Origin: Hydractinia symbiolongicarpus
Taxonomy: Eukaryota; Cnidaria; Hydrozoa; Anthoathecata; Hydractiniidae
Assembly (NCBI RefSeq): GCF_029227915.1
Contig: NC_079881.1
Location: forward strand, 32,401,501 to 32,465,500
DNA length: 64,000 nucleotides
Direction of reading: 5' to 3'
Under the pieces are notes generated by a model that was not told where the DNA came from, searched no databases, and was given only the letters and a program-made list of their open reading frames with translations. The position numbers and the translations under genes are program-made. Each line of letters starts with the position of its first letter. Position 1 is the first letter of the stretch. Shown one piece after another: positions 1 through 64,000 of this stretch.

Positions 1-47
1 TACCTGAAGATACAGAATTACCTCCTGATTATGTGCAAGGTTGGTGA
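1..47 (+). other. Possible C-terminal tail of an off-window gene
   Basis: Reading frame 3 of the first 47 bases is open and ends in TGA; the peptide is acidic and proline-rich (PEDTELPPDYVQGW), the sort of tail seen at the end of a real protein. It would be the last codons of a gene that lies to the left of the window, perhaps another gene of the viral cassette. Frame 1 is also open to base 81, so the choice is weak. Confidence 0.2.
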
Positions 48-236
48 AAAGGAGGGCGATATCTTTACCAGAAACAGGTAAAGATGATGCCGGGGATCGC
101 GCGGGTCTGTCGGCAGATAGGGCCGCTATGGCTCAGTCTTGGGGGGACGATCGCGCCGCATAATGTCACAAACCGCCTTAATATTAATTTTTATCGTACC
201 ACACGAAATATGCGAGCGGTGTACATGCACACATCA

Positions 237-824
237 CTAACCTTGATTTACGGTCCTTCTGAGGCTTTGAACCTGGTCCATTAGACTTTTTTCAAACTGG
301 TTGCGAGTTTCGCTCTCCATCTTTCTGTCGGTTTTCGTCATCTTGTCCAGAGCTTCGTAGTATATACCGCTCAGGGTTTGAAATTCAATGTGACTAATGT
401 CGTCATTATTCAGAGCCCGCGAGACGGAGTTTTCAAACACGGCGATGGCGGATGTCGCAACATCATATAATTTCATGACCTTGTCGAGCTTGCTTCGATA
501 TCTTTTAATCAGAGCCATGACGGAGCCCGTGAAAATGGTTCCGGACAGTGCTACGGCTCCCAATCCCACGGAAGCGGGGATTCCGATGAGCGTGGCACCG
601 GTTACCACCGAACCTATGCCCGAAGCGACGGTTAGGGCCGTGGCGCTGGCATTTAAAAGCACCAGTCTGTGCAGCGTCTTGTTATATTTTTCATATTTTG
701 TATTGAACTTATCACGTAATTTTCTAAGCTCCCCAAGTTGAGAGTTCACGGTATTAGTATTAAACTTGTCCTGCTCGCTCGAATACTCGGGAGCCGTGGG
801 TAGCTTCGGATAAATCTCTGCCAT
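237..824 (-). CDS. Two-TM membrane protein of viral cassette, paralog A
   Basis: A 195-residue protein. After a polar N-terminus it has the block NSQLGELRKLRDKF (about residues 28-41), then a long hydrophobic, Gly/Ala-rich stretch (about 58-105) that can make two membrane helices, then a helical C-terminal half with the signature KLDKVMKLYDVATSAIAVFE. The neighbouring 167-residue protein has the same order of blocks, so the two are tandem duplicates separated by six bases. The start is the first ATG and follows the AT-rich gap. Function is not known; a membrane or virion-envelope role is only inferred from the helices and the capsid-gene neighbours. No known family domain is recognised. Confidence 0.7.
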   Translation of the reverse strand: MAEIYPKLPTAPEYSSEQDKFNTNTVNSQLGELRKLRDKFNTKYEKYNKTLHRLVLLNASATALTVASGIGSVVTGATLIGIPASVGLGAVALSGTIFTGSVMALIKRYRSKLDKVMKLYDVATSAIAVFENSVSRALNNDDISHIEFQTLSGIYYEALDKMTKTDRKMESETRNQFEKSLMDQVQSLRRTVNQG

Positions 825-830
825 TAGTTA

Positions 831-1334
831 TTACAAAGAAAAACTTTCCTCTAAATAACCTATATCCAGTTTATCCAGATCCTTGAGAGTTTCATGATAA
901 GTATCACACAAACTCTCAAAATCTGCTCTACAGATGTCCCGAGTGTTCCAGGGTAGCGTTTGATCGAACACATCGATGGCATTTTGTACAACGCGATACG
1001 CGGCTCTTAATTTGTCAAGTTTCTCCCGATATGTTCCGACATATTGACTGGTAACCGCATAGGAAGCCGAGCCCAACAGACACATACCAGAATTCTGCAT
1101 GTAATTCCCACGGGGACCGCCTAAATTTCTAATAATGGTCGCCGCGGTCGCTATCGAGCCGGCAATGGCCGCGGTTCCGGATAATCCCTCCAGAACCGAC
1201 CATATGATCAGAGACCTCCAGCGTTCCTTCTCGAGGTCTTGGAACTTGCCCCGCAATTTCACCAGCTCATCAAGTTGGGAATTGGATATATCCGTTTTAA
1301 ACAATTCTTCTCTGGTACTAGAACTCTCTGCCAT
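831..1334 (-). CDS. Two-TM membrane protein of viral cassette, paralog B
   Basis: A 167-residue protein that is a diverged duplicate of its downstream neighbour. Shared blocks in the same order: an N-terminal MAE start, NSQLDELVKLRGKF (about residues 18-31), a hydrophobic middle with likely two membrane helices, KLDKLRAAYRVVQNAIDVFD, a DI-x-x-x-x-F-x-x-L motif and a Tyr/Glu/Leu tail. It is the first gene of the left minus-strand pair and starts 40 bp from the divergent 426-residue gene, so it is probably driven by the shared promoter at 1335-1374. Function unknown; the retention of both copies suggests different partners or a hetero-oligomer, which is inference. Confidence 0.7.
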   Translation of the reverse strand: MAESSSTREELFKTDISNSQLDELVKLRGKFQDLEKERWRSLIIWSVLEGLSGTAAIAGSIATAATIIRNLGGPRGNYMQNSGMCLLGSASYAVTSQYVGTYREKLDKLRAAYRVVQNAIDVFDQTLPWNTRDICRADFESLCDTYHETLKDLDKLDIGYLEESFSL

Positions 1335-1374
1335 TTCTATTATATTAGGAAAAAACTATCCTTTAAATAAAATA
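1335..1374. promoter_or_regulatory. Divergent 40-bp promoter, left
   Basis: The gap between two divergent start codons holds TATATTAG (1341-1348) and TTTAAAT (1362-1368), 21 bases apart. The other divergent gap of the cassette (7187-7224) has the same two words 22 bases apart, each with TTTAAAT 13 bases before the plus-strand ATG. The repeat of words, order and spacing is the evidence for a bidirectional promoter. Confidence 0.55.
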
Positions 1375-2655
1375 ATGGCGGACATTGATATTGATCCGTT
1401 TGGTGACCACGACCAACCCGACGAGGGTACCAATGACTCCACACCTCTGGTAACGAGGGAGCGCACGCGTGTGCAGATACACACACCTGATGAGGAGACA
1501 TCATTCGGTGGAGAAACCTCTCTGCGCTCCAGAGTTACCAGTGAGCTGGTTAAATCGCTCTATGAGAAGCTACTAACTATATATCCAAACGAGAACCCGA
1601 GCGTGATACATACCGATCTGTTTGAGTCTCGTGGTCGTGAATTATACTACAAGGGTGATAACAGACCTCTGACAAATGGTGGATCTCTAAGGACCGTCGG
1701 CACCATTGCGGATATACTGGGCAAGAAAAGGCTGCGCGGTTTGGGGTTCGATATACCGAAAGGTAGTATAACCCCCCGACAGGCCGCTAGGCTAAACAAA
1801 ATAGAAGAGAGACTACCGTCACCGGATAAAATAGAGAATGCGACCGATATAGAATTAGAAACCATGTCTGGAGATGTTGTGAACAGTGCGGAAGATTTAA
1901 TTTCATTGGTCAAACAACAATCTGTAGACCATGAAGCAACCCAGACCGGTGATCTATTTGAATATCCTATGCGTGAATTGCTAGGATTGGATAGATCATT
2001 GAAAAACATAAGAGGAAGTCTTCAGGATGAAGTTGCAAAAAAGGTTCAGCTCGAACAGCATATTGACAGAGAAAAAAACAAGTTGGAAGAGATGGAAAAC
2101 ACACCAAATATGACCGAGGAACAACAAAATGAAGCGAAAGAAAGGTTGAAAGGTTTGCAAAATGAGTTGAAAGGCCGGCAAGAGATTATCGATATTCTCA
2201 AAGGTAAACTTAACAGTCAAATAAAAGGCATCAGGGAGACGATTACCAAAGTACTTGACAAAGAAACTACATTGGGTGAAAAGATACGAACTCTATTCCG
2301 TGAGCAGGGTATCACCATCGTCAGTGTACTAACGGCATTTGGTATGGTTATCGGCCTTCTAGTAGAAACTTTGACACCAGGGGGTGGGGGGTCATCCACC
2401 GGTAATACAAAAAATCATGAAAAAACCGAAGGTGGTGCGAGGGAATGGATAAAGAACAAGCTGAGCGCTCTGGGATCTCTCCTGGGTAGATTGGCCGGTG
2501 CCGCAGCTGCGTCACTACCTGGTATAATTGGATCCATCGTATCGTGGATCCTAAATAGAGCAAAGGAGGTCGTCGGTTGGTTGAGTCAAAACCTGTGGGC
2601 TTTGATAGTCGGAATCGGAGGTCTGATATACACCTACATGGTGACAAAGCGTTAG
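1375..2655 (+). CDS. 426-aa coiled-coil and membrane protein of viral cassette
   Basis: The start at 1375 (MADIDIDPFG) is chosen because it sits directly after the shared promoter; an in-frame ATG at 1135 would lie inside the opposite gene. The protein has an acidic N-terminus, a conserved-looking globular region (about residues 45-160), a strong coiled coil (about 200-290, rich in Glu/Lys/Gln with heptad leucines), a hydrophobic helix (about 318-338), a Gly-rich hinge and a very hydrophobic, Ala/Gly-rich C-terminus (about 365-426) ending in a membrane helix. It is one of the two plus-strand genes and, like the 389-residue protein, is divergent to the rest. A virion or membrane-fusion-like structural role is possible but not shown. 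I recall similar predicted proteins in cnidarian genomes. Confidence 0.75.
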   Translation: MADIDIDPFGDHDQPDEGTNDSTPLVTRERTRVQIHTPDEETSFGGETSLRSRVTSELVKSLYEKLLTIYPNENPSVIHTDLFESRGRELYYKGDNRPLTNGGSLRTVGTIADILGKKRLRGLGFDIPKGSITPRQAARLNKIEERLPSPDKIENATDIELETMSGDVVNSAEDLISLVKQQSVDHEATQTGDLFEYPMRELLGLDRSLKNIRGSLQDEVAKKVQLEQHIDREKNKLEEMENTPNMTEEQQNEAKERLKGLQNELKGRQEIIDILKGKLNSQIKGIRETITKVLDKETTLGEKIRTLFREQGITIVSVLTAFGMVIGLLVETLTPGGGGSSTGNTKNHEKTEGGAREWIKNKLSALGSLLGRLAGAAAASLPGIIGSIVSWILNRAKEVVGWLSQNLWALIVGIGGLIYTYMVTKR

Positions 2656-2666
2656 CGGATCTGGAA

Positions 2667-2691
2667 TATGTTACATGACACATGTAACATA
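2667..2691. terminator. 11-bp hairpin between convergent genes
   Basis: A perfect inverted repeat: ATGTTACATG, loop ACA, CATGTAACAT, extended by one T:A pair. It lies 12 bases after the stop of the plus-strand 426-residue gene and 18 bases after the stop of the convergent minus-strand gene, so one hairpin could serve the 3' ends of both transcripts. A related hairpin follows the ATPase gene at 4623-4645. Confidence 0.5.
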
Positions 2692-2708
2692 ATACCCGCG
2701 GCATGGTA

Positions 2709-3134
2709 CTATTTTTCGAAATACCACACGGCGCCTCCGACACCAATCATGCTTAGCGCGATAAATGCCAATTCCCGTTCATGTTGGCCGTTGCTGGGTG
2801 TATAAAAGTCGCTCAATACGGGCTTGCGCGGAATATCTGTGAGAGGTGACCCTCCAAATACTTTTTTATATTCCCGCATCGCGTCATCCAGCTCCGTGAA
2901 TTTACCCTCGGCCTTCTTCTCAAGTCTGAGCTGCTTATTGATAAAGTCAACCCTCTCTTGTCTTTTACGTTGCCATATAACCTGAGCCTTTTGCAGCTGT
3001 TCTATGGCCAGATCATGCCGCTTCCGTTCCTTATCTATCCTATCCTCGGATAAACTTGAAAAGAGGTAGCTTGATCCGGTGAAAGCCAAAGCGTTCGCGA
3101 AGGCACCTCCCAACATCATTGCAATTGAAGCCAT
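2709..3134 (-). CDS. 141-aa coiled-coil protein with two terminal hydrophobic segments
   Basis: The protein begins with a hydrophobic segment (MASIAMMLGGAFANALAF, about residues 1-25), continues with a highly charged coiled coil (about 32-85, many Arg, Lys, Gln and Glu) and ends with a second hydrophobic helix (AFIALSMIGVGGAVWYF, about 122-139). It is the last gene of the rightward minus-strand cluster. The upstream sequence, on the minus strand, is TATATAAAC then ATG, as for the 75-residue gene. A small structural membrane protein is likely; no named family is recognised, though I recall close relatives among predicted cnidarian proteins. Confidence 0.7.
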   Translation of the reverse strand: MASIAMMLGGAFANALAFTGSSYLFSSLSEDRIDKERKRHDLAIEQLQKAQVIWQRKRQERVDFINKQLRLEKKAEGKFTELDDAMREYKKVFGGSPLTDIPRKPVLSDFYTPSNGQHERELAFIALSMIGVGGAVWYFEK

Positions 3135-3164
3135 GTTTATATAATCCGGTATAATATAGTGGCG

Positions 3165-3308
3165 TTATTTTAATACGATAGCCTCGGAGTCTATGACATC
3201 AGAGTCGTCTATGACCTCGGTATCGATGTATTCCACCTTGGGCAAAATCCTCTCAACTTTCTTGCGCTGGCATAAAACCCAGACCAACCATTCCAGTATT
3301 CGCAACAT
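3165..3308 (-). CDS. 47-aa single-TM small protein
   Basis: A short reading frame between two cassette genes. It starts MLRILEWLVWVLCQRKK, one membrane helix followed by basic residues, then an acidic tail rich in Asp, Glu and Val/Ile. Its ATG overlaps the stop of the upstream 75-residue gene by one base (TAATG), a packing common in compact viral genomes, and it fills an otherwise empty 170-base gap. The membrane-plus-charge pattern and the overlap support it; the short length limits confidence. No function is known. Confidence 0.5.
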   Translation of the reverse strand: MLRILEWLVWVLCQRKKVERILPKVEYIDTEVIDDSDVIDSEAIVLK

Positions 3309-3535
3309 TATATATTTATAGTTTCAGGTATAATTTTTTGCTTAACTAGATATTCTCTTGTCATTTCACTTGCGGCGACTATGGCTACAAGCTTTCCTGT
3401 ATCTTCCAGGTCAAACTTCTGAATTGAGGGTGGTGTCATTTTTAATACCTTTTTCCCGAGCATTGAATAGCCTACGGCGAAAACGCATACGACCGATGCC
3501 TTATAAATATCGTTGACTATACTTTTCTTATCCAT
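3308..3535 (-). CDS. 75-aa small membrane protein of viral cassette
   Basis: A 75-residue protein with a hydrophobic N-terminal half (KASVVCVFAVGYSMLGKKVL, about residues 12-31), a short charged region (KFDLEDTGK) and a second hydrophobic stretch (LVAIVAASE) before a basic tail. Two membrane helices are plausible. TATATAAAC lies directly before the ATG, as for the 141-residue gene. It overlaps the 47-residue gene by one base. I recall homologous short predicted proteins in cnidarians, but no function is established. Confidence 0.65.
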   Translation of the reverse strand: MDKKSIVNDIYKASVVCVFAVGYSMLGKKVLKMTPPSIQKFDLEDTGKLVAIVAASEMTREYLVKQKIIPETINI

Positions 3536-3576
3536 GTTTATATACTTCGAGATTATAATATCGCGATATTATCCCT

Positions 3577-3981
3577 TTATTCCATTTCAAGTTTACTCCT
3601 GGTTTTTCTAGTGTCCGATGGAGCTCTCGGTGGGGGGTCCTTCACCTTACTCTGTGAGGTGTTGTTCCTCATCACCACCAACGCTCCAATTATTAGCATC
3701 ACAATCACACCGCCGCCCATTATTGCGTAGTTGTTAACCCCACCCTTGGGAACATCTGTCACGGAATCCTCAATTACAATATCCTTAGGATCCTCCAACA
3801 GTGTCTGAGGTGTCGACCGCGTTGGTGTCGATTCCGTCTTCGCCTGCGTCTCTGCCTGCGCCATGAGCAGTCTTCTATAGTCTTCCCTCTGTTTGCGGTT
3901 GAATTCGGCCACCCTCTTACCAGCCTCAACCTTTTTAGGGTTCTTCGTTGTCACCTGAATAGGAGTCTGTTCCTCTGACAT
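3577..3981 (-). CDS. 134-aa basic single-TM protein
   Basis: The N-terminus is strongly basic (TKNPKKVEAGKRVAEFNRKQ, about residues 12-31), followed by a Thr/Ser/Pro-rich linker, one membrane helix (about 85-105: NYAIMGGGVIVMLIIGALVV) and a basic Pro-rich tail. The basic head could bind DNA or capsid, while the helix anchors it; this is inference. Its first 47 bases overlap the end of the upstream 209-residue gene in another frame, which supports one dense cluster on the minus strand. Confidence 0.65.
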   Translation of the reverse strand: MSEEQTPIQVTTKNPKKVEAGKRVAEFNRKQREDYRRLLMAQAETQAKTESTPTRSTPQTLLEDPKDIVIEDSVTDVPKGGVNNYAIMGGGVIVMLIIGALVVMRNNTSQSKVKDPPPRAPSDTRKTRSKLEME

Positions 3982-4564
3982 CTTTATTATCTATATCTAT
4001 ATTATTATTTGCGTTTAAATTTCTTCCAGCGATATAATGCCTACCTGTAATTAGACCCACACTGATTGGTGATAGTAGTGATCCGAACTTATAATACAAA
4101 TCGCACGTGAACCTTTGAAGGGCGGAGTTTAGGAATGGGTCATTCTCCAGGTCATCACTCAGAGCCTTTTGATTTTTTATACCGAGAGCTGTACAGGCAC
4201 CCAGAGAGTACATGTGGATTATTGACTCTCCAAGAGACTTTACCATTTGACCGGATAGTTTAGCCTCGTATATGGTGAACAGTTTATCCACCTCATCATT
4301 CTTGAGCTTCTGGATCTCCGCCTCCGTATACATCTTCCCCAGATACAGCTTGCTATTTCCGGTCAGCACGCACTCGAGCAATTTCTGTCTCTTCCCATCA
4401 TCCCGGGCATCCTGTTCATCGATAAAAATTAGGTTGTCAATTGCGTTTTCAGCCATTTTCAATAGCGATAGGTATTTTTTAATACAAAAAAGGCAAAAAC
4501 TAACCAATACCAGCAATAGCACTACAGCTATCACCAGTAATATGAAATTTATATATTCTATCAT
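3935..4564 (-). CDS. 209-aa N-terminally anchored protein
   Basis: The protein starts with a long N-terminal hydrophobic helix (MIEYINFILLVIAVVLLLVLVSFCLFC, about residues 5-28), then has a soluble region with charged helices and a polar, Asn/Asp-rich C-terminus. This is the topology of a signal-anchor protein. It lies just downstream of the ATPase gene in the same orientation, and its end overlaps the start of the 134-residue gene by 47 bases. No family is recognised. The ATG at 4564 is the first in frame and follows short repeats containing AGTACTACAGTACTA. Confidence 0.65.
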   Translation of the reverse strand: MIEYINFILLVIAVVLLLVLVSFCLFCIKKYLSLLKMAENAIDNLIFIDEQDARDDGKRQKLLECVLTGNSKLYLGKMYTEAEIQKLKNDEVDKLFTIYEAKLSGQMVKSLGESIIHMYSLGACTALGIKNQKALSDDLENDPFLNSALQRFTCDLYYKFGSLLSPISVGLITGRHYIAGRNLNANNNIDIDNKDVRGTDSYSGDNEEP

Positions 4565-4622
4565 GGTACTACAGTACTACAGTACTATGCTGTAGTCTTC
4601 CTATAGATTTGTTACAAGAGTC

Positions 4623-4645
4623 TTGTTACAAGAGTCTTGTAACAA
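4623..4645. terminator. 10-bp hairpin after ATPase gene
   Basis: A perfect inverted repeat: TTGTTACAAG, loop AGT, CTTGTAACAA, starting 15 bases after the ATPase stop (minus strand). It has the same stem length, loop size and core as the hairpin at 2667-2691, with paired changes at two stem positions. A further GTTACAAGAG copy sits beside it at 4611-4620. Confidence 0.5.
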
Positions 4646-4659
4646 AAAAAATGTCCATT

Positions 4660-5271
4660 CTAGCAAATCACGTGAGTTCTTGGATGTTCCATCCTCATGA
4701 CTAAATGTGTATATTTGCCATCTTTCAGCCTTTCCTTAACCTTCTGGATCTCCGACGATTCAATGACATCATTCTCTTCGTGGATGGTTGCGAGATCATG
4801 TCTGTCCTTCGGATACCACACATATAACATTTTTGCCTGCCTTCGTAAGTTCTTCGGTATCGCGGTGTATGATTGTGTGAGTAGCCACATGGTGTGGTTT
4901 CGATGCCGACCGCTGATGGCCAGCTCCAGAAGCGGTTGCCTCTTTTTGTCCAGTTTCTCATCCGCGATGATATCGTCGATCAGGAATAATGTTTTGTATC
5001 CGGCACAGAAATCCGTCATCTTTTGAATCCATTCATACAACATACCTCTGGGCTCAATTAGAATCACATATCTATCCCTCCAGAACCAGTTACTCCCCAT
5101 ATATGTCTTGTTCCATCTTAATGTTGGACATATAATCACAATGAAATCGAAGTGATCAAAGTATTCACTCTCCAGCAGTGTTACTACGCGTTTGGATTTT
5201 CCGCAGCCCGTTGGACCGACGAATAGTGCCGTGTGAGGATCTTTCATGTAGTCCATCTTAATATAGTACAT
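4660..5271 (-). CDS. Viral genome-packaging ATPase (FtsK/HerA, A32-like)
   Basis: A motor ATPase expected to pump viral DNA into capsids. Walker A GPTGCGKS lies near residue 20, Walker B LFLIDDI near residue 108, a basic arginine-bearing block ISGRHRNHTMW near 132 and a sensor-like LLTQSY follows it. Length (about 200 residues) and motif spacing fit packaging ATPases of Polintons, adintoviruses and virophages. ATG candidates are at 5271, 5253 and 5244; the longer frame from 5283 would need GTG. The first ATG overlaps the end of the capsid gene by 14 bases, whereas 5253 starts just after its stop. The capsid-ATPase neighbourhood is typical of this virus group. Confidence 0.85.
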   Translation of the reverse strand: MYYIKMDYMKDPHTALFVGPTGCGKSKRVVTLLESEYFDHFDFIVIICPTLRWNKTYMGSNWFWRDRYVILIEPRGMLYEWIQKMTDFCAGYKTLFLIDDIIADEKLDKKRQPLLELAISGRHRNHTMWLLTQSYTAIPKNLRRQAKMLYVWYPKDRHDLATIHEENDVIESSEIQKVKERLKDGKYTHLVMRMEHPRTHVIC

Positions 5272-6567
5272 CCATAATTTCACCGTTTTGAATATTTAAT
5301 TGAGCATCCATGATTAGATATATGTAGGCGTTTAAGGATCCCGCGGTTTCGGCCGTCTTTTCAACTTGCAGTGTGATCCCCTCGCTCGCATTTTCAATCC
5401 GTCGGCCGGTCCCGTGCAGTGAGTTTTCATCTATGGTTCTGAAATCCAGCCATAGAGCATATTTCGTGGTTAGGTAGTCCGCGACCTTCACATCATGTAG
5501 TTGCAGATGTTTCTGTATTTCACCGGCGTTGCTGTCCTTTTGCTTGCCCTCTGCGAAATACTTGCATATTTCACCATAATGCTCAAACGGTTGCATCCCC
5601 TGAGCGAAAAGTTGGTTAGGCTTACCCTCAACTATGGCGGATACCTTTTTGATCTTAGGATTGTAGAACCTACCGGTATCTCGTTTGTAAGCTTTCTCTT
5701 CCTCAAACAGAACCAATATACCCTTCAAAGACTTGCACGGTGTATTGAACGACCAATTCCATGTTGTGTCCGACTTATCCACCCTAATTTGTCTATGTCT
5801 CAGAAATCTGTCGTAGAGTACGGCCATGTTTTGGTATTCATTTGAAATGAATCTGGCGAGTGTGGGTTGTGTCACAATCTCATATTCGAGAGATATGTTG
5901 GAGATTTTGTATTTAGCATCCGGCGCGGGTGCCGATGTGGCACCGGAAGGTTTGGTTGGTGTTGATAATACTACCCTGTCATAATTGTTGAATGTTATCT
6001 CATAACACAGCCTATTACCTAATCCAGCCTGATAATATGGGATCGTGCTATCCAACATTTCAAAATCTAGTGGTATGGTGAACTTGTTTTTGTATGCATC
6101 ATAGATTGCTTTGTCCGCTACCTCCGATGTATCTTTATCCGCCGCTCCAACTCTCAATTTTCCGTGCACCCTTCATCAAAGATGATACCTTGTCTTATTG
6201 CATTTCTTTTTTCAGACTTGGTTAACAATAAATCTCTGTAGCACCCGAAAAGATCAAAGTCATCAATGCTCAGAATCTCGGTACCCTCGAACTTGATGGC
6301 CAACTTTTTAACAATTGCCCTCCCTATGTTAGAGACCAATGTTCTCTTCGTGTCGACTTTTGACTCGAGTTCAACGTCGAAACTTATTTTCGAAGTACCG
6401 GGAACAATGACATCATCGTTACCTAAATTAGGGAACCTAATCAGGAGTAACTGGTTCTGATCAATCTCACTTGGGTTGTGAGTGACAATTACTTTTTGAT
6501 GCGTTCCTTTTACGCCATGTGCGATCCTAAGTGAACGCTCTGGGTTTAACTTTTTCCCGTATTCCAT
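5258..6567 (-). pseudogene. Major capsid protein gene, split by a frameshift
   Basis: Two overlapping minus-strand frames (6567-6154, 137 codons; and 6169-5258) look like the N-terminal third and the remainder of a double-jelly-roll major capsid protein. Each has beta-rich segments, and the relative order and adjacency to the packaging ATPase and penton gene are those of Polinton/adintovirus-like elements. The second frame has no ATG near its start; its apparent start at 6169 is GTG directly after a stop, so it is not an independent gene. The break lies near 6160-6175. The combined length (about 440 residues) is in the range of compact capsid proteins. Either a real disabling indel, a sequencing error or, less likely, programmed frameshifting. 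Confidence 0.75.
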
Positions 6568-6622
6568 GCTATTCCATATTACTTTTATTTTATTTTACTT
6601 TAATTCGGTTAATGCTACGGTA

Positions 6623-7186
6623 TCATCTGTACGCCGTATCTCTTATGTGAATGGTAACTGTTGTCTTCATACCACCCCATAACACCTTACCATCCTGACC
6701 TGTGACTCTCATGGTAAGTGATTGAAGTAAACCTTTCTTTAGTTTCTTATATTGCGGATTTTTCGGTTCAATATATGTAAAATCACCACCATACTCGGAT
6801 ATATGATATGTCATCAGGTTGTTGCTATATTCACCATCTTTAAGATTTAACGAGTTATCCAATTCATTAAGATTAAAATGTAGTTCCGTTACACCCTCCA
6901 TATTGAATATTTTACTCAACTTAGAGTTTCTAGCTAGTTGTGTTGATTTTACATCACCTCTCACGATTGAATTCAACTCCCTCCCTGTGTAGTGCCGACC
7001 CTGTTGTAACCTAACCGTGGTAACTCCATCGGCCAAGGGTATATCTATTGGAGCTGTAGCTACATATGTGACATTATCTGAAAACGTCTCCACGATCGCA
7101 ACCTCCTTTGTACCATGTGAGTTGTCTATCGGTTGATACAAATAGATTTTCTTCTCGCTATTTACGTCCTTTATTGTGATATACAT
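6623..7186 (-). CDS. Penton-like (minor capsid) protein, single jelly roll candidate
   Basis: A 187-residue, beta-strand-rich protein directly upstream of the capsid gene and on the same strand. The sequence alternates hydrophobic and polar residues in short strands, with turns rich in Asp, Asn and Gly, has no membrane helix, and includes the block VTTVRLQQGRHYTGREL. In related elements the penton gene sits beside the capsid gene, so position and size suggest the vertex protein; the fold is inferred. It starts at the ATG 38 bp from the divergent 389-residue gene. Confidence 0.55.
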   Translation of the reverse strand: MYITIKDVNSEKKIYLYQPIDNSHGTKEVAIVETFSDNVTYVATAPIDIPLADGVTTVRLQQGRHYTGRELNSIVRGDVKSTQLARNSKLSKIFNMEGVTELHFNLNELDNSLNLKDGEYSNNLMTYHISEYGGDFTYIEPKNPQYKKLKKGLLQSLTMRVTGQDGKVLWGGMKTTVTIHIRDTAYR

Positions 7187-7224
7187 TATTATATTAGAGA
7201 TTGTGAATATATTTAAATCAAAGA
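7187..7224. promoter_or_regulatory. Divergent 38-bp promoter, right
   Basis: Between the divergent penton-like and 389-residue genes. TATATTAG (7190-7197) and TTTAAAT (7212-7218) repeat the words, order and near-equal spacing found at 1335-1374, including 13 bases from the start of TTTAAAT to the plus-strand ATG. Confidence 0.55.
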
Positions 7225-8394
7225 ATGGATGACATTTTCAGATATAACCCGAATGCGGCATATAAGCCAAATGGAGGGCGGGATCTTCAAATATTGGGCG
7301 CTAGGGATCTGTACAAACAGGCCATTATTGTGTCCGAAAATGGCTCTTTCCCCGCTTCCTTTCCTAATATTTTTACCAATTATGAACTTAGTCATAACGC
7401 GCAACGTATGAGAATTTGGAATGATCAACCTTTTAGACTATGGCAAACCCAGCTAAATTTCGCCACTTGGTGTGCTTCAAGTGCCTGTGGGGTAAGTTCC
7501 GAACACCTGAAGGATGGTAGATCTATGGTAAGGTCAATATATCGTTTTCATGTGTATTATCACATTAGACGAATCATTAAGCGCCTACAGACACCTCTAC
7601 CCTTTGAGGATAGTTTTAATCAATATGATAATCCTTATTCAAATGAGGAATTTCTAAAAATCTGTGGTGAGTATGATGTTGATTCCAACCCCATGAAATA
7701 CAGAGGTCAGTACTTTTTCACTTCATATCAAAAAAGACGTAAAGACTATCCAACTCCCGGGTTGAGTTATTTCACTAACGACTCCATGACGCGGTGGATT
7801 GTGGAAAAATCCGATGGATTTACAAAAACGGGCCTTGTGAAGATCTCAAGCAGTGTTAGGGCCTATGCCTATCTTGTTCTTAGTTCTCAGGCCTCGGCAC
7901 GCTCCTCCATCCTTGGTAATGATTCAAGTGCTCTGACCGCCCAAAGAGTTTTTATGAATAACCTTGAGGATATTGTTAACCGTAGGGTTGATATTCAGGA
8001 GGACATTAAACGTTATCAGGATACGTTAAACTACGCTTCAAGTAAGGTTGATTATTCGGTTGGACAAGGTATTTATATGTTACCTAGTGACATGAATCTC
8101 AGAATTAAGACAGGGGTGGTAGGTTACAACAACAAGATTTTGATATCGGGTGAAGATCTTACCATTGGTATCAATCGAAAGGTCAATGTTACCGAATCGC
8201 ATAAGATAACTAAAAAGAAGCCTGTAACACCCGATCATCCTGATAAACACATCACCGTACACCACGTGGATACTACAGATAAACACATTACTGCACCTTA
8301 CCACAAAGATACTCCTCCTACACACGAAGATGAGAAGATCGCTCTTGTGATTGTTATGACAACGGGTTATTTCATATGGTATTTGTTTAGATAA
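7225..8394 (+). CDS. 389-aa protein with C-terminal membrane anchor
   Basis: A mostly soluble protein with an aromatic block (FRLWQTQLNFATWCASSACGVS, about residues 70-92, which I recall as conserved in cnidarian homologs), a helical middle, and a His/Asp/Thr-rich stalk with two copies of DKHIT (about 332-370), ended by one membrane helix (ALVIVMTTGYFIWYLF). The layout of a large head, a stalk and a tail anchor suggests a virion-surface or membrane protein; this is inference. It is the rightmost cassette gene and is transcribed away from the penton-like gene. Confidence 0.7.
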   Translation: MDDIFRYNPNAAYKPNGGRDLQILGARDLYKQAIIVSENGSFPASFPNIFTNYELSHNAQRMRIWNDQPFRLWQTQLNFATWCASSACGVSSEHLKDGRSMVRSIYRFHVYYHIRRIIKRLQTPLPFEDSFNQYDNPYSNEEFLKICGEYDVDSNPMKYRGQYFFTSYQKRRKDYPTPGLSYFTNDSMTRWIVEKSDGFTKTGLVKISSSVRAYAYLVLSSQASARSSILGNDSSALTAQRVFMNNLEDIVNRRVDIQEDIKRYQDTLNYASSKVDYSVGQGIYMLPSDMNLRIKTGVVGYNNKILISGEDLTIGINRKVNVTESHKITKKKPVTPDHPDKHITVHHVDTTDKHITAPYHKDTPPTHEDEKIALVIVMTTGYFIWYLFR

Positions 8395-8395
8395 A

Positions 8396-8420
8396 GATTG
8401 ACGTCAATTAAATGTCAATC
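8396..8420. terminator. Hairpin after the 389-aa gene
   Basis: GATTGAC (8396-8402) pairs with GTCAATC (8414-8420) two bases after the stop codon; the left arm also forms the palindrome ATTGACGTCAAT. It differs in sequence from the other two cassette hairpins. Confidence 0.3.
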
Positions 8421-8654
8421 AAGCCAGAATAACAATAGAGAAACAATGCATTCCTTACATACCAAATATCCTTAGCAACGGCTACTTTCGTTTTAACTTT
8501 TTTTCTTATGTAAACAACTTTCTGGTATGTAAAATATGTAAAATATGTAAAATCCTATTGTTATAAGCGCATAATTATGGAGGATGGTATTACCACACTG
8601 GCAAGAGGACATTATAGACACACATAACACTATAATTTATAGGACACGACAGAT

Positions 8655-8745
8655 GAGGGTGGGTAGGGACCCATGGGAAGGGGAGGGGGCCCGGGGGACA
8701 CGGCGGGGGTTGGGGGTTGGGGTGGGGGTGTGGGTTTTGGACAGA
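8655..8745 (+). repeat. G-rich tract, possible G-quadruplex
   Basis: About 90 bases with at least six runs of four or five G, separated by one to eight bases, in otherwise AT-rich DNA. It lies 260 bases right of the last viral gene. The short reading frame across it is a by-product of base composition. Confidence 0.5.
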
Positions 8746-8780
8746 TATTATAGAGCATGCCCGCTTATTTGACGTAAAGT

Positions 8781-8940
8781 GGTAAAGTGCACATGGATTT
8801 TATCGACTCTTCTATCGTTGATTTAACGGGGATGATCTATAAATTGACGTGGAATGGTAAAGTGCACATGGATTTTATGGACTCTTCTATCGTTGATTTG
8901 ACGTGGATGATCCATGATTTGACGTGGAGTGGTAAAGTGC
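8781..8940 (+). repeat. 75-bp tandem repeat, about 2.1 copies
   Basis: The word GGTAAAGTGC recurs at 8781, 8856 and 8931, exactly 75 bases apart, and the sequence between copies is nearly the same. GATTTGACGTGGA occurs twice within the second unit. It may mark the end of the viral element, but no terminal inverted repeat was identified. Confidence 0.75.
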
Positions 8941-9424
8941 TAACGGGGTCTGTCCTAACATTGGGATTTTCCTATCTCTACTTTGTTATAATCCATTTCT
9001 TGTATCATGAAACGTTTACCCAATGCACTCCACGTTTCATCAGCTTGCTGATCTATCACTCGCGTTATTGATGCCATAACGTCATGCAATGCCAAAAAAG
9101 TTCAGCAATAAATCCATAGACAGTTGCGAAGATGCGGTTTTTATAGGGTTTTTTTGTGGAAGACATTAAATTGCTTAGACGTGAAATGTTTTCTTGACGT
9201 TTACAGGGTCATTTTATGTCATTTTTGTGGGTTTTTTTTATATTAAATATAAATGCATGATTTTGTAAATGAAAACAGAAAGAGTGAAAGTTAATTTAAG
9301 TGTTTTTTTGAAGTATAATATGAAAAAGGGGTTTGCTTGTGAATCATGAAAGCGAAGTCGTTATATATTGCGAAATATTTAGTGTAACAAACCAACTTGG
9401 TATGTTTGTTGATATTTTAGTTTA

Positions 9425-10620
9425 ATTCCCCTCACTAACTACAGGCCGATATCTCTTCTTTCCAACATAGATAAAATTTTTGAAAAACTTGTACATTCTA
9501 GATTAACATCCTTCCTAAATGAACATAACATAATTACTAACAAACAGTTCGGATTTCGAAGTAAGCATTCCACCTCTCATGCACTTATCAGTCTCACTGA
9601 ACAAATTCGGTCAGCCCTAGACAAAGGACATTTCTCATGTGGGGTCTTTATTGATCTGCAAAAGGTGTTTGATACTGTAGACCATGCAATTCTTTTATCC
9701 AAATTAAATCATTATTGGATTAGAGGTTTGCCTAAGCAATGGTTTAAATCATACATTCTCAATCGTACCTTCTCATCTCTGATGCTGTAATTAACTCGGA
9801 AACTTTCTATTTGCTGATGACACCTGTGTCCTATTTTCTCATAAAGATCTCAGCATAATCAAAAAGAAAGTTAACCTTGATCTAAAACTCTTACTACAAT
9901 GGCTGAATGATAATAAGATAGCTCTTAACGTGACCAAAACTAAATTTATCCTTTTCAGAAATATCAGAAAAAAAATTAACTATGCCATCAAGTTGAAACT
10001 AGGTGGTAAACGTCTCTCACTCTCATCATCAGTCAAATACCTGGGGGTTTACTTAAATGAAAATTTAAGCTGGTTCTATCATTATAACACTCTTGCTCTT
10101 ACACTTCGTAGAGCCAATGGTATTCTCTCAAAATGACGTTATTACTTATCTCGGAAAACCCTACGCACTGTATATTTTGCCCTTTTTCACTCTCATCTAT
10201 CATATGCAATTCAAATCTAGGGTCAAAATCTTCCACTCAACTCTCGCATTTTTAAACTACAAAAAATTAAACGTTTTCTTAGTGTATAAAACTCTTAACA
10301 ACTTATCTCCTTCGGATAGACAAAATTCTTACCTCACTTAGTCTTTCTAGACTTAAATTTATTACCTGTACATTTCTCCAAAAAATCACAACTCTTAAAA
10401 TATATATATTTTTTTTGCATATTGCATATAAACAAAAATAGTTTTGAAACTATACCTAAAGGTGACCTCCTTAGATTAGCTTTTGCTAGTGGTCGGTCTC
10501 CTGACTGCTATAGCTTGTATTGTATTATTTTTCAACATACAACTTTATATACATTTATACATTTATATATTATATACTGTACAATCTATTTAGCAGCAAA
10601 TAAATACTACTACTACATTT
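9425..10620 (+). mobile_element. Degenerate LINE reverse transcriptase (jockey/CR1-like)
   Basis: Broken reading frames spell RT motifs in order: a fingers motif like NYRPISLL near 9435, the VFIDLQKVFDTVDH block (motif A, near 9645-9690), LFADDT-like catalytic sequence near 9810-9825 and a KYLGV(Y/I)L block near 10035. A deletion lies near 9785-9810, and later frames are shifted and stopped. The relic ends with an ATAAATACTACTACTAC tail near 10600-10617. No intact protein can be made. Confidence 0.7.
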
Positions 10621-13254
10621 AATCTAAAAATAGTGAACATTGCGTAGCTGCGTTGCTGCTGCTATACTTGTTGCATTTCTGATGTGAGCCATGTGTGAGC
10701 TAAAAAAATGACTGTTTGGTTTATTTATTTATTTTTATTATTGCGTTGCTGCGTTGCAGAGATATGGCGGGTACAAAAATCGAAAATTGTCTTTCGATTT
10801 ATCTAGTTACTAATAAAATTGACCAAAAGAAACGCTAAGCTATTACAAATTCTCCTAAGAACATTTTTTATAAGAATCAAATCTCCGTCTTACACGTCTT
10901 ATTTTAGATAGATAAAACCACTAAAATTAACAGGAATTAACTACAATAAAGTGAGACAATTGTGAATATATTTCATTATTTATAAACTCTTACTGTGTCT
11001 GCCAATATCAGGCTTCATCAGCATGACTAGGTGAATCAAATGATCACACCAGCCATGGACAGCAAAATAAAACACAATAATAACAAAAACAATAAGAATA
11101 TGGAAAGATCAGGATAATGAAGATGAAATGTACATACATGTGATATGATACATACACACCTCAACCCATGTATTTGTTCAGATATACTTGTTTATTCATA
11201 GGGCTAAACTGAAGTTTCGTTTGAACTTTAAAAGAAGAATTAAGAAGGGCTTTTTACTGCTTCTTGCATGCTGAAATAGGAAAATGCAACTTTCGGTTAA
11301 GAAAGTTGCAACCTGGAAAAAGGGGACCGTAATGATTTGGCTTGAAGTCTACACCAGACTTAACAATATCTTCATAACAAAATAAAATTTTTAACTGATC
11401 TTCATCAGGTAAAATAGATGGGTGTGGCAATATACACTGTGTAAAGAGAGTTGTAACAAACTGTAACAAGCCGAACTGTGGGTAAAACGTTTTAATTTTT
11501 CTCTTTATTACTGTTGACAAGGCAAGTATTGATAGGAAAGGAGATCATGTTTTGAGGGTACAGTTGTTGATTGCTTCTGCTTTAACTGCCTCCTTAGGAG
11601 AAAGAGTCGTATCACAAACAATATGGGAAGGGGAAAATCTGAATAAACTTTTCTCAGATATAAAAATATTTGCCTTTTGGTTTTTAAAAGCAAACTGGAA
11701 ACAAGGATGATTGGAATAAAAGGAAGGATGCAAGAAAAGTTCTATGGATGTCAAGATTCTCAAAACACCAACAAGAGAATTATCACCTATACCAATACCA
11801 ACGATGCTGAGCTGTATAGACAGTCTCCTGATGGATTGGATCTAAAAATAATATATTTTACCATGACCTTTTACTCAAGAAACTTTGTTTCCTAATAGCT
11901 ATTCGAAGAGTTGTTTATTTTCATCACCAACCTTACTTATCCAGATGTCAAGTTCTTGCTTCTAATAACAACACAAATATTAATTGAGAAAGAATTCCTC
12001 CGCAATGCTGAAAATTCTGTTTAAAGCTCATATTACAAAAACAATTAGCCCTAGCTATAGCTAATTAATCTTTTTGTATTTGGTTTTAATAGTCTGTTGT
12101 ATAAAGCTCTCCCCAACTAGCTTTTCGTAGCGAATATACTGAAAAACTTTAAATAATTGCAAGGTGTGTTGGAGAGTAAAAAACATACTTCTCACCTTAA
12201 AGCAATAATTCCTTTATCTTCACACCTCACCTCAGATGGAAGGTATATATCTGGACCTGAATTCCGATGAAGACTTTTACCAACCAAGGGATAAATATCC
12301 CCAGATTTTATTCATCCAACAACGAATCCTATCCAAGGTCCTTTTCTATTAGTGCTGAATTTAATAATTGACATGATTCAGCATACTTTTTAAAAGGGTC
12401 TGATTGCAAAATATGATTGCCAAAGTTCAGCACTTGTAATATTTGTGTATTTGTGTACTCAGCTTCTAAAACACAGACAAAAGACATTATAATTTCCTCT
12501 GGGTGATTACATTAATGTTGGTTGAAAAAAAACCTGAATGATAAGAACCATGTGTTTTTGAATGGGTCTAGGAGAATGAACCTATTTAATTTCCCTTGGC
12601 CTTGCATCAATCAAATTCTGAAAAAATAAACACTTCTCAAATGATTTTGTCAGATTTGGAGACTGTTGGTTTGGTTGGAACTTTGCATATAAAATTAGTA
12701 AAGTTGCCAAATTGTTTAGTTGTTTCTTTTATACTTTTCCGAATTAGCCTTAATTATTTATGAGATGAAAAACAGCGCTTTCAATTCCATTGACTTGGCC
12801 ATTCCTTTAAGGCACTGGAAGCTTCACTATATAAAAATGTTTTCTTTTTCTTTTAGATTGTGTACAATGGTAGTGAGTGATGTAATCTTCTAATGCGTGT
12901 GGTGAAAAGAAGGAGAAACCGTTATTGTTTTTCTGCCAAAAATTGAAGCTATTTAATAAATCTTGATAAAGTTAAAAAAACTGTTTTGATTTGTTTGTTT
13001 TTGTTTTAACTGTTTTCCGTGAGTTTTCGAAATTCGTTCCAGCAGATTCTGTGGCTTCTAGTGCCGGTATTTTTACGTGAAAAAATACTGTTTTGTTGTA
13101 AGGTCATTTACGAAATCGTTAACGTTAGGACCAACTTCTGCGGGTTGCACAACTCGATGTATTACATATCTTTCGGAATACTGCTAAAAGTGTAATTTTG
13201 TAATGCGCTCTTTACTTTTATCATTCTGTGGGAAAAGGGGGTACAAAATTTTAA
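10621..13254. other. AT-rich non-coding stretch
   Basis: No convincing gene. Short frames here lack domains or codon structure. A word resembling a dispersed repeat (around 10960-11045, containing GCCAATATCAGGCTTCATCAG) may be a retroelement tail. Otherwise low-complexity AT-rich DNA. Confidence 0.4.
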
Positions 13255-13603
13255 CACGAGTATGGTGGCCCATGGCTGCCATCGCGTTTTTGTTATTACT
13301 TTATTTTCATATTGACACTCAATTCACCTTCATATGATAATCAAAATAAATCGAATCGCTTTGTAAACAAAATCAAAATGAATTCAATTTTGATATTGGC
13401 CCATCGCTGCCACACGCGTTATCAATTTAATTTTAAATCGATTTTGCTTTTGAAATCGACTTTGCTTTTCAAATTAAATTGAATTCATTTCGTTGCTTAG
13501 CCCATCGCTGCCAATGTTTTGATATTTTGAGACATGACTTATAATGCCGATGTTTTGATGTTTTGAGAAATGACTAATAACAAACCACGCTAAACTTTAC
13601 AAT

Positions 13604-14815
13604 ATGGCTGACAGAAAACGAAAAGAAAAACACCAGCAATGGCAGAAGTTTAATAAAGATTGTAAAATTAAGAGAACGTCATCCTCTGAATCAGCTGGAA
13701 GTCACATATTAACAACTAACGAATTAACTGTACAGCCCCTAGAAAGTGACACTAGTGGTAAGGCAAAAAAATACGAACGAACTGGCCCACAAGAATTTGT
13801 GGAGTTCGCATTTGAAGAAGTAACCATACCAAACATCAAACAAGCCTGTAACAAATATTTTAAAGACAGATTACCAGCTGGTATGACTTGCGACATATTA
13901 GCAAGTGACAGAGGTCCATCATGCACTAAAATGAGTCATCTTTCAAATCTCAAAGTCATTAACATCAGATTCATCAAAGACCACATTGAATCACAGACCA
14001 CCTCAAGTGCAACAACTGGAACGGGAACGTACAAACCAAGTATCAATTCTTTAACAGCAAGTTCATCAGTAGTATCACGATCTTTGCCTCAAGTCTTGAA
14101 ATCACGTAAACTTCCAGCAAAGTCGATTTCTGTAGCCAAAAGTTTAAAAGTTTCTACGATGATGAAACTGGGAAAAGTGATAACCAAATATAATGGCAGT
14201 AGTGAACAAGTGGAAATGTGTGATTTTTCTATAAAAACGATGTCATGGACTCTGCCAGAAAAGCATTACATAACTGTTGAAGAAAATCCATTTGCTACTG
14301 GTGGGTTTAGAGCAGCATATTTTGGGAAAATGAGTGGATCGAAAAGTGAAAAAAAGTTTGTCATCAAACGATATTTAGAAAGCAGCCTTGACGATTTGAA
14401 ACAAATAAAGGAAAGTTCTGAATGTCATGCACGAAAAGCTGTCCAAATGCATGCTTTAGCTGCAAATTTTGCCTTGCAACTCAGTGAAGCACTCTTTGAA
14501 GGTGGTTATATTGGGCCCAAGATGTTATACAATACAGCATCATTCGGAAGACTTGGTGTCGAATCAGAAATTGTGACAATAGAAGGATACGTAGATGGGG
14601 AGTTCAGTAAATATATAAATAAGGATGGAAGTATATCGCCTGGAAATATTTTGTTTAACCAAGAAATGGCAGAGTGTTTAACTCATTTTTCTTATGTGAA
14701 ATCCAAGGAAACACTTATGCTGGTGGACATACAAGGTTCGGGGTTAACATTATATGATCCTGAAATTGCTACTATGAAAAGTAGCTATGATGAAAATGAC
14801 GAACTTTTGTTTTGA
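13604..14815 (+). CDS. Alpha-kinase (eEF2K/MHCK-type) carried by a transposon
   Basis: A single-exon, 403-residue protein. Residues 1-200 are basic and Ser/Thr-rich. The alpha-kinase domain covers about 205-400: ENPFATGGFRAAYFGKM (nucleotide-binding N-lobe), FVIKRYL (catalytic Lys), HARKAVQMHALAANF, VTIEGYVDGEFSKY, and the C-lobe LMLVDIQGSGLTLYDPEI, which holds the conserved Asp and Gln and the Gly-rich loop. Expected role is Ser/Thr phosphorylation on alpha-helical targets. TGA at 14813-14815 cuts off the end: the same frame continues for 31 codons (to 14911) and reads GNLSTLA then HACNNFC, the usual zinc-binding tail of the family. So the gene is either recently broken or read through. No intron is present. 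Confidence 0.85.
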   Translation: MADRKRKEKHQQWQKFNKDCKIKRTSSSESAGSHILTTNELTVQPLESDTSGKAKKYERTGPQEFVEFAFEEVTIPNIKQACNKYFKDRLPAGMTCDILASDRGPSCTKMSHLSNLKVINIRFIKDHIESQTTSSATTGTGTYKPSINSLTASSSVVSRSLPQVLKSRKLPAKSISVAKSLKVSTMMKLGKVITKYNGSSEQVEMCDFSIKTMSWTLPEKHYITVEENPFATGGFRAAYFGKMSGSKSEKKFVIKRYLESSLDDLKQIKESSECHARKAVQMHALAANFALQLSEALFEGGYIGPKMLYNTASFGRLGVESEIVTIEGYVDGEFSKYINKDGSISPGNILFNQEMAECLTHFSYVKSKETLMLVDIQGSGLTLYDPEIATMKSSYDENDELLF

Positions 14816-14911
14816 ATGGGGAACTTATCTACGCTTGCAAAGGAAAACTTTTTCGCTCAGCACGCATGTAACAATTTTTGTCACATAGCAAAAATTTCTT
14901 CACAACATTGA
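14816..14911 (+). pseudogene. Alpha-kinase zinc-binding tail beyond the stop
   Basis: In the same frame as the kinase, directly after its TGA, 31 codons run to the next TGA. They contain GNLSTLA and a HxCNNFC cluster, matching the Zn-coordinating end of alpha-kinases (established family knowledge). Conservation of this segment suggests that the stop is recent. Confidence 0.65.
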
Positions 14912-15294
14912 TAAAGTTATGTAATGTTATTTTTCAACAGTAAATAAGACTCTACATATTTGGTTGCGGAGATTTTTGCAGGATCTGGCAGTATGTTTTG
15001 ACATTTATTTCTGAATGCTTCATCAATGTAATCTTCAGTTGTTTCACTCAGTACATTTGATAAGTCTGCTACATCTTCCAGCTCTTTGTCGTTCACAGGA
15101 AAACCTGGATGTATATAAAGATTTTTGTTACATTTTGATTACCTTAGGCATACTAATTTTCGTGTGTATATAATTTATACATAATATAATATTTATTGAC
15201 ATAGATAAAACACAATATATAGGGTAAAATATTATATACCCTATTTATACGTTATAGAAAAGCCGGAATATGTACTTTTAAGGTATTTAAAAAA

Positions 15295-16022
15295 TCAATC
15301 ATCAAAAAATAAAAGCATACCACATTCCAATAAGTCATATTCTTGTGGAAAATCGTATATGTGGTTTGGTATACCATCAGGCAAAATGGTATTTTTTTGT
15401 TTCCTTATGCGATGAGTGTTCCACACGATTTCTCGAAATTCGTCCAATTCTCTCTGGATAAGTGGTATCATAACGTACTTCATAATATTCCTGAAAGAGT
15501 ATAGTGATTGTTTTTTATTTGTTTACTATTTTTAGAAGAATTTTTATGATGCTGTTATATTTTCTTCTGAATACATTTTATTCTACATTACCTATCTGCT
15601 TCATTATGTGGGTCATAATGTCTTTCTTCTTTCAGCCATTGTAATCCATCCTTGAAATATTTCTCAAGTCTCTCGTGGAGCTCTTTCCACCAACGTTCAA
15701 TCTAAAAACAAGAATGCCGATTAGGTATTTGAAAAAGAAATTAGGCAATATTGGACTATCAGAAATGATACTTACTTGATTTGAAGTTGATGGTCCATAG
15801 CACACTGATTCAGTGGGATCGTCAAGGTCTTCGCAATTTCTTCTCAAGTATGATTGCATTGTGGCCATAACGCCAGTTTCTGTTCCCTTGTCGATGCGAA
15901 TATATGCAGGGATGATGTTTGTTTTACATAAGTGCTCTAAATACCATTTACCGATCAATTCTGGTTTGGAATTTGAATCCCATACACGCAACCAAAGAGC
16001 AACTTTTACTTTTAAATCGAAT
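15295..16022 (-). CDS. rve-type DDE transposase, 3' exons only
   Basis: Three exons fit together with GT-AG borders and consistent phase: about 16022-15776, 15701-15592 and 15490-15295. They encode KVALWLRVWD, RIDKGTET (second catalytic Asp), YGPSTSNQ, then IERWWKEL (catalytic Glu) and a C-terminal helical part with MIPLIQRELDE and NTHRIRKQ, the pattern of rve-core transposases common in invertebrate genomes. The first catalytic Asp and N-terminal part are missing; upstream the frame runs into the subterminal AT repeats of the transposon. So it looks like a truncated transposase of the element that carries the alpha-kinase. Confidence 0.75.
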
Positions 16023-16160
16023 TTAAACGAAGTAAATTTATTTTGATTTGATTTCAATTTTGATTTGAAATTAAGATGAGTTCGATTTGAAATTGAAATG
16101 AAATTGTTTTGATATTTGTTTATTTTTTTTGCATGGCAGCCATGGGCCACCATACACGAG

Positions 16161-17013
16161 TTATTCGTTTTTGTTAGTTTCGCGTAATCTAATTTTCTCG
16201 CACATTGTGAATAGAATATCCCACGCACATCAAATACTCGCGCAGTCTATTCGAAAAAAAACTGTCTTTGCGCAACAAATTGTTCTGCAGAGCGTTCATT
16301 TTCCTACCTCGACCCCAGGGTTCTTCTATATGATATTCAATTTTGATGTATTTGGGAAGATGTTAGCGCCAAAGAAACAAGAAGCGCTAGGGATAAAGTA
16401 TTGGATAGTTTAATTTTGCTTGCAACTTGCGAAATGCTTCGCAACCTTTTTTTTAATTTCTAGTTGACTGACTGAGTGACTGATTAGTCAAAATGAATCA
16501 GTCAAAATCTGCAAGCTATAATTTGCAACCCTCTCAGTCTATATGGTAGCAACGTCACAACTTTAACGTCAACATTCGCTATAGGCGAATTAGAGAGGGC
16601 TGTGAACCATGGCTTTTTGCCGTAAATATACAATCTGATTTTTTAACGCCCTCCGTTTGCAACACCTGGATCGTCGACATCTTCGCTTGGCTAACATTTT
16701 TCGTCAAATTTACACTTAGTCACGCGACTTATCTGACTAACCCTGGATCCGCACCTGGGGTATTCTATAGTTTAGCCTTAAATGTTTAATTGTAAAAGTT
16801 TTGGCCGGTTTATGCCATAGCCAAAATTTAAAAAATACGTATAATCGTGTAGCAAAACTGTGCGTTAAAAACGGGGATATTTCAAGACCGCTAAATGTTC
16901 CATCGCGAATTATCAAGTATCACCTTAAATTTAATTCCATTAAAGGTTACCTCCCCAGCAAAAATAAGTTGCCCTAAAATAATCCACAACAACATGTTAT
17001 TCGACAAAATAAC
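16161..17013. other. Intergenic, no gene seen
   Basis: Between the transposon and the gypsy element. It contains direct repeats of TGACTGA/AGTCAAAATC words near 16465-16515 and no supportable reading frame. Confidence 0.4.
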
Positions 17014-17173
17014 TGTATAAGGATGAGATCAATAATTGAGACAATGTTGTGACTTGCTGATATGCTATAATCTTGAATAATAATAAATGCTAGATCATAA
17101 CGAGTAGAGTTCCTAACATAAGATAAATCGTAACAAGTAGGGTTCCTAAGATATAACGGGTAATATATATACA
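17014..17173 (-). repeat. 3' LTR of gypsy element
   Basis: 160 bp, TGTATAAGGATGAG...ATATATACA on the plus strand, same as 22169-22328. Preceded (minus strand) by the polypurine tract. Confidence 0.9.
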
Positions 17174-17188
17174 TGTCTCTTTTTTTTT

Positions 17189-20100
17189 TTAAACAAAAAC
17201 TAAATATACTAAATGATGGACACGAGTAATTTCGTGTGTAAATGAGTATTTCATAACATAGTCTTTAAATCTTTCTGGTGGTCTTCTAGTGCGTGTTGAT
17301 CGTCTCGTTTGGATGACGGGTGTCGGAGGGCAGACGATTGATGGTGGAGTGTCTGCCTGAGTTGTCTCTTGTTCAGTTGGAATTGTTTCTGGTTGATTGA
17401 TTGCTGGTAGATCTGTCCCGTTAGTACTGGGAAGATGTTCTTCTTTTGTTTGTCGGAGAATGTCTACACGGTATTGTCGATGGGGTAAACTTTCGCTGAT
17501 TACCCCGGTCTTTTCCCATCGAAGCAGTGCGTTCCCCGTTTGGTTCTGAATGGAAACAGTGTCTCCAACTTTCAAAACAGGGAGTTGTCGTTGTGATGTC
17601 GTGCAAGCTTGTTGGTGTTTTCTCGTAAAAGCGTTCTCGCAAATATCGGCTAAGTCAATCCATTCTTTCCGGAAACGTCTTGGTGCTGGAAGATGGTCTC
17701 TGATGTTGCGTCCAAATAGGAGCTCAGAAGGTGAGACTCCCATGTCTGGTGATGGAGTGTTTCGGTACAGGAGAAGGGCTTTGGCGACATTATCGGTGTC
17801 CAGTGACCCAGATTGACTAATATTGGTCGTTAATATTCGTTTGATAGTCTTAACTGCGGCTTCTGCTCGTCCGTTGCTTTGGGGGTAGCCGACAGATGAT
17901 ACTCGATGTGAAACGTTCCAAGATCGTAGAAAGTTTTCGAACTCGTGAGATGTAAATGGCGGACCCCCGTCTGATGATAGTTCTTCGTGGACGCCAAAAT
18001 TTGTGAAATATCTTCGAAAAATGTTTACAACCGTGGTAGCTGTAGCATCAGGTTTGGTTGAGGCTACCTCTGGCCAACCAGAGAAGCGATCTGCGTAGAC
18101 TATATACAGACGCCCTGCCATGTGAAATAGATCGGCAGCTGTCTGTTGGAATGGATAAATCGGCGGATCGGGGACTTCCGGTGTATCTTTGCGATTTGAG
18201 GGAGCGATTTGGTTGCATCGGGTGCATTGATTCCTGTGATTTTGTATGTGTGAGCTCATTTGTGGCCAGAAGAATTGTCTTTTTGCATTTTCTCTCATTG
18301 CGCTGACGCCTTGGTGTCCGATGTGTAACTCTTCTAGTAGGGTACGTCGAAGAGCGCGTGGTATCAGGACGCGATCTTCAAGCATAATTAGATTGTCTAC
18401 ACAATATAAATCATTTTTCAATCTCCAGTAGGGTAAGATATGTTGTGGTAAAGTTTCTTTGTTGGTTGGAAATCCCTCGAGAATTGTACGGTGGAGATCT
18501 TTGTACTCGGCGTCTTCATTTGCTTTGCGTGAGATGTCCTCAAGGGAACACGAGTTGTTTTGGTTGAAACGGAGGTGGATAGAAGCCGAGATAGTAGCCT
18601 CGATCTTATCAGAGGTGTTTGACGGTGGTGAAAGCGGTATCCGGGACATGAAGTTTGCTCCTACGTTTTTCTTGCCCGGGATGTGGATTACTTGGAAGTT
18701 ATACATTAGAGTCTTTTCTCTGATGTCTTACAGTCTTGGGTTTTTTAGCTCGAACAATTCTCTTTTGTTAAATATTGGTACCAGAGGCTCGTGGTCGACG
18801 GCGATAATTAGGTTAGGGCATCCCATTACAAACATTCGGCAAGATTGTAAGGCGAATAGTAAAGCGAGTGCTTCGCCTTCGACTGTTGCGTATCCGCTCT
18901 CTGCGTGGGATGTGAAGCGAGAACCAGCGTAGCATGTTTTCCAGTGGTTTTCTCCGCACGTTGGCTTAATCGAAGGACACAAACAATGTTTTTGGAGAAG
19001 GGTGAAGCCGATACCAGTCTTGCTCCAGTCGGTCGTGATGCAGGTTTGTCGGTTTATCTCGAAAGAGCGAACGCCTTCATCGATGCTGTCGAGGATCTTT
19101 TGTTTGGATTCTTGAAATACGCGCTCTAACGTCTCATCCCAATAGAATTTTCCATCATGTTTCAAGAGTTCTCTGAACGGAGTCATGACGGGTGCTTGTG
19201 CGAAGGCGTAGGAGACTTGGTTTACTAAGCCGAACAATGATCGAACACCGGTGATGTTGGTCAGCGATGGAAAGTTTTTAATGCCTTTTAAGATTTTTTG
19301 GTTTGGTTTGTAACCATGTGGTGTGATAACAAAACCAGCGAATTCAACGGTGTCTTTCGCGAATTGAAATTTCTCGGAATTAAACACTATCCCGTTGTTG
19401 GCACATAGTGTAATGTAGTTCATTGTGTGCCAAAATGCTGTTGCGATGTCAGAGTCCCAAAGGATCGAGTCGTCTACACAACGTTGGACACGGGGAAAGT
19501 CATTTGTTATATCGTCAAAGCGTTTCGTATACCCGTCTCCAGATCCATGGAATCCTTGTGGTGCTCGGAGGTAGCGGTATCTGCCCCATTCGGTGATGAA
19601 TGTCGTTGCTTCTTCTGCGTCGTTGGCTAATGGAACGCTGTGGTATCCGTTCCAGGCGTCGAGGGTTGTCTTTTTGGTTTGCGGTGGAACTACACTTACG
19701 ATGTTGAAGGGTGATTGGCTGTAATGAGTTTCTCGTTTGGTAGATGCGTTTAGTTTTTGCAAATCTACTGTTCGACGGAGAGTGGCTTCGTTCTTGGGAA
19801 CGGTAATCATCCGAGAACACCAGTTTGTAGGTGTCCCGGTTGGGACTGGTTCGACAATCCCCAAGTTTACATCTTGATCGAGTTGGTCTTTGACGGATTC
19901 TTTCCAGTGATGTGGTACTGGTATTGGTTTATGAACGGAGACAGGGTTTTCGTCCTCACGAAATTGGATTTTTAATGGTTCGCCTGTCATCACTTGTAGC
20001 TTTTGGTGTTTGCAAGTGTTAAATGCATTACTCGAAAAGTATGTTTTGATCCAAACCTGTAATTGTTCTGTATACTCTGGTGTCGCTGGAAACGGAATCG

Positions 20101-21736
20101 TGTCAGGTATGGGTGGACATGGTGAACGACGTGGACATCCGCACTCGGCAACGGAGTCGTCTGGTGAGTCTGTTGCATTCAGTTGGCTGGTTGCAATCTG
20201 CTCTGGGAAGGTAGAGTGTACGATGTTCAACTTTTTCAGTGCTGTTTTTGATAGAAAAAATCCTTTAACTTTGTCACATAAGTAAACAATTTCTATTGTG
20301 GTCGATGTACCGACGGTGATGTCAGCAATGATTGCGCCTTTAATACTGATGTCGTTATTGTTCACAGCGCGGAGACCATGTCGAGTTTTTATCAAAGCGT
20401 TTTTACTACAATTCAATTGTGAAAGCAGTTTTATTCCTGCTGTACATGTTTAAGCGCCAGTATCAGCGATGGCGCTAACTCTGGTAGGTTGAAGTTTATT
20501 CAAAGAAAACGATTTACAAAGTTTCTGATGTGCAGATGAGTTGAGTGAAATAGAGATATTTACTGTTGGCTGTGGGGATGGGTTTTGTTCGTTGAATTTA
20601 TCATTTTCCCATTGTCCGTGAGGTACGCCATCTAGTCAGAAGGACTCGGTGATGCTACCAAGGAAGGAAGTTTCGGCTGGGTCGGATGGATCTGGGGCGT
20701 CTTGAATGGCGTTTGTCTTACTGCTCATGCAAACATTCGCGAAATGGTTAAGTTTTCCACAGTTATTACATTTTTTGCCTTGTGCTGGGCATTGCTCTCT
20801 TCCTTTTGGATGACGGTTGTGTCCACATCCTCTGCATTTTCAATCTCCTTCCTGATCGTTTGGGCGATTGTTGCCTTGTGACTTCTGTCTTAAGTCACTA
20901 CGTTTGTTGCGTTGGTAGTCGGATTTGACGCCGCTTACATCTGATTGGGCGGGCAATGATGGTTTGAAGTGCTCCGTGGCTTGGGCGGTTGCTTCGAATG
21001 TAAGGAGGCGGTCTGTCATTTGGGTAAGTGTCTCTATGGAAGTCATTTCACTTAAGATCTTTGTGCGATGGGAGGAGCTCAATAATCCTGCTATGACTTG
21101 CGACATAATCATATTTTCGGAATACGATATTTCACAGTTTTGGTCATCGCAGTCACATTTACGTGAAAAGTTGCAGAGCATCGCTTGAGATTTTAAACGG
21201 GAGATGAAGTGAGTGATCGTTTCGCTGTCACTTTGTCGCATGGAGACAAACTGTTGTCGGTAAACTTCAGGGTGAATCGTTTTTACTGCAACCGATTTGA
21301 TGTATGATAGCAGTTCCGCTTCGGTGGCTCTATCGAGGGCGTCTGGCCCAACAAAGTTGTAAAGCATTTCATTCACGTTGGAATCGCAGGTGGAGCGTAG
21401 TTCATTCCTGATATCCTGTATGTTTTGAAGGTGGGTCATTTGTTTGTATCGTCTCCACGCATCCGTGAAGATTATCCATTTAATGTCACTGCAATCCGCA
21501 GAAATCGTCGGTCGGTCCGGTTTCGAACATCGATTTCTTTCGTTGGTAGATGGAGGTGCAGGTGCTTGGTTGTTCAGAGCTACGGTAGGGAGGACTTGGG
21601 ACATGAATTGGGTCCATTGTTCCTGCATGACTTTCTGTTGCTTTTGCATTTCTAGCACCATGGCCAGGGCGGCGTTAGTTGCATCGGTGCCGGCGGGGGT
21701 CGGGGCGGTTAGGGCGGCGTTCTCAGGGTTCGACAT
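17189..21736 (-). pseudogene. gag-pol of Ty3/gypsy element with four in-frame stops
   Basis: One continuous frame of 1516 codons interrupted by TGA (20842-20840), TGA (20638-20636), TAA (20452-20450) and TAA (18730-18728). Order of parts: gag with helical capsid-like region (21736-20843); zinc knuckle CNNCGKLNHFANVC (about 20776-20735); aspartic protease with ADTGA at the stop near 20452; reverse transcriptase with CVDD in place of YVDD (about 19480); RNase H with TDWSKTGIG (about 19010); integrase with HHCC zinc finger, catalytic D (AADLF), D (SSDGG) and E (GRAEAAV), ending in a basic tail. All segments are in the same frame, so the stops are point changes and not indels. Family: Ty3/gypsy of the type often annotated K02A2.6-like. 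Confidence 0.88.
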
Positions 21737-22168
21737 TGCAATTCAAGGCGGAGTACGGCGATATAGCTGGAAATCTTTAAAGAGCGAATCGGCGTGTGAC
21801 CACGATGGCGTAAATCCAAGATGGCGGTGTGACCAAGGAATAATAACAAGCGAGAGTGTTCGGAGCACTCACAAAACGGCGAAAAGTGAATACAATTGCG
21901 ATAACAAAGCGAATTAGTGAGTAAACAATGTTCTGTAAAATGATGCAGCAAGTTTAAATATGTTTGATGTATGTGTAATCGTATAACTTCGAGTGAAATA
22001 ACAAGTTTTCAGTGGTCTGTGAAAGTTTTTTTTTGAATGTTTGTATAACTTACACAGTTCGAGTTCACGTTTGAACAAACGAATGATGGATTCGAGACTT
22101 GGTTTGTTAAAGGAACAAGCGTCAAGAAATCGAAGGTTGTAGGTATGATTAAACTGCTCGCAGCGCCA

Positions 22169-22328
22169 TGTATAAGGATGAGATCAATAATTGAGACAAT
22201 GTTGTGACTTGCTGATATGCTATAATCTTGAATAATAATAAATGCTAGATCATAACGAGTAGAGTTCCTAACATAAGATAAATCGTAACAAGTAGGGTTC
22301 CTAAGATATAACGGGTAATATATATACA
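22169..22328 (-). repeat. 5' LTR of gypsy element
   Basis: 160 bp, matches 17014-17173. The adjacent interior holds the primer-binding site starting TGG on the minus strand. Confidence 0.9.
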
Positions 22329-22889
22329 ACAACAATGTTTTTTACTATATTTACAGATTAAAGGAGTACCATTGGAAAAGAAATTGACTTAGTGCTGTTT
22401 AGCTACCTCTCCAAACCCTAGTCACGCGGGCATTATGAAAACGGTAAAAAATGCTCACATCAGCAATGTTACGTCATCACGAGATAAGCTACTGACCAGA
22501 ACGAAAATTGTAGTAAAGATTATGCAGACTTTGCACTTACCCCACCCCCTTTCCCTGTATTATAAAGTGAATTCTAAAAGCATGCAGAAGCAAAACCAAT
22601 TTTTAAGGAAATTAATAAGTGTATCAACACGAGTATGAGTATGGAAGAAAATACATTTTTGGGTTTTCAATATGAACCAACGGGATACAACTCTGTTCAA
22701 GTGGCTTGCCACCTCTTCGTAAATTATTTTCTTTTTGCTACTGTCCGAAAGGATAACGAATGACAATCTGGGAAAGACAGATTGACACTGGGAAAGACTA
22801 GACCCTTTCTTTTTATTTATTTGCTTATTTTGTTTTGTGTGTGTCTATGTATGTGTGTTATTCTTCTGTTATTTTTCTGTTGCATGTAG
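22329..22889. other. Non-coding, contains a retroelement tail word
   Basis: No gene. Around 22690-22735 it holds GTGGCTTGCCACCTCTTCGTAAATTATT, also found (diverged) near 33800 and 36285, so a dispersed repeat end lies here. Confidence 0.4.
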
Positions 22890-23241
22890 ATAGATAGATA
22901 GATGTGCATATTTTACATGGCTAGCCTCACAAATATCGAGGAATATACCCTGTCTATTATTTCCAGGAGGGGCCATGGCGTAGATGGAGAGTCCTAGAGT
23001 ATTTAATGCTCATTTTGAGTTACGCAGACCCAATTAGAGCCCGCGCTCTACTAGACAACTCCCGGCAACATCCAACGGCCCACACAGTGTGCTATCTTCC
23101 CAATTTCCCTCACATGGCTTGGGTTAACCCGGGGCTATGGTAACATTCACTCGCCCATGTTGAATCACCGTCAAGAGGAATCGAACCCCGGTCTCCCGCA
23201 CAGACTACGAGAGCTATAACCACTAATCTACGGCGCCATCA
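22890..23241 (-). mobile_element. tRNA-derived SINE
   Basis: On the minus strand the element starts GGCGCCGTAGATTAGTGG, with a pol III A box (TAGATTAGTGG) and, about 35 bases later, a B box (GGTTCGATTCC), the head of a tRNA-like promoter. A tRNA-unrelated body follows, and the 3' end is a short GATA repeat (near 22890-22905). A second head copy is at 36693-36765. It is a SINE and not a tRNA gene because the acceptor stem does not close. Confidence 0.8.
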
Positions 23242-23425
23242 CACTTCCTATTGTCAGTCACCAGTTATAAGTGAAGTATTCAGCAATAGGCAGATAGTAC
23301 TGTCACGCAAGGGGTCAATAGGTAGAGTCGTGGGATGGCATGAAAAACATATCTGCTGAGCCCGCATAAAAGTTGGCAGCCCCAACCCAATTGTTATCTG
23401 TCGCTCCCACCAAGCTTAGGCCGGC

Positions 23426-24585
23426 GTGTGGGATTTTTTATGGTCTACAACAAAGTTAAATTTTTTAAACAATGATACCCCCAACGATATAGACCCTGAC
23501 CGTATTAGGACTACCCCTCCGGATATCGATTTCGTTATTACTAACTCCTCTGTCCTTCCTGCTACCTGTGATTCTTCGTTACTCCCTTCCACTAAGCATT
23601 GGACATTAAAACCGTGTAAAGTTGTTTTGCAAGATGTGCTAGCTGTTGATTCCACTGAAAAGTCTCGGCTGCTGAAAGCTAACCCGGATAACTCCCACAG
23701 TGTTCTTTCTCAGCAATCAACAGAACCTGACCATCTTAGCTCTATGAAATGGAAACAACCTATTGCTTGGCCGAAGTCAATTGACAAAAAATTGTGGAAT
23801 TCCCTTGATGATGCAGTTTTCCACAATCTTCTAGGCTCTTACCCATTGTCAAAAAAAAGTGGAGCTGTTGGAATCAACAATTTACTACCATGCGTCTCAC
23901 CTGTTTGGTGTAAGGTCACTTCCCTAGCACAACCTATCAGGTTTGAACATGAGAGCTTTACGCAGCATGAACGAAAAGAACAATCTACTCCGAACTCTTA
24001 AGAACACATCTGACCCAGTTGAGAAAAGCAACATGCAAAACCTTTTAGATGATATAATGGCCAAGTTAAGGTTACTTCGGAGAGGTGAGCGGAATAGGAA
24101 AAGACGTTGGAAAATCTCGAATGCACGCCGGGCTTTCTCTAAGAACCGTTATCAGGCTGGAAAAAATATTTTAGATCTCAAATGTTCAATAAAACTTGAA
24201 GTTACCCAGGACCAAGTGGATTCACACAAACATTCAACCTTGAACGATCCTTCACACCATATACCTCTTTCAGATCTCCCTGGATTGCCTTCACCACCAA
24301 ATCTAGTCTCAGCTTTCGATTCTTCCAAGCTAAAGTTCAAGGATTTCCAAGCTGTCCTAGATTCCTGTAGAAATACTTCTTCTCCTGGGCTGAACCAAAT
24401 TCCTTACACAGTATATGAGAATTGTCCTCATATTGCATCGTTTCTGTTTAACATTTTTCAAGCTTGTCTAAAGAAGTCTTTTATTCCTGTGCAATGGAGA
24501 ATTGCATCAGAAGTTTATATACCTAAAAAGAACACACCTTGTCCATCCAACATAAAGGATTTTCGCCCCATAGCTCTTCTGGATG
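23426..24585 (+). pseudogene. N-terminal region and RT fingers of the non-LTR element
   Basis: Two overlapping frames (23426-24001 and 23943-24585) are one protein broken by a frameshift near 23940-24000. The second has a basic helix (RRGERNRKRRWKISNARRAF), then SSPGLNQIPYTVYE and DFRPIALL, the opening motifs of a non-LTR reverse transcriptase. The frame is cut at TTAA 24586 by the piggyBac insertion and resumes at 27498. Confidence 0.7.
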
Positions 24586-24589
24586 TTAA

Positions 24590-27493
24590 CCCTATTCGTA
24601 CCGGGGCTTTTTTGACGTTCAAATCCCAGGGGCGCGCTGATTGAGCGCACCCCCAAGAAAATCTTTCGCATAAAAGCGGTGAACCTGATTTTTTTACAGT
24701 AACATTATGTATCTATATTGTACCAAAAAACACCTACTTTGGATGTTTTCAAGCTAAATTACATTCTCACTGCCCCAATCAACATGAGCGGCTGAAAAAA
24801 AAGGGCGAAAAATAAGGATTTTTCAAAAAAATGTCCCTAAAGAAGGTTTTTTGACATGAATTAGTTTTTTTACACCAAAACCCTGCTATTAGTATAAAAC
24901 ATGACAAAAATAAACAAAAAGAAGTAAAATAATGTCAGTAAGGTTCATATCATCAGCTGAAACCAGAACGTTCATTTCTTTGAACACGACATACATTTTT
25001 GTATCATATGGGCCTGACACGTTGTATTGCCACATGATTGACAAAGTGATTTGACACACGGAATAGATTTTTTCTTTTGGGAATAATTTTCTCCTGCATT
25101 CTCAGCCTGACAAACAGTACACCGTTTCCTTGTTTCTGCAAATGCAGGACCAATAGCTCCACGCGGTTCCGGATTACATTGCGCATTACCCAAGACAAGA
25201 TTTATTTTTTGTTTTGTGATGGACAACATACCATTTTGACTTCTTTTTTGTATGGTTGGTTTCACCAATTCCATGACTAATTGAAAGGCGTATTCAAAAG
25301 ACTTTTGTTGTAGCGGATCAATACCTTTATTCAGTGAATATATCGTCGAAGAATTTACTCGAGCGGTATCCAACATGTAAGAAAACATAACAAACGTCCA
25401 CTTTCTTGACTTTGTCTTCGTCGTGTGAAACCCCATCCTCTGATCCACAATATCAGTACCCCCCTTTGTAAAGTCATATAGTTTATATAACCCCAATTTG
25501 TGGCAATTATCATCCTTGGTTGTACCTAGGATTGGTTCTAGTGTTGACAACATGAGTACATTTTTCTTTCCGTTTGAAGTTTTCACTACATATGAAGATA
25601 AGGACAGCGGCCCATCTTTTTGCCAATACACTTCACTGGACAGTGGCTCTCTTTGTTTGAAATCTTTCATTTCAATTGGAATTCCTTTCCTGTTGATCTG
25701 CATTGTACCAACACAAGTGATATCCCTTTCATACAACCAAAGCGCAAGCGGGATTGATGTATATAATCTGTCGAAAGATATATTACGTCCGGCCAGCGAG
25801 ACAACATTTGATAGTTGTTTTATCATGTATTTTACTATTTCCTCAGTGCCTGGTACATAATAAATTCCTGGATCTCCCTGTGGTTTGCCGCTATATGGAG
25901 CTGCAAGGAATGTATACGGATATCGTGCTGCATTTATGGCTTTCAGTAATAAACCGTATTTGGCGGGTTTGTTGGGATTGTACTGTTTGAAACTTATCTG
26001 TGTCCTCATTGGATACAGGGTTTCATCAAGTGATAGATAGTCGCCCGGTACAAGGCATGACATGCATTCATAATTGAAAGATTCAAAAACTTCACGCATT
26101 GCCGCAAAACGGTCATGTTTCCATCTTTCATCTCTTGTTGTCTCGTCGTCAAAACAAAGGTTTGTACGTATAAAAAAAAACCTATTTCTCGACATAGTGG
26201 CGCTGAATATTGGCGGACCATATTGGTTTGAGAATAATCTATGAGCAGATATACAGTTTAGTTTGTATAGTCCTCGATATAGGTACAATCCAATAAATGC
26301 ATAAATTTCTTCAACAGAGGTTTCTTTCATGTACGAATACCTACTATTTTGCGTCAAGAAATTATCGGGTAGTTTGGACAGAGTGCGTCTAATCTTTCTG
26401 TTGGTGCACAACAAAATGTTATTCACAATTTCAGGAGTGAAGTAGAGCTCAAAAGCAGAACGGGGTGATGCAGTTTCACAAGCTTTTGGTTGTGGGCCTT
26501 GTCGTCCAGTAATAACATTTGCACGATTATTTCGACCAACATTTCCAGCTTGTGGCTGATTCTGGAAAGTACGAATTATGTCATTTTTCTTCTTATTATC
26601 TATTTTGAAAATGCTTTGGATAGACTTTGATTCTGGTGGTATTGGAAAAACGTTATAATTTTCTAAATTTGTAGCGGCAGCAATACTGTTTACTAAGCGA
26701 TATTTCGTAAGTCGACGTCTCCTCAAATGGTTTGCTCCGGCTTCCTCTTCACTTTCTGACGCATCATTGTCAGCATCACCTACACGGTCATCGTTATCAT
26801 GTTGATGATCCTCTTCTTCAACTATTTCTTTATCTATGAGACAAACAAAAATACTAAAAATAAATTATCACACATTTTGAAACATATTTTGCTTCTCGCA
26901 ACCAATGCGCCATATATATACGCGAAGTTAGACAGAGAGATTATATATATGTATATATAATATAGCTATATATATTACCAATTTCACCGCACAATTCTTC
27001 CAAATCATCTTCATCATCAAGTTCTTCATCCATAGCTTCGTCTACGTTATCTTCTTCAATAAATCTAAATATATTTTGAATGGCTTCCTCAGATGAAATT
27101 CTAGCCTTTTTCGGTCCCATTTTGTAATTTTTTTATTAGACTAATAATATATAAAGGGGTAATTTATGTCACAAACGCAATAATTATATTTTTTATTATA
27201 TATAAGCCCTCTTTGCTATACCATCTATCCTATTTATCTAATTAACATCAATAAGACTGAAAATATAACACAATTCGAAATATTTCATTTTTCGCTTTTG
27301 CGCCTTTTTTGACATTGGCCCCATAATGGCCGCAAAACATAAATTTTTCAGAAAAAAAATTTGCCGGTCTTAACCGCCCTAAAAAAATATTAAAAGTCTG
27401 CGAAGCTCATGCGGGTCGCTTAATTTTTCATGAAAAGCCGCATAAAAATGTGAAAGGGTGCGCTCATTCAGCGCACTCCCGGTACAAATAGGG
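24590..27493 (-). mobile_element. piggyBac transposon, apparently complete
   Basis: Flanked by TTAA at 24586-24589 and 27494-27497. The ends are inverted repeats: CCCTATTCGTACCGGG at the left and CCCGGTACAAATAGGG at the right (one mismatch), each with an inner GCGCTnnnTGAGCGC palindrome. A two-exon transposase fills the interior. Length 2904 bp. Confidence 0.93.
24972..27120 (-). CDS. piggyBac transposase, two exons
   Basis: Exon 1 is 27120-26979 (start MGPKKARISSEEAI, acidic), exon 2 is 26833-24972; the GT-AG junction keeps frame and gives about 667 residues. The DDE_Tnp_1_7 core has the three acidic positions in SLDETLYPM, SFDRLYTSIPL and GGTDIVDQ. The C-terminal cysteine-rich domain (CTVCQAEN ... 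CVKSLCQSC ... CQAH ... CMSC) would bind the TIR. No stop or frameshift is seen, and the ends are intact, so this copy may be able to move. The intron is AT-rich with a TATATA run. Confidence 0.92.
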
Positions 27494-27497
27494 TTAA

Positions 27498-28822
27498 AGG
27501 AAAGCTCTTTTTTAGTTTGATTTCCAGGCGGTTAGAATCGCATATTATAAAGAAAAACATTTTCATTAATACTTCCATTCAAAAAGGTTGTATGGAAGAA
27601 GTTCCGGGTTGCTGGGAACAAATGTCTATTGTTTGGTCCACACTTAAGAATGCGAAGGCACAACATTCTTCACTTTCAGCCATATGGCTTGATATTGCTA
27701 ATGCGTACCCTTCAGTTCCGCACAAGCTGATTTTTATGTCTCTCAGACGCTATGGTGTACCAGAATCATGGATGAGGCTCGTACAGCTATACTACGACAG
27801 CCTGTGGAGTAAGTCTTTTTCGGCTTCTGCTCCATCCAGTTGGCATCAACACTGTAGGGGAGTTTTTATCGGCTGTACACTTCCCATTATACTATTTCTT
27901 GCAGTTATAAACGTTATTTTTGAGTATGTGTGTGTTACCCCCAGCCTTATTAATACTGAAGGTAATAAAACAAAATCCCAGACCAACCCCCAATAAAAGC
28001 TTTTATGGATAATATGTTCTTAATGTCCACGTCAATTCCAAGTACTCAAAATTTATTAAACAGGTGTACAACAGCTCTTGATTGAGTAGGCATGTCGTTT
28101 AGGCCTTCTAAATCGCGCAGCATTGTTATTGATAAGGGAAAAGTCGTCCAAAGTTCACCGTTTACAGTTGGCAGCGAAGATATTCCATCCATTCATTCTA
28201 ATCCAATTAGGTTTTTAGGCAGAACAATAAACTCATCCTTGTCTGATTCTGCTGCAATACAAGTATTTCTAAATGATGCCGAAGATAAACTTATAGCTAT
28301 AGACAGGTCTCTTCATAAAGGGGTCCATAAGGTTTGGTTTTTACACCATCTGTTAATTCCCAGAATCCGCTGGCCAAGTTTCTCTATCTACTATCACAAA
28401 ACTAGAGCAAAGATTTTCTGTTTTCATTAGGAAATGGTTAAAACTACATCATTCAATTTCTAACATTTCCTTATATTGCTCGACATCGCCTTGTCCTCTT
28501 CCCCTGAAAAGTCTTGCATCTGTTCTCAAATCTGCCAAAATCAGTGGACATCTGTTACTAAGAGATTCTGTCGACCCTTGTGTGTCTAAGTGCGTACCAG
28601 ATTTAAAAGCTGGAAATTGGAAAGTTAGTGAGGCAGTTCTTTCGGCGGATAGTCAGTTCAATTTCCAAAGGGTCTTAGCCTTGCATCAGACTGGGGGAGC
28701 TGGCTTAGGGCTCTTAGACCACAAAAATATACCACCAAAGGGCACTTATGCTTACCGAAAGCTTGTTTCCAATATCATTGAAGAAAATGAAGAAGATATT
28801 TACCATGTCGGAGCTGTACAGT
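27498..28822 (+). pseudogene. RT core of the non-LTR element
   Basis: The first frame (to 27996) has IQKGCMEEVPGCWE and AIWLDIANAYPSVPH (RT motif A) and RRYGVPESW. Beyond a frameshift the catalytic motif near 28000 reads FMDN where FMDD/YADD is expected, so the second Asp is lost. Further frames at 28092-28430 and 28582-28822 hold RFLGRTINSS and the thumb region, with another shift near 28400. The gypsy element interrupts it at 28823. Confidence 0.7.
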
Positions 28823-28994
28823 TGATGTGACCAGTACTTGGAAGTCAGGAGACAGAGAATCAGACAAGGACTACGCGTTGTAGTTAAACACAAGAGCTTA
28901 TATTTACGTAAGTATCAGAGCTCGACCATACACCTCGGTAGTCCGTCTCCAAGGGTCTCTGGGTCTCGCCCACCTATGTACATATATCATAACA
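28823..28994 (-). repeat. 3' LTR of deleted gypsy element
   Basis: 172 bp; one difference (GGG versus GTG in CCAAGnGTCTCTGGG) from the partner at 31224-31395. Confidence 0.88.
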
Positions 28995-29148
28995 TCTCTC
29001 CCCACCTATCCTTATAATAAAATAAAAGTAAAATAAAAAACTAAACCGTAAATAAAAATATAACTAGTATCTGCCCCGTGGCCTCTTCGTTGTAGCATAG
29101 TTCGAATTGTTCTATACTGTCTCAAACGGCGAAGTTTTTCCATACCGT

Positions 29149-30389
29149 TTATGAAGTCACGTAATCGTTCAAGTATTTTGGGGTTCTTCTTTTACGTACG
29201 GGAATGTCCTCCGACTCTTCATCGGAGCTCCCCTTGTATGGAATTCTGTCGCTTTCTTCGTCTTCAGTGTCGTCATCGTCTGCCGACTCACCAGCGTCCT
29301 CTGTTGCTGGAGTGGGAGTGTCCCGTCTGAACTCATCCTGGACGGCATCATCGTCACGAACCGCTGGAGTAGGGTCTGTGCGATCCTCCTCGTCCTTGTC
29401 TGCTGTCCGTTCTCGCCATCGGCGGAATGATAGCCCGTCATCGTCACTGTCGGACTCGAGAGCTTGTGTACGCGAGGTGTGGTTGAAGATCGGGAAACGG
29501 TTGACGACCTTCTTGAACTTCGTAGCTGCTCTGGTAATCTTCTTCCCGTTGTCAGCTTGAGCGGTGATGGTGTAACCCTTTCTCTCCACGACTGTCAAGG
29601 GCTCTGGGTTGAACTGGGGTTTCACGGTGGTCTTTCGTTGAGGGCGAAGCACCTTGTCCCCAACTTGCAGGTCCACAACTTTGGCGTTTCTGCGTGCATC
29701 GTGGTACGTGGCGGTGGCTTCCTTGTATCTTCGTTCCCGTTCAGTGACATCGGGGTCTCTCTCGTCGAGTTTGAAGTGAGGAATGGTAGTCGATATCTTC
29801 CTTTGGAACAACAGTTCTGCAGGTGACTTCCCTGTGGCACTGTGCGGTGTTGCCCGATAGGATAAGAGGTACTTGTAGACGGCTTCCTTTGGGTCTTCCT
29901 GTTCCATATATGCGGTGTGGGCTACTTTCTGCAGCATACGCATAAAATTTTCTGCTAGACCATTCGAGCTTGGCTGTTCTGGTGTGACGGGTTGATGCTT
30001 GAATCCCCTTTTTTAGCGTAATTTCGGAACGCATTAGAATTAAAAGAGGGACCATTATCCGATTTTAATTTTTCTGGAATGCCATGAGTTGACAAAATTC
30101 GGTCAAGTTGTGGAATTACTGTGTCTGCTCCCGTCGAGTCGAGAATCGCCACCTCAGGAAAACGCGAATACTCGTCGATGACCAACAAGAAGTAGAAGTC
30201 CGCTGCAATCGGTCCTTTAAAGTCTGATGCCACATGTCTCCACGGTCCTTGTGGAAGTTCGGTCGGTAGCAAGGGTTGGTGTTTGGTCTGCGGGGTGGCT
30301 GCTAGGCAGGAGTGGCAAGATTGGGCATAATTCTCCACTAGGGTGTCCATACGGGGAAACCAAACCCTGGAGCGTAAATATTGCTTCAT
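29149..30389 (-). pseudogene. gypsy integrase, frameshifted
   Basis: Frames 30389-29955 and 29943-29149 form one integrase: zinc-finger half (SCHSCLAA), D in VASDFKGP, D in KSDNGPSF, then (after a shift near 30005-30015, in a T-run) the E-bearing helix and a chromo-less, very acidic tail. A TAA stop also separates it from the upstream RNase H region at about 30413. It cannot be made whole. Confidence 0.8.
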
Positions 30390-30410
30390 TTTGGTCGATC
30401 CTTGGTGCCC

Positions 30411-30911
30411 TTAGTGGGCTAGTTCGATCACTGTTGGTTGAAGGCTTTGTGGCAGCACTATCCTAGTTCCACGTAGGACGACTTGATTTGCTACACTCAA
30501 TTCTCCAAAGACAGCTCGATAAGCCGCTAGGTCCTTGGCAGTCTCTGGGATGTATCCGGTCTTCAGGATGCAATACTTGAGTCTCGAGAGCGTTGTGTCT
30601 TCATTAGTGGCTTTCTGTATAATGTGTTCCGTCAGCGCATCCGGAACATTGTTGCTGACGATTGCGTTCACGAACTGTGTCTCCTCGATTCCTTCTTCTT
30701 CGTCTGCGTGCGTCATCTGCAGGGGGTGTCGACTGTTGAAGTCCGCGGGGTTGGATGTGCCTTTCTCGTACTTTACTGTAAAACGGTACGCCTGAAGTTT
30801 CAGCCGGTGGCGCTCTACTCGTGCTGGACCTTGTCGCTTCGGGTTGTTGTACAATGTGACCACGGGTTTGTGGTCCGTGATCACGTCGAAGTTCATGCCA
30901 TACAGGTACAT
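30411..30911 (-). pseudogene. gypsy RNase H fragment
   Basis: It includes FDVITDHKPV (an RNase H Asp), ARVERHRLKLQAY and the NPADFNSRHPL block, then the linker to the integrase. The RT part upstream is missing; at 30905-30915 the frame joins gag sequence. Confidence 0.75.
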
Positions 30912-31074
30912 GTGATTGGTTTTGATGCCGTGATGTCTTCTGTGTCGAAAACCATACGTGCTCTTTTCACGTATTTGTTGAAAGAGTCAAGGGTGGCGCC
31001 CGCGTCGTTGGTTTTCTTAAAGGGCGGCATCGCAGCGTACACGCCCTTTGCGCCCGCCATTCTGCAAATTACTC
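30905..31074 (-). pseudogene. gypsy gag N-terminal remnant
   Basis: The frame starting MAGAKGVYAAMPPFKK near 31060 carries the first 50 or so gag codons (DSFNKYVKRARMVFD) and then runs out of frame into RNase H sequence. So the remainder of gag, protease and RT was deleted in one event. Confidence 0.55.
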
Positions 31075-31223
31075 TGGCGCGCGGGTTGTCGATTTGTTGG
31101 GCAATCGAGGCAAATGTTCGGAAAACGTTGTCGTGGCTGGATGTCTTCGTCGAGACTTGGCTGCTCCTTTTCAGAGTTTTACTGCTGCAAGAACTGGAAT
31201 TGCTAGTCAAATTCGTCGCCAAA

Positions 31224-31395
31224 TGATGTGACCAGTACTTGGAAGTCAGGAGACAGAGAATCAGACAAGGACTACGCGTTGTAGTTAAACACAAGAGCTT
31301 ATATTTACGTAAGTATCAGAGCTCGACCATACACCTCGGTAGTCCGTCTCCAAGTGTCTCTGGGTCTCGCCCACCTATGTACATATATCATAACA
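31224..31395 (-). repeat. 5' LTR of deleted gypsy element
   Basis: 172-bp partner of 28823-28994, followed on the right by ACAGT target duplication. Confidence 0.88.
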
Positions 31396-31400
31396 ACAGT

Positions 31401-32719
31401 TGCATTTGCAAGGCAATTTGACGAAATGGTGCTCTTATGTGAAAAATGATTTATCTTGGAGAACAATTTTTTCACTGCCACAATGTCTAACTTCCTTTTG
31501 CATAGGGGCAACCTACGACACCCTTCCCTCTCCAACCAATCTTGTGAGATGGGGAATTGAGAAAGACAAAAGTTCCATTCTGTGCAAGAAACAATCCTCA
31601 ATTGTCTCTCACATATTGGGTGCCTGTAGAGTTTTGATTAAGGCAATAAAAGAGTTTTTGGTATCATATGAACCTCTTAAGCTTTCCAAGTGCAACAAAA
31701 TTAATTTCATTCCGGCCGGTCAATCACCATCTAAGAAGAGGCATACAAAGTGTCCAGGCCTTTTTCACCTTGCTTCCGATTGGAAAATACTGTCAGATAT
31801 AGATTCCGTTTTAGTTGTTCCACCATACATTGCAATAACACAACTACGCCCAGACGTGTTAATAATATCCAGTTCTTCCAAAACTGTAATTATGTTAGAA
31901 CTGACTTGTCCATGTGAAGAGAACACGGAATATTGGCACAAACGAAAGCTTAACAAATATTCTTCACTTTGTTATGCTATGAAAAACAATGGATGGATCG
32001 TGCATTTCTTTGCCATTGAGGTGGGTGCAAGGGGTTTCTGTTCAGAATCAGTAAGGACCTGTTTTCGTCGCCTTGGTTTCCCTAACAAGCCTTTACGTTC
32101 CCTATTAAAATCCCTAACTTTTACCTCCATGAGTGCTTCTTTTTACATCTGGATGTCTCGAAATTCTACCACTTGGGTTGAGTCTGAAAAGGCCCCAATC
32201 ATTCCTGAAGTTTCTTCTGTTACAAATATGGAATGTAAGAAATTAAAAAACCCTGAAAAATCTTCCGCAAATCACACAAAATCTTGTAAAATCAAAAAAC
32301 CCGAAAAACTTGCTACAAGGTCTTCCAAAACAACAGTCGCATTGCCATCTAACCCTGGTTATAGGAATAGCGGTCTAAAAAGCTTGGGAAACACATGTTA
32401 TGCGAACTCCATCTTACAATGTTTTTATAACCTTCCAAAAGTTAAAGAAGCCATTTCTGTCAGCAAAACAACCTCAAAGTTAGGCGAAGCATTTGTAGGT
32501 GTTCTTCAAAGTTTGGCTGTTTCTAGAAGTCCAGTTGATCCCTCCCATTTTTTGCCTGCTGTGAAACATCATATCTCATCTGCGAAGGGAAGTGCATTTA
32601 ATATCTTTGCTAAGCACGACGTCCCCGAGGTTCTTGAATATCTCCTACCTGGTCTGTCATTAGACTTTCCATTTCTTGGAAGTCTTTTTAGTATTGGCAT
32701 CAAGACATCAACCACTTGA
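31401..32719 (+). pseudogene. RLE and USP Cys-box region of the non-LTR element
   Basis: This frame resumes the interrupted protein. About residues 40-90 hold CKKQSSIVSHILGAC, a degenerate zinc knuckle; RPDVLIISSSSKTVIMLELTCPCEEN is the PD-(D/E)XK core of a restriction-like endonuclease (RLE). After a Lys/Ser/Pro-rich linker comes GLKSLGNTCYANSILQCFYNLP, the catalytic Cys box of USP deubiquitinases. The frame shifts near 32700-32720. Confidence 0.8.
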
Positions 32720-33164
32720 AATTCATGTCATATTACCAGCTCCTCAGAAGTTATAGCACCATGCATCCAACTTTCTCTGCACCCTACGAATCGTCCTTAG
32801 ATAATTTCTTCGAAAGCGAGGAGTTGTCAAACACCAATGCCTACTTCTGCCATGTTTGCAACGCTCATCAAACTGCTCTAGTTGAAAATCAAGTAGTGTC
32901 GTGCGGTTCCCATCTCATTTTACAGCTAAACGTTTTGCCAGTGTCAACGGCCTTGTGTCAAAAATTGCCCCTCGTATTACTGCTTACCCTGGTACCCTTT
33001 CCATACATTGCGGCAACTTAAATAATGGTCACTACACAACCATAGCCTTCGACCAAATGGTGCACAGGTGGATACCATGCAACGATAGAGCAGTAATTTT
33101 CTGTGATGACCGCCTTATTAACAGTCATGAGTCATATGTTTTCTTTTTAGAGGAGCTGAGATAA
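32720..33164 (+). pseudogene. USP-type deubiquitinase C-terminal half
   Basis: Two frames (from about 32716 and from 32901) carry the remaining USP elements: a zinc CxxC pair (FCHVC), an LILQLN strand that matches the LKRF region, and the His box NGHYTTIAFD followed by CDDRLI. The frames are joined by an indel near 32900-32960, so this copy is broken, but the order Cys box, zinc pair, His box is that of a complete USP fold. The stop at 33164 ends the element's coding part. Confidence 0.75.
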
Positions 33165-33187
33165 GAATATTTTAACCGGAATGAGTC

Positions 33188-33460
33188 AGCAAGGGGGCTT
33201 GACTACACTCAGTCTTGTCTTTGGAGAGTGACGACTCCACTTATTACCCCAGTCAAAAATAAAACAAAATCAAATAAAAATTAAGTTAGCAAGAGGGTTT
33301 GAACATACTAGGTCTTGTCTTCGGAGAGCGGCGACTCCACTTATTACCCCAGTTAAAAAAAAAGTAAATAAATAAAAAATAAAAAAATATTAGCAGGGGG
33401 GGTTAATCACACATGATCTTGTCTTTGGAGAGTAACGACTCCATTTATTACCTGAGTTAA
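33188..33460 (+). repeat. Three ~100-bp tandem repeats in the 3' tail
   Basis: Copies at 33188-33256, 33287-33356 and 33390-33460, each with AGCAnGnGGG, TCTTGTCTTnGGAGAG and CGACTCCAnTTATTACC. The GGAG...CTCC pairing is preserved in each, while the loop changes. Confidence 0.75.
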
Positions 33461-33517
33461 AAACAAAGAATAGCGCAGTTGAACAGAAAGTGGTCAAAGT
33501 TAATTTTAGGAATATAG

Positions 33518-33580
33518 GGATGTCTAGTTACTGCTGATGACCGTTCGCGGACCTCTTCGAGGTGACCCAGCTAGACATCC
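33518..33580. ncRNA. Structured RNA candidate, three-way junction
   Basis: GGATGTCTAG (33518-33527) pairs with CTAGACATCC (33571-33580). Between them two small hairpins can form: CCG-TTCG-CGG (33541-33550) and ACCTC-TTC-GAGGT (33551-33563). It may belong to the retroelement 3' end. Confidence 0.4.
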
Positions 33581-33689
33581 AGGGTACTTAGGTTCAGAAA
33601 TATGGGTCGAAACCTACCTGCGCTTGGTTAAAGTTCTGTTCATCTTTTCAAATGTGTTGTGTCCTTTTTATTTTATTTTTTATATTTTT

Positions 33690-33840
33690 TTAATTAATTC
33701 CTTGTAAAAAGGGAGAATTGTGCTTTTATAGTCATGTTCCCTAAAGGAGTACAACCTCTAGCTTGTTTCCAAAGACCTAACACGTTGAGTTCATCATTGC
33801 TGTGGCTTGCCACCTCTTTGTAAATTATTTTTTCTTCACA
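33690..33840 (+). repeat. Dispersed retroelement 3' end, copy 1
   Basis: GGAGAATTGTGCTTTTA...TTTCCAAAGA.CTAAC and GTGGCTTGCCACCTCTTTGTAAATTATT recur near 36228-36318 and in part near 22690. Confidence 0.6.
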
Positions 33841-33844
33841 CCAT

Positions 33845-34398
33845 ATGGACGAGCCGGAAACGGAATCGGGTGAGTCACTGACAGAACAAAATTAATTTTA
33901 TCTGGTACAAATGTGGTGTTTGCATCAAAATGGGTACTTATAAGGAGTGTAAATGCTGTAGAGGAATGAATACAACCGTGTTATGGGAATTAGGCGGTAA
34001 ATAAATTCAGTTAGTGATTAGGGTCTTATTGTGACTTATTTTGTGAAATAATTTTTATTTTTACTATCTGAAATAAACGGTGCATAACGGAGCACGATCG
34101 TTTTCTTTTTATCGTCCTAACGAAATAAACGGCATTAGTGGGAATGTACTACAGGGAAAATCGGTCTTCCTTCTTCGGGAGACGATTAATAGTAATTATA
34201 CTTTGACATTTGCTTTTTCTTTTGCTACATAACCGTCGTGGCAGATCTGTGCGACGTGTGATTCCAGCTTGTGTTGTCAAGCGAATAAAAGAAGAATTTC
34301 CTTCTCTAGACGGTATATACCACGGATACAAAGACGGAGATTACGTAAATAAAATGAATCTCACATTGGTGCACGAAATTAATACCGACGGCGAATAG
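33845..34398 (+). pseudogene. P2X7-like C-terminal exon, possibly with a first exon
   Basis: The frame ending at 34398 (about from 34225) reads RVIPACVVKRIKEEFPSLDGIYHGY, matching the end of the P2X7 cytosolic (zinc-coordinating) domain found in many invertebrate single-domain proteins. Only this C-terminal piece is present; the Cys-rich core is not seen upstream. A small exon-like unit at 33845-33869 (ATG GAC GAG CCG..., then GTGAGT) precedes it, but phase does not join the two directly. Likely a relic or a partial gene. Confidence 0.4.
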
Positions 34399-34399
34399 G

Positions 34400-36227
34400 A
34401 ATATTTTTACAAATGAACTACAACATACAACTTACAAGCTTTTTTACAAGAATACTAAATTCTAGGCTGGTCATCATTCTTTTTTAATAGACACAATAGA
34501 TCTATTTTTAACCTGAAATCCAACTCTAATAATTTTATAAAACATATTACTATAACAAATGTGTACGTGCATAACTATAATTTACATTTGCGAATACTTT
34601 AAGGAACGTTCTATAGTTTCACTTCTCTCAGGCCGTTCTGTTGGTGCTAAGAATTCCTTTTATTTTCTACTTTCCGTAGCCATTTTGTCCTCTACTACAT
34701 TTTTGTCAAAGCTCGTTAATACGATGCAACAGCGATGTTCCGTAAAAATTCATAACATTTGTACTTTTTCACTTTTTCTGCAACAAATCTTTTCGAGTAG
34801 TGCGAAAAAGAAGTTTTATAACAAGGGAGGTATTGACCTTCCTTAGTTTTTTTCTTGGCCTAAAAGTAAAAGGAGGTATTAATAACTTTTTATAGAACTG
34901 AGCAGAAAGACGAAAATAGAAATGAAAGTACACACTTGATCGCGATTTATGTTGTTGTTGTGATCAAGTGTTACTAACTGCCAGCAAGTTGGGTATTTGT
35001 AATAACGGATTTCAACGTTTGCATACTTTTATCTGTCGCATCAGCTTGCATCGAGATATTACTCTCAATAACTCCTGATATATTTCCACATTTTCTAATT
35101 CACAACCGTTGACAGTATGTGATCTACTCGATAAAAGTTCGCGAACAACCTGAAACAGTGGTTTCGCGACTCATGACAAAAAAGCTATGTGGTTAGTATA
35201 AAACTATTACATACCTTCTTTCTTTCCAGTTTAACACGCGTAGGTGGCGTTTCTTCGTTTTTTTTATCTTTGTATTACATGGGCATTTAGCCTTCAACTA
35301 ATTTTTAGGGAATCTTTTTTTTACACCTAAAATCTGATATATTATGCAAATACAAGGATTACTCTTCGCAGTCGTACAATCTACGCATTTGCTATTGTGT
35401 TGTCTTTTGGGGGATATTAAAAAAGATTAGGTGGGGTGTCTTCTTCTTGGATGGAGTTGTCACTCACAACCCCAAACCGAGCAATTTATTTTAAGTTTTC
35501 GACTTTTTCTTAAAACAAGTTGATGTGGTAAAAGGAAGAGTGGTGCTTTTTTCCTAGATTAACCGACGTGTCTGCTCGTTTGCAGCGGGGGAGAAATAAT
35601 TTTTTTAATTAGTTTAGTTTGGCAGTTTTTTAATTAAAATTTCTTCACTTTCCGTGTGACAATCTGGTCTGTGTTAAATCCCGTGATGACGACACAAGAT
35701 ATATCGCATTTGCTTTTTCGTTTCAAAACACTCAGAAATGGCGGACGCGAAGCCTATGGTTATGTGGAAGTGTGGTATTTTTTAATTCCTTATATCTTTC
35801 AAAAACAACATTTTTAGTAAAAAGGAATGTTGTTTTCTTTATTAACTATATTATACTTACCTATTAACCACAGCTTGTATTTGCTCGGGAGGTAACCTTT
35901 AAAGGGATAGTGATAATTAAATAGCTTTAATCTGACTCTAACTCAACACATCTTGCATTGCTTTACCATCTGCGAAGAGTTTATCCTCTACAAATTCATT
36001 CAAGAGAATCATCAGACTGGACTCATTATTACATCTTATTTCACTAAATATGTCAGTAAATGTATATATTGAGCGCGAAAATATTTTACAGTGATCAGGA
36101 TTCATGTTGAGGTATTATCTTATTAAGAGGTCATTTGAAAAGTTATACTGTTGCAGCTCGTCACAAATGCCAGGGTGTTTTCTTGTTAGCAGTTGCAGGA
36201 GGTAGCTCATACATGTAATCACAGTCC
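34400..36227. other. AT-rich non-coding stretch
   Basis: No gene can be supported. The frames in it lack domains. An ATGGCGGAC start near 35738 has only 15 codons before a stop. Confidence 0.35.
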
Positions 36228-36320
36228 AGAGAATTGTGCTTTTAGAGGCATTTCCAAAGAACTAACAGGTTGAGCTCATCATTGCGGTGGCTAGCCACCT
36301 CTTTGTAAATTATTATCTTT
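36228..36320 (+). repeat. Dispersed retroelement 3' end, copy 2
   Basis: Similar to 33700-33840: AGAGAATTGTGCTTTTA and GTGGCTAGCCACCTCTTTGTAAATTATT in the same order. Confidence 0.6.
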
Positions 36321-36692
36321 TTACTTGCGCACCCATCTAACTGGTTACGTAATCCCCGATGCGTGCGCAGAAATAGAAGTAAAAATGTTAACAAACTAAG
36401 CGAAAAAGTTACCTCTATTTCTGTGTGTGCAGGAAAAACACGGCACTATGATTGAGTGTATTGGAGGTGAGGGTGAATATAGTGGTGTATGTCCTGTCCC
36501 AAGGGCAGTATAGAGAGGATTTGTAGAAACAGGTATAACACGTTTGGACAATAGCGAAGTCCCAATGAAAGAGGGCTTTGTCTTGTTGATACAGACATTA
36601 CATCTCTCCCTATTTATAGTGAAAATAAACAGGTTCAAATACGGAATAAATACCCATGTATATATTACATCGGAACCTTTAAATGGTATTTG

Positions 36693-36765
36693 TGGCGCCG
36701 TAGATTTGTGGTTATAGCTCTCGTATTTTGTGCGGGAGACCGGGGTTCGATTCTTCTTGACATCT
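36693..36765 (+). mobile_element. SINE head, tRNA-like
   Basis: GGCGCCGTAGATTTGTGGTTATAGC and GACCGGGGTTCGATTC match the A-box and B-box part of the SINE at 22890-23241; the body is cut off shortly after. Confidence 0.7.
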
Positions 36766-36974
36766 CTTTCAACAGCAAATCTCTAATCGCGACCATAAAC
36801 CATTCAGGTACCATATGGAAAATCTTTTTTTGAAATGGCGTTTCGCGTCCACAGTGGACGTTTTTGTACAGGATGTCGTATGTAAGAACTGGGCAACATT
36901 CAGTCGTAATCTCTCGAATATCCGCTCTATGTCACCCTTATTTCTTCCCTTAAATCAGTTTTTTTTTTTGTATA

Positions 36975-37065
36975 TGCACTGCTGACGCCAGAAAAACATC
37001 TAAAGCAACCTATTTTTCATTGGCCTTTTGTCTAAGTGGATTTTTCCACAGGCCTTATCAACTAG
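36975..37065 (+). mobile_element. Helitron-like 3' end, truncated
   Basis: A hairpin around GTGGATTTTTCCAC lies 13 bases before CTAG (37062-37065), which is followed by T. The body matches, inverted, the copy at 42911-43620; the 5' end is missing. Confidence 0.6.
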
Positions 37066-37184
37066 TTATTAACATTAACTGCGTTATACATAAATTAAGT
37101 TGTTATCTCACATATTTAAAATACTAGATGTTTTCTTTTTTTTTAGTCCATCAAATCAAATTCTTTTATGTTATTGTCCGCATT

Positions 37185-37395
37185 TCACTGTGATCTTGAT
37201 CTTTGAATGCATCTCCATGTTGATCTTATGAGTGAAATGCTTCGTATTTCTGCAATCATATCAGCTAACCGCTTGTAGAAGGCTTTGCATTCTTTTGCCA
37301 TTGCACCATTCGCAGCGAACACCAGTGGTGCGATCGTACCATTCTTGATTTGCAACACCCGTTCGTTATACTGTTGCTTCTCTTTCTTTCATCTG
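37185..37395 (-). pseudogene. Retroelement protein C-terminal relic
   Basis: The minus frame reads YNERVLQIKNGTIAPLVFAANG and later IRSTWRCIQRSRS, then TGA (37187-37185). This is the ending seen on a widely spread class of retroelement RT polyproteins in animals, where the two blocks flank a helical segment. Part of the helix is missing and the frame is not open upstream. Confidence 0.5.
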
Positions 37396-37469
37396 AAAGC
37401 ACTTCCTAATTGAGAATTTGTTTATTTTGTTTAGTTAAAAATACACAAAGACTTCACAACCTTATCATA

Positions 37470-38460
37470 CTATACCTTCCCCTTTGAACTTTTATCGAAC
37501 CAGTGAAACAGATCAACCAGAAAATCCTCAACGTCGAATCCGCGCTCTTTTGTGAATAAATCGGAATTTTTCCTTAGATTTACTGCAAGATTATCTAATC
37601 CGATACTAATGTACTTATCCCAACTTATGTCAGATGATGTAAAAATGGTGTCGATATTGACGAAATTTGCTTCCGCTGTTACTAAATTAAATTTCATATT
37701 AAAAATTAATTGAACTAAAAAAATCTTATTGACAAGAGTTTCTAACAATGCTTTTAACCTTCTTTTACATGTTTCCATATCCAGAAATTGAGAAGGAACT
37801 TTTCCCTTGTCTCAAAAACTTGTACTAATAACGGGTGCATTTTTAGAGTCTTTCATCGTTGGGGCCATCCGAAGCAATAGCGTATTGACCTGATTCCATC
37901 TTACTGACCAGCAAGTGTAATAAAAACATATATGTAGATCTTGAATTTATTCGTTTTTCATACTTGTAGTGTTTGTTTTGATGACGCGTATGACTAAGCA
38001 ATTCTAAATTATAATATGTACGTATACTTGTACTATGTATTATACTTGTGCCCATGAAAAGACCATTTGGGATTAAAAAAATGTTGTGCTTACTTAAAAG
38101 ATGGCTTCAACGCCCCATTTATCATACTTATAGTCTTGTTCTTGATATTCTTCTATTATAGAAGCTGTTACTAATCGAGAATAAAAGTTAAGTAATTTCA
38201 AAAACTCCTGTCATGACAAAAATTAAAAACATCATAAAGACAATGTTGTAGACCTCCTCAAACAACTTGTGGAAAAGGAAAGGCATACATCTATACTGCT
38301 AGATAATACTTATTCTGGATTGGCTAAATTCTCTAATCAAAACATGTTGTTGGAAGTAGTTAAAAAACACCCATTTTTTGCGGAAATACAGCTAACTTAT
38401 TCACAAACCTCTTGGAGAAAAATAACGGTATTTAGATACTGTGCTAGAAACAGTAGTTGA
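37470..38460. other. Frames of unknown nature
   Basis: A minus frame at 37778-37470 (102 codons) and a plus frame at 38269-38460 are open but show no domain, repeats or splice context I can name. They may be decayed element sequence. Confidence 0.2.
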
Positions 38461-38929
38461 TAGTTTTATGCAGAGAGGTAGGGTGCAATTTCTAACAGAT
38501 TATGTTCACAATTATAGTTTGTGTAGCATATCCTTAACAGTTTTGGTGTTGCAAATAAAGAATGAAGCAGATGGTAATCGTAAAATAAATATAGCTATCT
38601 AGAATATATACACAATCTGCTTAACTAAAATACTAATGGTCCAACCTTACCAATAAAAAAATGATTTCAACAATATAAAATAACAAATAAAAACTATATT
38701 ATTTATGTATACTTCAAATATTTTAATGCAATAAATCACGTTCATAAGTTATTAAATGAAAATTGTTGGAAATATTTTCGATTACATATTGTGTCTTATT
38801 AAACTCGAATGTTAATAAATAAGAGTCTCTTCCTCTTTAACATTAATCATTTCTAACTCTAAGCGAATTGATTAATGATGAACAGGAGAAAAATCTTCAT
38901 TTGTTACAACAATTGTCTGTGTTTCGAAT

Positions 38930-39620
38930 TTGAAACTGAAGTATTTGAGGAATTACCTTTTGAGACAGTCTCTTGACAATGTTTTTTAATGAATCTTCCA
39001 TTTTTAAATTTTGTTTACTGATGTCAAAGTTGTACAGTATGACATTTGATTGTGCACCATTTCTCCTTGCCCGTCCAATTTCTTGTATGTAACTTTCCAG
39101 TTTTGATGGGGGAGAAATATGAATAATGTTAGTGAACTGAGGTACATTAATACCAATACCAAAAGCAGTGGTGGAAAATACTACTCTTCTTCAAGACTTC
39201 GGGATTTTAGTTCTTTGTAAATATCTTCCTTCATACACGAATTGTTTGATGCATGAAGTTAAGCATATCATTTAGCTCTTATAATTATCTCATTTTCACG
39301 GAAAGAATTTTCAATGGCCGTGTTAAAAAAGTTTATATGCAAATCCACAATATTTTAAACCCGTATATATATTTGTGATAGGGTAATCTTGTCTTGTTCC
39401 GTTTAATTTTGTTGCTATTGGTAACAGAATTTGTTCACATCCTTTTACACCATACTTGTTTTGAAGTCGTTTTTTACACTTAAAAACACATTTCTACGAT
39501 GTGGAGAAGCTGTTACAATTTTCTAGTTCTGTGGAGATTACAATTTTGGAAATCATTTAACTTCCAGCAGTTGTGGTTAATGCAAAGCTTTTTCTAAATT
39601 CCAGTCCCCTAAAATAATAA
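38930..39620 (-). pseudogene. RecQ-like helicase relic
   Basis: In shifting frames the minus strand spells TTAFGIGINVPQFTNIIHIS, then YIQEIGRARRNG, which are helicase motifs V and VI of RecQ-type proteins, and further upstream SPHRRNVFLSVKNDF, near motif III/IV. Stops and shifts between the blocks show it is dead. Similar RecQ-like genes are multicopy in cnidarian genomes. Confidence 0.65.
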
Positions 39621-40619
39621 TAAAACGTGATATACCTATGTCAAAATCAAATCGTCACAACAAAATAGGCAAACAATGTTATTTGGGAAAATTAAGGAAT
39701 ACATTAATGTGATTTTTTACCTTGGCTTTTCTCTTTGTTAAAACATTTGTTTTTGGGGATTCTAAAACAAAATACAATGAATATGCGTAGACAGAAAGAA
39801 AGAAAAAATACATGCCAAACGTAATCCTAACAAATTTAATATAACGAGTTATAAAAAAATTTTATTGCTTTGTAAAAACGTTACAGATGTGAAGACATTT
39901 AGATTCTAAGAAGAAAATGCTACAACAAGATACTGTTTTCATCCGGTGTAGGTATCTGCTCGACTTCTTCTTCAGATGATGAACATTAATGTTCGGAATC
40001 ACTCTCTGGCATGCTATAATCTTTGATTTTTGCTAACTAAAAAGAACAGTGGGATGAATAATTTAATACTTGTTCATATAAACATGCCAATTAAAACCAT
40101 TACAAGATATATCATTACAGCTAGCTGTTTTGTCACCTCATCATCAATTGTTAGCATTATAAGAACATAAAAACATCACACAGATTAACTAAATGAGGAA
40201 TATACAAACACCGTTTTTAAGTGCTCTATACGCTTCTTTATTGCGATCTGCTCCACTAACTTTGCAATAATGACGGGCTGCAGAAGGCTTTAAGTTGCAA
40301 AAACTTATCACTATCCACAGCACCACAGTAGGCATCAAAACGAAGACAAGTAAGTCTTCCTTCTCCTCGCAGTCTACATATTTACTTTTTACACATTTTG
40401 CAATGCTGATATGCTCATCTCGCAAACTTCCACTTTCACACTCAATATTATGAGCACCCAATTGATGACGCATCAAACGAATCCCACCAATCAATATCTT
40501 TTCTTTCTTGAATACGGACAGCCTGTAATTTTTCATTTGGCCAATTGAAACTTTAAACCAAGGAAGGTCAGATTTTCAGTTGTTCTCAAGACTGATTTTG
40601 TTGGATATACTGTAAACTG

Positions 40620-41110
40620 TAATCCCTAGTTAAGCAAGAGCATTTATATTTTCCTGGCACACTGCATGTGATTCCCCCAACAGAAAGGAATCGTCTTTAT
40701 ATACCACAGATAGGTATCCAATAAATCTCAGGAGATGAAATGGTACTTTGAGTATCTTTGTAAAATTTCTCACAGCTGGATCAGAAACCAAAAGGCATAG
40801 CAGTACATTTATATCATTAATGGCCGACCTTAAACACAAAAAACTCTTTGTAATTTGGATGAACCGGTATTTAGTTTTATTAAATGCAAAACATTTACGT
40901 TTCCATTTTTAAATTGCTGATATTTAACTGCCAAGTTCAATTGTTTTAAATTCAGTATCATCCTAGTTGTTCCATCCTTTTTAGGTACAACAAAAATTGG
41001 AGATAGAAATTTACACTGCTGATTTCCTGTTTCAACAATAGCTCTTTTATTTAATAAGTTTTGAATCTCTTTAGCAATAATCTTATGGTCAACTGGTAAA
41101 AACCTTTACG
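40620..41110 (-). pseudogene. DIRS-like reverse transcriptase relic
   Basis: Minus-strand blocks: EIQNLLNKRAIVE, FLSPIFVVPKKDGTTRMILNLKQLN (fingers), then, after a break, FTKILKVPFHLLR and LSVVYKDDSFLLG, with the YxDD catalytic motif. The order and wording fit the RT of DIRS/Ngaro retrotransposons. Frames are interrupted several times. Confidence 0.65.
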
Positions 41111-41164
41111 GGTGGTAATTAGACACTGGGTCATTAACAAATTGGGATCCCGTAACACGTGTAA

Positions 41165-41460
41165 AGCTACAGCCAGGTTCACAAGTCCTGGCGCATAGGT
41201 AGTTGTTTGTCCCCTTTTTTATAGTTTTTATTTATTTGTATATATATACGTTTTATGTCAATATATGTTGTTTTTTTTGTTTTGTTGTTGCAATATTTGT
41301 ATTGTCCAGAGGGTTGCTTTTTCAATTAACTTGGTTGTATAGACCATTCTTGTAAAAGGGAGATCTTGCTTTGCATAGAGATCTTTAGAGGGTTTAACCT
41401 CTACCACTTAAAATAAGAGTCATTAGACTAGTCGAATCACTACAGCTTGCTGATTTGTTA
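41165..41460 (+). repeat. Hairpin-led dispersed repeat, copy 1
   Basis: Starts with AAAGCTACAGCCAGGTTCACAAGTCCTGGC, cut here as the hairpin GCCAGG...CCTGGC, then a T-rich spacer, and GGGAGATCTTG...TTTAGAGGGTTTAACCTCTACCA. The same order occurs at 50951-51260. Confidence 0.6.
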
Positions 41461-41499
41461 TCTCATAATTATCGATTTGAATACCATCTAACACCATTC

Positions 41500-42540
41500 T
41501 CAGGATATGACTTTTCTTGGTAAAAGATTGCTATGTAGAACAGTAATTTGCAGTATTACCATTGACCCGCACAGTCAAAGTAACTCAAATTTACTGTTTT
41601 GCATCTTACCATTAATGTTCCCCCATGCGATTGTATGTGGATCTTCTCGATGGGTTGCCGTGTTTCGAAAATGTCCTGGCATTTTGTGAATTGTCTTGCC
41701 GTCGTTGGGTTTGAGATGCGCCAGAGCGATACTTGGAAAATGAAGTTGATGGCTTCTTCCAAGATGGTCTGAACCCTGACTCCTTCTTTTAGTCGAATGC
41801 CTGTGATGTTTTTTGCAATGCCCATACAGTGGCAATTCTGCCGTCGAGGTTATCCCCAAACAGTTAAGAATCAATTGGTTTAAGAGACATAGGGAGTCCT
41901 TAGCAAGGGTACGAAGCTTAGCAGGATCTGCCTCTATTTTGGAAGCAGAGCCATTCTTTAGGCTCTTAGGATAACATAAGTCAAAAAGATAAGACGATGC
42001 CAGATAAACTTGAAAGGCAGAAATGAATTCCTAACACTCTTCTACAATGCATCTATCTACGACAACCTTGAACTGTAAATCCAAAGCGGCTTCAATAATT
42101 TTAATCACCTCACTGGCAACATTTGAGGCTCTCTCTTAGCGTCAAAATTGGAGAACAATGGCTTAGCATCCTCCCCCAGTAGTGCCGGTACAAGGATGAT
42201 TGCCAACGATGCTGAAAAAGCTAAAAACAGATGAGTAACATAAATAAATAAAAAAAATTCAGAAATACTTTATTCAGAGAAACTTTGGGAGAGAAACTTT
42301 TCCAGGTCCAAAAACCCACAAATTCTTTTCGATAAACATTCGCGACACAACAAGTTAAAATATTTGCTGACAAAAAATGACCTTTCAGTGATTGTATCAA
42401 TTGCTGACATTACCGAATTATCGCGGAATGTCTTTGGTGGTGATAACTTTAAAGTTGGTTCAACCCTTATTTCAGATAAATATTCAGACCACATATATAA
42501 CTGGTAAATCAAAGTGAGTAAGACGCTTGGATTCATCCAT
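41500..42540 (-). other. Decayed coding-like frames, unidentified
   Basis: Minus frames at 41874-41556 (with NDGKTIHKMPGHFRN and GNINGKMQNSKF in adjacent frames) and at 42536-42270 look like remains of element proteins, but I cannot name the family. Confidence 0.25.
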
Positions 42541-42910
42541 TAACTAAAGTATAGAAGAAGAATGAATTTTGATATTCTTATATAAAAGCATTATTTCTAC
42601 AAGTAAAATACTATGGATCATGTGCAGTGCCAGCTAAGATCTACAGTTTTGATTAATTTCAAACAAATAGCAAAATCATAAAGAAGTTTACCTGTACATG
42701 ATCAGCCAGAATTGGATATTTATGAAATATTAGCAACCTTTTTTGTTATATTGAGTCTTCAGTTCGACGCAATGGAAAAGTTCTGTCCAAAGCTGCTTTT
42801 ATGACTGTTTGTTTTCTGTTCTATGGATGAACTTTGCTTGTTACATTAATCTTTCTTTGTATATAGTAAGTGTTTGCTTATCTTTTTCATCTGGGTTAGT
42901 AGGGTTAAAA

Positions 42911-43620
42911 CTAGTCGTTAAGGCCCGTGGAAAAATCCACTTAGGCAGAAGGACAATGGAAAAGTAGGTTGTTTTAGATTTTTTGCTGACGTCAGCAGTG
43001 CAATAACAAAAATATTTGGCGAAATTTAGTTTATTCGTTGCCTGTACTATGCAGATGTTAAAACGCTGACCAAGAATGTATATGATCATATCTTTTTGAT
43101 AAGCAGTTAATGAGACAAAGGGTTTTAACATTTTGCTGACGTCAGCAATGGCCAGTCAAACCCCCCAAATTTTTTTTTAGAAATTTGTATACCTGCTGCC
43201 TTTATTGTATAGGTCTTGAAACGCTTATCAAGAAAATGTATAGGATCGCGTATTTTTGACAAACGGTTGCAGAGATATTAGGATTTAAAGGTTTTTCGAT
43301 GACGTCATCAACCCGTCCATTCCGAAACGGATTCGGAGACCCAGGTTTGGGAAAGTTACCCAAATTGGTCCTAGTTGGTCCCTAGTTACCCACGCGGTAA
43401 AAAATCCTTGACGTCACCACCTCGTTTCCAAGTTATTTGGCCTCAAAGTTTTAGGTGCACTGTAATGGCTTCATTAATTTAATATAGGATATTGACGTTA
43501 AAGTAGTGTTATTTAACATATTAGACATGCATTTTTCGGCAACATCAAAGGAAAATAAAGACATCCACTTTGCCTGTCACAGACACACAGACAGACACAC
43601 CTAGCGTATTATTATAGAGA
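42911..43620 (-). mobile_element. Helitron-like non-autonomous element
   Basis: On the minus strand it starts TCTCTATAATAATA (43620) and ends CTAG (42911), with a GTGGATTTTTCCAC hairpin just before the end. The flanks are A at the 5' side and T at the 3' side, as expected for insertion between A and T. No Rep/helicase gene is inside. Confidence 0.75.
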
Positions 43621-43810
43621 TCGATTAAGCCCGTGGAAAAATCCACTTAGGCAGAAAAACAATAAAGAACTTAGGCGAGAGAACGATGAAAAAGATACTT
43701 GCTGCTTTTATTGTATGAAAACTGAAGTGCTATTTAAAGTAACGTATAACATCGTGTACTTTTGACAAAAATTATTGACGTCACCAATGCATGTTTAAAA
43801 ATTTTTTCAG
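43621..43810 (-). mobile_element. Second Helitron-like copy abutting the first
   Basis: Directly after the 5' end of the copy at 42911-43620 another CCCGTGGAAAAATCCAC hairpin end begins (43629), followed by similar body sequence; its 5' end is lost and its terminal CTAG is changed. Confidence 0.5.
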
Positions 43811-44616
43811 ATAATAAAATACTTTACTTTTTTGTTTTTTGTGCAGTAATGTGACATAATGGCATTGTACCTCTGCTGTTCTTTTGAGTTTGACCAGTAT
43901 CAATAAATCTTTGAGGGATTTGTGTAACATGCTATGCCCTGACTTTTAGTTCATGAATTATCTCGATGAAAAGGAAATAATCCACTTAACAAAGCGCGCC
44001 ACAGGAAGGCAAGTCATGGGGCTTTGCGCTTCAACCTAAAAAGAAGTAAAAAGCATGTAAGACATGAATCAAATGTATTAACAAAATAATCCATGCGATT
44101 TAAAAAAAAAGTATATAGCTCAAACACAAAAAGGGTGTTTGTTATAAAATGGTATATTAAAAGGACAGTTGTTAAAGTAAAGTTTTAGGCAACATGATAA
44201 ATTCTAGTAGCTGGCGGGTCCTCAATACTGGTAAAAGGGAAAATAACTGAACTGAATGTATTTTGATGTATTTTATTGTAACATCATAACAAAAAAATAA
44301 CTTAAAAAGAAACTACTCTGAGGTATCGACGATCAGCAACACTGAAATAATAACACAGGGATGGAATTGATAAGTGTACAGTGTTATAAACAAGTTTTGC
44401 AAATCCATTGTTTGTGAACATTTAAACATTAAATAGACAAAAAAAAGCTTGCATGATAAAATAAGTAATTGCGTAAATGGGTAGAAATATTGGATACCCC
44501 AGAGTAATAACTAACATCAAAATATACTTGGTCAAAAACTGTAAGAAATATAATCTTAATTAATAATTTAAATAAATAAATAGAAAGATTTTTTTTGGTT
44601 TATTAGAATTATTGGT

Positions 44617-45215
44617 TTATTTATTAAATGTACAATTGTTATATTGGTTATGAATAGTATGTGTGCGTCGATGTTTATGCTTTTGTCGACGTTTCTTTGA
44701 CTGGCTCCAATTAAAATTGGCTAAATCCTGACCCCCATGCGATTTCCACCATTTGAATGATTTTGTGGACAGGGGGCCAGGATGCGTCTTTCTATACTCC
44801 TCATAAGCTGAATACGTCAAAACTAAATAACAAACAAAAACAAAACAGATAAGAAAAAAATAAAATAAAATAATTTTATAATAATACCAAAACTGTGTCC
44901 AATAATAAATCTAAACTCTATTTATTATCTACAAAATACTCACCCTCCTTTTTTTCTTTACTATCTAGAAGTAAAAATATTTTTGTTATGAAAATATGGA
45001 GGGAAAAAGATATTTAAAAGATTGGATGGAGAAGTACTAAAACAGGATATACCATGCGCAACCTCGACTTTTTCACCTTCTAGATTAAAATATTAAAAAC
45101 AATAAGAAGTTAGTATTAATGGCAATGTTAATACTGATGCTGTAGCTCGGTGTTTGAGAAAATTTTAAAATGTAAAAAAAAGAAGTACCCTGCGTTTCCT
45201 GAACTTGTTCACCTT
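44617..45215 (-). CDS. Small gene with 27-, 27- and 21-nt microexons (partial)
   Basis: Last exon 44822-44617 encodes about 68 codons, ending in a very basic region (SQSKKRRQKHKHRRTHT). Upstream, three microexons at 44964-44944 (21 nt), 45079-45053 (27 nt) and 45215-45189 (27 nt) have AG before and GT after, and all are phase 1 at both ends, so frame is kept whichever are used. The two 27-nt exons are related: EGEKVEVAH and EGEQVQETQ. The 5' exons are not identified. Function unknown. Confidence 0.55.
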
Positions 45216-45925
45216 CTAAAGGAAGTGAAAAAAATTATCAATAAGAACTAATTACAAAATAGAAGTATACTCCCTGTTTGTTTACATGTGTGTGTAAGTG
45301 TGTGAAATATTTGTGCTTGTATACTCCCTGTTTGTTTATGTGTTTGCGTGTATACGACTTATGGGGACTTCTGTGCGTTGCGAACTAACGCTATGGGGAC
45401 CTGCTGCACTGTGGGACAAATTTCTCTGGCCCATAATACATTTTCCTTAAAAACAATTTTAAACTGCAAAATAAGGTTATTTATCCAGTTTACAAGCAGT
45501 GTCCCCATAAGTTGTGTCTGTGTCTGTGTGCAAACTTATGGGCCATTTTGTGTGTCATGCACTTATTAAAATCCTGTATTGTGGGGACAAATGATACACA
45601 AATTTGATACATTGTGTTTTTGCTTCTTGTTACTTTGTTCTTAATTTTATAAAGTGATAGATTTGCTACTAAATTTGTACTCGAATTTTCTATACACAGA
45701 AGACACAAGTGTCAGTACGCGTTATGGGACAATTGGATACTGTTTTATGTCAGTTTTGTTAAATTGTCATGGACTAGATTTTTTATGTTGCGGTTAGAAT
45801 TTAATTATTAGTAGCGATATATTAAATAAAAAAATCCGCAAGTCTTGACATTTCTTTACCTGCGTTCCTAACAAAAGCACATATGAGTTGACTAATAATT
45901 TGTTAAATACAACAAATGCTATCTC

Positions 45926-46055
45926 TGTCCCATAAGTTGTGTGTGTCCCATAAGTTGTGTGTGTCCCATAAGTTGTGTGTGTCCCATAAGTTGTGTGTGT
46001 CCCATAAGTTGTGTGTGTCCCATAAGTTGTGTGTGTCCCATAAGTTGTGTGTGTC
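45926..46055 (+). repeat. 18-bp minisatellite, 7-8 copies
   Basis: TCCCATAAGTTGTGTGTG repeats almost exactly. Single related words (CCCATAAGTTGTG, ACTTATGGGGAC) lie on both strands at 45350-45560, a likely seed. The frame reading SHKLCV is a product of the repeat. Confidence 0.85.
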
Positions 46056-46588
46056 CCTATACCCGATAAATGTTGATTTTAGCCGCTATGGCGCGGGAGT
46101 GGGGGGGGGGGGGAGGAGGGGCGGCAGAAATCTTTGAAATAATCTGATAAGATATGTTTACATTACATACATTACATACTTATATAAAGAAAGACTGCAA
46201 AGCCGGGCTCAAGTTGTTGGTATTTTTAATTCCTAACCAATTCAATGATCAATCTGAACACGGATTGCAAATAATCACCATGGGCCGCGCTTGAAAAGAA
46301 TGTGTTCTTCACGTTGTCAAACGTTTAACTTCTGGAAATTTTAATTTCTCAAAATCCAATAGAAAGCCTCTTTTCATTATTATCCAATTATTTGACCAAT
46401 CTGAATACAGATCGAAAACAAATCTGATTCTTTTGGGCAGTTCACAAATAGATTGTATTAGCTATTTGTGTGATCAGAGCATTCCGCGGCCAAATTACAG
46501 CCACACATGGCACAAGACGTCGTTTAGTTTAGGTTTTAGATGTCTTTTTTTTTTAAATCTTGTGTGAGAAGATGCTCTGAAGGTTAGA

Positions 46589-47195
46589 AACATCGTCTTT
46601 TAAAAGACATCTTTTATACGTGTTTTAAAACTTAATTAATGTGAATCTTGTAGTAGGATATATATACGAAGATCTTTGAAAATCGTTTTTTAAAAGATAT
46701 CTTTTATACGTGTTTTAAAACTTGATAAATGTGAATCTTGTAGTATACGAAGATCTTTGAAAATCGTCTTTTTAAAAGATATCTTTTATACGTGTTTTAA
46801 AACTTGATAAATGTGAATCTTGTAGTATACGAAGATCTTTGAAAATCGTCTTTTTAAAAGATATCTTTTATACGTGTTTTAAAACTTGATAAATCTGAAT
46901 CTTGTAGTATACGAAGATCTTTGAAAATCGTTTTTTAAAAGATATCTTTTATACGTGTTTTAAAACTTGATAAATGTGAATCTTGTAGTATACGAAGATC
47001 TTTGAAAATCGTCTTTTTAAAAGATATCTTTTATACGTGTTTTAAAAATTTGATAAATGTAAATCTTGTAGTATACGAAGATCTTTGAAAATCGTTTTTT
47101 AAAAGATATCTTTTATACGTGTTTTAAAACTTGATAAATGTGAATCTTGTAGTATACGAAGATCTTTGAAAATCGTCTTTTTAAAAGATATCTTA
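46589..47195 (+). repeat. ~83-bp tandem array, about 7-8 copies
   Basis: Each unit has TTTAAAAGATATCTTTTATACGTGTTTTAAAA and AATCTTGTAGTATACGAAGATCTTTGAAAATCG as consecutive parts (given here as separate words of the unit: AAAAGATATCTTTT palindrome, ATACGTGTTTTAAAA, GAAGATCTTTGAAAATCG). The first unit is longer and diverged. Confidence 0.85.
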
Positions 47196-49320
47196 AAGTT
47201 ATCTAAAATAGATCTTCTAAAAGACGTCTTTCTCTTCTTATCATGCATTTAAAACGAGCCTTTAAAAGGCATTTTTTTCTACTTCTTAGAGTGATCTAAA
47301 ATGCGTCTTTCAAAAGACGTTCGTTTTTATATGAAAAATTCGATATTAAAAGACGGGGGTGTACGCAAACTTAGTTAGCGAGTTTATTTTTCTCGGAAAT
47401 CAATTTTTCACGAAATTAAAAGTCGAATAATCGTCACTTTAATTTATTTTTAAATACTAATGTAATTTGGCGACCCTTCATAATAAGTTTTTCGGGACAC
47501 CTGTTCTTCAAAAAGTAAGTAGTTTTGTTTTTTCATCTTCTCTTTGCAGTCTTCAATCAAAAACACCTAATGCACGTTTTTTTTTATAAGAACATTGGAA
47601 TGAAATAAACTTATGAATGTTTTTAATTTTCTTTTGTTTAAATGGATTTGTTATATTTTGTTTGTATTTTTATGGAAAGCATCACGAAGCCTTATAATTT
47701 TCCTAGAATGTTTTTAAGTTTTGTTGTTATGAAAAAAACATGCATATGGGGTTTGCTACGACTTTTGACCCAGCAAAGAATTTGATAAAAACACATTTTA
47801 TATACAATTTAAAATCGTGCAATCAAATTCTGGAGAAATAGAAAATGATATGCAAGGTACCTTGCTCGCCTGGAAAAGCGCATATGAAATATTTAATTGT
47901 AAAGTGTTTTTTTATTATTAATATTTTGTTTATTTATTTCTGGTAAATTTTGACTACTGTGATTGTAAAGTATATTTATTGTTTAAAGTGTAACTAAACA
48001 ATACGAGTTTGATATAAAAAAGTTCAAATATATTTTCATCGCAAAATATTTGTCGTCTTTAATATCGTTATTTCTGCAATTTATTAAAATTGTACGTTTC
48101 AACGTTAACGTAAATAGAAATCAAGGAAGACGTGGCGCTATGAGAAATTATTTTGTGACACGACGTAGAAGCAGAAAAAAAGACTCGAAAGTTGAATGAA
48201 AGGTGAGGTAAGTAGCAAAAATTGTGTATGAATATTTTCGTAAGGAAAAAGATAAATTATGTATAGAAAATTTCTGTGAAAAAATAAATGTCAAGAATAA
48301 TAATAGTCCTCTCTTATTCATTTAAAAGTTATGTTTGATATTTCCGAGAAAAAATGTTTGCTGAAAATTGACTTAAAGAATTAATTTTAGCGAGAACTAA
48401 TTTTCGCGACATATTTTTATCAAAAACAACAAATATTTCGTGAGAATAAAATGTCGCAAATTTTGCGAAAAAAGAAGTTAACGACATTTTAAAAAAAAAA
48501 TTAATATGTAGGAGACTAAAGACTAAAGATTGCTGAAATTGAAATCCACATAACACATTTTTATAAAAATTGTACTTTTTGGTTTTAGCCCCATGATACA
48601 AGGAAAATCGACATTTTAAACCCCAAATAATTCTTTAATAATAGTTGAACTTCGATGTCATTAAAACATGGATAAATTAATGGGGTAAAAATCAAAATCA
48701 AACAACTTTTAATTTTCTTAACAAATAAAAAATTTGTGTCGTCTGATGATCGAGCCTTCGCATTATTCTCACAATATTATTCAAATTTCGGAAATGAAGA
48801 ATACTGAAAAAAAAAATTCATGATAATTGAATTTTTGCGGATTTCGCGAATAGCAAGTGTTCCAATAATTTCCGCGAGATTAAAAAAAAATAATAAAATA
48901 CGAAATTGTTTCCCGTGCAAATTAATTCTCCCAAGTTACTTGGTTTTTCTTCTAGCCCAAAAATTTAAATTTCAGATTCTTGAAATATCAAAAGAGTAAC
49001 TAACTTAAATCGCAAGGCATTTCTTTTATAAAAGCACTTTGTTATGCAATGACAATCAACGCACTATTTTGGACTCGCTTATTTGATGTATGAAAGATTT
49101 GTTGTCTCGTTTATACACATTTATTCAATTTTCGTCTTTCCTAAACACGTCTAAAAGACGTCTTTGGAAAGACGTTTTTCCAAAGGTCTCTAAAAGAGAT
49201 CTATAGAAATGAATCATTGAAAAGACCTCTTTTAGACGCTTAAAAATATACATTATAGACTGAGAAATCAGCGATAAAAAAGACGTCTTTAGAAATGTGG
49301 AAGATGTCGAAAGTCCGCTG
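47196..49320. repeat. Region flanked by AAAGACGTCTTT palindromes
   Basis: AAAGACGTCTTT-type words occur in bursts at 47205-47355 and at 49145-49300. Between them is AT-rich DNA without a gene. It could be one large non-autonomous element with palindrome-rich ends. Confidence 0.35.
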
Positions 49321-50950
49321 GGTGTATGTTAAAGTTTAACTAGCTAGTTTACTTTTTGTATAAGTCATGTAAATATATAACTTATACTGGTAAGAACTTA
49401 TTTTATTTTTGTTATCTACCTAAATTTAGGTTGTGAAAGTGATAAAAGTAATAAAACTCGTCTGTGTTGCCTCAAAAAAATATAAAATATAAAATTTTGA
49501 AAAGCATACTTTTTGGTTTTAGTAAAGCATCAATATTTTATCTTTGGTCCCTACAGGAACTTATTAAGTTCCAAAAATACAGACTTGAGACAAAGTACAG
49601 ACAAAGTAAAGTCAACATTACTTTGTCTATAAGAATTGTGTGGACCAAACATGGACAGAGGATAGACAGATCTGGGACAAATATTCCGTCGAGGGTTTGC
49701 TGGGGCACGCGACTTTTTGAGATTTCATTTTATTCTGATTTTACCCTGCCAAATCGTTTCGGGTTAAAAAAAAAGCTTTAGCTATAGCTTTAAGCGTTGC
49801 TAAGCCTGTGTAGAAACATTATTGTTGGTTATAGTCTATTCCATTTCCATTTTATATGCTATTGACTTCGATCACGATATCTTTAAACGTTTTATTATGG
49901 TAATCAGTTTTTTAGGACAGTAAGTATTCCGTCCAACATCTAAACCACGCGCATACGCCACGCAGCAGTTGTTTTACCTGGTTGTTTAATTATTGCAAAT
50001 AAATATGCTAAGATAGGCGGATTCATTTACCCAATATGTTGCGTAATAAGTACCCCGGACAGCCCACGGAACATCACCGTAACAAAATTCTATGTCCGGG
50101 GCAAGGGTTCCTTTTAATTCGAAATTTACCCTGAAACAGAACGGCAAATTTCGGACTTCGGGGTATTTTTCCGGGGTCTATCCACCCTTATCCAAAAATG
50201 CTTTTTCTTGTGTCCGAATTTATTAACGGTTTGTTATAACAGCAGGACATCGAGCTGTGTATCCGAAAACTTTGACGAAAGACATAATGGCAAATATATT
50301 GCGATGGTATTACGAAGAAATTTTATCAAGAGTTTTTTGGCATAGTGTTCTCAAAGAGACTTCATAATATTCCTGACAAATATTTAAATATTTAATCAAG
50401 TCACACAATTAGCTTGTCTTTGATTGTTGCAAAATTAAAAGCACTGTTTTGCTTTCTGGAATAATTCAAGCAAGTCTCAATGTCTACTAGAATTATGTAA
50501 AATAAAGACTTTTTAAAGCGGACGATACACCAACCATTTTATTTATTTCAATTTATAATGATTACTCTTTTTTGTTTCAAATTTATGGATTAGTCAAAAG
50601 AAACATTATCCAGTCAGTTTCTTTAAATTTAACGGATTTAACAATATACAATATAAATTTTTGAAATTCGATAAATTGAATTCAACAGAGTGGATTGTGT
50701 ATCGTCAGCAATTTTGTGTTGTGTTTGTGTCCCACATAACACAATTTGCATATTGAATTTTCAGAATTTTCGAGATCAATTTAAAGATACCCAGTTAAAA
50801 TTTTTATTTTTTTTTAGAATAACGTAAAATCTTAATTGTTAATTTTCATTCGGTTGTAATGCAATTTAACAATTTAAAATTACTGACAGTTGCCATTAAT
50901 CATTGAGTTATAAGAATTCATTTAACAAACTCCTTTAAAATATAAAACAA
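49321..50950. other. AT-rich non-coding stretch
   Basis: No gene supported. The frame at 49464-49781 lacks any domain. Confidence 0.35.
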
Positions 50951-51260
50951 ACATGTGGAAAGCTACTGCCAGGCCCACAAGTCTTGGCGCTTACGCATTT
51001 TTTTTATTACTAGTTTCTTTGGTGTAATGGATGTAACGGTTGTCTGCTGATTTTTATATTGTTATTGTTTAACGATCGTTAGTTGTACGTTAGTTGTACG
51101 TATTGTATTTTGTATTGAGGGGAGAGTGTGGTTCAATTACCTTGAATCTGCAGACTATTCATGCAATAAGGGAGGTCGTGTACTGTGGTTCAATTTTTAG
51201 AGGGTGTAATCTCTACCAACTTAACTACGACAGCTTTGTTTGTCTTGTTAATCAATTATA
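50951..51260 (+). repeat. Hairpin-led dispersed repeat, copy 2
   Basis: AAAGCTACTGCCAGG...TCTTGGCGC, spacer, GGGAGGTCGTG...TTTAGAGGGTGTAATCTCTACCA. One stem pair is changed from G:C to G:T relative to 41165-41460. Confidence 0.6.
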
Positions 51261-51949
51261 CATCAATATTTTTAAAATCAAATATATTTTGTTGTTGCTA
51301 AATATGACTTGAATTTAAAGACACGTTTACTACTTTTCTTCGCACCCTAAATATAATAAAATTGCCTATTTAGCAAATTTTATATGCCAAATTTTCTCTG
51401 CTAATATAGGATACAGAAGTCAGCTTTTTTTCCTGCCCAATGCCATGCAGCACCGCCTAACTGTCGTATATTATTAGCATTTTTGGCAACGGTATGATAA
51501 ATAGGTTATCTCGCACAACTTAACATCGTTTGCTATGAAGCAGAAGTATTATGAATTTGCAGGGAACGACAGTTCTAGGCCTTTGATGTTTATAAGTAGG
51601 CGAAATTTAAAAGAGTTTTTATAAGAAATATAACCTATTTGAAGAAAGTAAGTAAAGAGATATGTTAAACGAACTTGTTTTTAGAATTTTGTTTACATTA
51701 TATATTTACCTAAGCTATAAGTAAAAACAATAGTTTATTGTTTAGAAAAATAGAGGAAAAATAATGAACAGCCAGGGTAGAATTTTGGTATTCTTATAAA
51801 ACAACGCTTGTGCATTATCGTCGCAAATCGTAAAAGAGAAAGTAAAGAATTATTAAAAAAATACTACTACATTTTACAGAAATTCCTTTTATTGCCAAAT
51901 AGATTTCGCCTAATGAGAATTTTTTCTTATTTCGCAGGATAACAAACAA

Positions 51950-52200
51950 AATTTAATAAATAAATAAATAAACCTTAAATAAACCTTAAATATTACATTA
52001 TTTCTACAGGGAAATGATAAATAACTAAATAAATAAATAAATAAATATACCATAAATATTATATTATCTGTACAGGAATATGAGCACTTTAAGGAACATT
52101 AAATAAATAAGTATTAAATAAATAATTAGTTAAATAGTATTACATTATATCTGCAGGAATATGACTACTTAAAAACATTAAATAATGTGATAATATATAA
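51950..52200 (+). repeat. ~70-bp imperfect tandem repeats with AAAT runs
   Basis: Three diverged units with ATTACATTAT(T)TCTACAGG.AA, separated by AAATAAATAAATA tracts. Confidence 0.6.
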
Positions 52201-52442
52201 TATATGTCATCTAAATCAAAATATAATATGGACTTCTTGGTGCAGCTTATTTACCAAAAATTTTAGAAACTACTAACTACTAGAAAAGGGTAGACTGAGA
52301 TCATACACGCTGCCTACATATTTTCCTAGACATAATTTTGAAGAAAATTTTAACTTCATCATTCATTACCCTTTGTTCTTACTATAACTATATATACATC
52401 CCTTTATGGCCAGGGTGGTTATTATTCTTATTTTTCTATTAA

Positions 52443-52846
52443 GGACCTGATACACTTGTATAATATCACTGAAATATGCCTTATAATATCATTATAATTT
52501 CTTAAAATATGTTTAAAATATGGTTATAATTTCTTATAATATAGCCATAATATGTATAATTTCAACATCTGGCATGTGTGTCATAACCTCGTGATTTGCT
52601 GCATGGCTATAATATTTGAATAAAATCAAATGAGTTTGATTTTAATAATATTGTTGGTGATCTGGTTTCGAATGCCTTTTGTTTGTGTGACTATACATCT
52701 ATTATCTGCTAGCGTTGTTGTGGCAACGATTATATGAAATTAAATGAAATTATAACGATATTATAACAAATTATAAGTATATTGTAGAAAAATTATAACT
52801 GTATTTTAAAATATGTTTAATGATATTATACAAGTGTATTCTGGCC
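52443..52846. mobile_element. MITE with ~30-bp TIRs
   Basis: Left GGACCTGATACACTTGTATAATATCA and right (complement) GGCCAGAATACACTTGTATAATATCA, 404 bp apart, share the ACACTTGTATAATATCA core; the interior is rich in ATTATAA words. No reading frame. Confidence 0.65.
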
Positions 52847-53044
52847 TTTACTTATATACCTTTTATTTTTAAACTGAAATTTCACACTAACATGTTATAA
52901 AAGAATAAGTGCACAGGATTAAGTTAACTCTTGTTCTATAACCACCTTTTTCAATAAACCCCACCTTTAGAAAAAGCCCTTTAATTGACTTAATTGAGTA
53001 TTTACAGTATTCTAAATTACATATTCCCTTATTTATATATTAAA

Positions 53045-53325
53045 TCATTTCTCTGACATTTTTTTCGACACGTTTCTTTTGTGATTTAGCACGAAATCTT
53101 TAATGTTTCTCCAGGAACGACCTTGAAGCAAGCCTTGGTTTTCTTCAATAATCTTTTCACATAGAGCTTTTCCTGGCAGCAAGTCGCCCACAATAAAACT
53201 GTGGCATCTTTTTAGTACGACAGCGCTTGCTTCTTTAGACCACTGCGTCCAATTTCTGTTTGATTTTCTTGGAGCAATGATTTTCACGATTTTCCTTGTT
53301 TCAGAAACTGCTGTATTCTCGTGAT
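53045..53325 (-). CDS. Terminal exon: SANT/Myb-like domain
   Basis: The exon encodes TQWSKEASAVVLKRCHSFI, LLPGKALCEKIIEE and GRSWRNIKDFVLNHKRN. The spaced Trp residues and helical blocks match the SANT-like C-terminal domain that follows recombinase-like cores in a multicopy invertebrate/fish protein family (family recalled, not searched). It joins the exon at 54880-54794 in phase 1. Confidence 0.6.
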
Positions 53326-56300
53326 CTTAAAAAAATATGACATTAGAGAAAAACTATAAAACTAAACTAAAAGATTCGTTTATATTTTATAAACAAGGTA
53401 TAAGCTTAAGTATATCCAGGACAAGGTTTGTTTACCAACTTTACCTCCCACAAAACGTTGTTAGTTGTTTTGTGCATACCTTATTGGCAAAAAAAAGTCG
53501 GCAAAAAGTGACTAAATTTTGGCTAGGTGACTATTATTTTTTGCCGACTAAAATTTTTGCCGAATTTTCTATTACCGACCAAACTTTTATTCCGATTTTT
53601 TTTCCGACTTAACCTCCTCTCGCACTTTTTTTTCCGACCAAACTTTTGCCGTTTTTTCTACCTTGTTGCTAATTTTTCATCAGTTTTATGCAATTATTCT
53701 TTATTAGTGACTTACTTAAAAAATTTAGTCGGCAAAAAGTGACTAAATTCAAAAATTTAGTCTGCAAGAAGTGACTAAATTTTGTCCAAGTGACTAATAT
53801 TTTTGCCGACTTTATATTTTTGCCGACTAATGTTTTTTCCGCCTTTTTTTACCGATAAGGTAATTGCTGTATTGTTTTATTATGTTTTGTTTTTAGATGT
53901 ACTAGTCGATGGCCCGTGGAGAAATCTTTTCTATACTGCATTACGCACGTCTCGCTACTCTCGGCACCATTTTGCATGACAGATAGACAGACAGACAGAC
54001 GTATACGGGTATTACAACATAGACTATTCGTTAACCCGTGGAAAAATCCACGGAGTCGCCCGTCCTTTATATATCGCATTTCGTATTTCCGTAATAGGAC
54101 GCGGTTTTCGCGGACACACAGACAGACGGAATGCGGCTATTATTAAAGAGACTAGACGTTAACCCGTGGAAAAATCTACAGGGTAGCCCGTCCTTTATAA
54201 ATTATTATAATTATTTCGTGTTTTCATAACAAACAGACGCACGAACAGACAGACGACGGCTATTATTATAGAGATAGAGTTATGGATATAGAAAAAGGAA
54301 GATGTTCCTTTCTCATGCTTTAACATTATAAGGGATTTAAAAGCACACGTTTTTTAATAAGAATAGTGTTTCGTTATACCATGGATATTTTTAATTTTTA
54401 CGCGAACATCACCCTGATATTTTTTCAACATAATGTTAGCGCAGATAAGATCGAAATATCTGGGAATGCCTACAGGTGTAAAATTCACCTCTATGTTACT
54501 GTTGTTTAAGCAGCCTAATTTAACTGACAGACAGACAGCTAGATTTTGTGGGGAACAAACATTTCAATGGTTATAAAACCTGACAACCTATGTTTTTAGC
54601 CAACTTGCTTCCTCTATATTCAAATTTCAAAACATAATATAAATATAACAACATGAGCCACAAATGTTTAAAGATCACATAGTCAAATCGCCTTGTCGAG
54701 ATCTTGCTTGATTCTAATAAATTCGAACTCTTGACCAGGGATGGGTACGTCATTCGATCTTAATAACGAATAGTTAAAACAAATTATTCTTACCTGAAAA
54801 ATGCTCAACATCTTCCTCATTTACATCTTCTTCATTTACATCTTCTTCATTTAAATCTTCGTCTACTGGTGATGGCAAATCTAAAGTTCAGTACAGTTGT
54901 TATGCATAAAACATCCATCAGAAAGGATAAATTTTAAAATAGTCTAACCCATAGCTTTTTAAAAGAACTTCGATGTGTTCACTACTTTGTTATGTAAGTT
55001 TTAAAACTAAACAAGTAATATCTACCGTTCAACGTAATTTCCTTTAAAGATCTTCCGACGAGTTCTTTTCCATTACCAGAATCGATTGCTAACAGCAATC
55101 GACTCACTTTGGAAAGTTCTATCGCAGAGTCGTGAAGGCGATAGTACTCCTTGTGTACGTTAACGGTGGCAATATACTTCCGCAACTTAGTGCTCTTCAC
55201 TAAATCCGGTTTCTCCAGACCTTCAACTCTCTTCACTACTTCATTGATACATTGATAACCTCGAAGAGGATTTAATGACTGCCTGGTTGGAGTTGGAAAC
55301 AGGTATTTGTTTCCTGCCGCTACTCCGACTTTTTCTCTTTTCTTGACCAATAGATCAATCGCAGCAACACAATCTGCCGTTAATAAAGTTGGCACTTGTC
55401 TGCCCCTCTTTCCTCTCACATGAACAATTTCTAATCTTAAATAGACAATAATACCTAGTTCTAGTAGGATAGTTTAGCCAAACATATTATGAAAGAACAA
55501 GGGGAAACAGAAAAAACAAGTTGAAACAAAAACATTAAAAAATTGTTTTTGTTCCTGCACGTAGTTCAAAATTTAAAAAGATGTTGTTGGTAAAATAGCA
55601 TTCAAATATCTATCCTTATTTTGGGTTTTTACGTGTAATAAAATTGTGAAAGTTGAAACCACCTCAAGATGACTAAGATAATAAAAATACCAACCTATCA
55701 ATTAATTTCTTTTCAATTGGAGACAGAGAATCGGCAATGTCATCATGCATGATTTTCTCTCTGTCATTTCTAGCAGCGTAGCGTTTTAACAATATGCTGG
55801 CGGGTTCATTTCCTCTGCGCTTATTAAAGACGGTCAGCCTTGTGATAACTATTTCAGCAAGTTGCCTCCAAACATCCACTGTGACATTTTTCTTTAAATC
55901 GGCGCAAAGACGCACAATTTCTTTTTCACAAAACACCTTCAACTTTAGTAAATCAGAGGTTAATGGCAGAACATCCGTTTTATTAAACTTATTTTCTGCC
56001 AGTGTCCAAAGTGACGCTGACGAAATCCTCACTGGCCACTCCGTCTGATACAATTTCAAAAAATTGATGGCGTTTTTGATGAGGACATCGTCATTCGTTC
56101 TTAGGCCGTAGCCGTGCAATAGGTTGCATACACTATCCAATGTGTATCCCAATTTTAACGGAAGACTGGGCGTCTCAAAGCATGGCGCCATTTCTCCATC
56201 AGCATTCTGGCTTTTGTACCCTGCAAGAAGCTTTGTGCATTCGCAGACATCGTCGAAATACTGAGGTTTGATAAAGGCAATCAAACCACCATCTACATTT

Positions 56301-59300
56301 TGCCTCAATTCTTGCAACTTTTGCAAAAGTCTGGCCAAAATTCGCATTCTTTGCGAAACCTCTCCTGTTGCTCTTCTTCCTTTGCCACTTATCAAAAAGG
56401 ATCCATAAGTGACGATGATGAAATCCTTTTTGACAAGCTCAGTTAACTCATCCTTCTTCATTTTCCTAATAACAAACTCCTCCAAATCTAGACTTGCACC
56501 AGGAATAGCCCTGTTGGGGTAGATCAGCAGTTCTGACTGTTTGATAATGTTTTCCTGCTCACAACTTTTCATGTCTTTAAAACTGCAGTTTCGACAGTGC
56601 CTTGACAATTGTGCTTGGTGTAGGAAAGCATAACAATATTTACAAGGCAAATATTCACTTGGTTGGGATTTTACTCCCTTGGGAGGACGTCGAGCCACTA
56701 TCATTTCACCACCCGTCTTCAGCACTTTTATATTGTGGTAAAAGTCCCCCTTTAAACGAAGCGCTTTGAGAAGATGTTTCCTCTCCTTCGATTTTAATGC
56801 TAAATCCTTCACCTTTTTTACCTCTTCTTCCACAATATGTGTTAACAGATGACGACTCAGTTTTGGCTGCATAAGACCACAATAAAGGCAAGCATGCCTG
56901 CTGTCATACAATCTTTCACCTCCGTTCGATTTTTGAGTTTCTTTGACATACACTATAATAGAGTTTAAAAACAAATACAAAATGTTAATATGCTGAGAAG
57001 TGGAAAAAATAGATTCCTTATTGGACAAGAAAATGACAACGAAGTGATGAAAGTAACGTTAAAACAATGAATTTTAAACCTTATTATTTCAATTTTCTTG
57101 TTCTCTATTATTTACATTGACTTGCTTTCCGTTTTATTTATGTTCTTGAATTACGTTTTATTTATGTTCTTGAATTACTGATTTTGTGCTGCAAAATAGC
57201 GTTGCTGCGGCCTTCATTATTTTCCAGTATAATTAAGTTAGCAAACAATCCTTTTTTTACTGATAAGGGAAGATGTCATTTGTTCATAGTGCTAAAATTG
57301 CGCGCACTTCACACATTAACTTTCTACTTTACATCCCTTTGGAGAAAAATGTCAAGTCCCGTAATTTCTCCTTCATGAAGAATATAATTGTGGGGAAGTA
57401 ACTAAACATACTATAATAATTTGCCTTTCCATAACTATTGAAAATTTAATATTAATTACCACGATCTATTGTCTCTTGTTCTTCTTCACTTTCATCTTCT
57501 TCGTCAGCTGAAAATGTAAACACGTCCGCACCTTTTTCAACATGTTTATTTTCCTTGTCAGAAATTTCGCTATCTTCTGACTCTGACACTTCAGTTTCAG
57601 AAAGCGTGTAATCAGAATCCTCAGGATCGTCAACACAATCGACTTGATCGACAACACCTGACACGTCTAAGTCCTGTATATGTAACAAAGAAAATAAGCC
57701 GTTAAAAACTTTCCACCTGGCTAGTTAACGATCGCTATTAAAAACAATAATTCTATTACTGCCGCTGGTAGAGATGGTACATTTTAGCGCACAGGGCAAT
57801 TTTTCTGAATATTAAAATGGTTATTGGAGATTTAGAGCAATATTAAAACAACTAGTCGTCAACCCGTGGAAAATCCACGGGGTCACCCGTCCTTTATATA
57901 TCGCATTTCGTGCTTCCGTAACAGACAGACGACGGTTATTATTATAGCGAAGATATATTTTTGGTGTAATTTTGCAGTTAGACATTCGTATTATTGAATT
58001 GATTGAGAAATGTAGAAAATAGCGTATTTTTATATATGTGACGACAAATCCAATCGTACGACGTTTTAGGTTTAAAACGTTCTTACAATTGTGCCAAATT
58101 TTTATCATCGAAGCATAAATAGTTCAGGTTATATGTCCAACGGACACTTTACGCCTACTCTCTTCCCCCCGATGCCATACTTAAAACCCTAAGTGTGATA
58201 GGGTTAAAATATTATTGATACAAACTGTATAAAGATATTCCATACCTCTACATCAGTGTTTATGATGGTAGGGAAATCTCCATGCAAGCCGGAATCGTTC
58301 ACAACGGACTTAAAAATATAAATAATTTATCCATTTTACTATTAAAGAAAAATCTTGACAAAGTGCAACGCCCTCACAAAATAGCACAAATACTTTTTTA
58401 GACAATGAAGTTTAAATAAAAATTTTCACATGATTTTTGCGTCAAATGTAATTTAGCAGAGTTACTACTGTAGAAAGCATGGTTTCTGCAAAAACGGGAT
58501 TACTACGGTGGATAGCGTTACCGCTTCGTCTTAATATCCTGAGCAGTTTGCACGATAATTTACGATAAATTAAAGTAAATGCAATTTTTTTATTACATAA
58601 AAATCCAATCACCTGTTCTAATGAACTGCAGTTTACTTCGTTTTCCTGCGACGCGGCTGCACTTTTTTCCGAATTTTCCGAGGACTAAGATTGAAATTAA
58701 CTATTAACAATACAATCTATTTCCATAAAGTAATAGAGAATAGATACTTAACATTTCCATTACAACAATGCGAACTCTAAGAATAGCAGGCTGAGATTTC
58801 AAGTTTAAAACAATAGATCTATTGTTTAAAGAGAAATAAGAATAATAATCAGCCTGCCCAGAATTTGGGACAGTCTGATAAAAAAGCATGTATATATGTT
58901 TTAAAAAGAATGTAAACGTCAATATGCAATTACCGCAACTGGTCTGCAAGCTTTAATTATTTCTTTAATAGTAGGCTTCTAAACAGATTGTGAGTTTTAG
59001 TGTGAGTTTTGTAAAAAGGGAAAATTATCATTATTGAAAAAATCACAAAACTTACTTTTATTGGCACAAAGTAATTTTCGACGTCATCTGATAGCATGCA
59101 TTCATCCTATAAGTCGAAACATATAATAAGATATTCTGTTCTATCTCTGGTTTATTGTTTAAAAAAACACCTACTGATTTTGCAGTCTCCTGATCGGTAA
59201 AATTGTTCGCCGATGACGTGATAGTATTTTCAATCTATAATTAATTGTAAATTTTTTATATTTAATCCCCCATATGATTGTCTGATAGAAGTTCACTTAA

Positions 59301-62300
59301 TGCTCTAGTAGGTTGATATCTTAAAAGTGTAAAAGAAAAGTACTTACAACTGCTTTAGTCACTTTTTCACCAAATTTTTTTAACAAAGGGGTCCTAGTAG
59401 TCTATAACAAAGTTGGAAATTCGATATAATAAATTTTCTGTACGACTGTTTGTGAAGTGTCCATACGGAAGCAAATTGCAATGGTAATACATAAATAAAT
59501 ATTTTGTTTTATAACTTAAAAATTATTTTTAAAAAAAGACTTACGACTGGTTGGGATTTTTTCTTACACGCTGGTGTGCTGGTACTTTCAATCTAAAATA
59601 AAGATGGAAATTTGATATAATAAGATTCCTTCACAAAATTTCAAAAAAGGCATCATAAATATTTTTTGCTACTCTTGTAAAAACGGATAATGTGGTATTG
59701 CTTTTTTTGTTTCGTAAATTGTGTAAAAGAAAAGTACTTGCAATTGCATTGATCTTGTTATCACCAAATTTGTTAGACAAAGGAGTGTTAGTACTGTCAA
59801 TCAGCAGCAAAAATGAAAATTTGGTATAATGAATTTCCTGTGCGACTGTTATTAAAGAATCGTAGTACATCTTTCAGATGTGTGAGTAAATATTTTATTC
59901 TACATTTTGCAAATTTGGTAAAAAAAGTACACACCGCTGGTTTAGGCTCTTTACGCTCACAATTTTTCAACAAAGAAGTGTTGGAGCGTTCAATCTATAA
60001 CAAGCATTTAGATGTCATTATTAGGCTTCATGTAAGACTTTTGTTAGGGATTCGTAGCAGTATTTTCAGTCCCTTTAAAAAGAAACATTTACCACTTCTT
60101 TAGTCTTTTCATTGACCATTGAAGGCGTGGTAGCAGGTTGAATCTGTAACAAAAATCCAATTCTGATGTTATACATTTTCTTAACAAGTACTAGTCCACC
60201 CTCAATGGAATTCAAAATAAGGCATAGTAGCGCTTGTCTTGTAAAGTATTCAGGAAAGAACTTACTACTTCATTGGAACCTTTTTTTGGAGAAAGACTGC
60301 TGGTATTTTCGATCTATAAGAATGGCGTAATTTAATATATTACTTTTTCATTTTTTCATCTTTCTTAACTTCACTAATGGCCATGGGGCGCAAAATAGCA
60401 AAATTTAAAAAGGAAGGTATACTTTCGTATATTTTTCTTTAAGCTACAGTATTCTCTCCAATTAACGGACACTCTAAAAGGCGGACACCTCTGATTAGCG
60501 GAAACTTTGTCCATGCACCGGCCGTTTTCTGGTCAAAGTCTCATAAGAAACTTTCTAATTAGCGGACACTCTGATTAGCGGACAATTTGCACGAAATGGA
60601 AACTATAGGTTTTTTTTTCTCTCCAATTAGCGGACAGTCCAAAAAATTAGGGAGCAGCATACAAAAATAATAAAAAATTAAATAATTTTAAAATATTTAT
60701 TTTAAACACTTTGAAACTTTACAAGAAATTTCGGCTTTTACATTTTTTTCGCAAACCAGTCAATCAACTTTTGTTGTCCATAAAACTTATATATAACTGG
60801 TATCTCAAGACAGACTTGAAATTATTCATGTCAGGAACTTTAAACAACAATCTATTAAAAAAATTTTCTCCAAGCAAAGTTGTTTTAAAAAATCTTTTCG
60901 TTAATTTAGTTGATATTATGATGTTGGTATTTGTTTTGTTTTTTTAAAACAAAAGTTATATTACGCGTTCAATTTAGTTGTTTTCTTCTTTTTTCGTGTC
61001 TAAGTCCAGCACGGTGTACCGGCTAATTTTTTAAGTTACACATTTTGGTATACAAAATCGAATTTTCTTTAAATTTTGAGCTTACATTGCAAAACTTTCC
61101 AAAAGACGGACACCTTAGCGGACACTTTGTTCATGCACCAACGGTGTCCGCTAATTAAAGAGAATACTGTAGTTCTTAAAATATTATTGACGTCAATTTT
61201 GTATCTCATAATGAGCAAGTAAAACTAATTTGTTTGAATTTGCGCATTCATTTAGGAGAAAAAATATTCCCCTTGGAAATGAAAATTTTAGCCTGAATTA
61301 TTATAGAAGACAGAAAGAAAGAAAGAAAATACTCACAATATATCTTAAATCACTGTTAAATGTTTTGGCTGATGACCTCTTTGCCGGCTGTTCAAACCAA
61401 CACAATTCTATTAGTCCATGTACCTAAGGAAGAGAAATCCTGTAGCATTTTTTTGCATTAAACTTCAAATAACTTTTAATTTAGATTATGGAAGAGTTCA
61501 TCCATAAACAAGTAGGAAATCACGCACCGGAAAGCACACATCTCCACATTTGGCGACACAAAATAAAATGCACATTTTATGCAAATCTACAACCTTTTTC
61601 CCAGGAATATCTGCTTCTTAAAAGCGCTGCGAACGTGCTTGACTAACTTAGTTACCTTTTTAAACAATTCGCTTTTGAATGCTGGAATTGATGCACGCCA
61701 ATGATTTTTCAAACCTATCATGTGTTGAAAAGGAGTTATATGCATGGGTAAAACACTACTTGGAAACATAATTTGGTATGCCATGATAGAAAACGAGAAC
61801 ATATCGGTTTGTGTTGTAAAACTGTCAATAGTAATGTTGACCTCAGAGTGTGACCACACTCTGAGGTCAACATTTCAGGTGCCATGTAAAAGACTGAGTA
61901 AGCTTCAGCTTTACCAGCACCATACGATGACATCATTAACGATGTTTGTTGTTGCAGAATTGACTGTACACTATAATCTGCAATTTTGAATGTGATGTTC
62001 TCAACCTCTCCACAAATTAAAATATTACTTGGTTTGACATCACCAGCAACGATTGACTTGTCATGCAAATAATTTAAACCATCACTGACATCTAGCAGTG
62101 CTTTCAGCCTCCACTCCAACGAAATATCATCCTCCAATATTTGAAGGAGGCCATGCAGTGATCGAACAGTGACCTCCTCAAACATGTCGTAAATCTTCTT
62201 TCCACAAAGCTCCAACGCAAAACCTTTTGTTTCCCCAACTAATGCGCCAAAACATTTAACAATGTTTTTGTGCTCAACAGAACAAAGAGCTTTCGCTTGA

Positions 62301-63864
62301 GCAATCAATTTCTTGTTGCTTATTGCTGCTGCTTCATTGAGTTTTATTACTCGCAAGGCCACGGGCCTTTTCTGAAGAGATGCTTCATGAACACGAGCTA
62401 ACCTTCCTGCACCAATCGATGAACCAATAACAAAATCCGACAATGTATACATGTTAAAGTCATACTGAAAAAAAGTAATTAAATCAACACAATGCAAGAG
62501 AAAGTTTATTTTTTTCCAATTAAAGCATGTGAGCAAACAAACTATAAGGTATTATTATAAGTAAAGTAAAAAAACAGCTTTAGAAAGGGACTTTTTTTAG
62601 CATTAGGCAACTTGTAATCTATTTGTGATAGGTTAGAATGACATAAATTACTCAGTAAACAATTATTGCAGAAAATTTGGTGTTTACGAAATGTCTCACT
62701 GAAACTTGGATAACCACCTAAAACTTACGTCGGTTAATGTCGATTTTGTTTCGGCAGCAATTTTTTCTTTCTAAAAATAGATATGAAGTGCAATTTATAT
62801 TCTTTAAATGTACGTAAGAGTACTTATGTAAAAGTAAATTGGTTCAAAAGAGTCCAGGTTTTTCGAAAAACACAAAGTTTCTGTATTTACCTGATTTGTT
62901 GTAACAACTAACTCTCTGCTGGAATCACATTGAAAATCTAAAAAAATTCATTACATGGCATTAACAAAAACTCAGGTCTCTTACAGTTTACGGAATTTAA
63001 AACGAAAAGAAAGTTTACGGAATATTTCCACAAACGTTTTGTTTGCAGCAGCATTACATTTGTGTAACAACGTGGACAATACAAAGATTAAATATATATA
63101 AGCTATTTCCATATAGATTAACTCTATCCAGACCCTATCTAAGGACTCAAGGCTGCCCAACCACTCCTTTATACCTTCTAATAGAAAGATCTATAAACAA
63201 AAAACTTTGAAGATCGTTTGAAAACAAAGGCGTATTATTACGTTAAATTGAAACTTTTTATTTTTTGGTTAATTTGTTTTAAATCGATAAGTGTCAACAC
63301 TTGTGACCTATGCCGTGCATCATTTTTTTATTAAAAGGTAACATACCGACACATCCAGCTAAATCAGTTTTATTCTAAAAAAGAGAAAAATGAACGAGTA
63401 TATAGTATTACTACCAAATATTATTCCAAGAGATAAAAGTGTCGGATTTTATGGAAAAAGAAGATAATGGTGAGTGCCTATGACAGCAAAAAGCTAGTAT
63501 TCTATAACGTTTTTTGGTCTTTGATTGAGATTGCGTGAGAGCGGCGTTAACCTAAAATTACATTTTAAGTTAAGTATATGTCGCCAGTTGATTTGGTTAA
63601 ACTGATGGCCAAAAGTCAACCGCGGATAATAATCCAAAAATCGTGTTTTCGGCATTTATGACATTTTGAGGAAAGAATTAACACATTCAGATTTTGTTGC
63701 AACATAAATAAGGTATACACACAGACCCTTATCAAAAAAATTATTTAGGTTGTCGTCTAATCTGGTCACACAGCTTTCAAAGAAATGCGTTGCTATAAAA
63801 AATTAAGACTTCAAATAAAGGTTATATTACATACCGTAAACATATCTTTTAAATTCTTCATGAC
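53045..63864 (-). CDS. Chimeric multi-exon gene: kinase-like, microexon linker, recombinase-like, SANT-like
   Basis: Twenty-two exons with AG/GT borders and matching phases (minus strand): 63864-63835, 63374-63347, 62937-62891, 62770-62729, 62464-61528 (kinase), 61423-61337, 60313-60266, 60143-60093, 59994-59935, 59801-59742, 59592-59545, 59401-59348, 59233-59174, 59106-59056, 58978-58934, 58684-58613, 58308-58246, 57673-57460, 56952-55695, 55435-55026, 54880-54794, 53325-53045. The first listed exon contains an ATG, but upstream exons may lie beyond 64000. The domains suggest a regulator formed by fusing a kinase to a transposon-derived DNA-binding protein. The kinase exon carries two frame lesions. 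That all are one gene is inferred from phase and order; no transcript is available. Confidence 0.65.
53495..53850. repeat. Repeat with GTCGGCAAAAA words
   Basis: GTCGGCAAAAAGTGACTAAATTTT and its near-complement TTTTTGCCGACTAAA alternate at least four times, forming imperfect inverted repeats. It lies inside the intron before the terminal exon. Confidence 0.55.
53902..54274 (-). mobile_element. Three head-to-tail Helitron-like units
   Basis: Minus-strand units: about 54020-53902, 54151-54024 and 54274-54152. Each 3' end has a CCCGTGGAnAAATCnAC(G)G hairpin; the outer ends show CTAG (53902-53905 and 54152-54155) and a TCTCTATAATAATA start (54274). Units two and three abut without spacer. Confidence 0.7.
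54794..54880 (-). CDS. Acidic 87-nt exon with NEEDV repeats
   Basis: The exon encodes SPVDEDLNEEDVNEEDVNEE and ends before GTAAGA; phase 1 at both ends. The 15-nt unit (NEEDV) is repeated three times. Confidence 0.55.
55026..55435 (-). CDS. Tyrosine-recombinase-like exon, C-terminal catalytic region
   Basis: Encodes VRGKRGRQVPTLLT, STKLRKYIATV (with the catalytic-type Arg), then NVHKEYYRL (with the putative Tyr) and LSKVSRLLLAIDSG. In the family as I remember it about 25 residues with a GH motif stand between YIATV and the HKEYYRL block; here they are absent, so the helix that holds part of the active site is deleted. It splices from the 56952-55695 exon (phase 2). Confidence 0.65.
55695..56952 (-). 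CDS. Large exon: zinc fingers and recombinase-like N-terminal domain
   Basis: About 419 codons. Two C2H2-like fingers: CLYCGLMQPKLSRHLLTH near the start and CKYCYAFLHQAQLSRHCRNC about 100 residues on. Then a long helical region (SQRMRILARLLQKLQEL, KLGYTLDSVCNLLHGYG) that resembles the core-binding half of the recombinase-like family and ends NRRRGNEPASILLKRY-like. No stop inside. Its acceptor is ATAG at 56953-56956 and its donor GTTGGT at 55694. Confidence 0.7.
57460..57673 (-). CDS. Acidic linker exon
   Basis: A 214-nt exon that starts at GACTTAGACGTG after CAG and ends in phase 1. The peptide is Asp/Glu/Ser-rich (SESEDSEISDKENKH, DEEDESEEEQE), probably disordered and perhaps a casein-kinase-2 target. 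Confidence 0.6.
57852..57953 (-). mobile_element. Short Helitron-like unit in an intron
   Basis: CTAG end at 57852-57855 next to hairpin CCCGTGGAAAATCCACGGG, and TCTTCGCTATAATAA start at 57953; flanked A (5') and T (3') on the minus strand. Confidence 0.65.
58246..60313 (-). CDS. Array of eleven phase-0 microexons
   Basis: Exons of 48, 51, 60, 60, 48, 54, 60, 51, 45, 72 and 63 nt, all multiples of three, all phase 0. Seven start with IEN/IES/IDS/IQP/TTR-type words and share the pattern I-E-(N/S)-T-x-T-P-L-x-x-K-(F/K)-x..., for example IESTSTPACKKKSQPV and IENTSSLSPKKGSNEV. Their spacing (158-197 bp) and shared intron words such as GAAATTTGnTATAATnA show that exon plus intron was duplicated as a unit. 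The fourth (59801-59742) has a GC donor (GCAAGT) and no AG at its acceptor, so may be skipped. Any exon can be skipped without a frame change, suggesting a variable-length, Ser/Thr/Lys-rich linker between kinase and DNA-binding halves. Confidence 0.7.
60447..61169. mobile_element. Tigger/pogo-like non-autonomous element in an intron
   Basis: TA target duplications (60445-60446 and 61170-61171) flank CAGTATTCTCTCCAATTA at the left and the complement of CAGTATTCTCTTTAATTA at the right; GCGGACAC words repeat near both ends. No transposase inside. Confidence 0.8.
61337..61423 (-). CDS. Kinase C-lobe final exon
   Basis: An 87-nt phase-0 exon encoding VHGLIELCWFEQPAKRSSA, the alpha-H region of a kinase (CW..P..R pattern, conserved Arg of subdomain XI). 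Acceptor CTTAG and donor GTGAGT. Confidence 0.7.
61528..62464 (-). pseudogene. Kinase-like domain exon (probable pseudokinase) with two frame lesions
   Basis: N-lobe: IGAGRLARV (Gly loop), VALRVIKL where VAIK would have Lys (Arg here), and a weak alpha-C. Catalytic loop: VAGDVKPSNIL (His changed to Ala, non-RD), DYS for DFG, MAPEML for APE, then TQTDMFSFSIMAYQ (alpha-F) in another frame. The frame is lost at a perfect 19-bp inverted repeat (61834-61873), which looks like a 17-bp templated insertion, and shifts again by one base near 61630-61650 before LHKMCILF and the donor GTGCGT at 61527. So this allele may be dead, or the assembly has errors. TKL-like by sequence feel. Confidence 0.65.
62729..63864 (-). 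CDS. Short 5' exons of the chimeric gene
   Basis: Four exons: 63864-63835 (30 nt, contains ATGAAGAAT), 63374-63347 (28 nt), 62937-62891 (47 nt) and 62770-62729 (42 nt). Phases agree (0, 1, 0, 0) and lead into the kinase exon. The encoded segment is short and polar. The true start could be the ATG in the first or an exon beyond 64000. Confidence 0.5.
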
Positions 63865-63905
63865 CTAGAATGATGGATAAGAGATTGTTTGACATAAAGA
63901 AGTTG

Positions 63906-63974
63906 AAGTGTTGCTCATGGGTAATTTTCGGAATTGTATATGGCAATTTCGAAAATTAACCATGAGCAACACTT
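63906..63974. repeat. 69-bp palindromic hairpin element
   Basis: Arms of 31 bases (63906-63936 and 63944-63974) with two mismatches around a 7-base loop, starting AAGTGTTGCTCATGG. Likely a short foldback MITE. Confidence 0.7.
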
Positions 63975-64000
63975 ATTTTATTAAAAGAATTCTGGTTGAG

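Follow-up and report, generated by a model that had tools for sequence, protein, structure and literature searches.

The question raised by this locus is whether a kinase-like region, an array of small exons and a recombinase-like region, lying one behind the other in the genome of Hydractinia symbiolongicarpus, belong to a single gene or to two neighbouring ones, the first a decayed kinase gene and the second a separate gene in which the array forms the N-terminal linker of the recombinase-like tail. We analysed a stretch of 64,000 nucleotides (contig NC_079881.1, positions 32,401,501 to 32,465,500; hereafter the window), and the whole feature lies on its minus strand; several transposon genes are also found within the window. 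A bacterial promoter scan run on the locus is uninformative for an animal gene. A sequence-only reading of the window had proposed a kinase joined through a linker of adjustable length to a transposon-derived DNA-binding protein, and had placed the feature at 57460..61423; the upstream edge of the array is in fact its first exon, A1, at 60313, and 61423-61337 is the last kinase exon, 1.0 kb off.

The array consists of eleven small exons (60313-58246, minus strand, 45-72 nt): seven related tandem exons with their introns, A1-A7 (59175..60313; 48, 51, 60, 60, 48, 54 and 60 nt), recognized from self-matches, frames and splice borders, and four more phase-0 linker exons, L1-L4 (58246..59106; 51, 45, 72 and 63 nt), recognized from their frames, of which L4 (58308-58246) is conserved in a SET-domain paralogue. 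The exon frames confirm that all eleven have lengths divisible by three and an open phase-0 frame, and the relatedness of seven of them, introns included, holds equally well: the repeats take in exon and flank and are 60-79% identical to the copy used as reference, the best 60-nt self-match reaches 80% (no higher than 60% in any of 100 dinucleotide shuffles), and 147 pairs of sequence windows agree at 65% identity or more, compared with 0 in every one of 100 dinucleotide shuffles. Two details required amendment, namely the spacing of the copies (given as 158-197 bp; 149-209 bp start to start by coordinates) and the AG/GT borders, which are present on ten of the eleven exons but not on A4 (59742..59801), where TG stands in place of the AG acceptor and the donor is GC. 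A simple-repeat artefact was considered and rejected because the copies are diverged exons separated by introns; Tandem Repeats Finder listed no such array.

A 48-nt stretch open in all seven copies exists in phase 0 only, starting no later than nucleotide 18 of the exon, whereas stretches of this length lying wholly outside the A exons are open in at most five of the seven (62 offsets, three frames). Because the copies differ in length by threes only and the frame is open in every one, we conclude that a coding frame has been kept; constraint on the residues themselves is weak (pN 0.41 and pS 0.51, from sequences too short, and pairs not independent enough, for closer reading). Pairwise identity averages 57% between the exons; the 45 nt before them reach 59% and the 60 nt after them 50%, and that the exons are no more alike than the sequence before them weighs against the one-gene reading. 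Apart from A4, a linker exon can be gained or skipped and the frame stays intact, so that the length of the linker could vary.

The kinase domain that had been described upstream of the array is confirmed by Pfam: the joined pieces, with an X at a frame break, match PF07714 at E 1.9e-26 and PF00069 at E 2.2e-25, and the nearest solved relative is RIPK1 (E 3.8e-16). The main exon (61656..62464) is RIPK1-like with substitutions in key motifs, and the last kinase exon (61337..61423), placed by the RIPK1 comparison and its splice border, ends at a phase-0 donor, gtgagt. Four short exons with consistent splice borders and phases precede them (63864-63835, 63374-63347, 62937-62891 and 62770-62729; together 62729..63864), the first with an ATG at 63861; small exons are thus not special to the linker. 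Active kinases carry the VAIK lysine, the alphaC glutamate, HRD and DFG, and none of these is intact here: in the comparison with RIPK1, R replaces the beta3 Lys, Q the alphaC Glu, AGD the HRD and DYS the DFG (this last one placed by eye). With all four motifs substituted, the region is likely, judging by these residues, to be a pseudokinase. Its frame is broken too, at an inverted repeat with perfect 20-nt arms and a 2-nt spacer (61833..61874; located by repeat finding and frames), which is either a real allele or an assembly error.

From the end of the last kinase exon (61337) to A1 (60313) is 1.0 kb, and this intron bears directly on the choice between one gene and two. It holds an element with 44-nt terminal inverted repeats (about 60429..61187; 77% complementary, located by repeat finding), and a transposon-like element between kinase and array speaks for two neighbours. 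Its sole AATAAA (60701) lies inside that element, and an ATTAAA stands at 60336. A terminal exon for the kinase within the intron was sought and rejected: five acceptors pass the pyrimidine filter, their frames run to 14 codons at most, and the longest leaves an intron of 44 nt. The want of a convincing terminal exon counts against a separate kinase gene. Read-through of the last kinase donor meets a stop after 11 codons, and that the kinase could end in this way weighs against the one-gene reading.

Downstream of the array the tail comprises 749 open codons across five exons with matching phases: R1, acidic (57460..57673; frames and phases); R2, with two zinc-binding-like motifs and the N-terminal part of the tyrosine recombinase (YR) region (55695..56952; conservation and fold match); R3, the catalytic half of that region, with the GH-motif segment missing (55026..55435; alignment and fold match); R4, short and acidic (54794..54880; frames and phases); and R5, a C-terminal helical domain common to relatives, followed by the stop codon (53048..53325; alignment). 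Fold matches to XerH, Cre and lambda integrase, together with a precomputed PF00589 in a relative (P0071), bear out a tyrosine-recombinase-like region and give the tail the tyrosine recombinase fold, while a search of solved structures by sequence with the tail returned nothing at E <= 1, and Pfam DUF3504 (Crypton YR) gave no match to it at E <= 1. An active tyrosine recombinase needs the box I Arg, Lys, LR(K), GH and Tyr. The NCBI protein of the locus (P0001) keeps R585/R586, K635, R711 and Y724 and has lost the GH segment; 46 of the 50 proteins aligned retain GH, and among these 50 the whole segment before the Tyr is missing solely from the window's protein, by an in-frame loss. Lacking this segment, the tail is most likely a DNA binder that carries out no recombination, as far as its residues allow a prediction. 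The proposed zinc-finger region is borne out by eye and by conservation, the residues of the two motifs (C228, C231, H241 and H245; C310, C313, H325 and C329) showing little or no variation across 50 sequences, but not by Pfam, which gave no zinc-finger match to them at E <= 1.

Phases are unbroken along the entire exon chain except for the frame change within the kinase exon, so the phase match claimed from the kinase through the array to the tail stands, with the kinase frame itself broken. The joined exon model matches the NCBI 'uncharacterized protein LOC130648660' (884 aa) at 100% identity over 68% of the model; this protein, P0001, begins within A4 and has no kinase, and its NCBI protein cluster counts 10 member sequences. 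Searches of the ranges of about 710-2257 and 226-717 aa found no protein of the locus with a kinase, whether alone or fused (for the joined model, in the longer range, the 7990 candidates scored were those sharing most words). The start codon of P0001 lies at 59749-59747 and its first residues, MQLQ (ATG CAA TTG CAA, 59749-59738), are read in a frame other than the phase-0 frame of A4; the NCBI donor follows 59738, a GT four bases beyond the GC donor of A4, and the protein continues through A5-A7 and L1-L4 into the tail. If the NCBI donor is used, an open frame from the phase-0 exons upstream is admitted by none of the six listed acceptors; if the GC donor is used, it is admitted by those at 59837 and 59870. 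Since the frame thus depends on its splice sites, A4 either separates the two halves or joins them. A full kinase-YR protein is unreadable in one frame in the assembled haplotype, the product of which is probably the kinase-less protein predicted by NCBI.

Whether the architecture has parallels was asked of the family of the tail. A profile of P0002 and P0001, scored against 7994 candidates (those sharing most words), gave 72 proteins at E <= 1e-3, from cnidarians (Hydractinia, Montipora, Acropora and Dendronephthya), insects, molluscs and fish, and the family looks transposon-derived; none of 54 candidate stretches in viral contigs was a relative. We scanned the domains of 37 family proteins (those with longer N-terminal parts, plus P0001 and P0002) and found SET in three and Ulp1/C48 in three, with both in P0027, so that SET or Ulp1 occurs in 5 of 37 and does not define the family. 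Hydractinia P0017 (LOC130614143) and Pecten P0068 join SET and repeats to the tail of the window gene, and Montipora P0027 joins SET, Ulp1 and repeats to it; no NCBIfam model matched these three, and we came across no name for their family. P0017 is 48% identical to the window tail over 692 columns and conserves L4 (E 4e-4, motif NDSGxHGDFPT). By its homologous zinc-YR-C-terminal tail the locus is a member of this family, lacking the N-terminal SET or Ulp1; SET of all three proteins and C48 of P0027 found nothing below E 0.5 in the window (tblastn), and remnants of either were rejected, the best matches standing at E 0.58-0.86.

One protein with both a kinase and the recombinase-like tail, as the sequence-only reading envisaged, appears neither among the 37 scanned proteins (0/37 with a kinase, P0001 included) nor in the precomputed Pfam lists of the 72 profile matches; the remaining 37 of 74 family proteins have no room for a kinase at the N-terminus, with about 95 residues at most ahead of the tail. 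Strong internal repeats occur in the N-terminal parts of 11 of 28 family proteins, compared with 0/28 after one shuffle each and 1/28 for the cores (the 28 being those whose N-terminal parts run to about 150 residues or longer, less P0024 and P0080, in which the start of the tail is unclear). Repeat-rich N-terminal parts are also seen in the beetle protein P0061 and others. P0001 scores 31 on this measure, below the threshold of 45 applied to relatives, which weighs against the one-gene reading. The design of a domain, an often repetitive linker and a zinc-YR tail therefore recurs in the family, and a joined kinase would bring the locus into line with it. The broader idea of an enzyme domain, a repetitive linker and a transposon-derived protein in one product gains support from P0017, P0068 and P0027, but not from the NCBI protein without a kinase or the broken kinase frame. 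We found no open-licence paper, by title or abstract start, on the SET/Ulp1, linker and zinc-YR family, and none naming the loci; the literature on pseudokinases and transposons, judged by listing, offered nothing to the point.

The best explanation, to which we give an even chance, is a single gene of this transposon-derived family with a degenerate RIPK1-like kinase, a linker of duplicated exons and a zinc-YR tail. The kinase would take the N-terminal place that SET or Ulp1 fills in some relatives, the flexible linker of the N-terminal half would have grown by tandem duplication of one small phase-0 exon and would vary in length as exons are added or skipped (A4 excepted), and the two zinc-like motifs, YR-fold domain and C-terminal helical domain would serve in DNA binding. 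We infer that kinase and tail would share a transcript, that the YR region would bind DNA and that splicing would vary. Joining is favoured by the common strand, adjacency, the chain of phases, the poor candidates for a terminal exon and the design of the family; it is disfavoured by the NCBI start in A4, the failure to find a kinase-containing protein of the locus in the two length ranges searched, the broken frame and the lack of a kinase in the family proteins scanned. By analogy with relatives that join SET or Ulp1 to the same tail, a kinase-linker-YR gene is plausible.

That there are two neighbours, their phases matching by chance, is less probable than a single gene and still deserves serious weight. 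The tail mRNA may then have its start in the array, either at a promoter of its own or through trans-splicing of a spliced leader, which some Hydractinia transcripts receive (PMC11067881), and phase 0 at one junction would arise by chance about one time in three. The start of P0001 at 59749, the kinase-less proteins of the locus and the broken kinase frame all agree with this, but a native start would be unusual where P0001 has its ATG, in an internal duplicated exon with 12 nt left to its end, and some relatives do show the domain, linker and tail design. Returning to the locus as a whole, a decaying mobile-element copy with nothing functional left is unlikely: the YR deletion, kinase break and A4 splice loss would be three successive lesions at one locus, in a widespread, transposon-like family and among other transposon genes, but the tail is open throughout with matching phases, the YR loss is in frame and 11/11 linker exons are open multiples of three. 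More doubtful again is a splice-controlled elaboration of the single gene, in which the array exons would tune the spacing between pseudokinase and dead recombinase (the DNA binder) and A4 would act as a frame switch, its skipping, or the pairing of its GC donor with the AG at 59837 or 59870 upstream, giving one long frame and a joined protein, and the NCBI GT donor cutting the frame so that the tail restarts at the A4 ATG as a free DNA binder.

If kinase and tail are joined, a signalling (pseudo)kinase would join the domains that transposon-derived proteins have captured, and Hydractinia, for which CRISPR knock-in is the subject of one paper by its title (PMC6122657), would be a tractable animal for testing linker growth by exon duplication. 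Kinase aside, SET or Ulp1 with a linker and a zinc-YR tail recurs in cnidarians and a mollusc, and this design looks little described.

The earlier statement that no described gene has this design was too strong, because titin PEVK, schistosome micro-exon genes (MEGs) and host-transposase fusions each share part of it. Titin PEVK likewise has many duplicated short exons encoding a flexible part of splice-variable length (PMC6469411), but it is another protein, and the window array has seven copies and a variation in splicing that we predict. MEGs (PMC5825161) also have many short symmetric exons; most of their coding exons measure 6-36 bp and their products are secreted or membrane-anchored, whereas the linker exons here measure 45-72 nt and the tail exons up to 1258 nt. 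Crypton-derived genes (KIAA1958, ZMYM2-4 and QRICH1) share a YR-type domain in host genes, and Cryptons are present in cnidarians (PMC3212892); the terms 'SET domain', 'C2H2' and 'kinase' are absent from the text of that paper. The SET/Ulp1-zinc-YR relatives have the same tail, an acidic region and a repeat-rich linker (and, in P0017, the L4 motif), but differ in their N-terminal SET or Ulp1 where the window locus has a kinase, and the GH-bearing YR segment is present in both P0017 and P0027 (in the 50-protein alignment, which is without P0068). Host-transposase fusions such as SETMAR, CSB-PGBD3 and KRABINER combine a host domain with a transposon-derived DNA-binding part (PMC12062965); here the pair would be a YR-type protein and a kinase, and for the single transcript that marks such fusions the phases permit joining while the NCBI model is without the kinase. 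The locus is most likely a variant of the host-transposase-fusion kind.

The catalytic half of the tyrosine-recombinase region (exon R3, 55026-55435, minus strand) lacks about 22 residues, including the GH motif, through a deletion that is in frame and leaves the recombinase domain otherwise open; among the 50 aligned proteins, this loss is found only in the window's recombinase. The coding exon of the kinase, at the point where its reading frame changes, contains a perfect inverted repeat (61833-61874; 20-nt arms and a 2-nt spacer), which may stem from a recent mutation or from an assembly error.

Elsewhere in the window, domain matches identify an ORF with an alpha-kinase domain (13574-14812, plus strand; PF02816, E = 3.4e-23), a 630-codon ORF with a transposase domain (24975-26864, minus strand; PF13843, E = 2.4e-51), which we take to be piggyBac-like, and a ubiquitin hydrolase (UCH) in two pieces (31394-33161, plus strand), upstream of which lie frames that, judged by eye, are reverse-transcriptase-like. 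Several long ORFs follow one another at 240-8391, one of them (4663-5295, minus strand) matching a Pox_A32-like packaging ATPase; the sole further ORF of this cluster that was scanned (5261-6172) gave no Pfam match. The cluster is perhaps a virus-like or Polinton-like element.

Among relatives sharing the zinc-binding and recombinase-like tail, a SET domain is joined to that tail within a single polypeptide, with repeats in between, in cnidarians (Hydractinia LOC130614143 and a Montipora protein, P0027) and in one mollusc (a Pecten protein, P0068), and the Montipora protein carries a Ulp1 domain in addition to SET.
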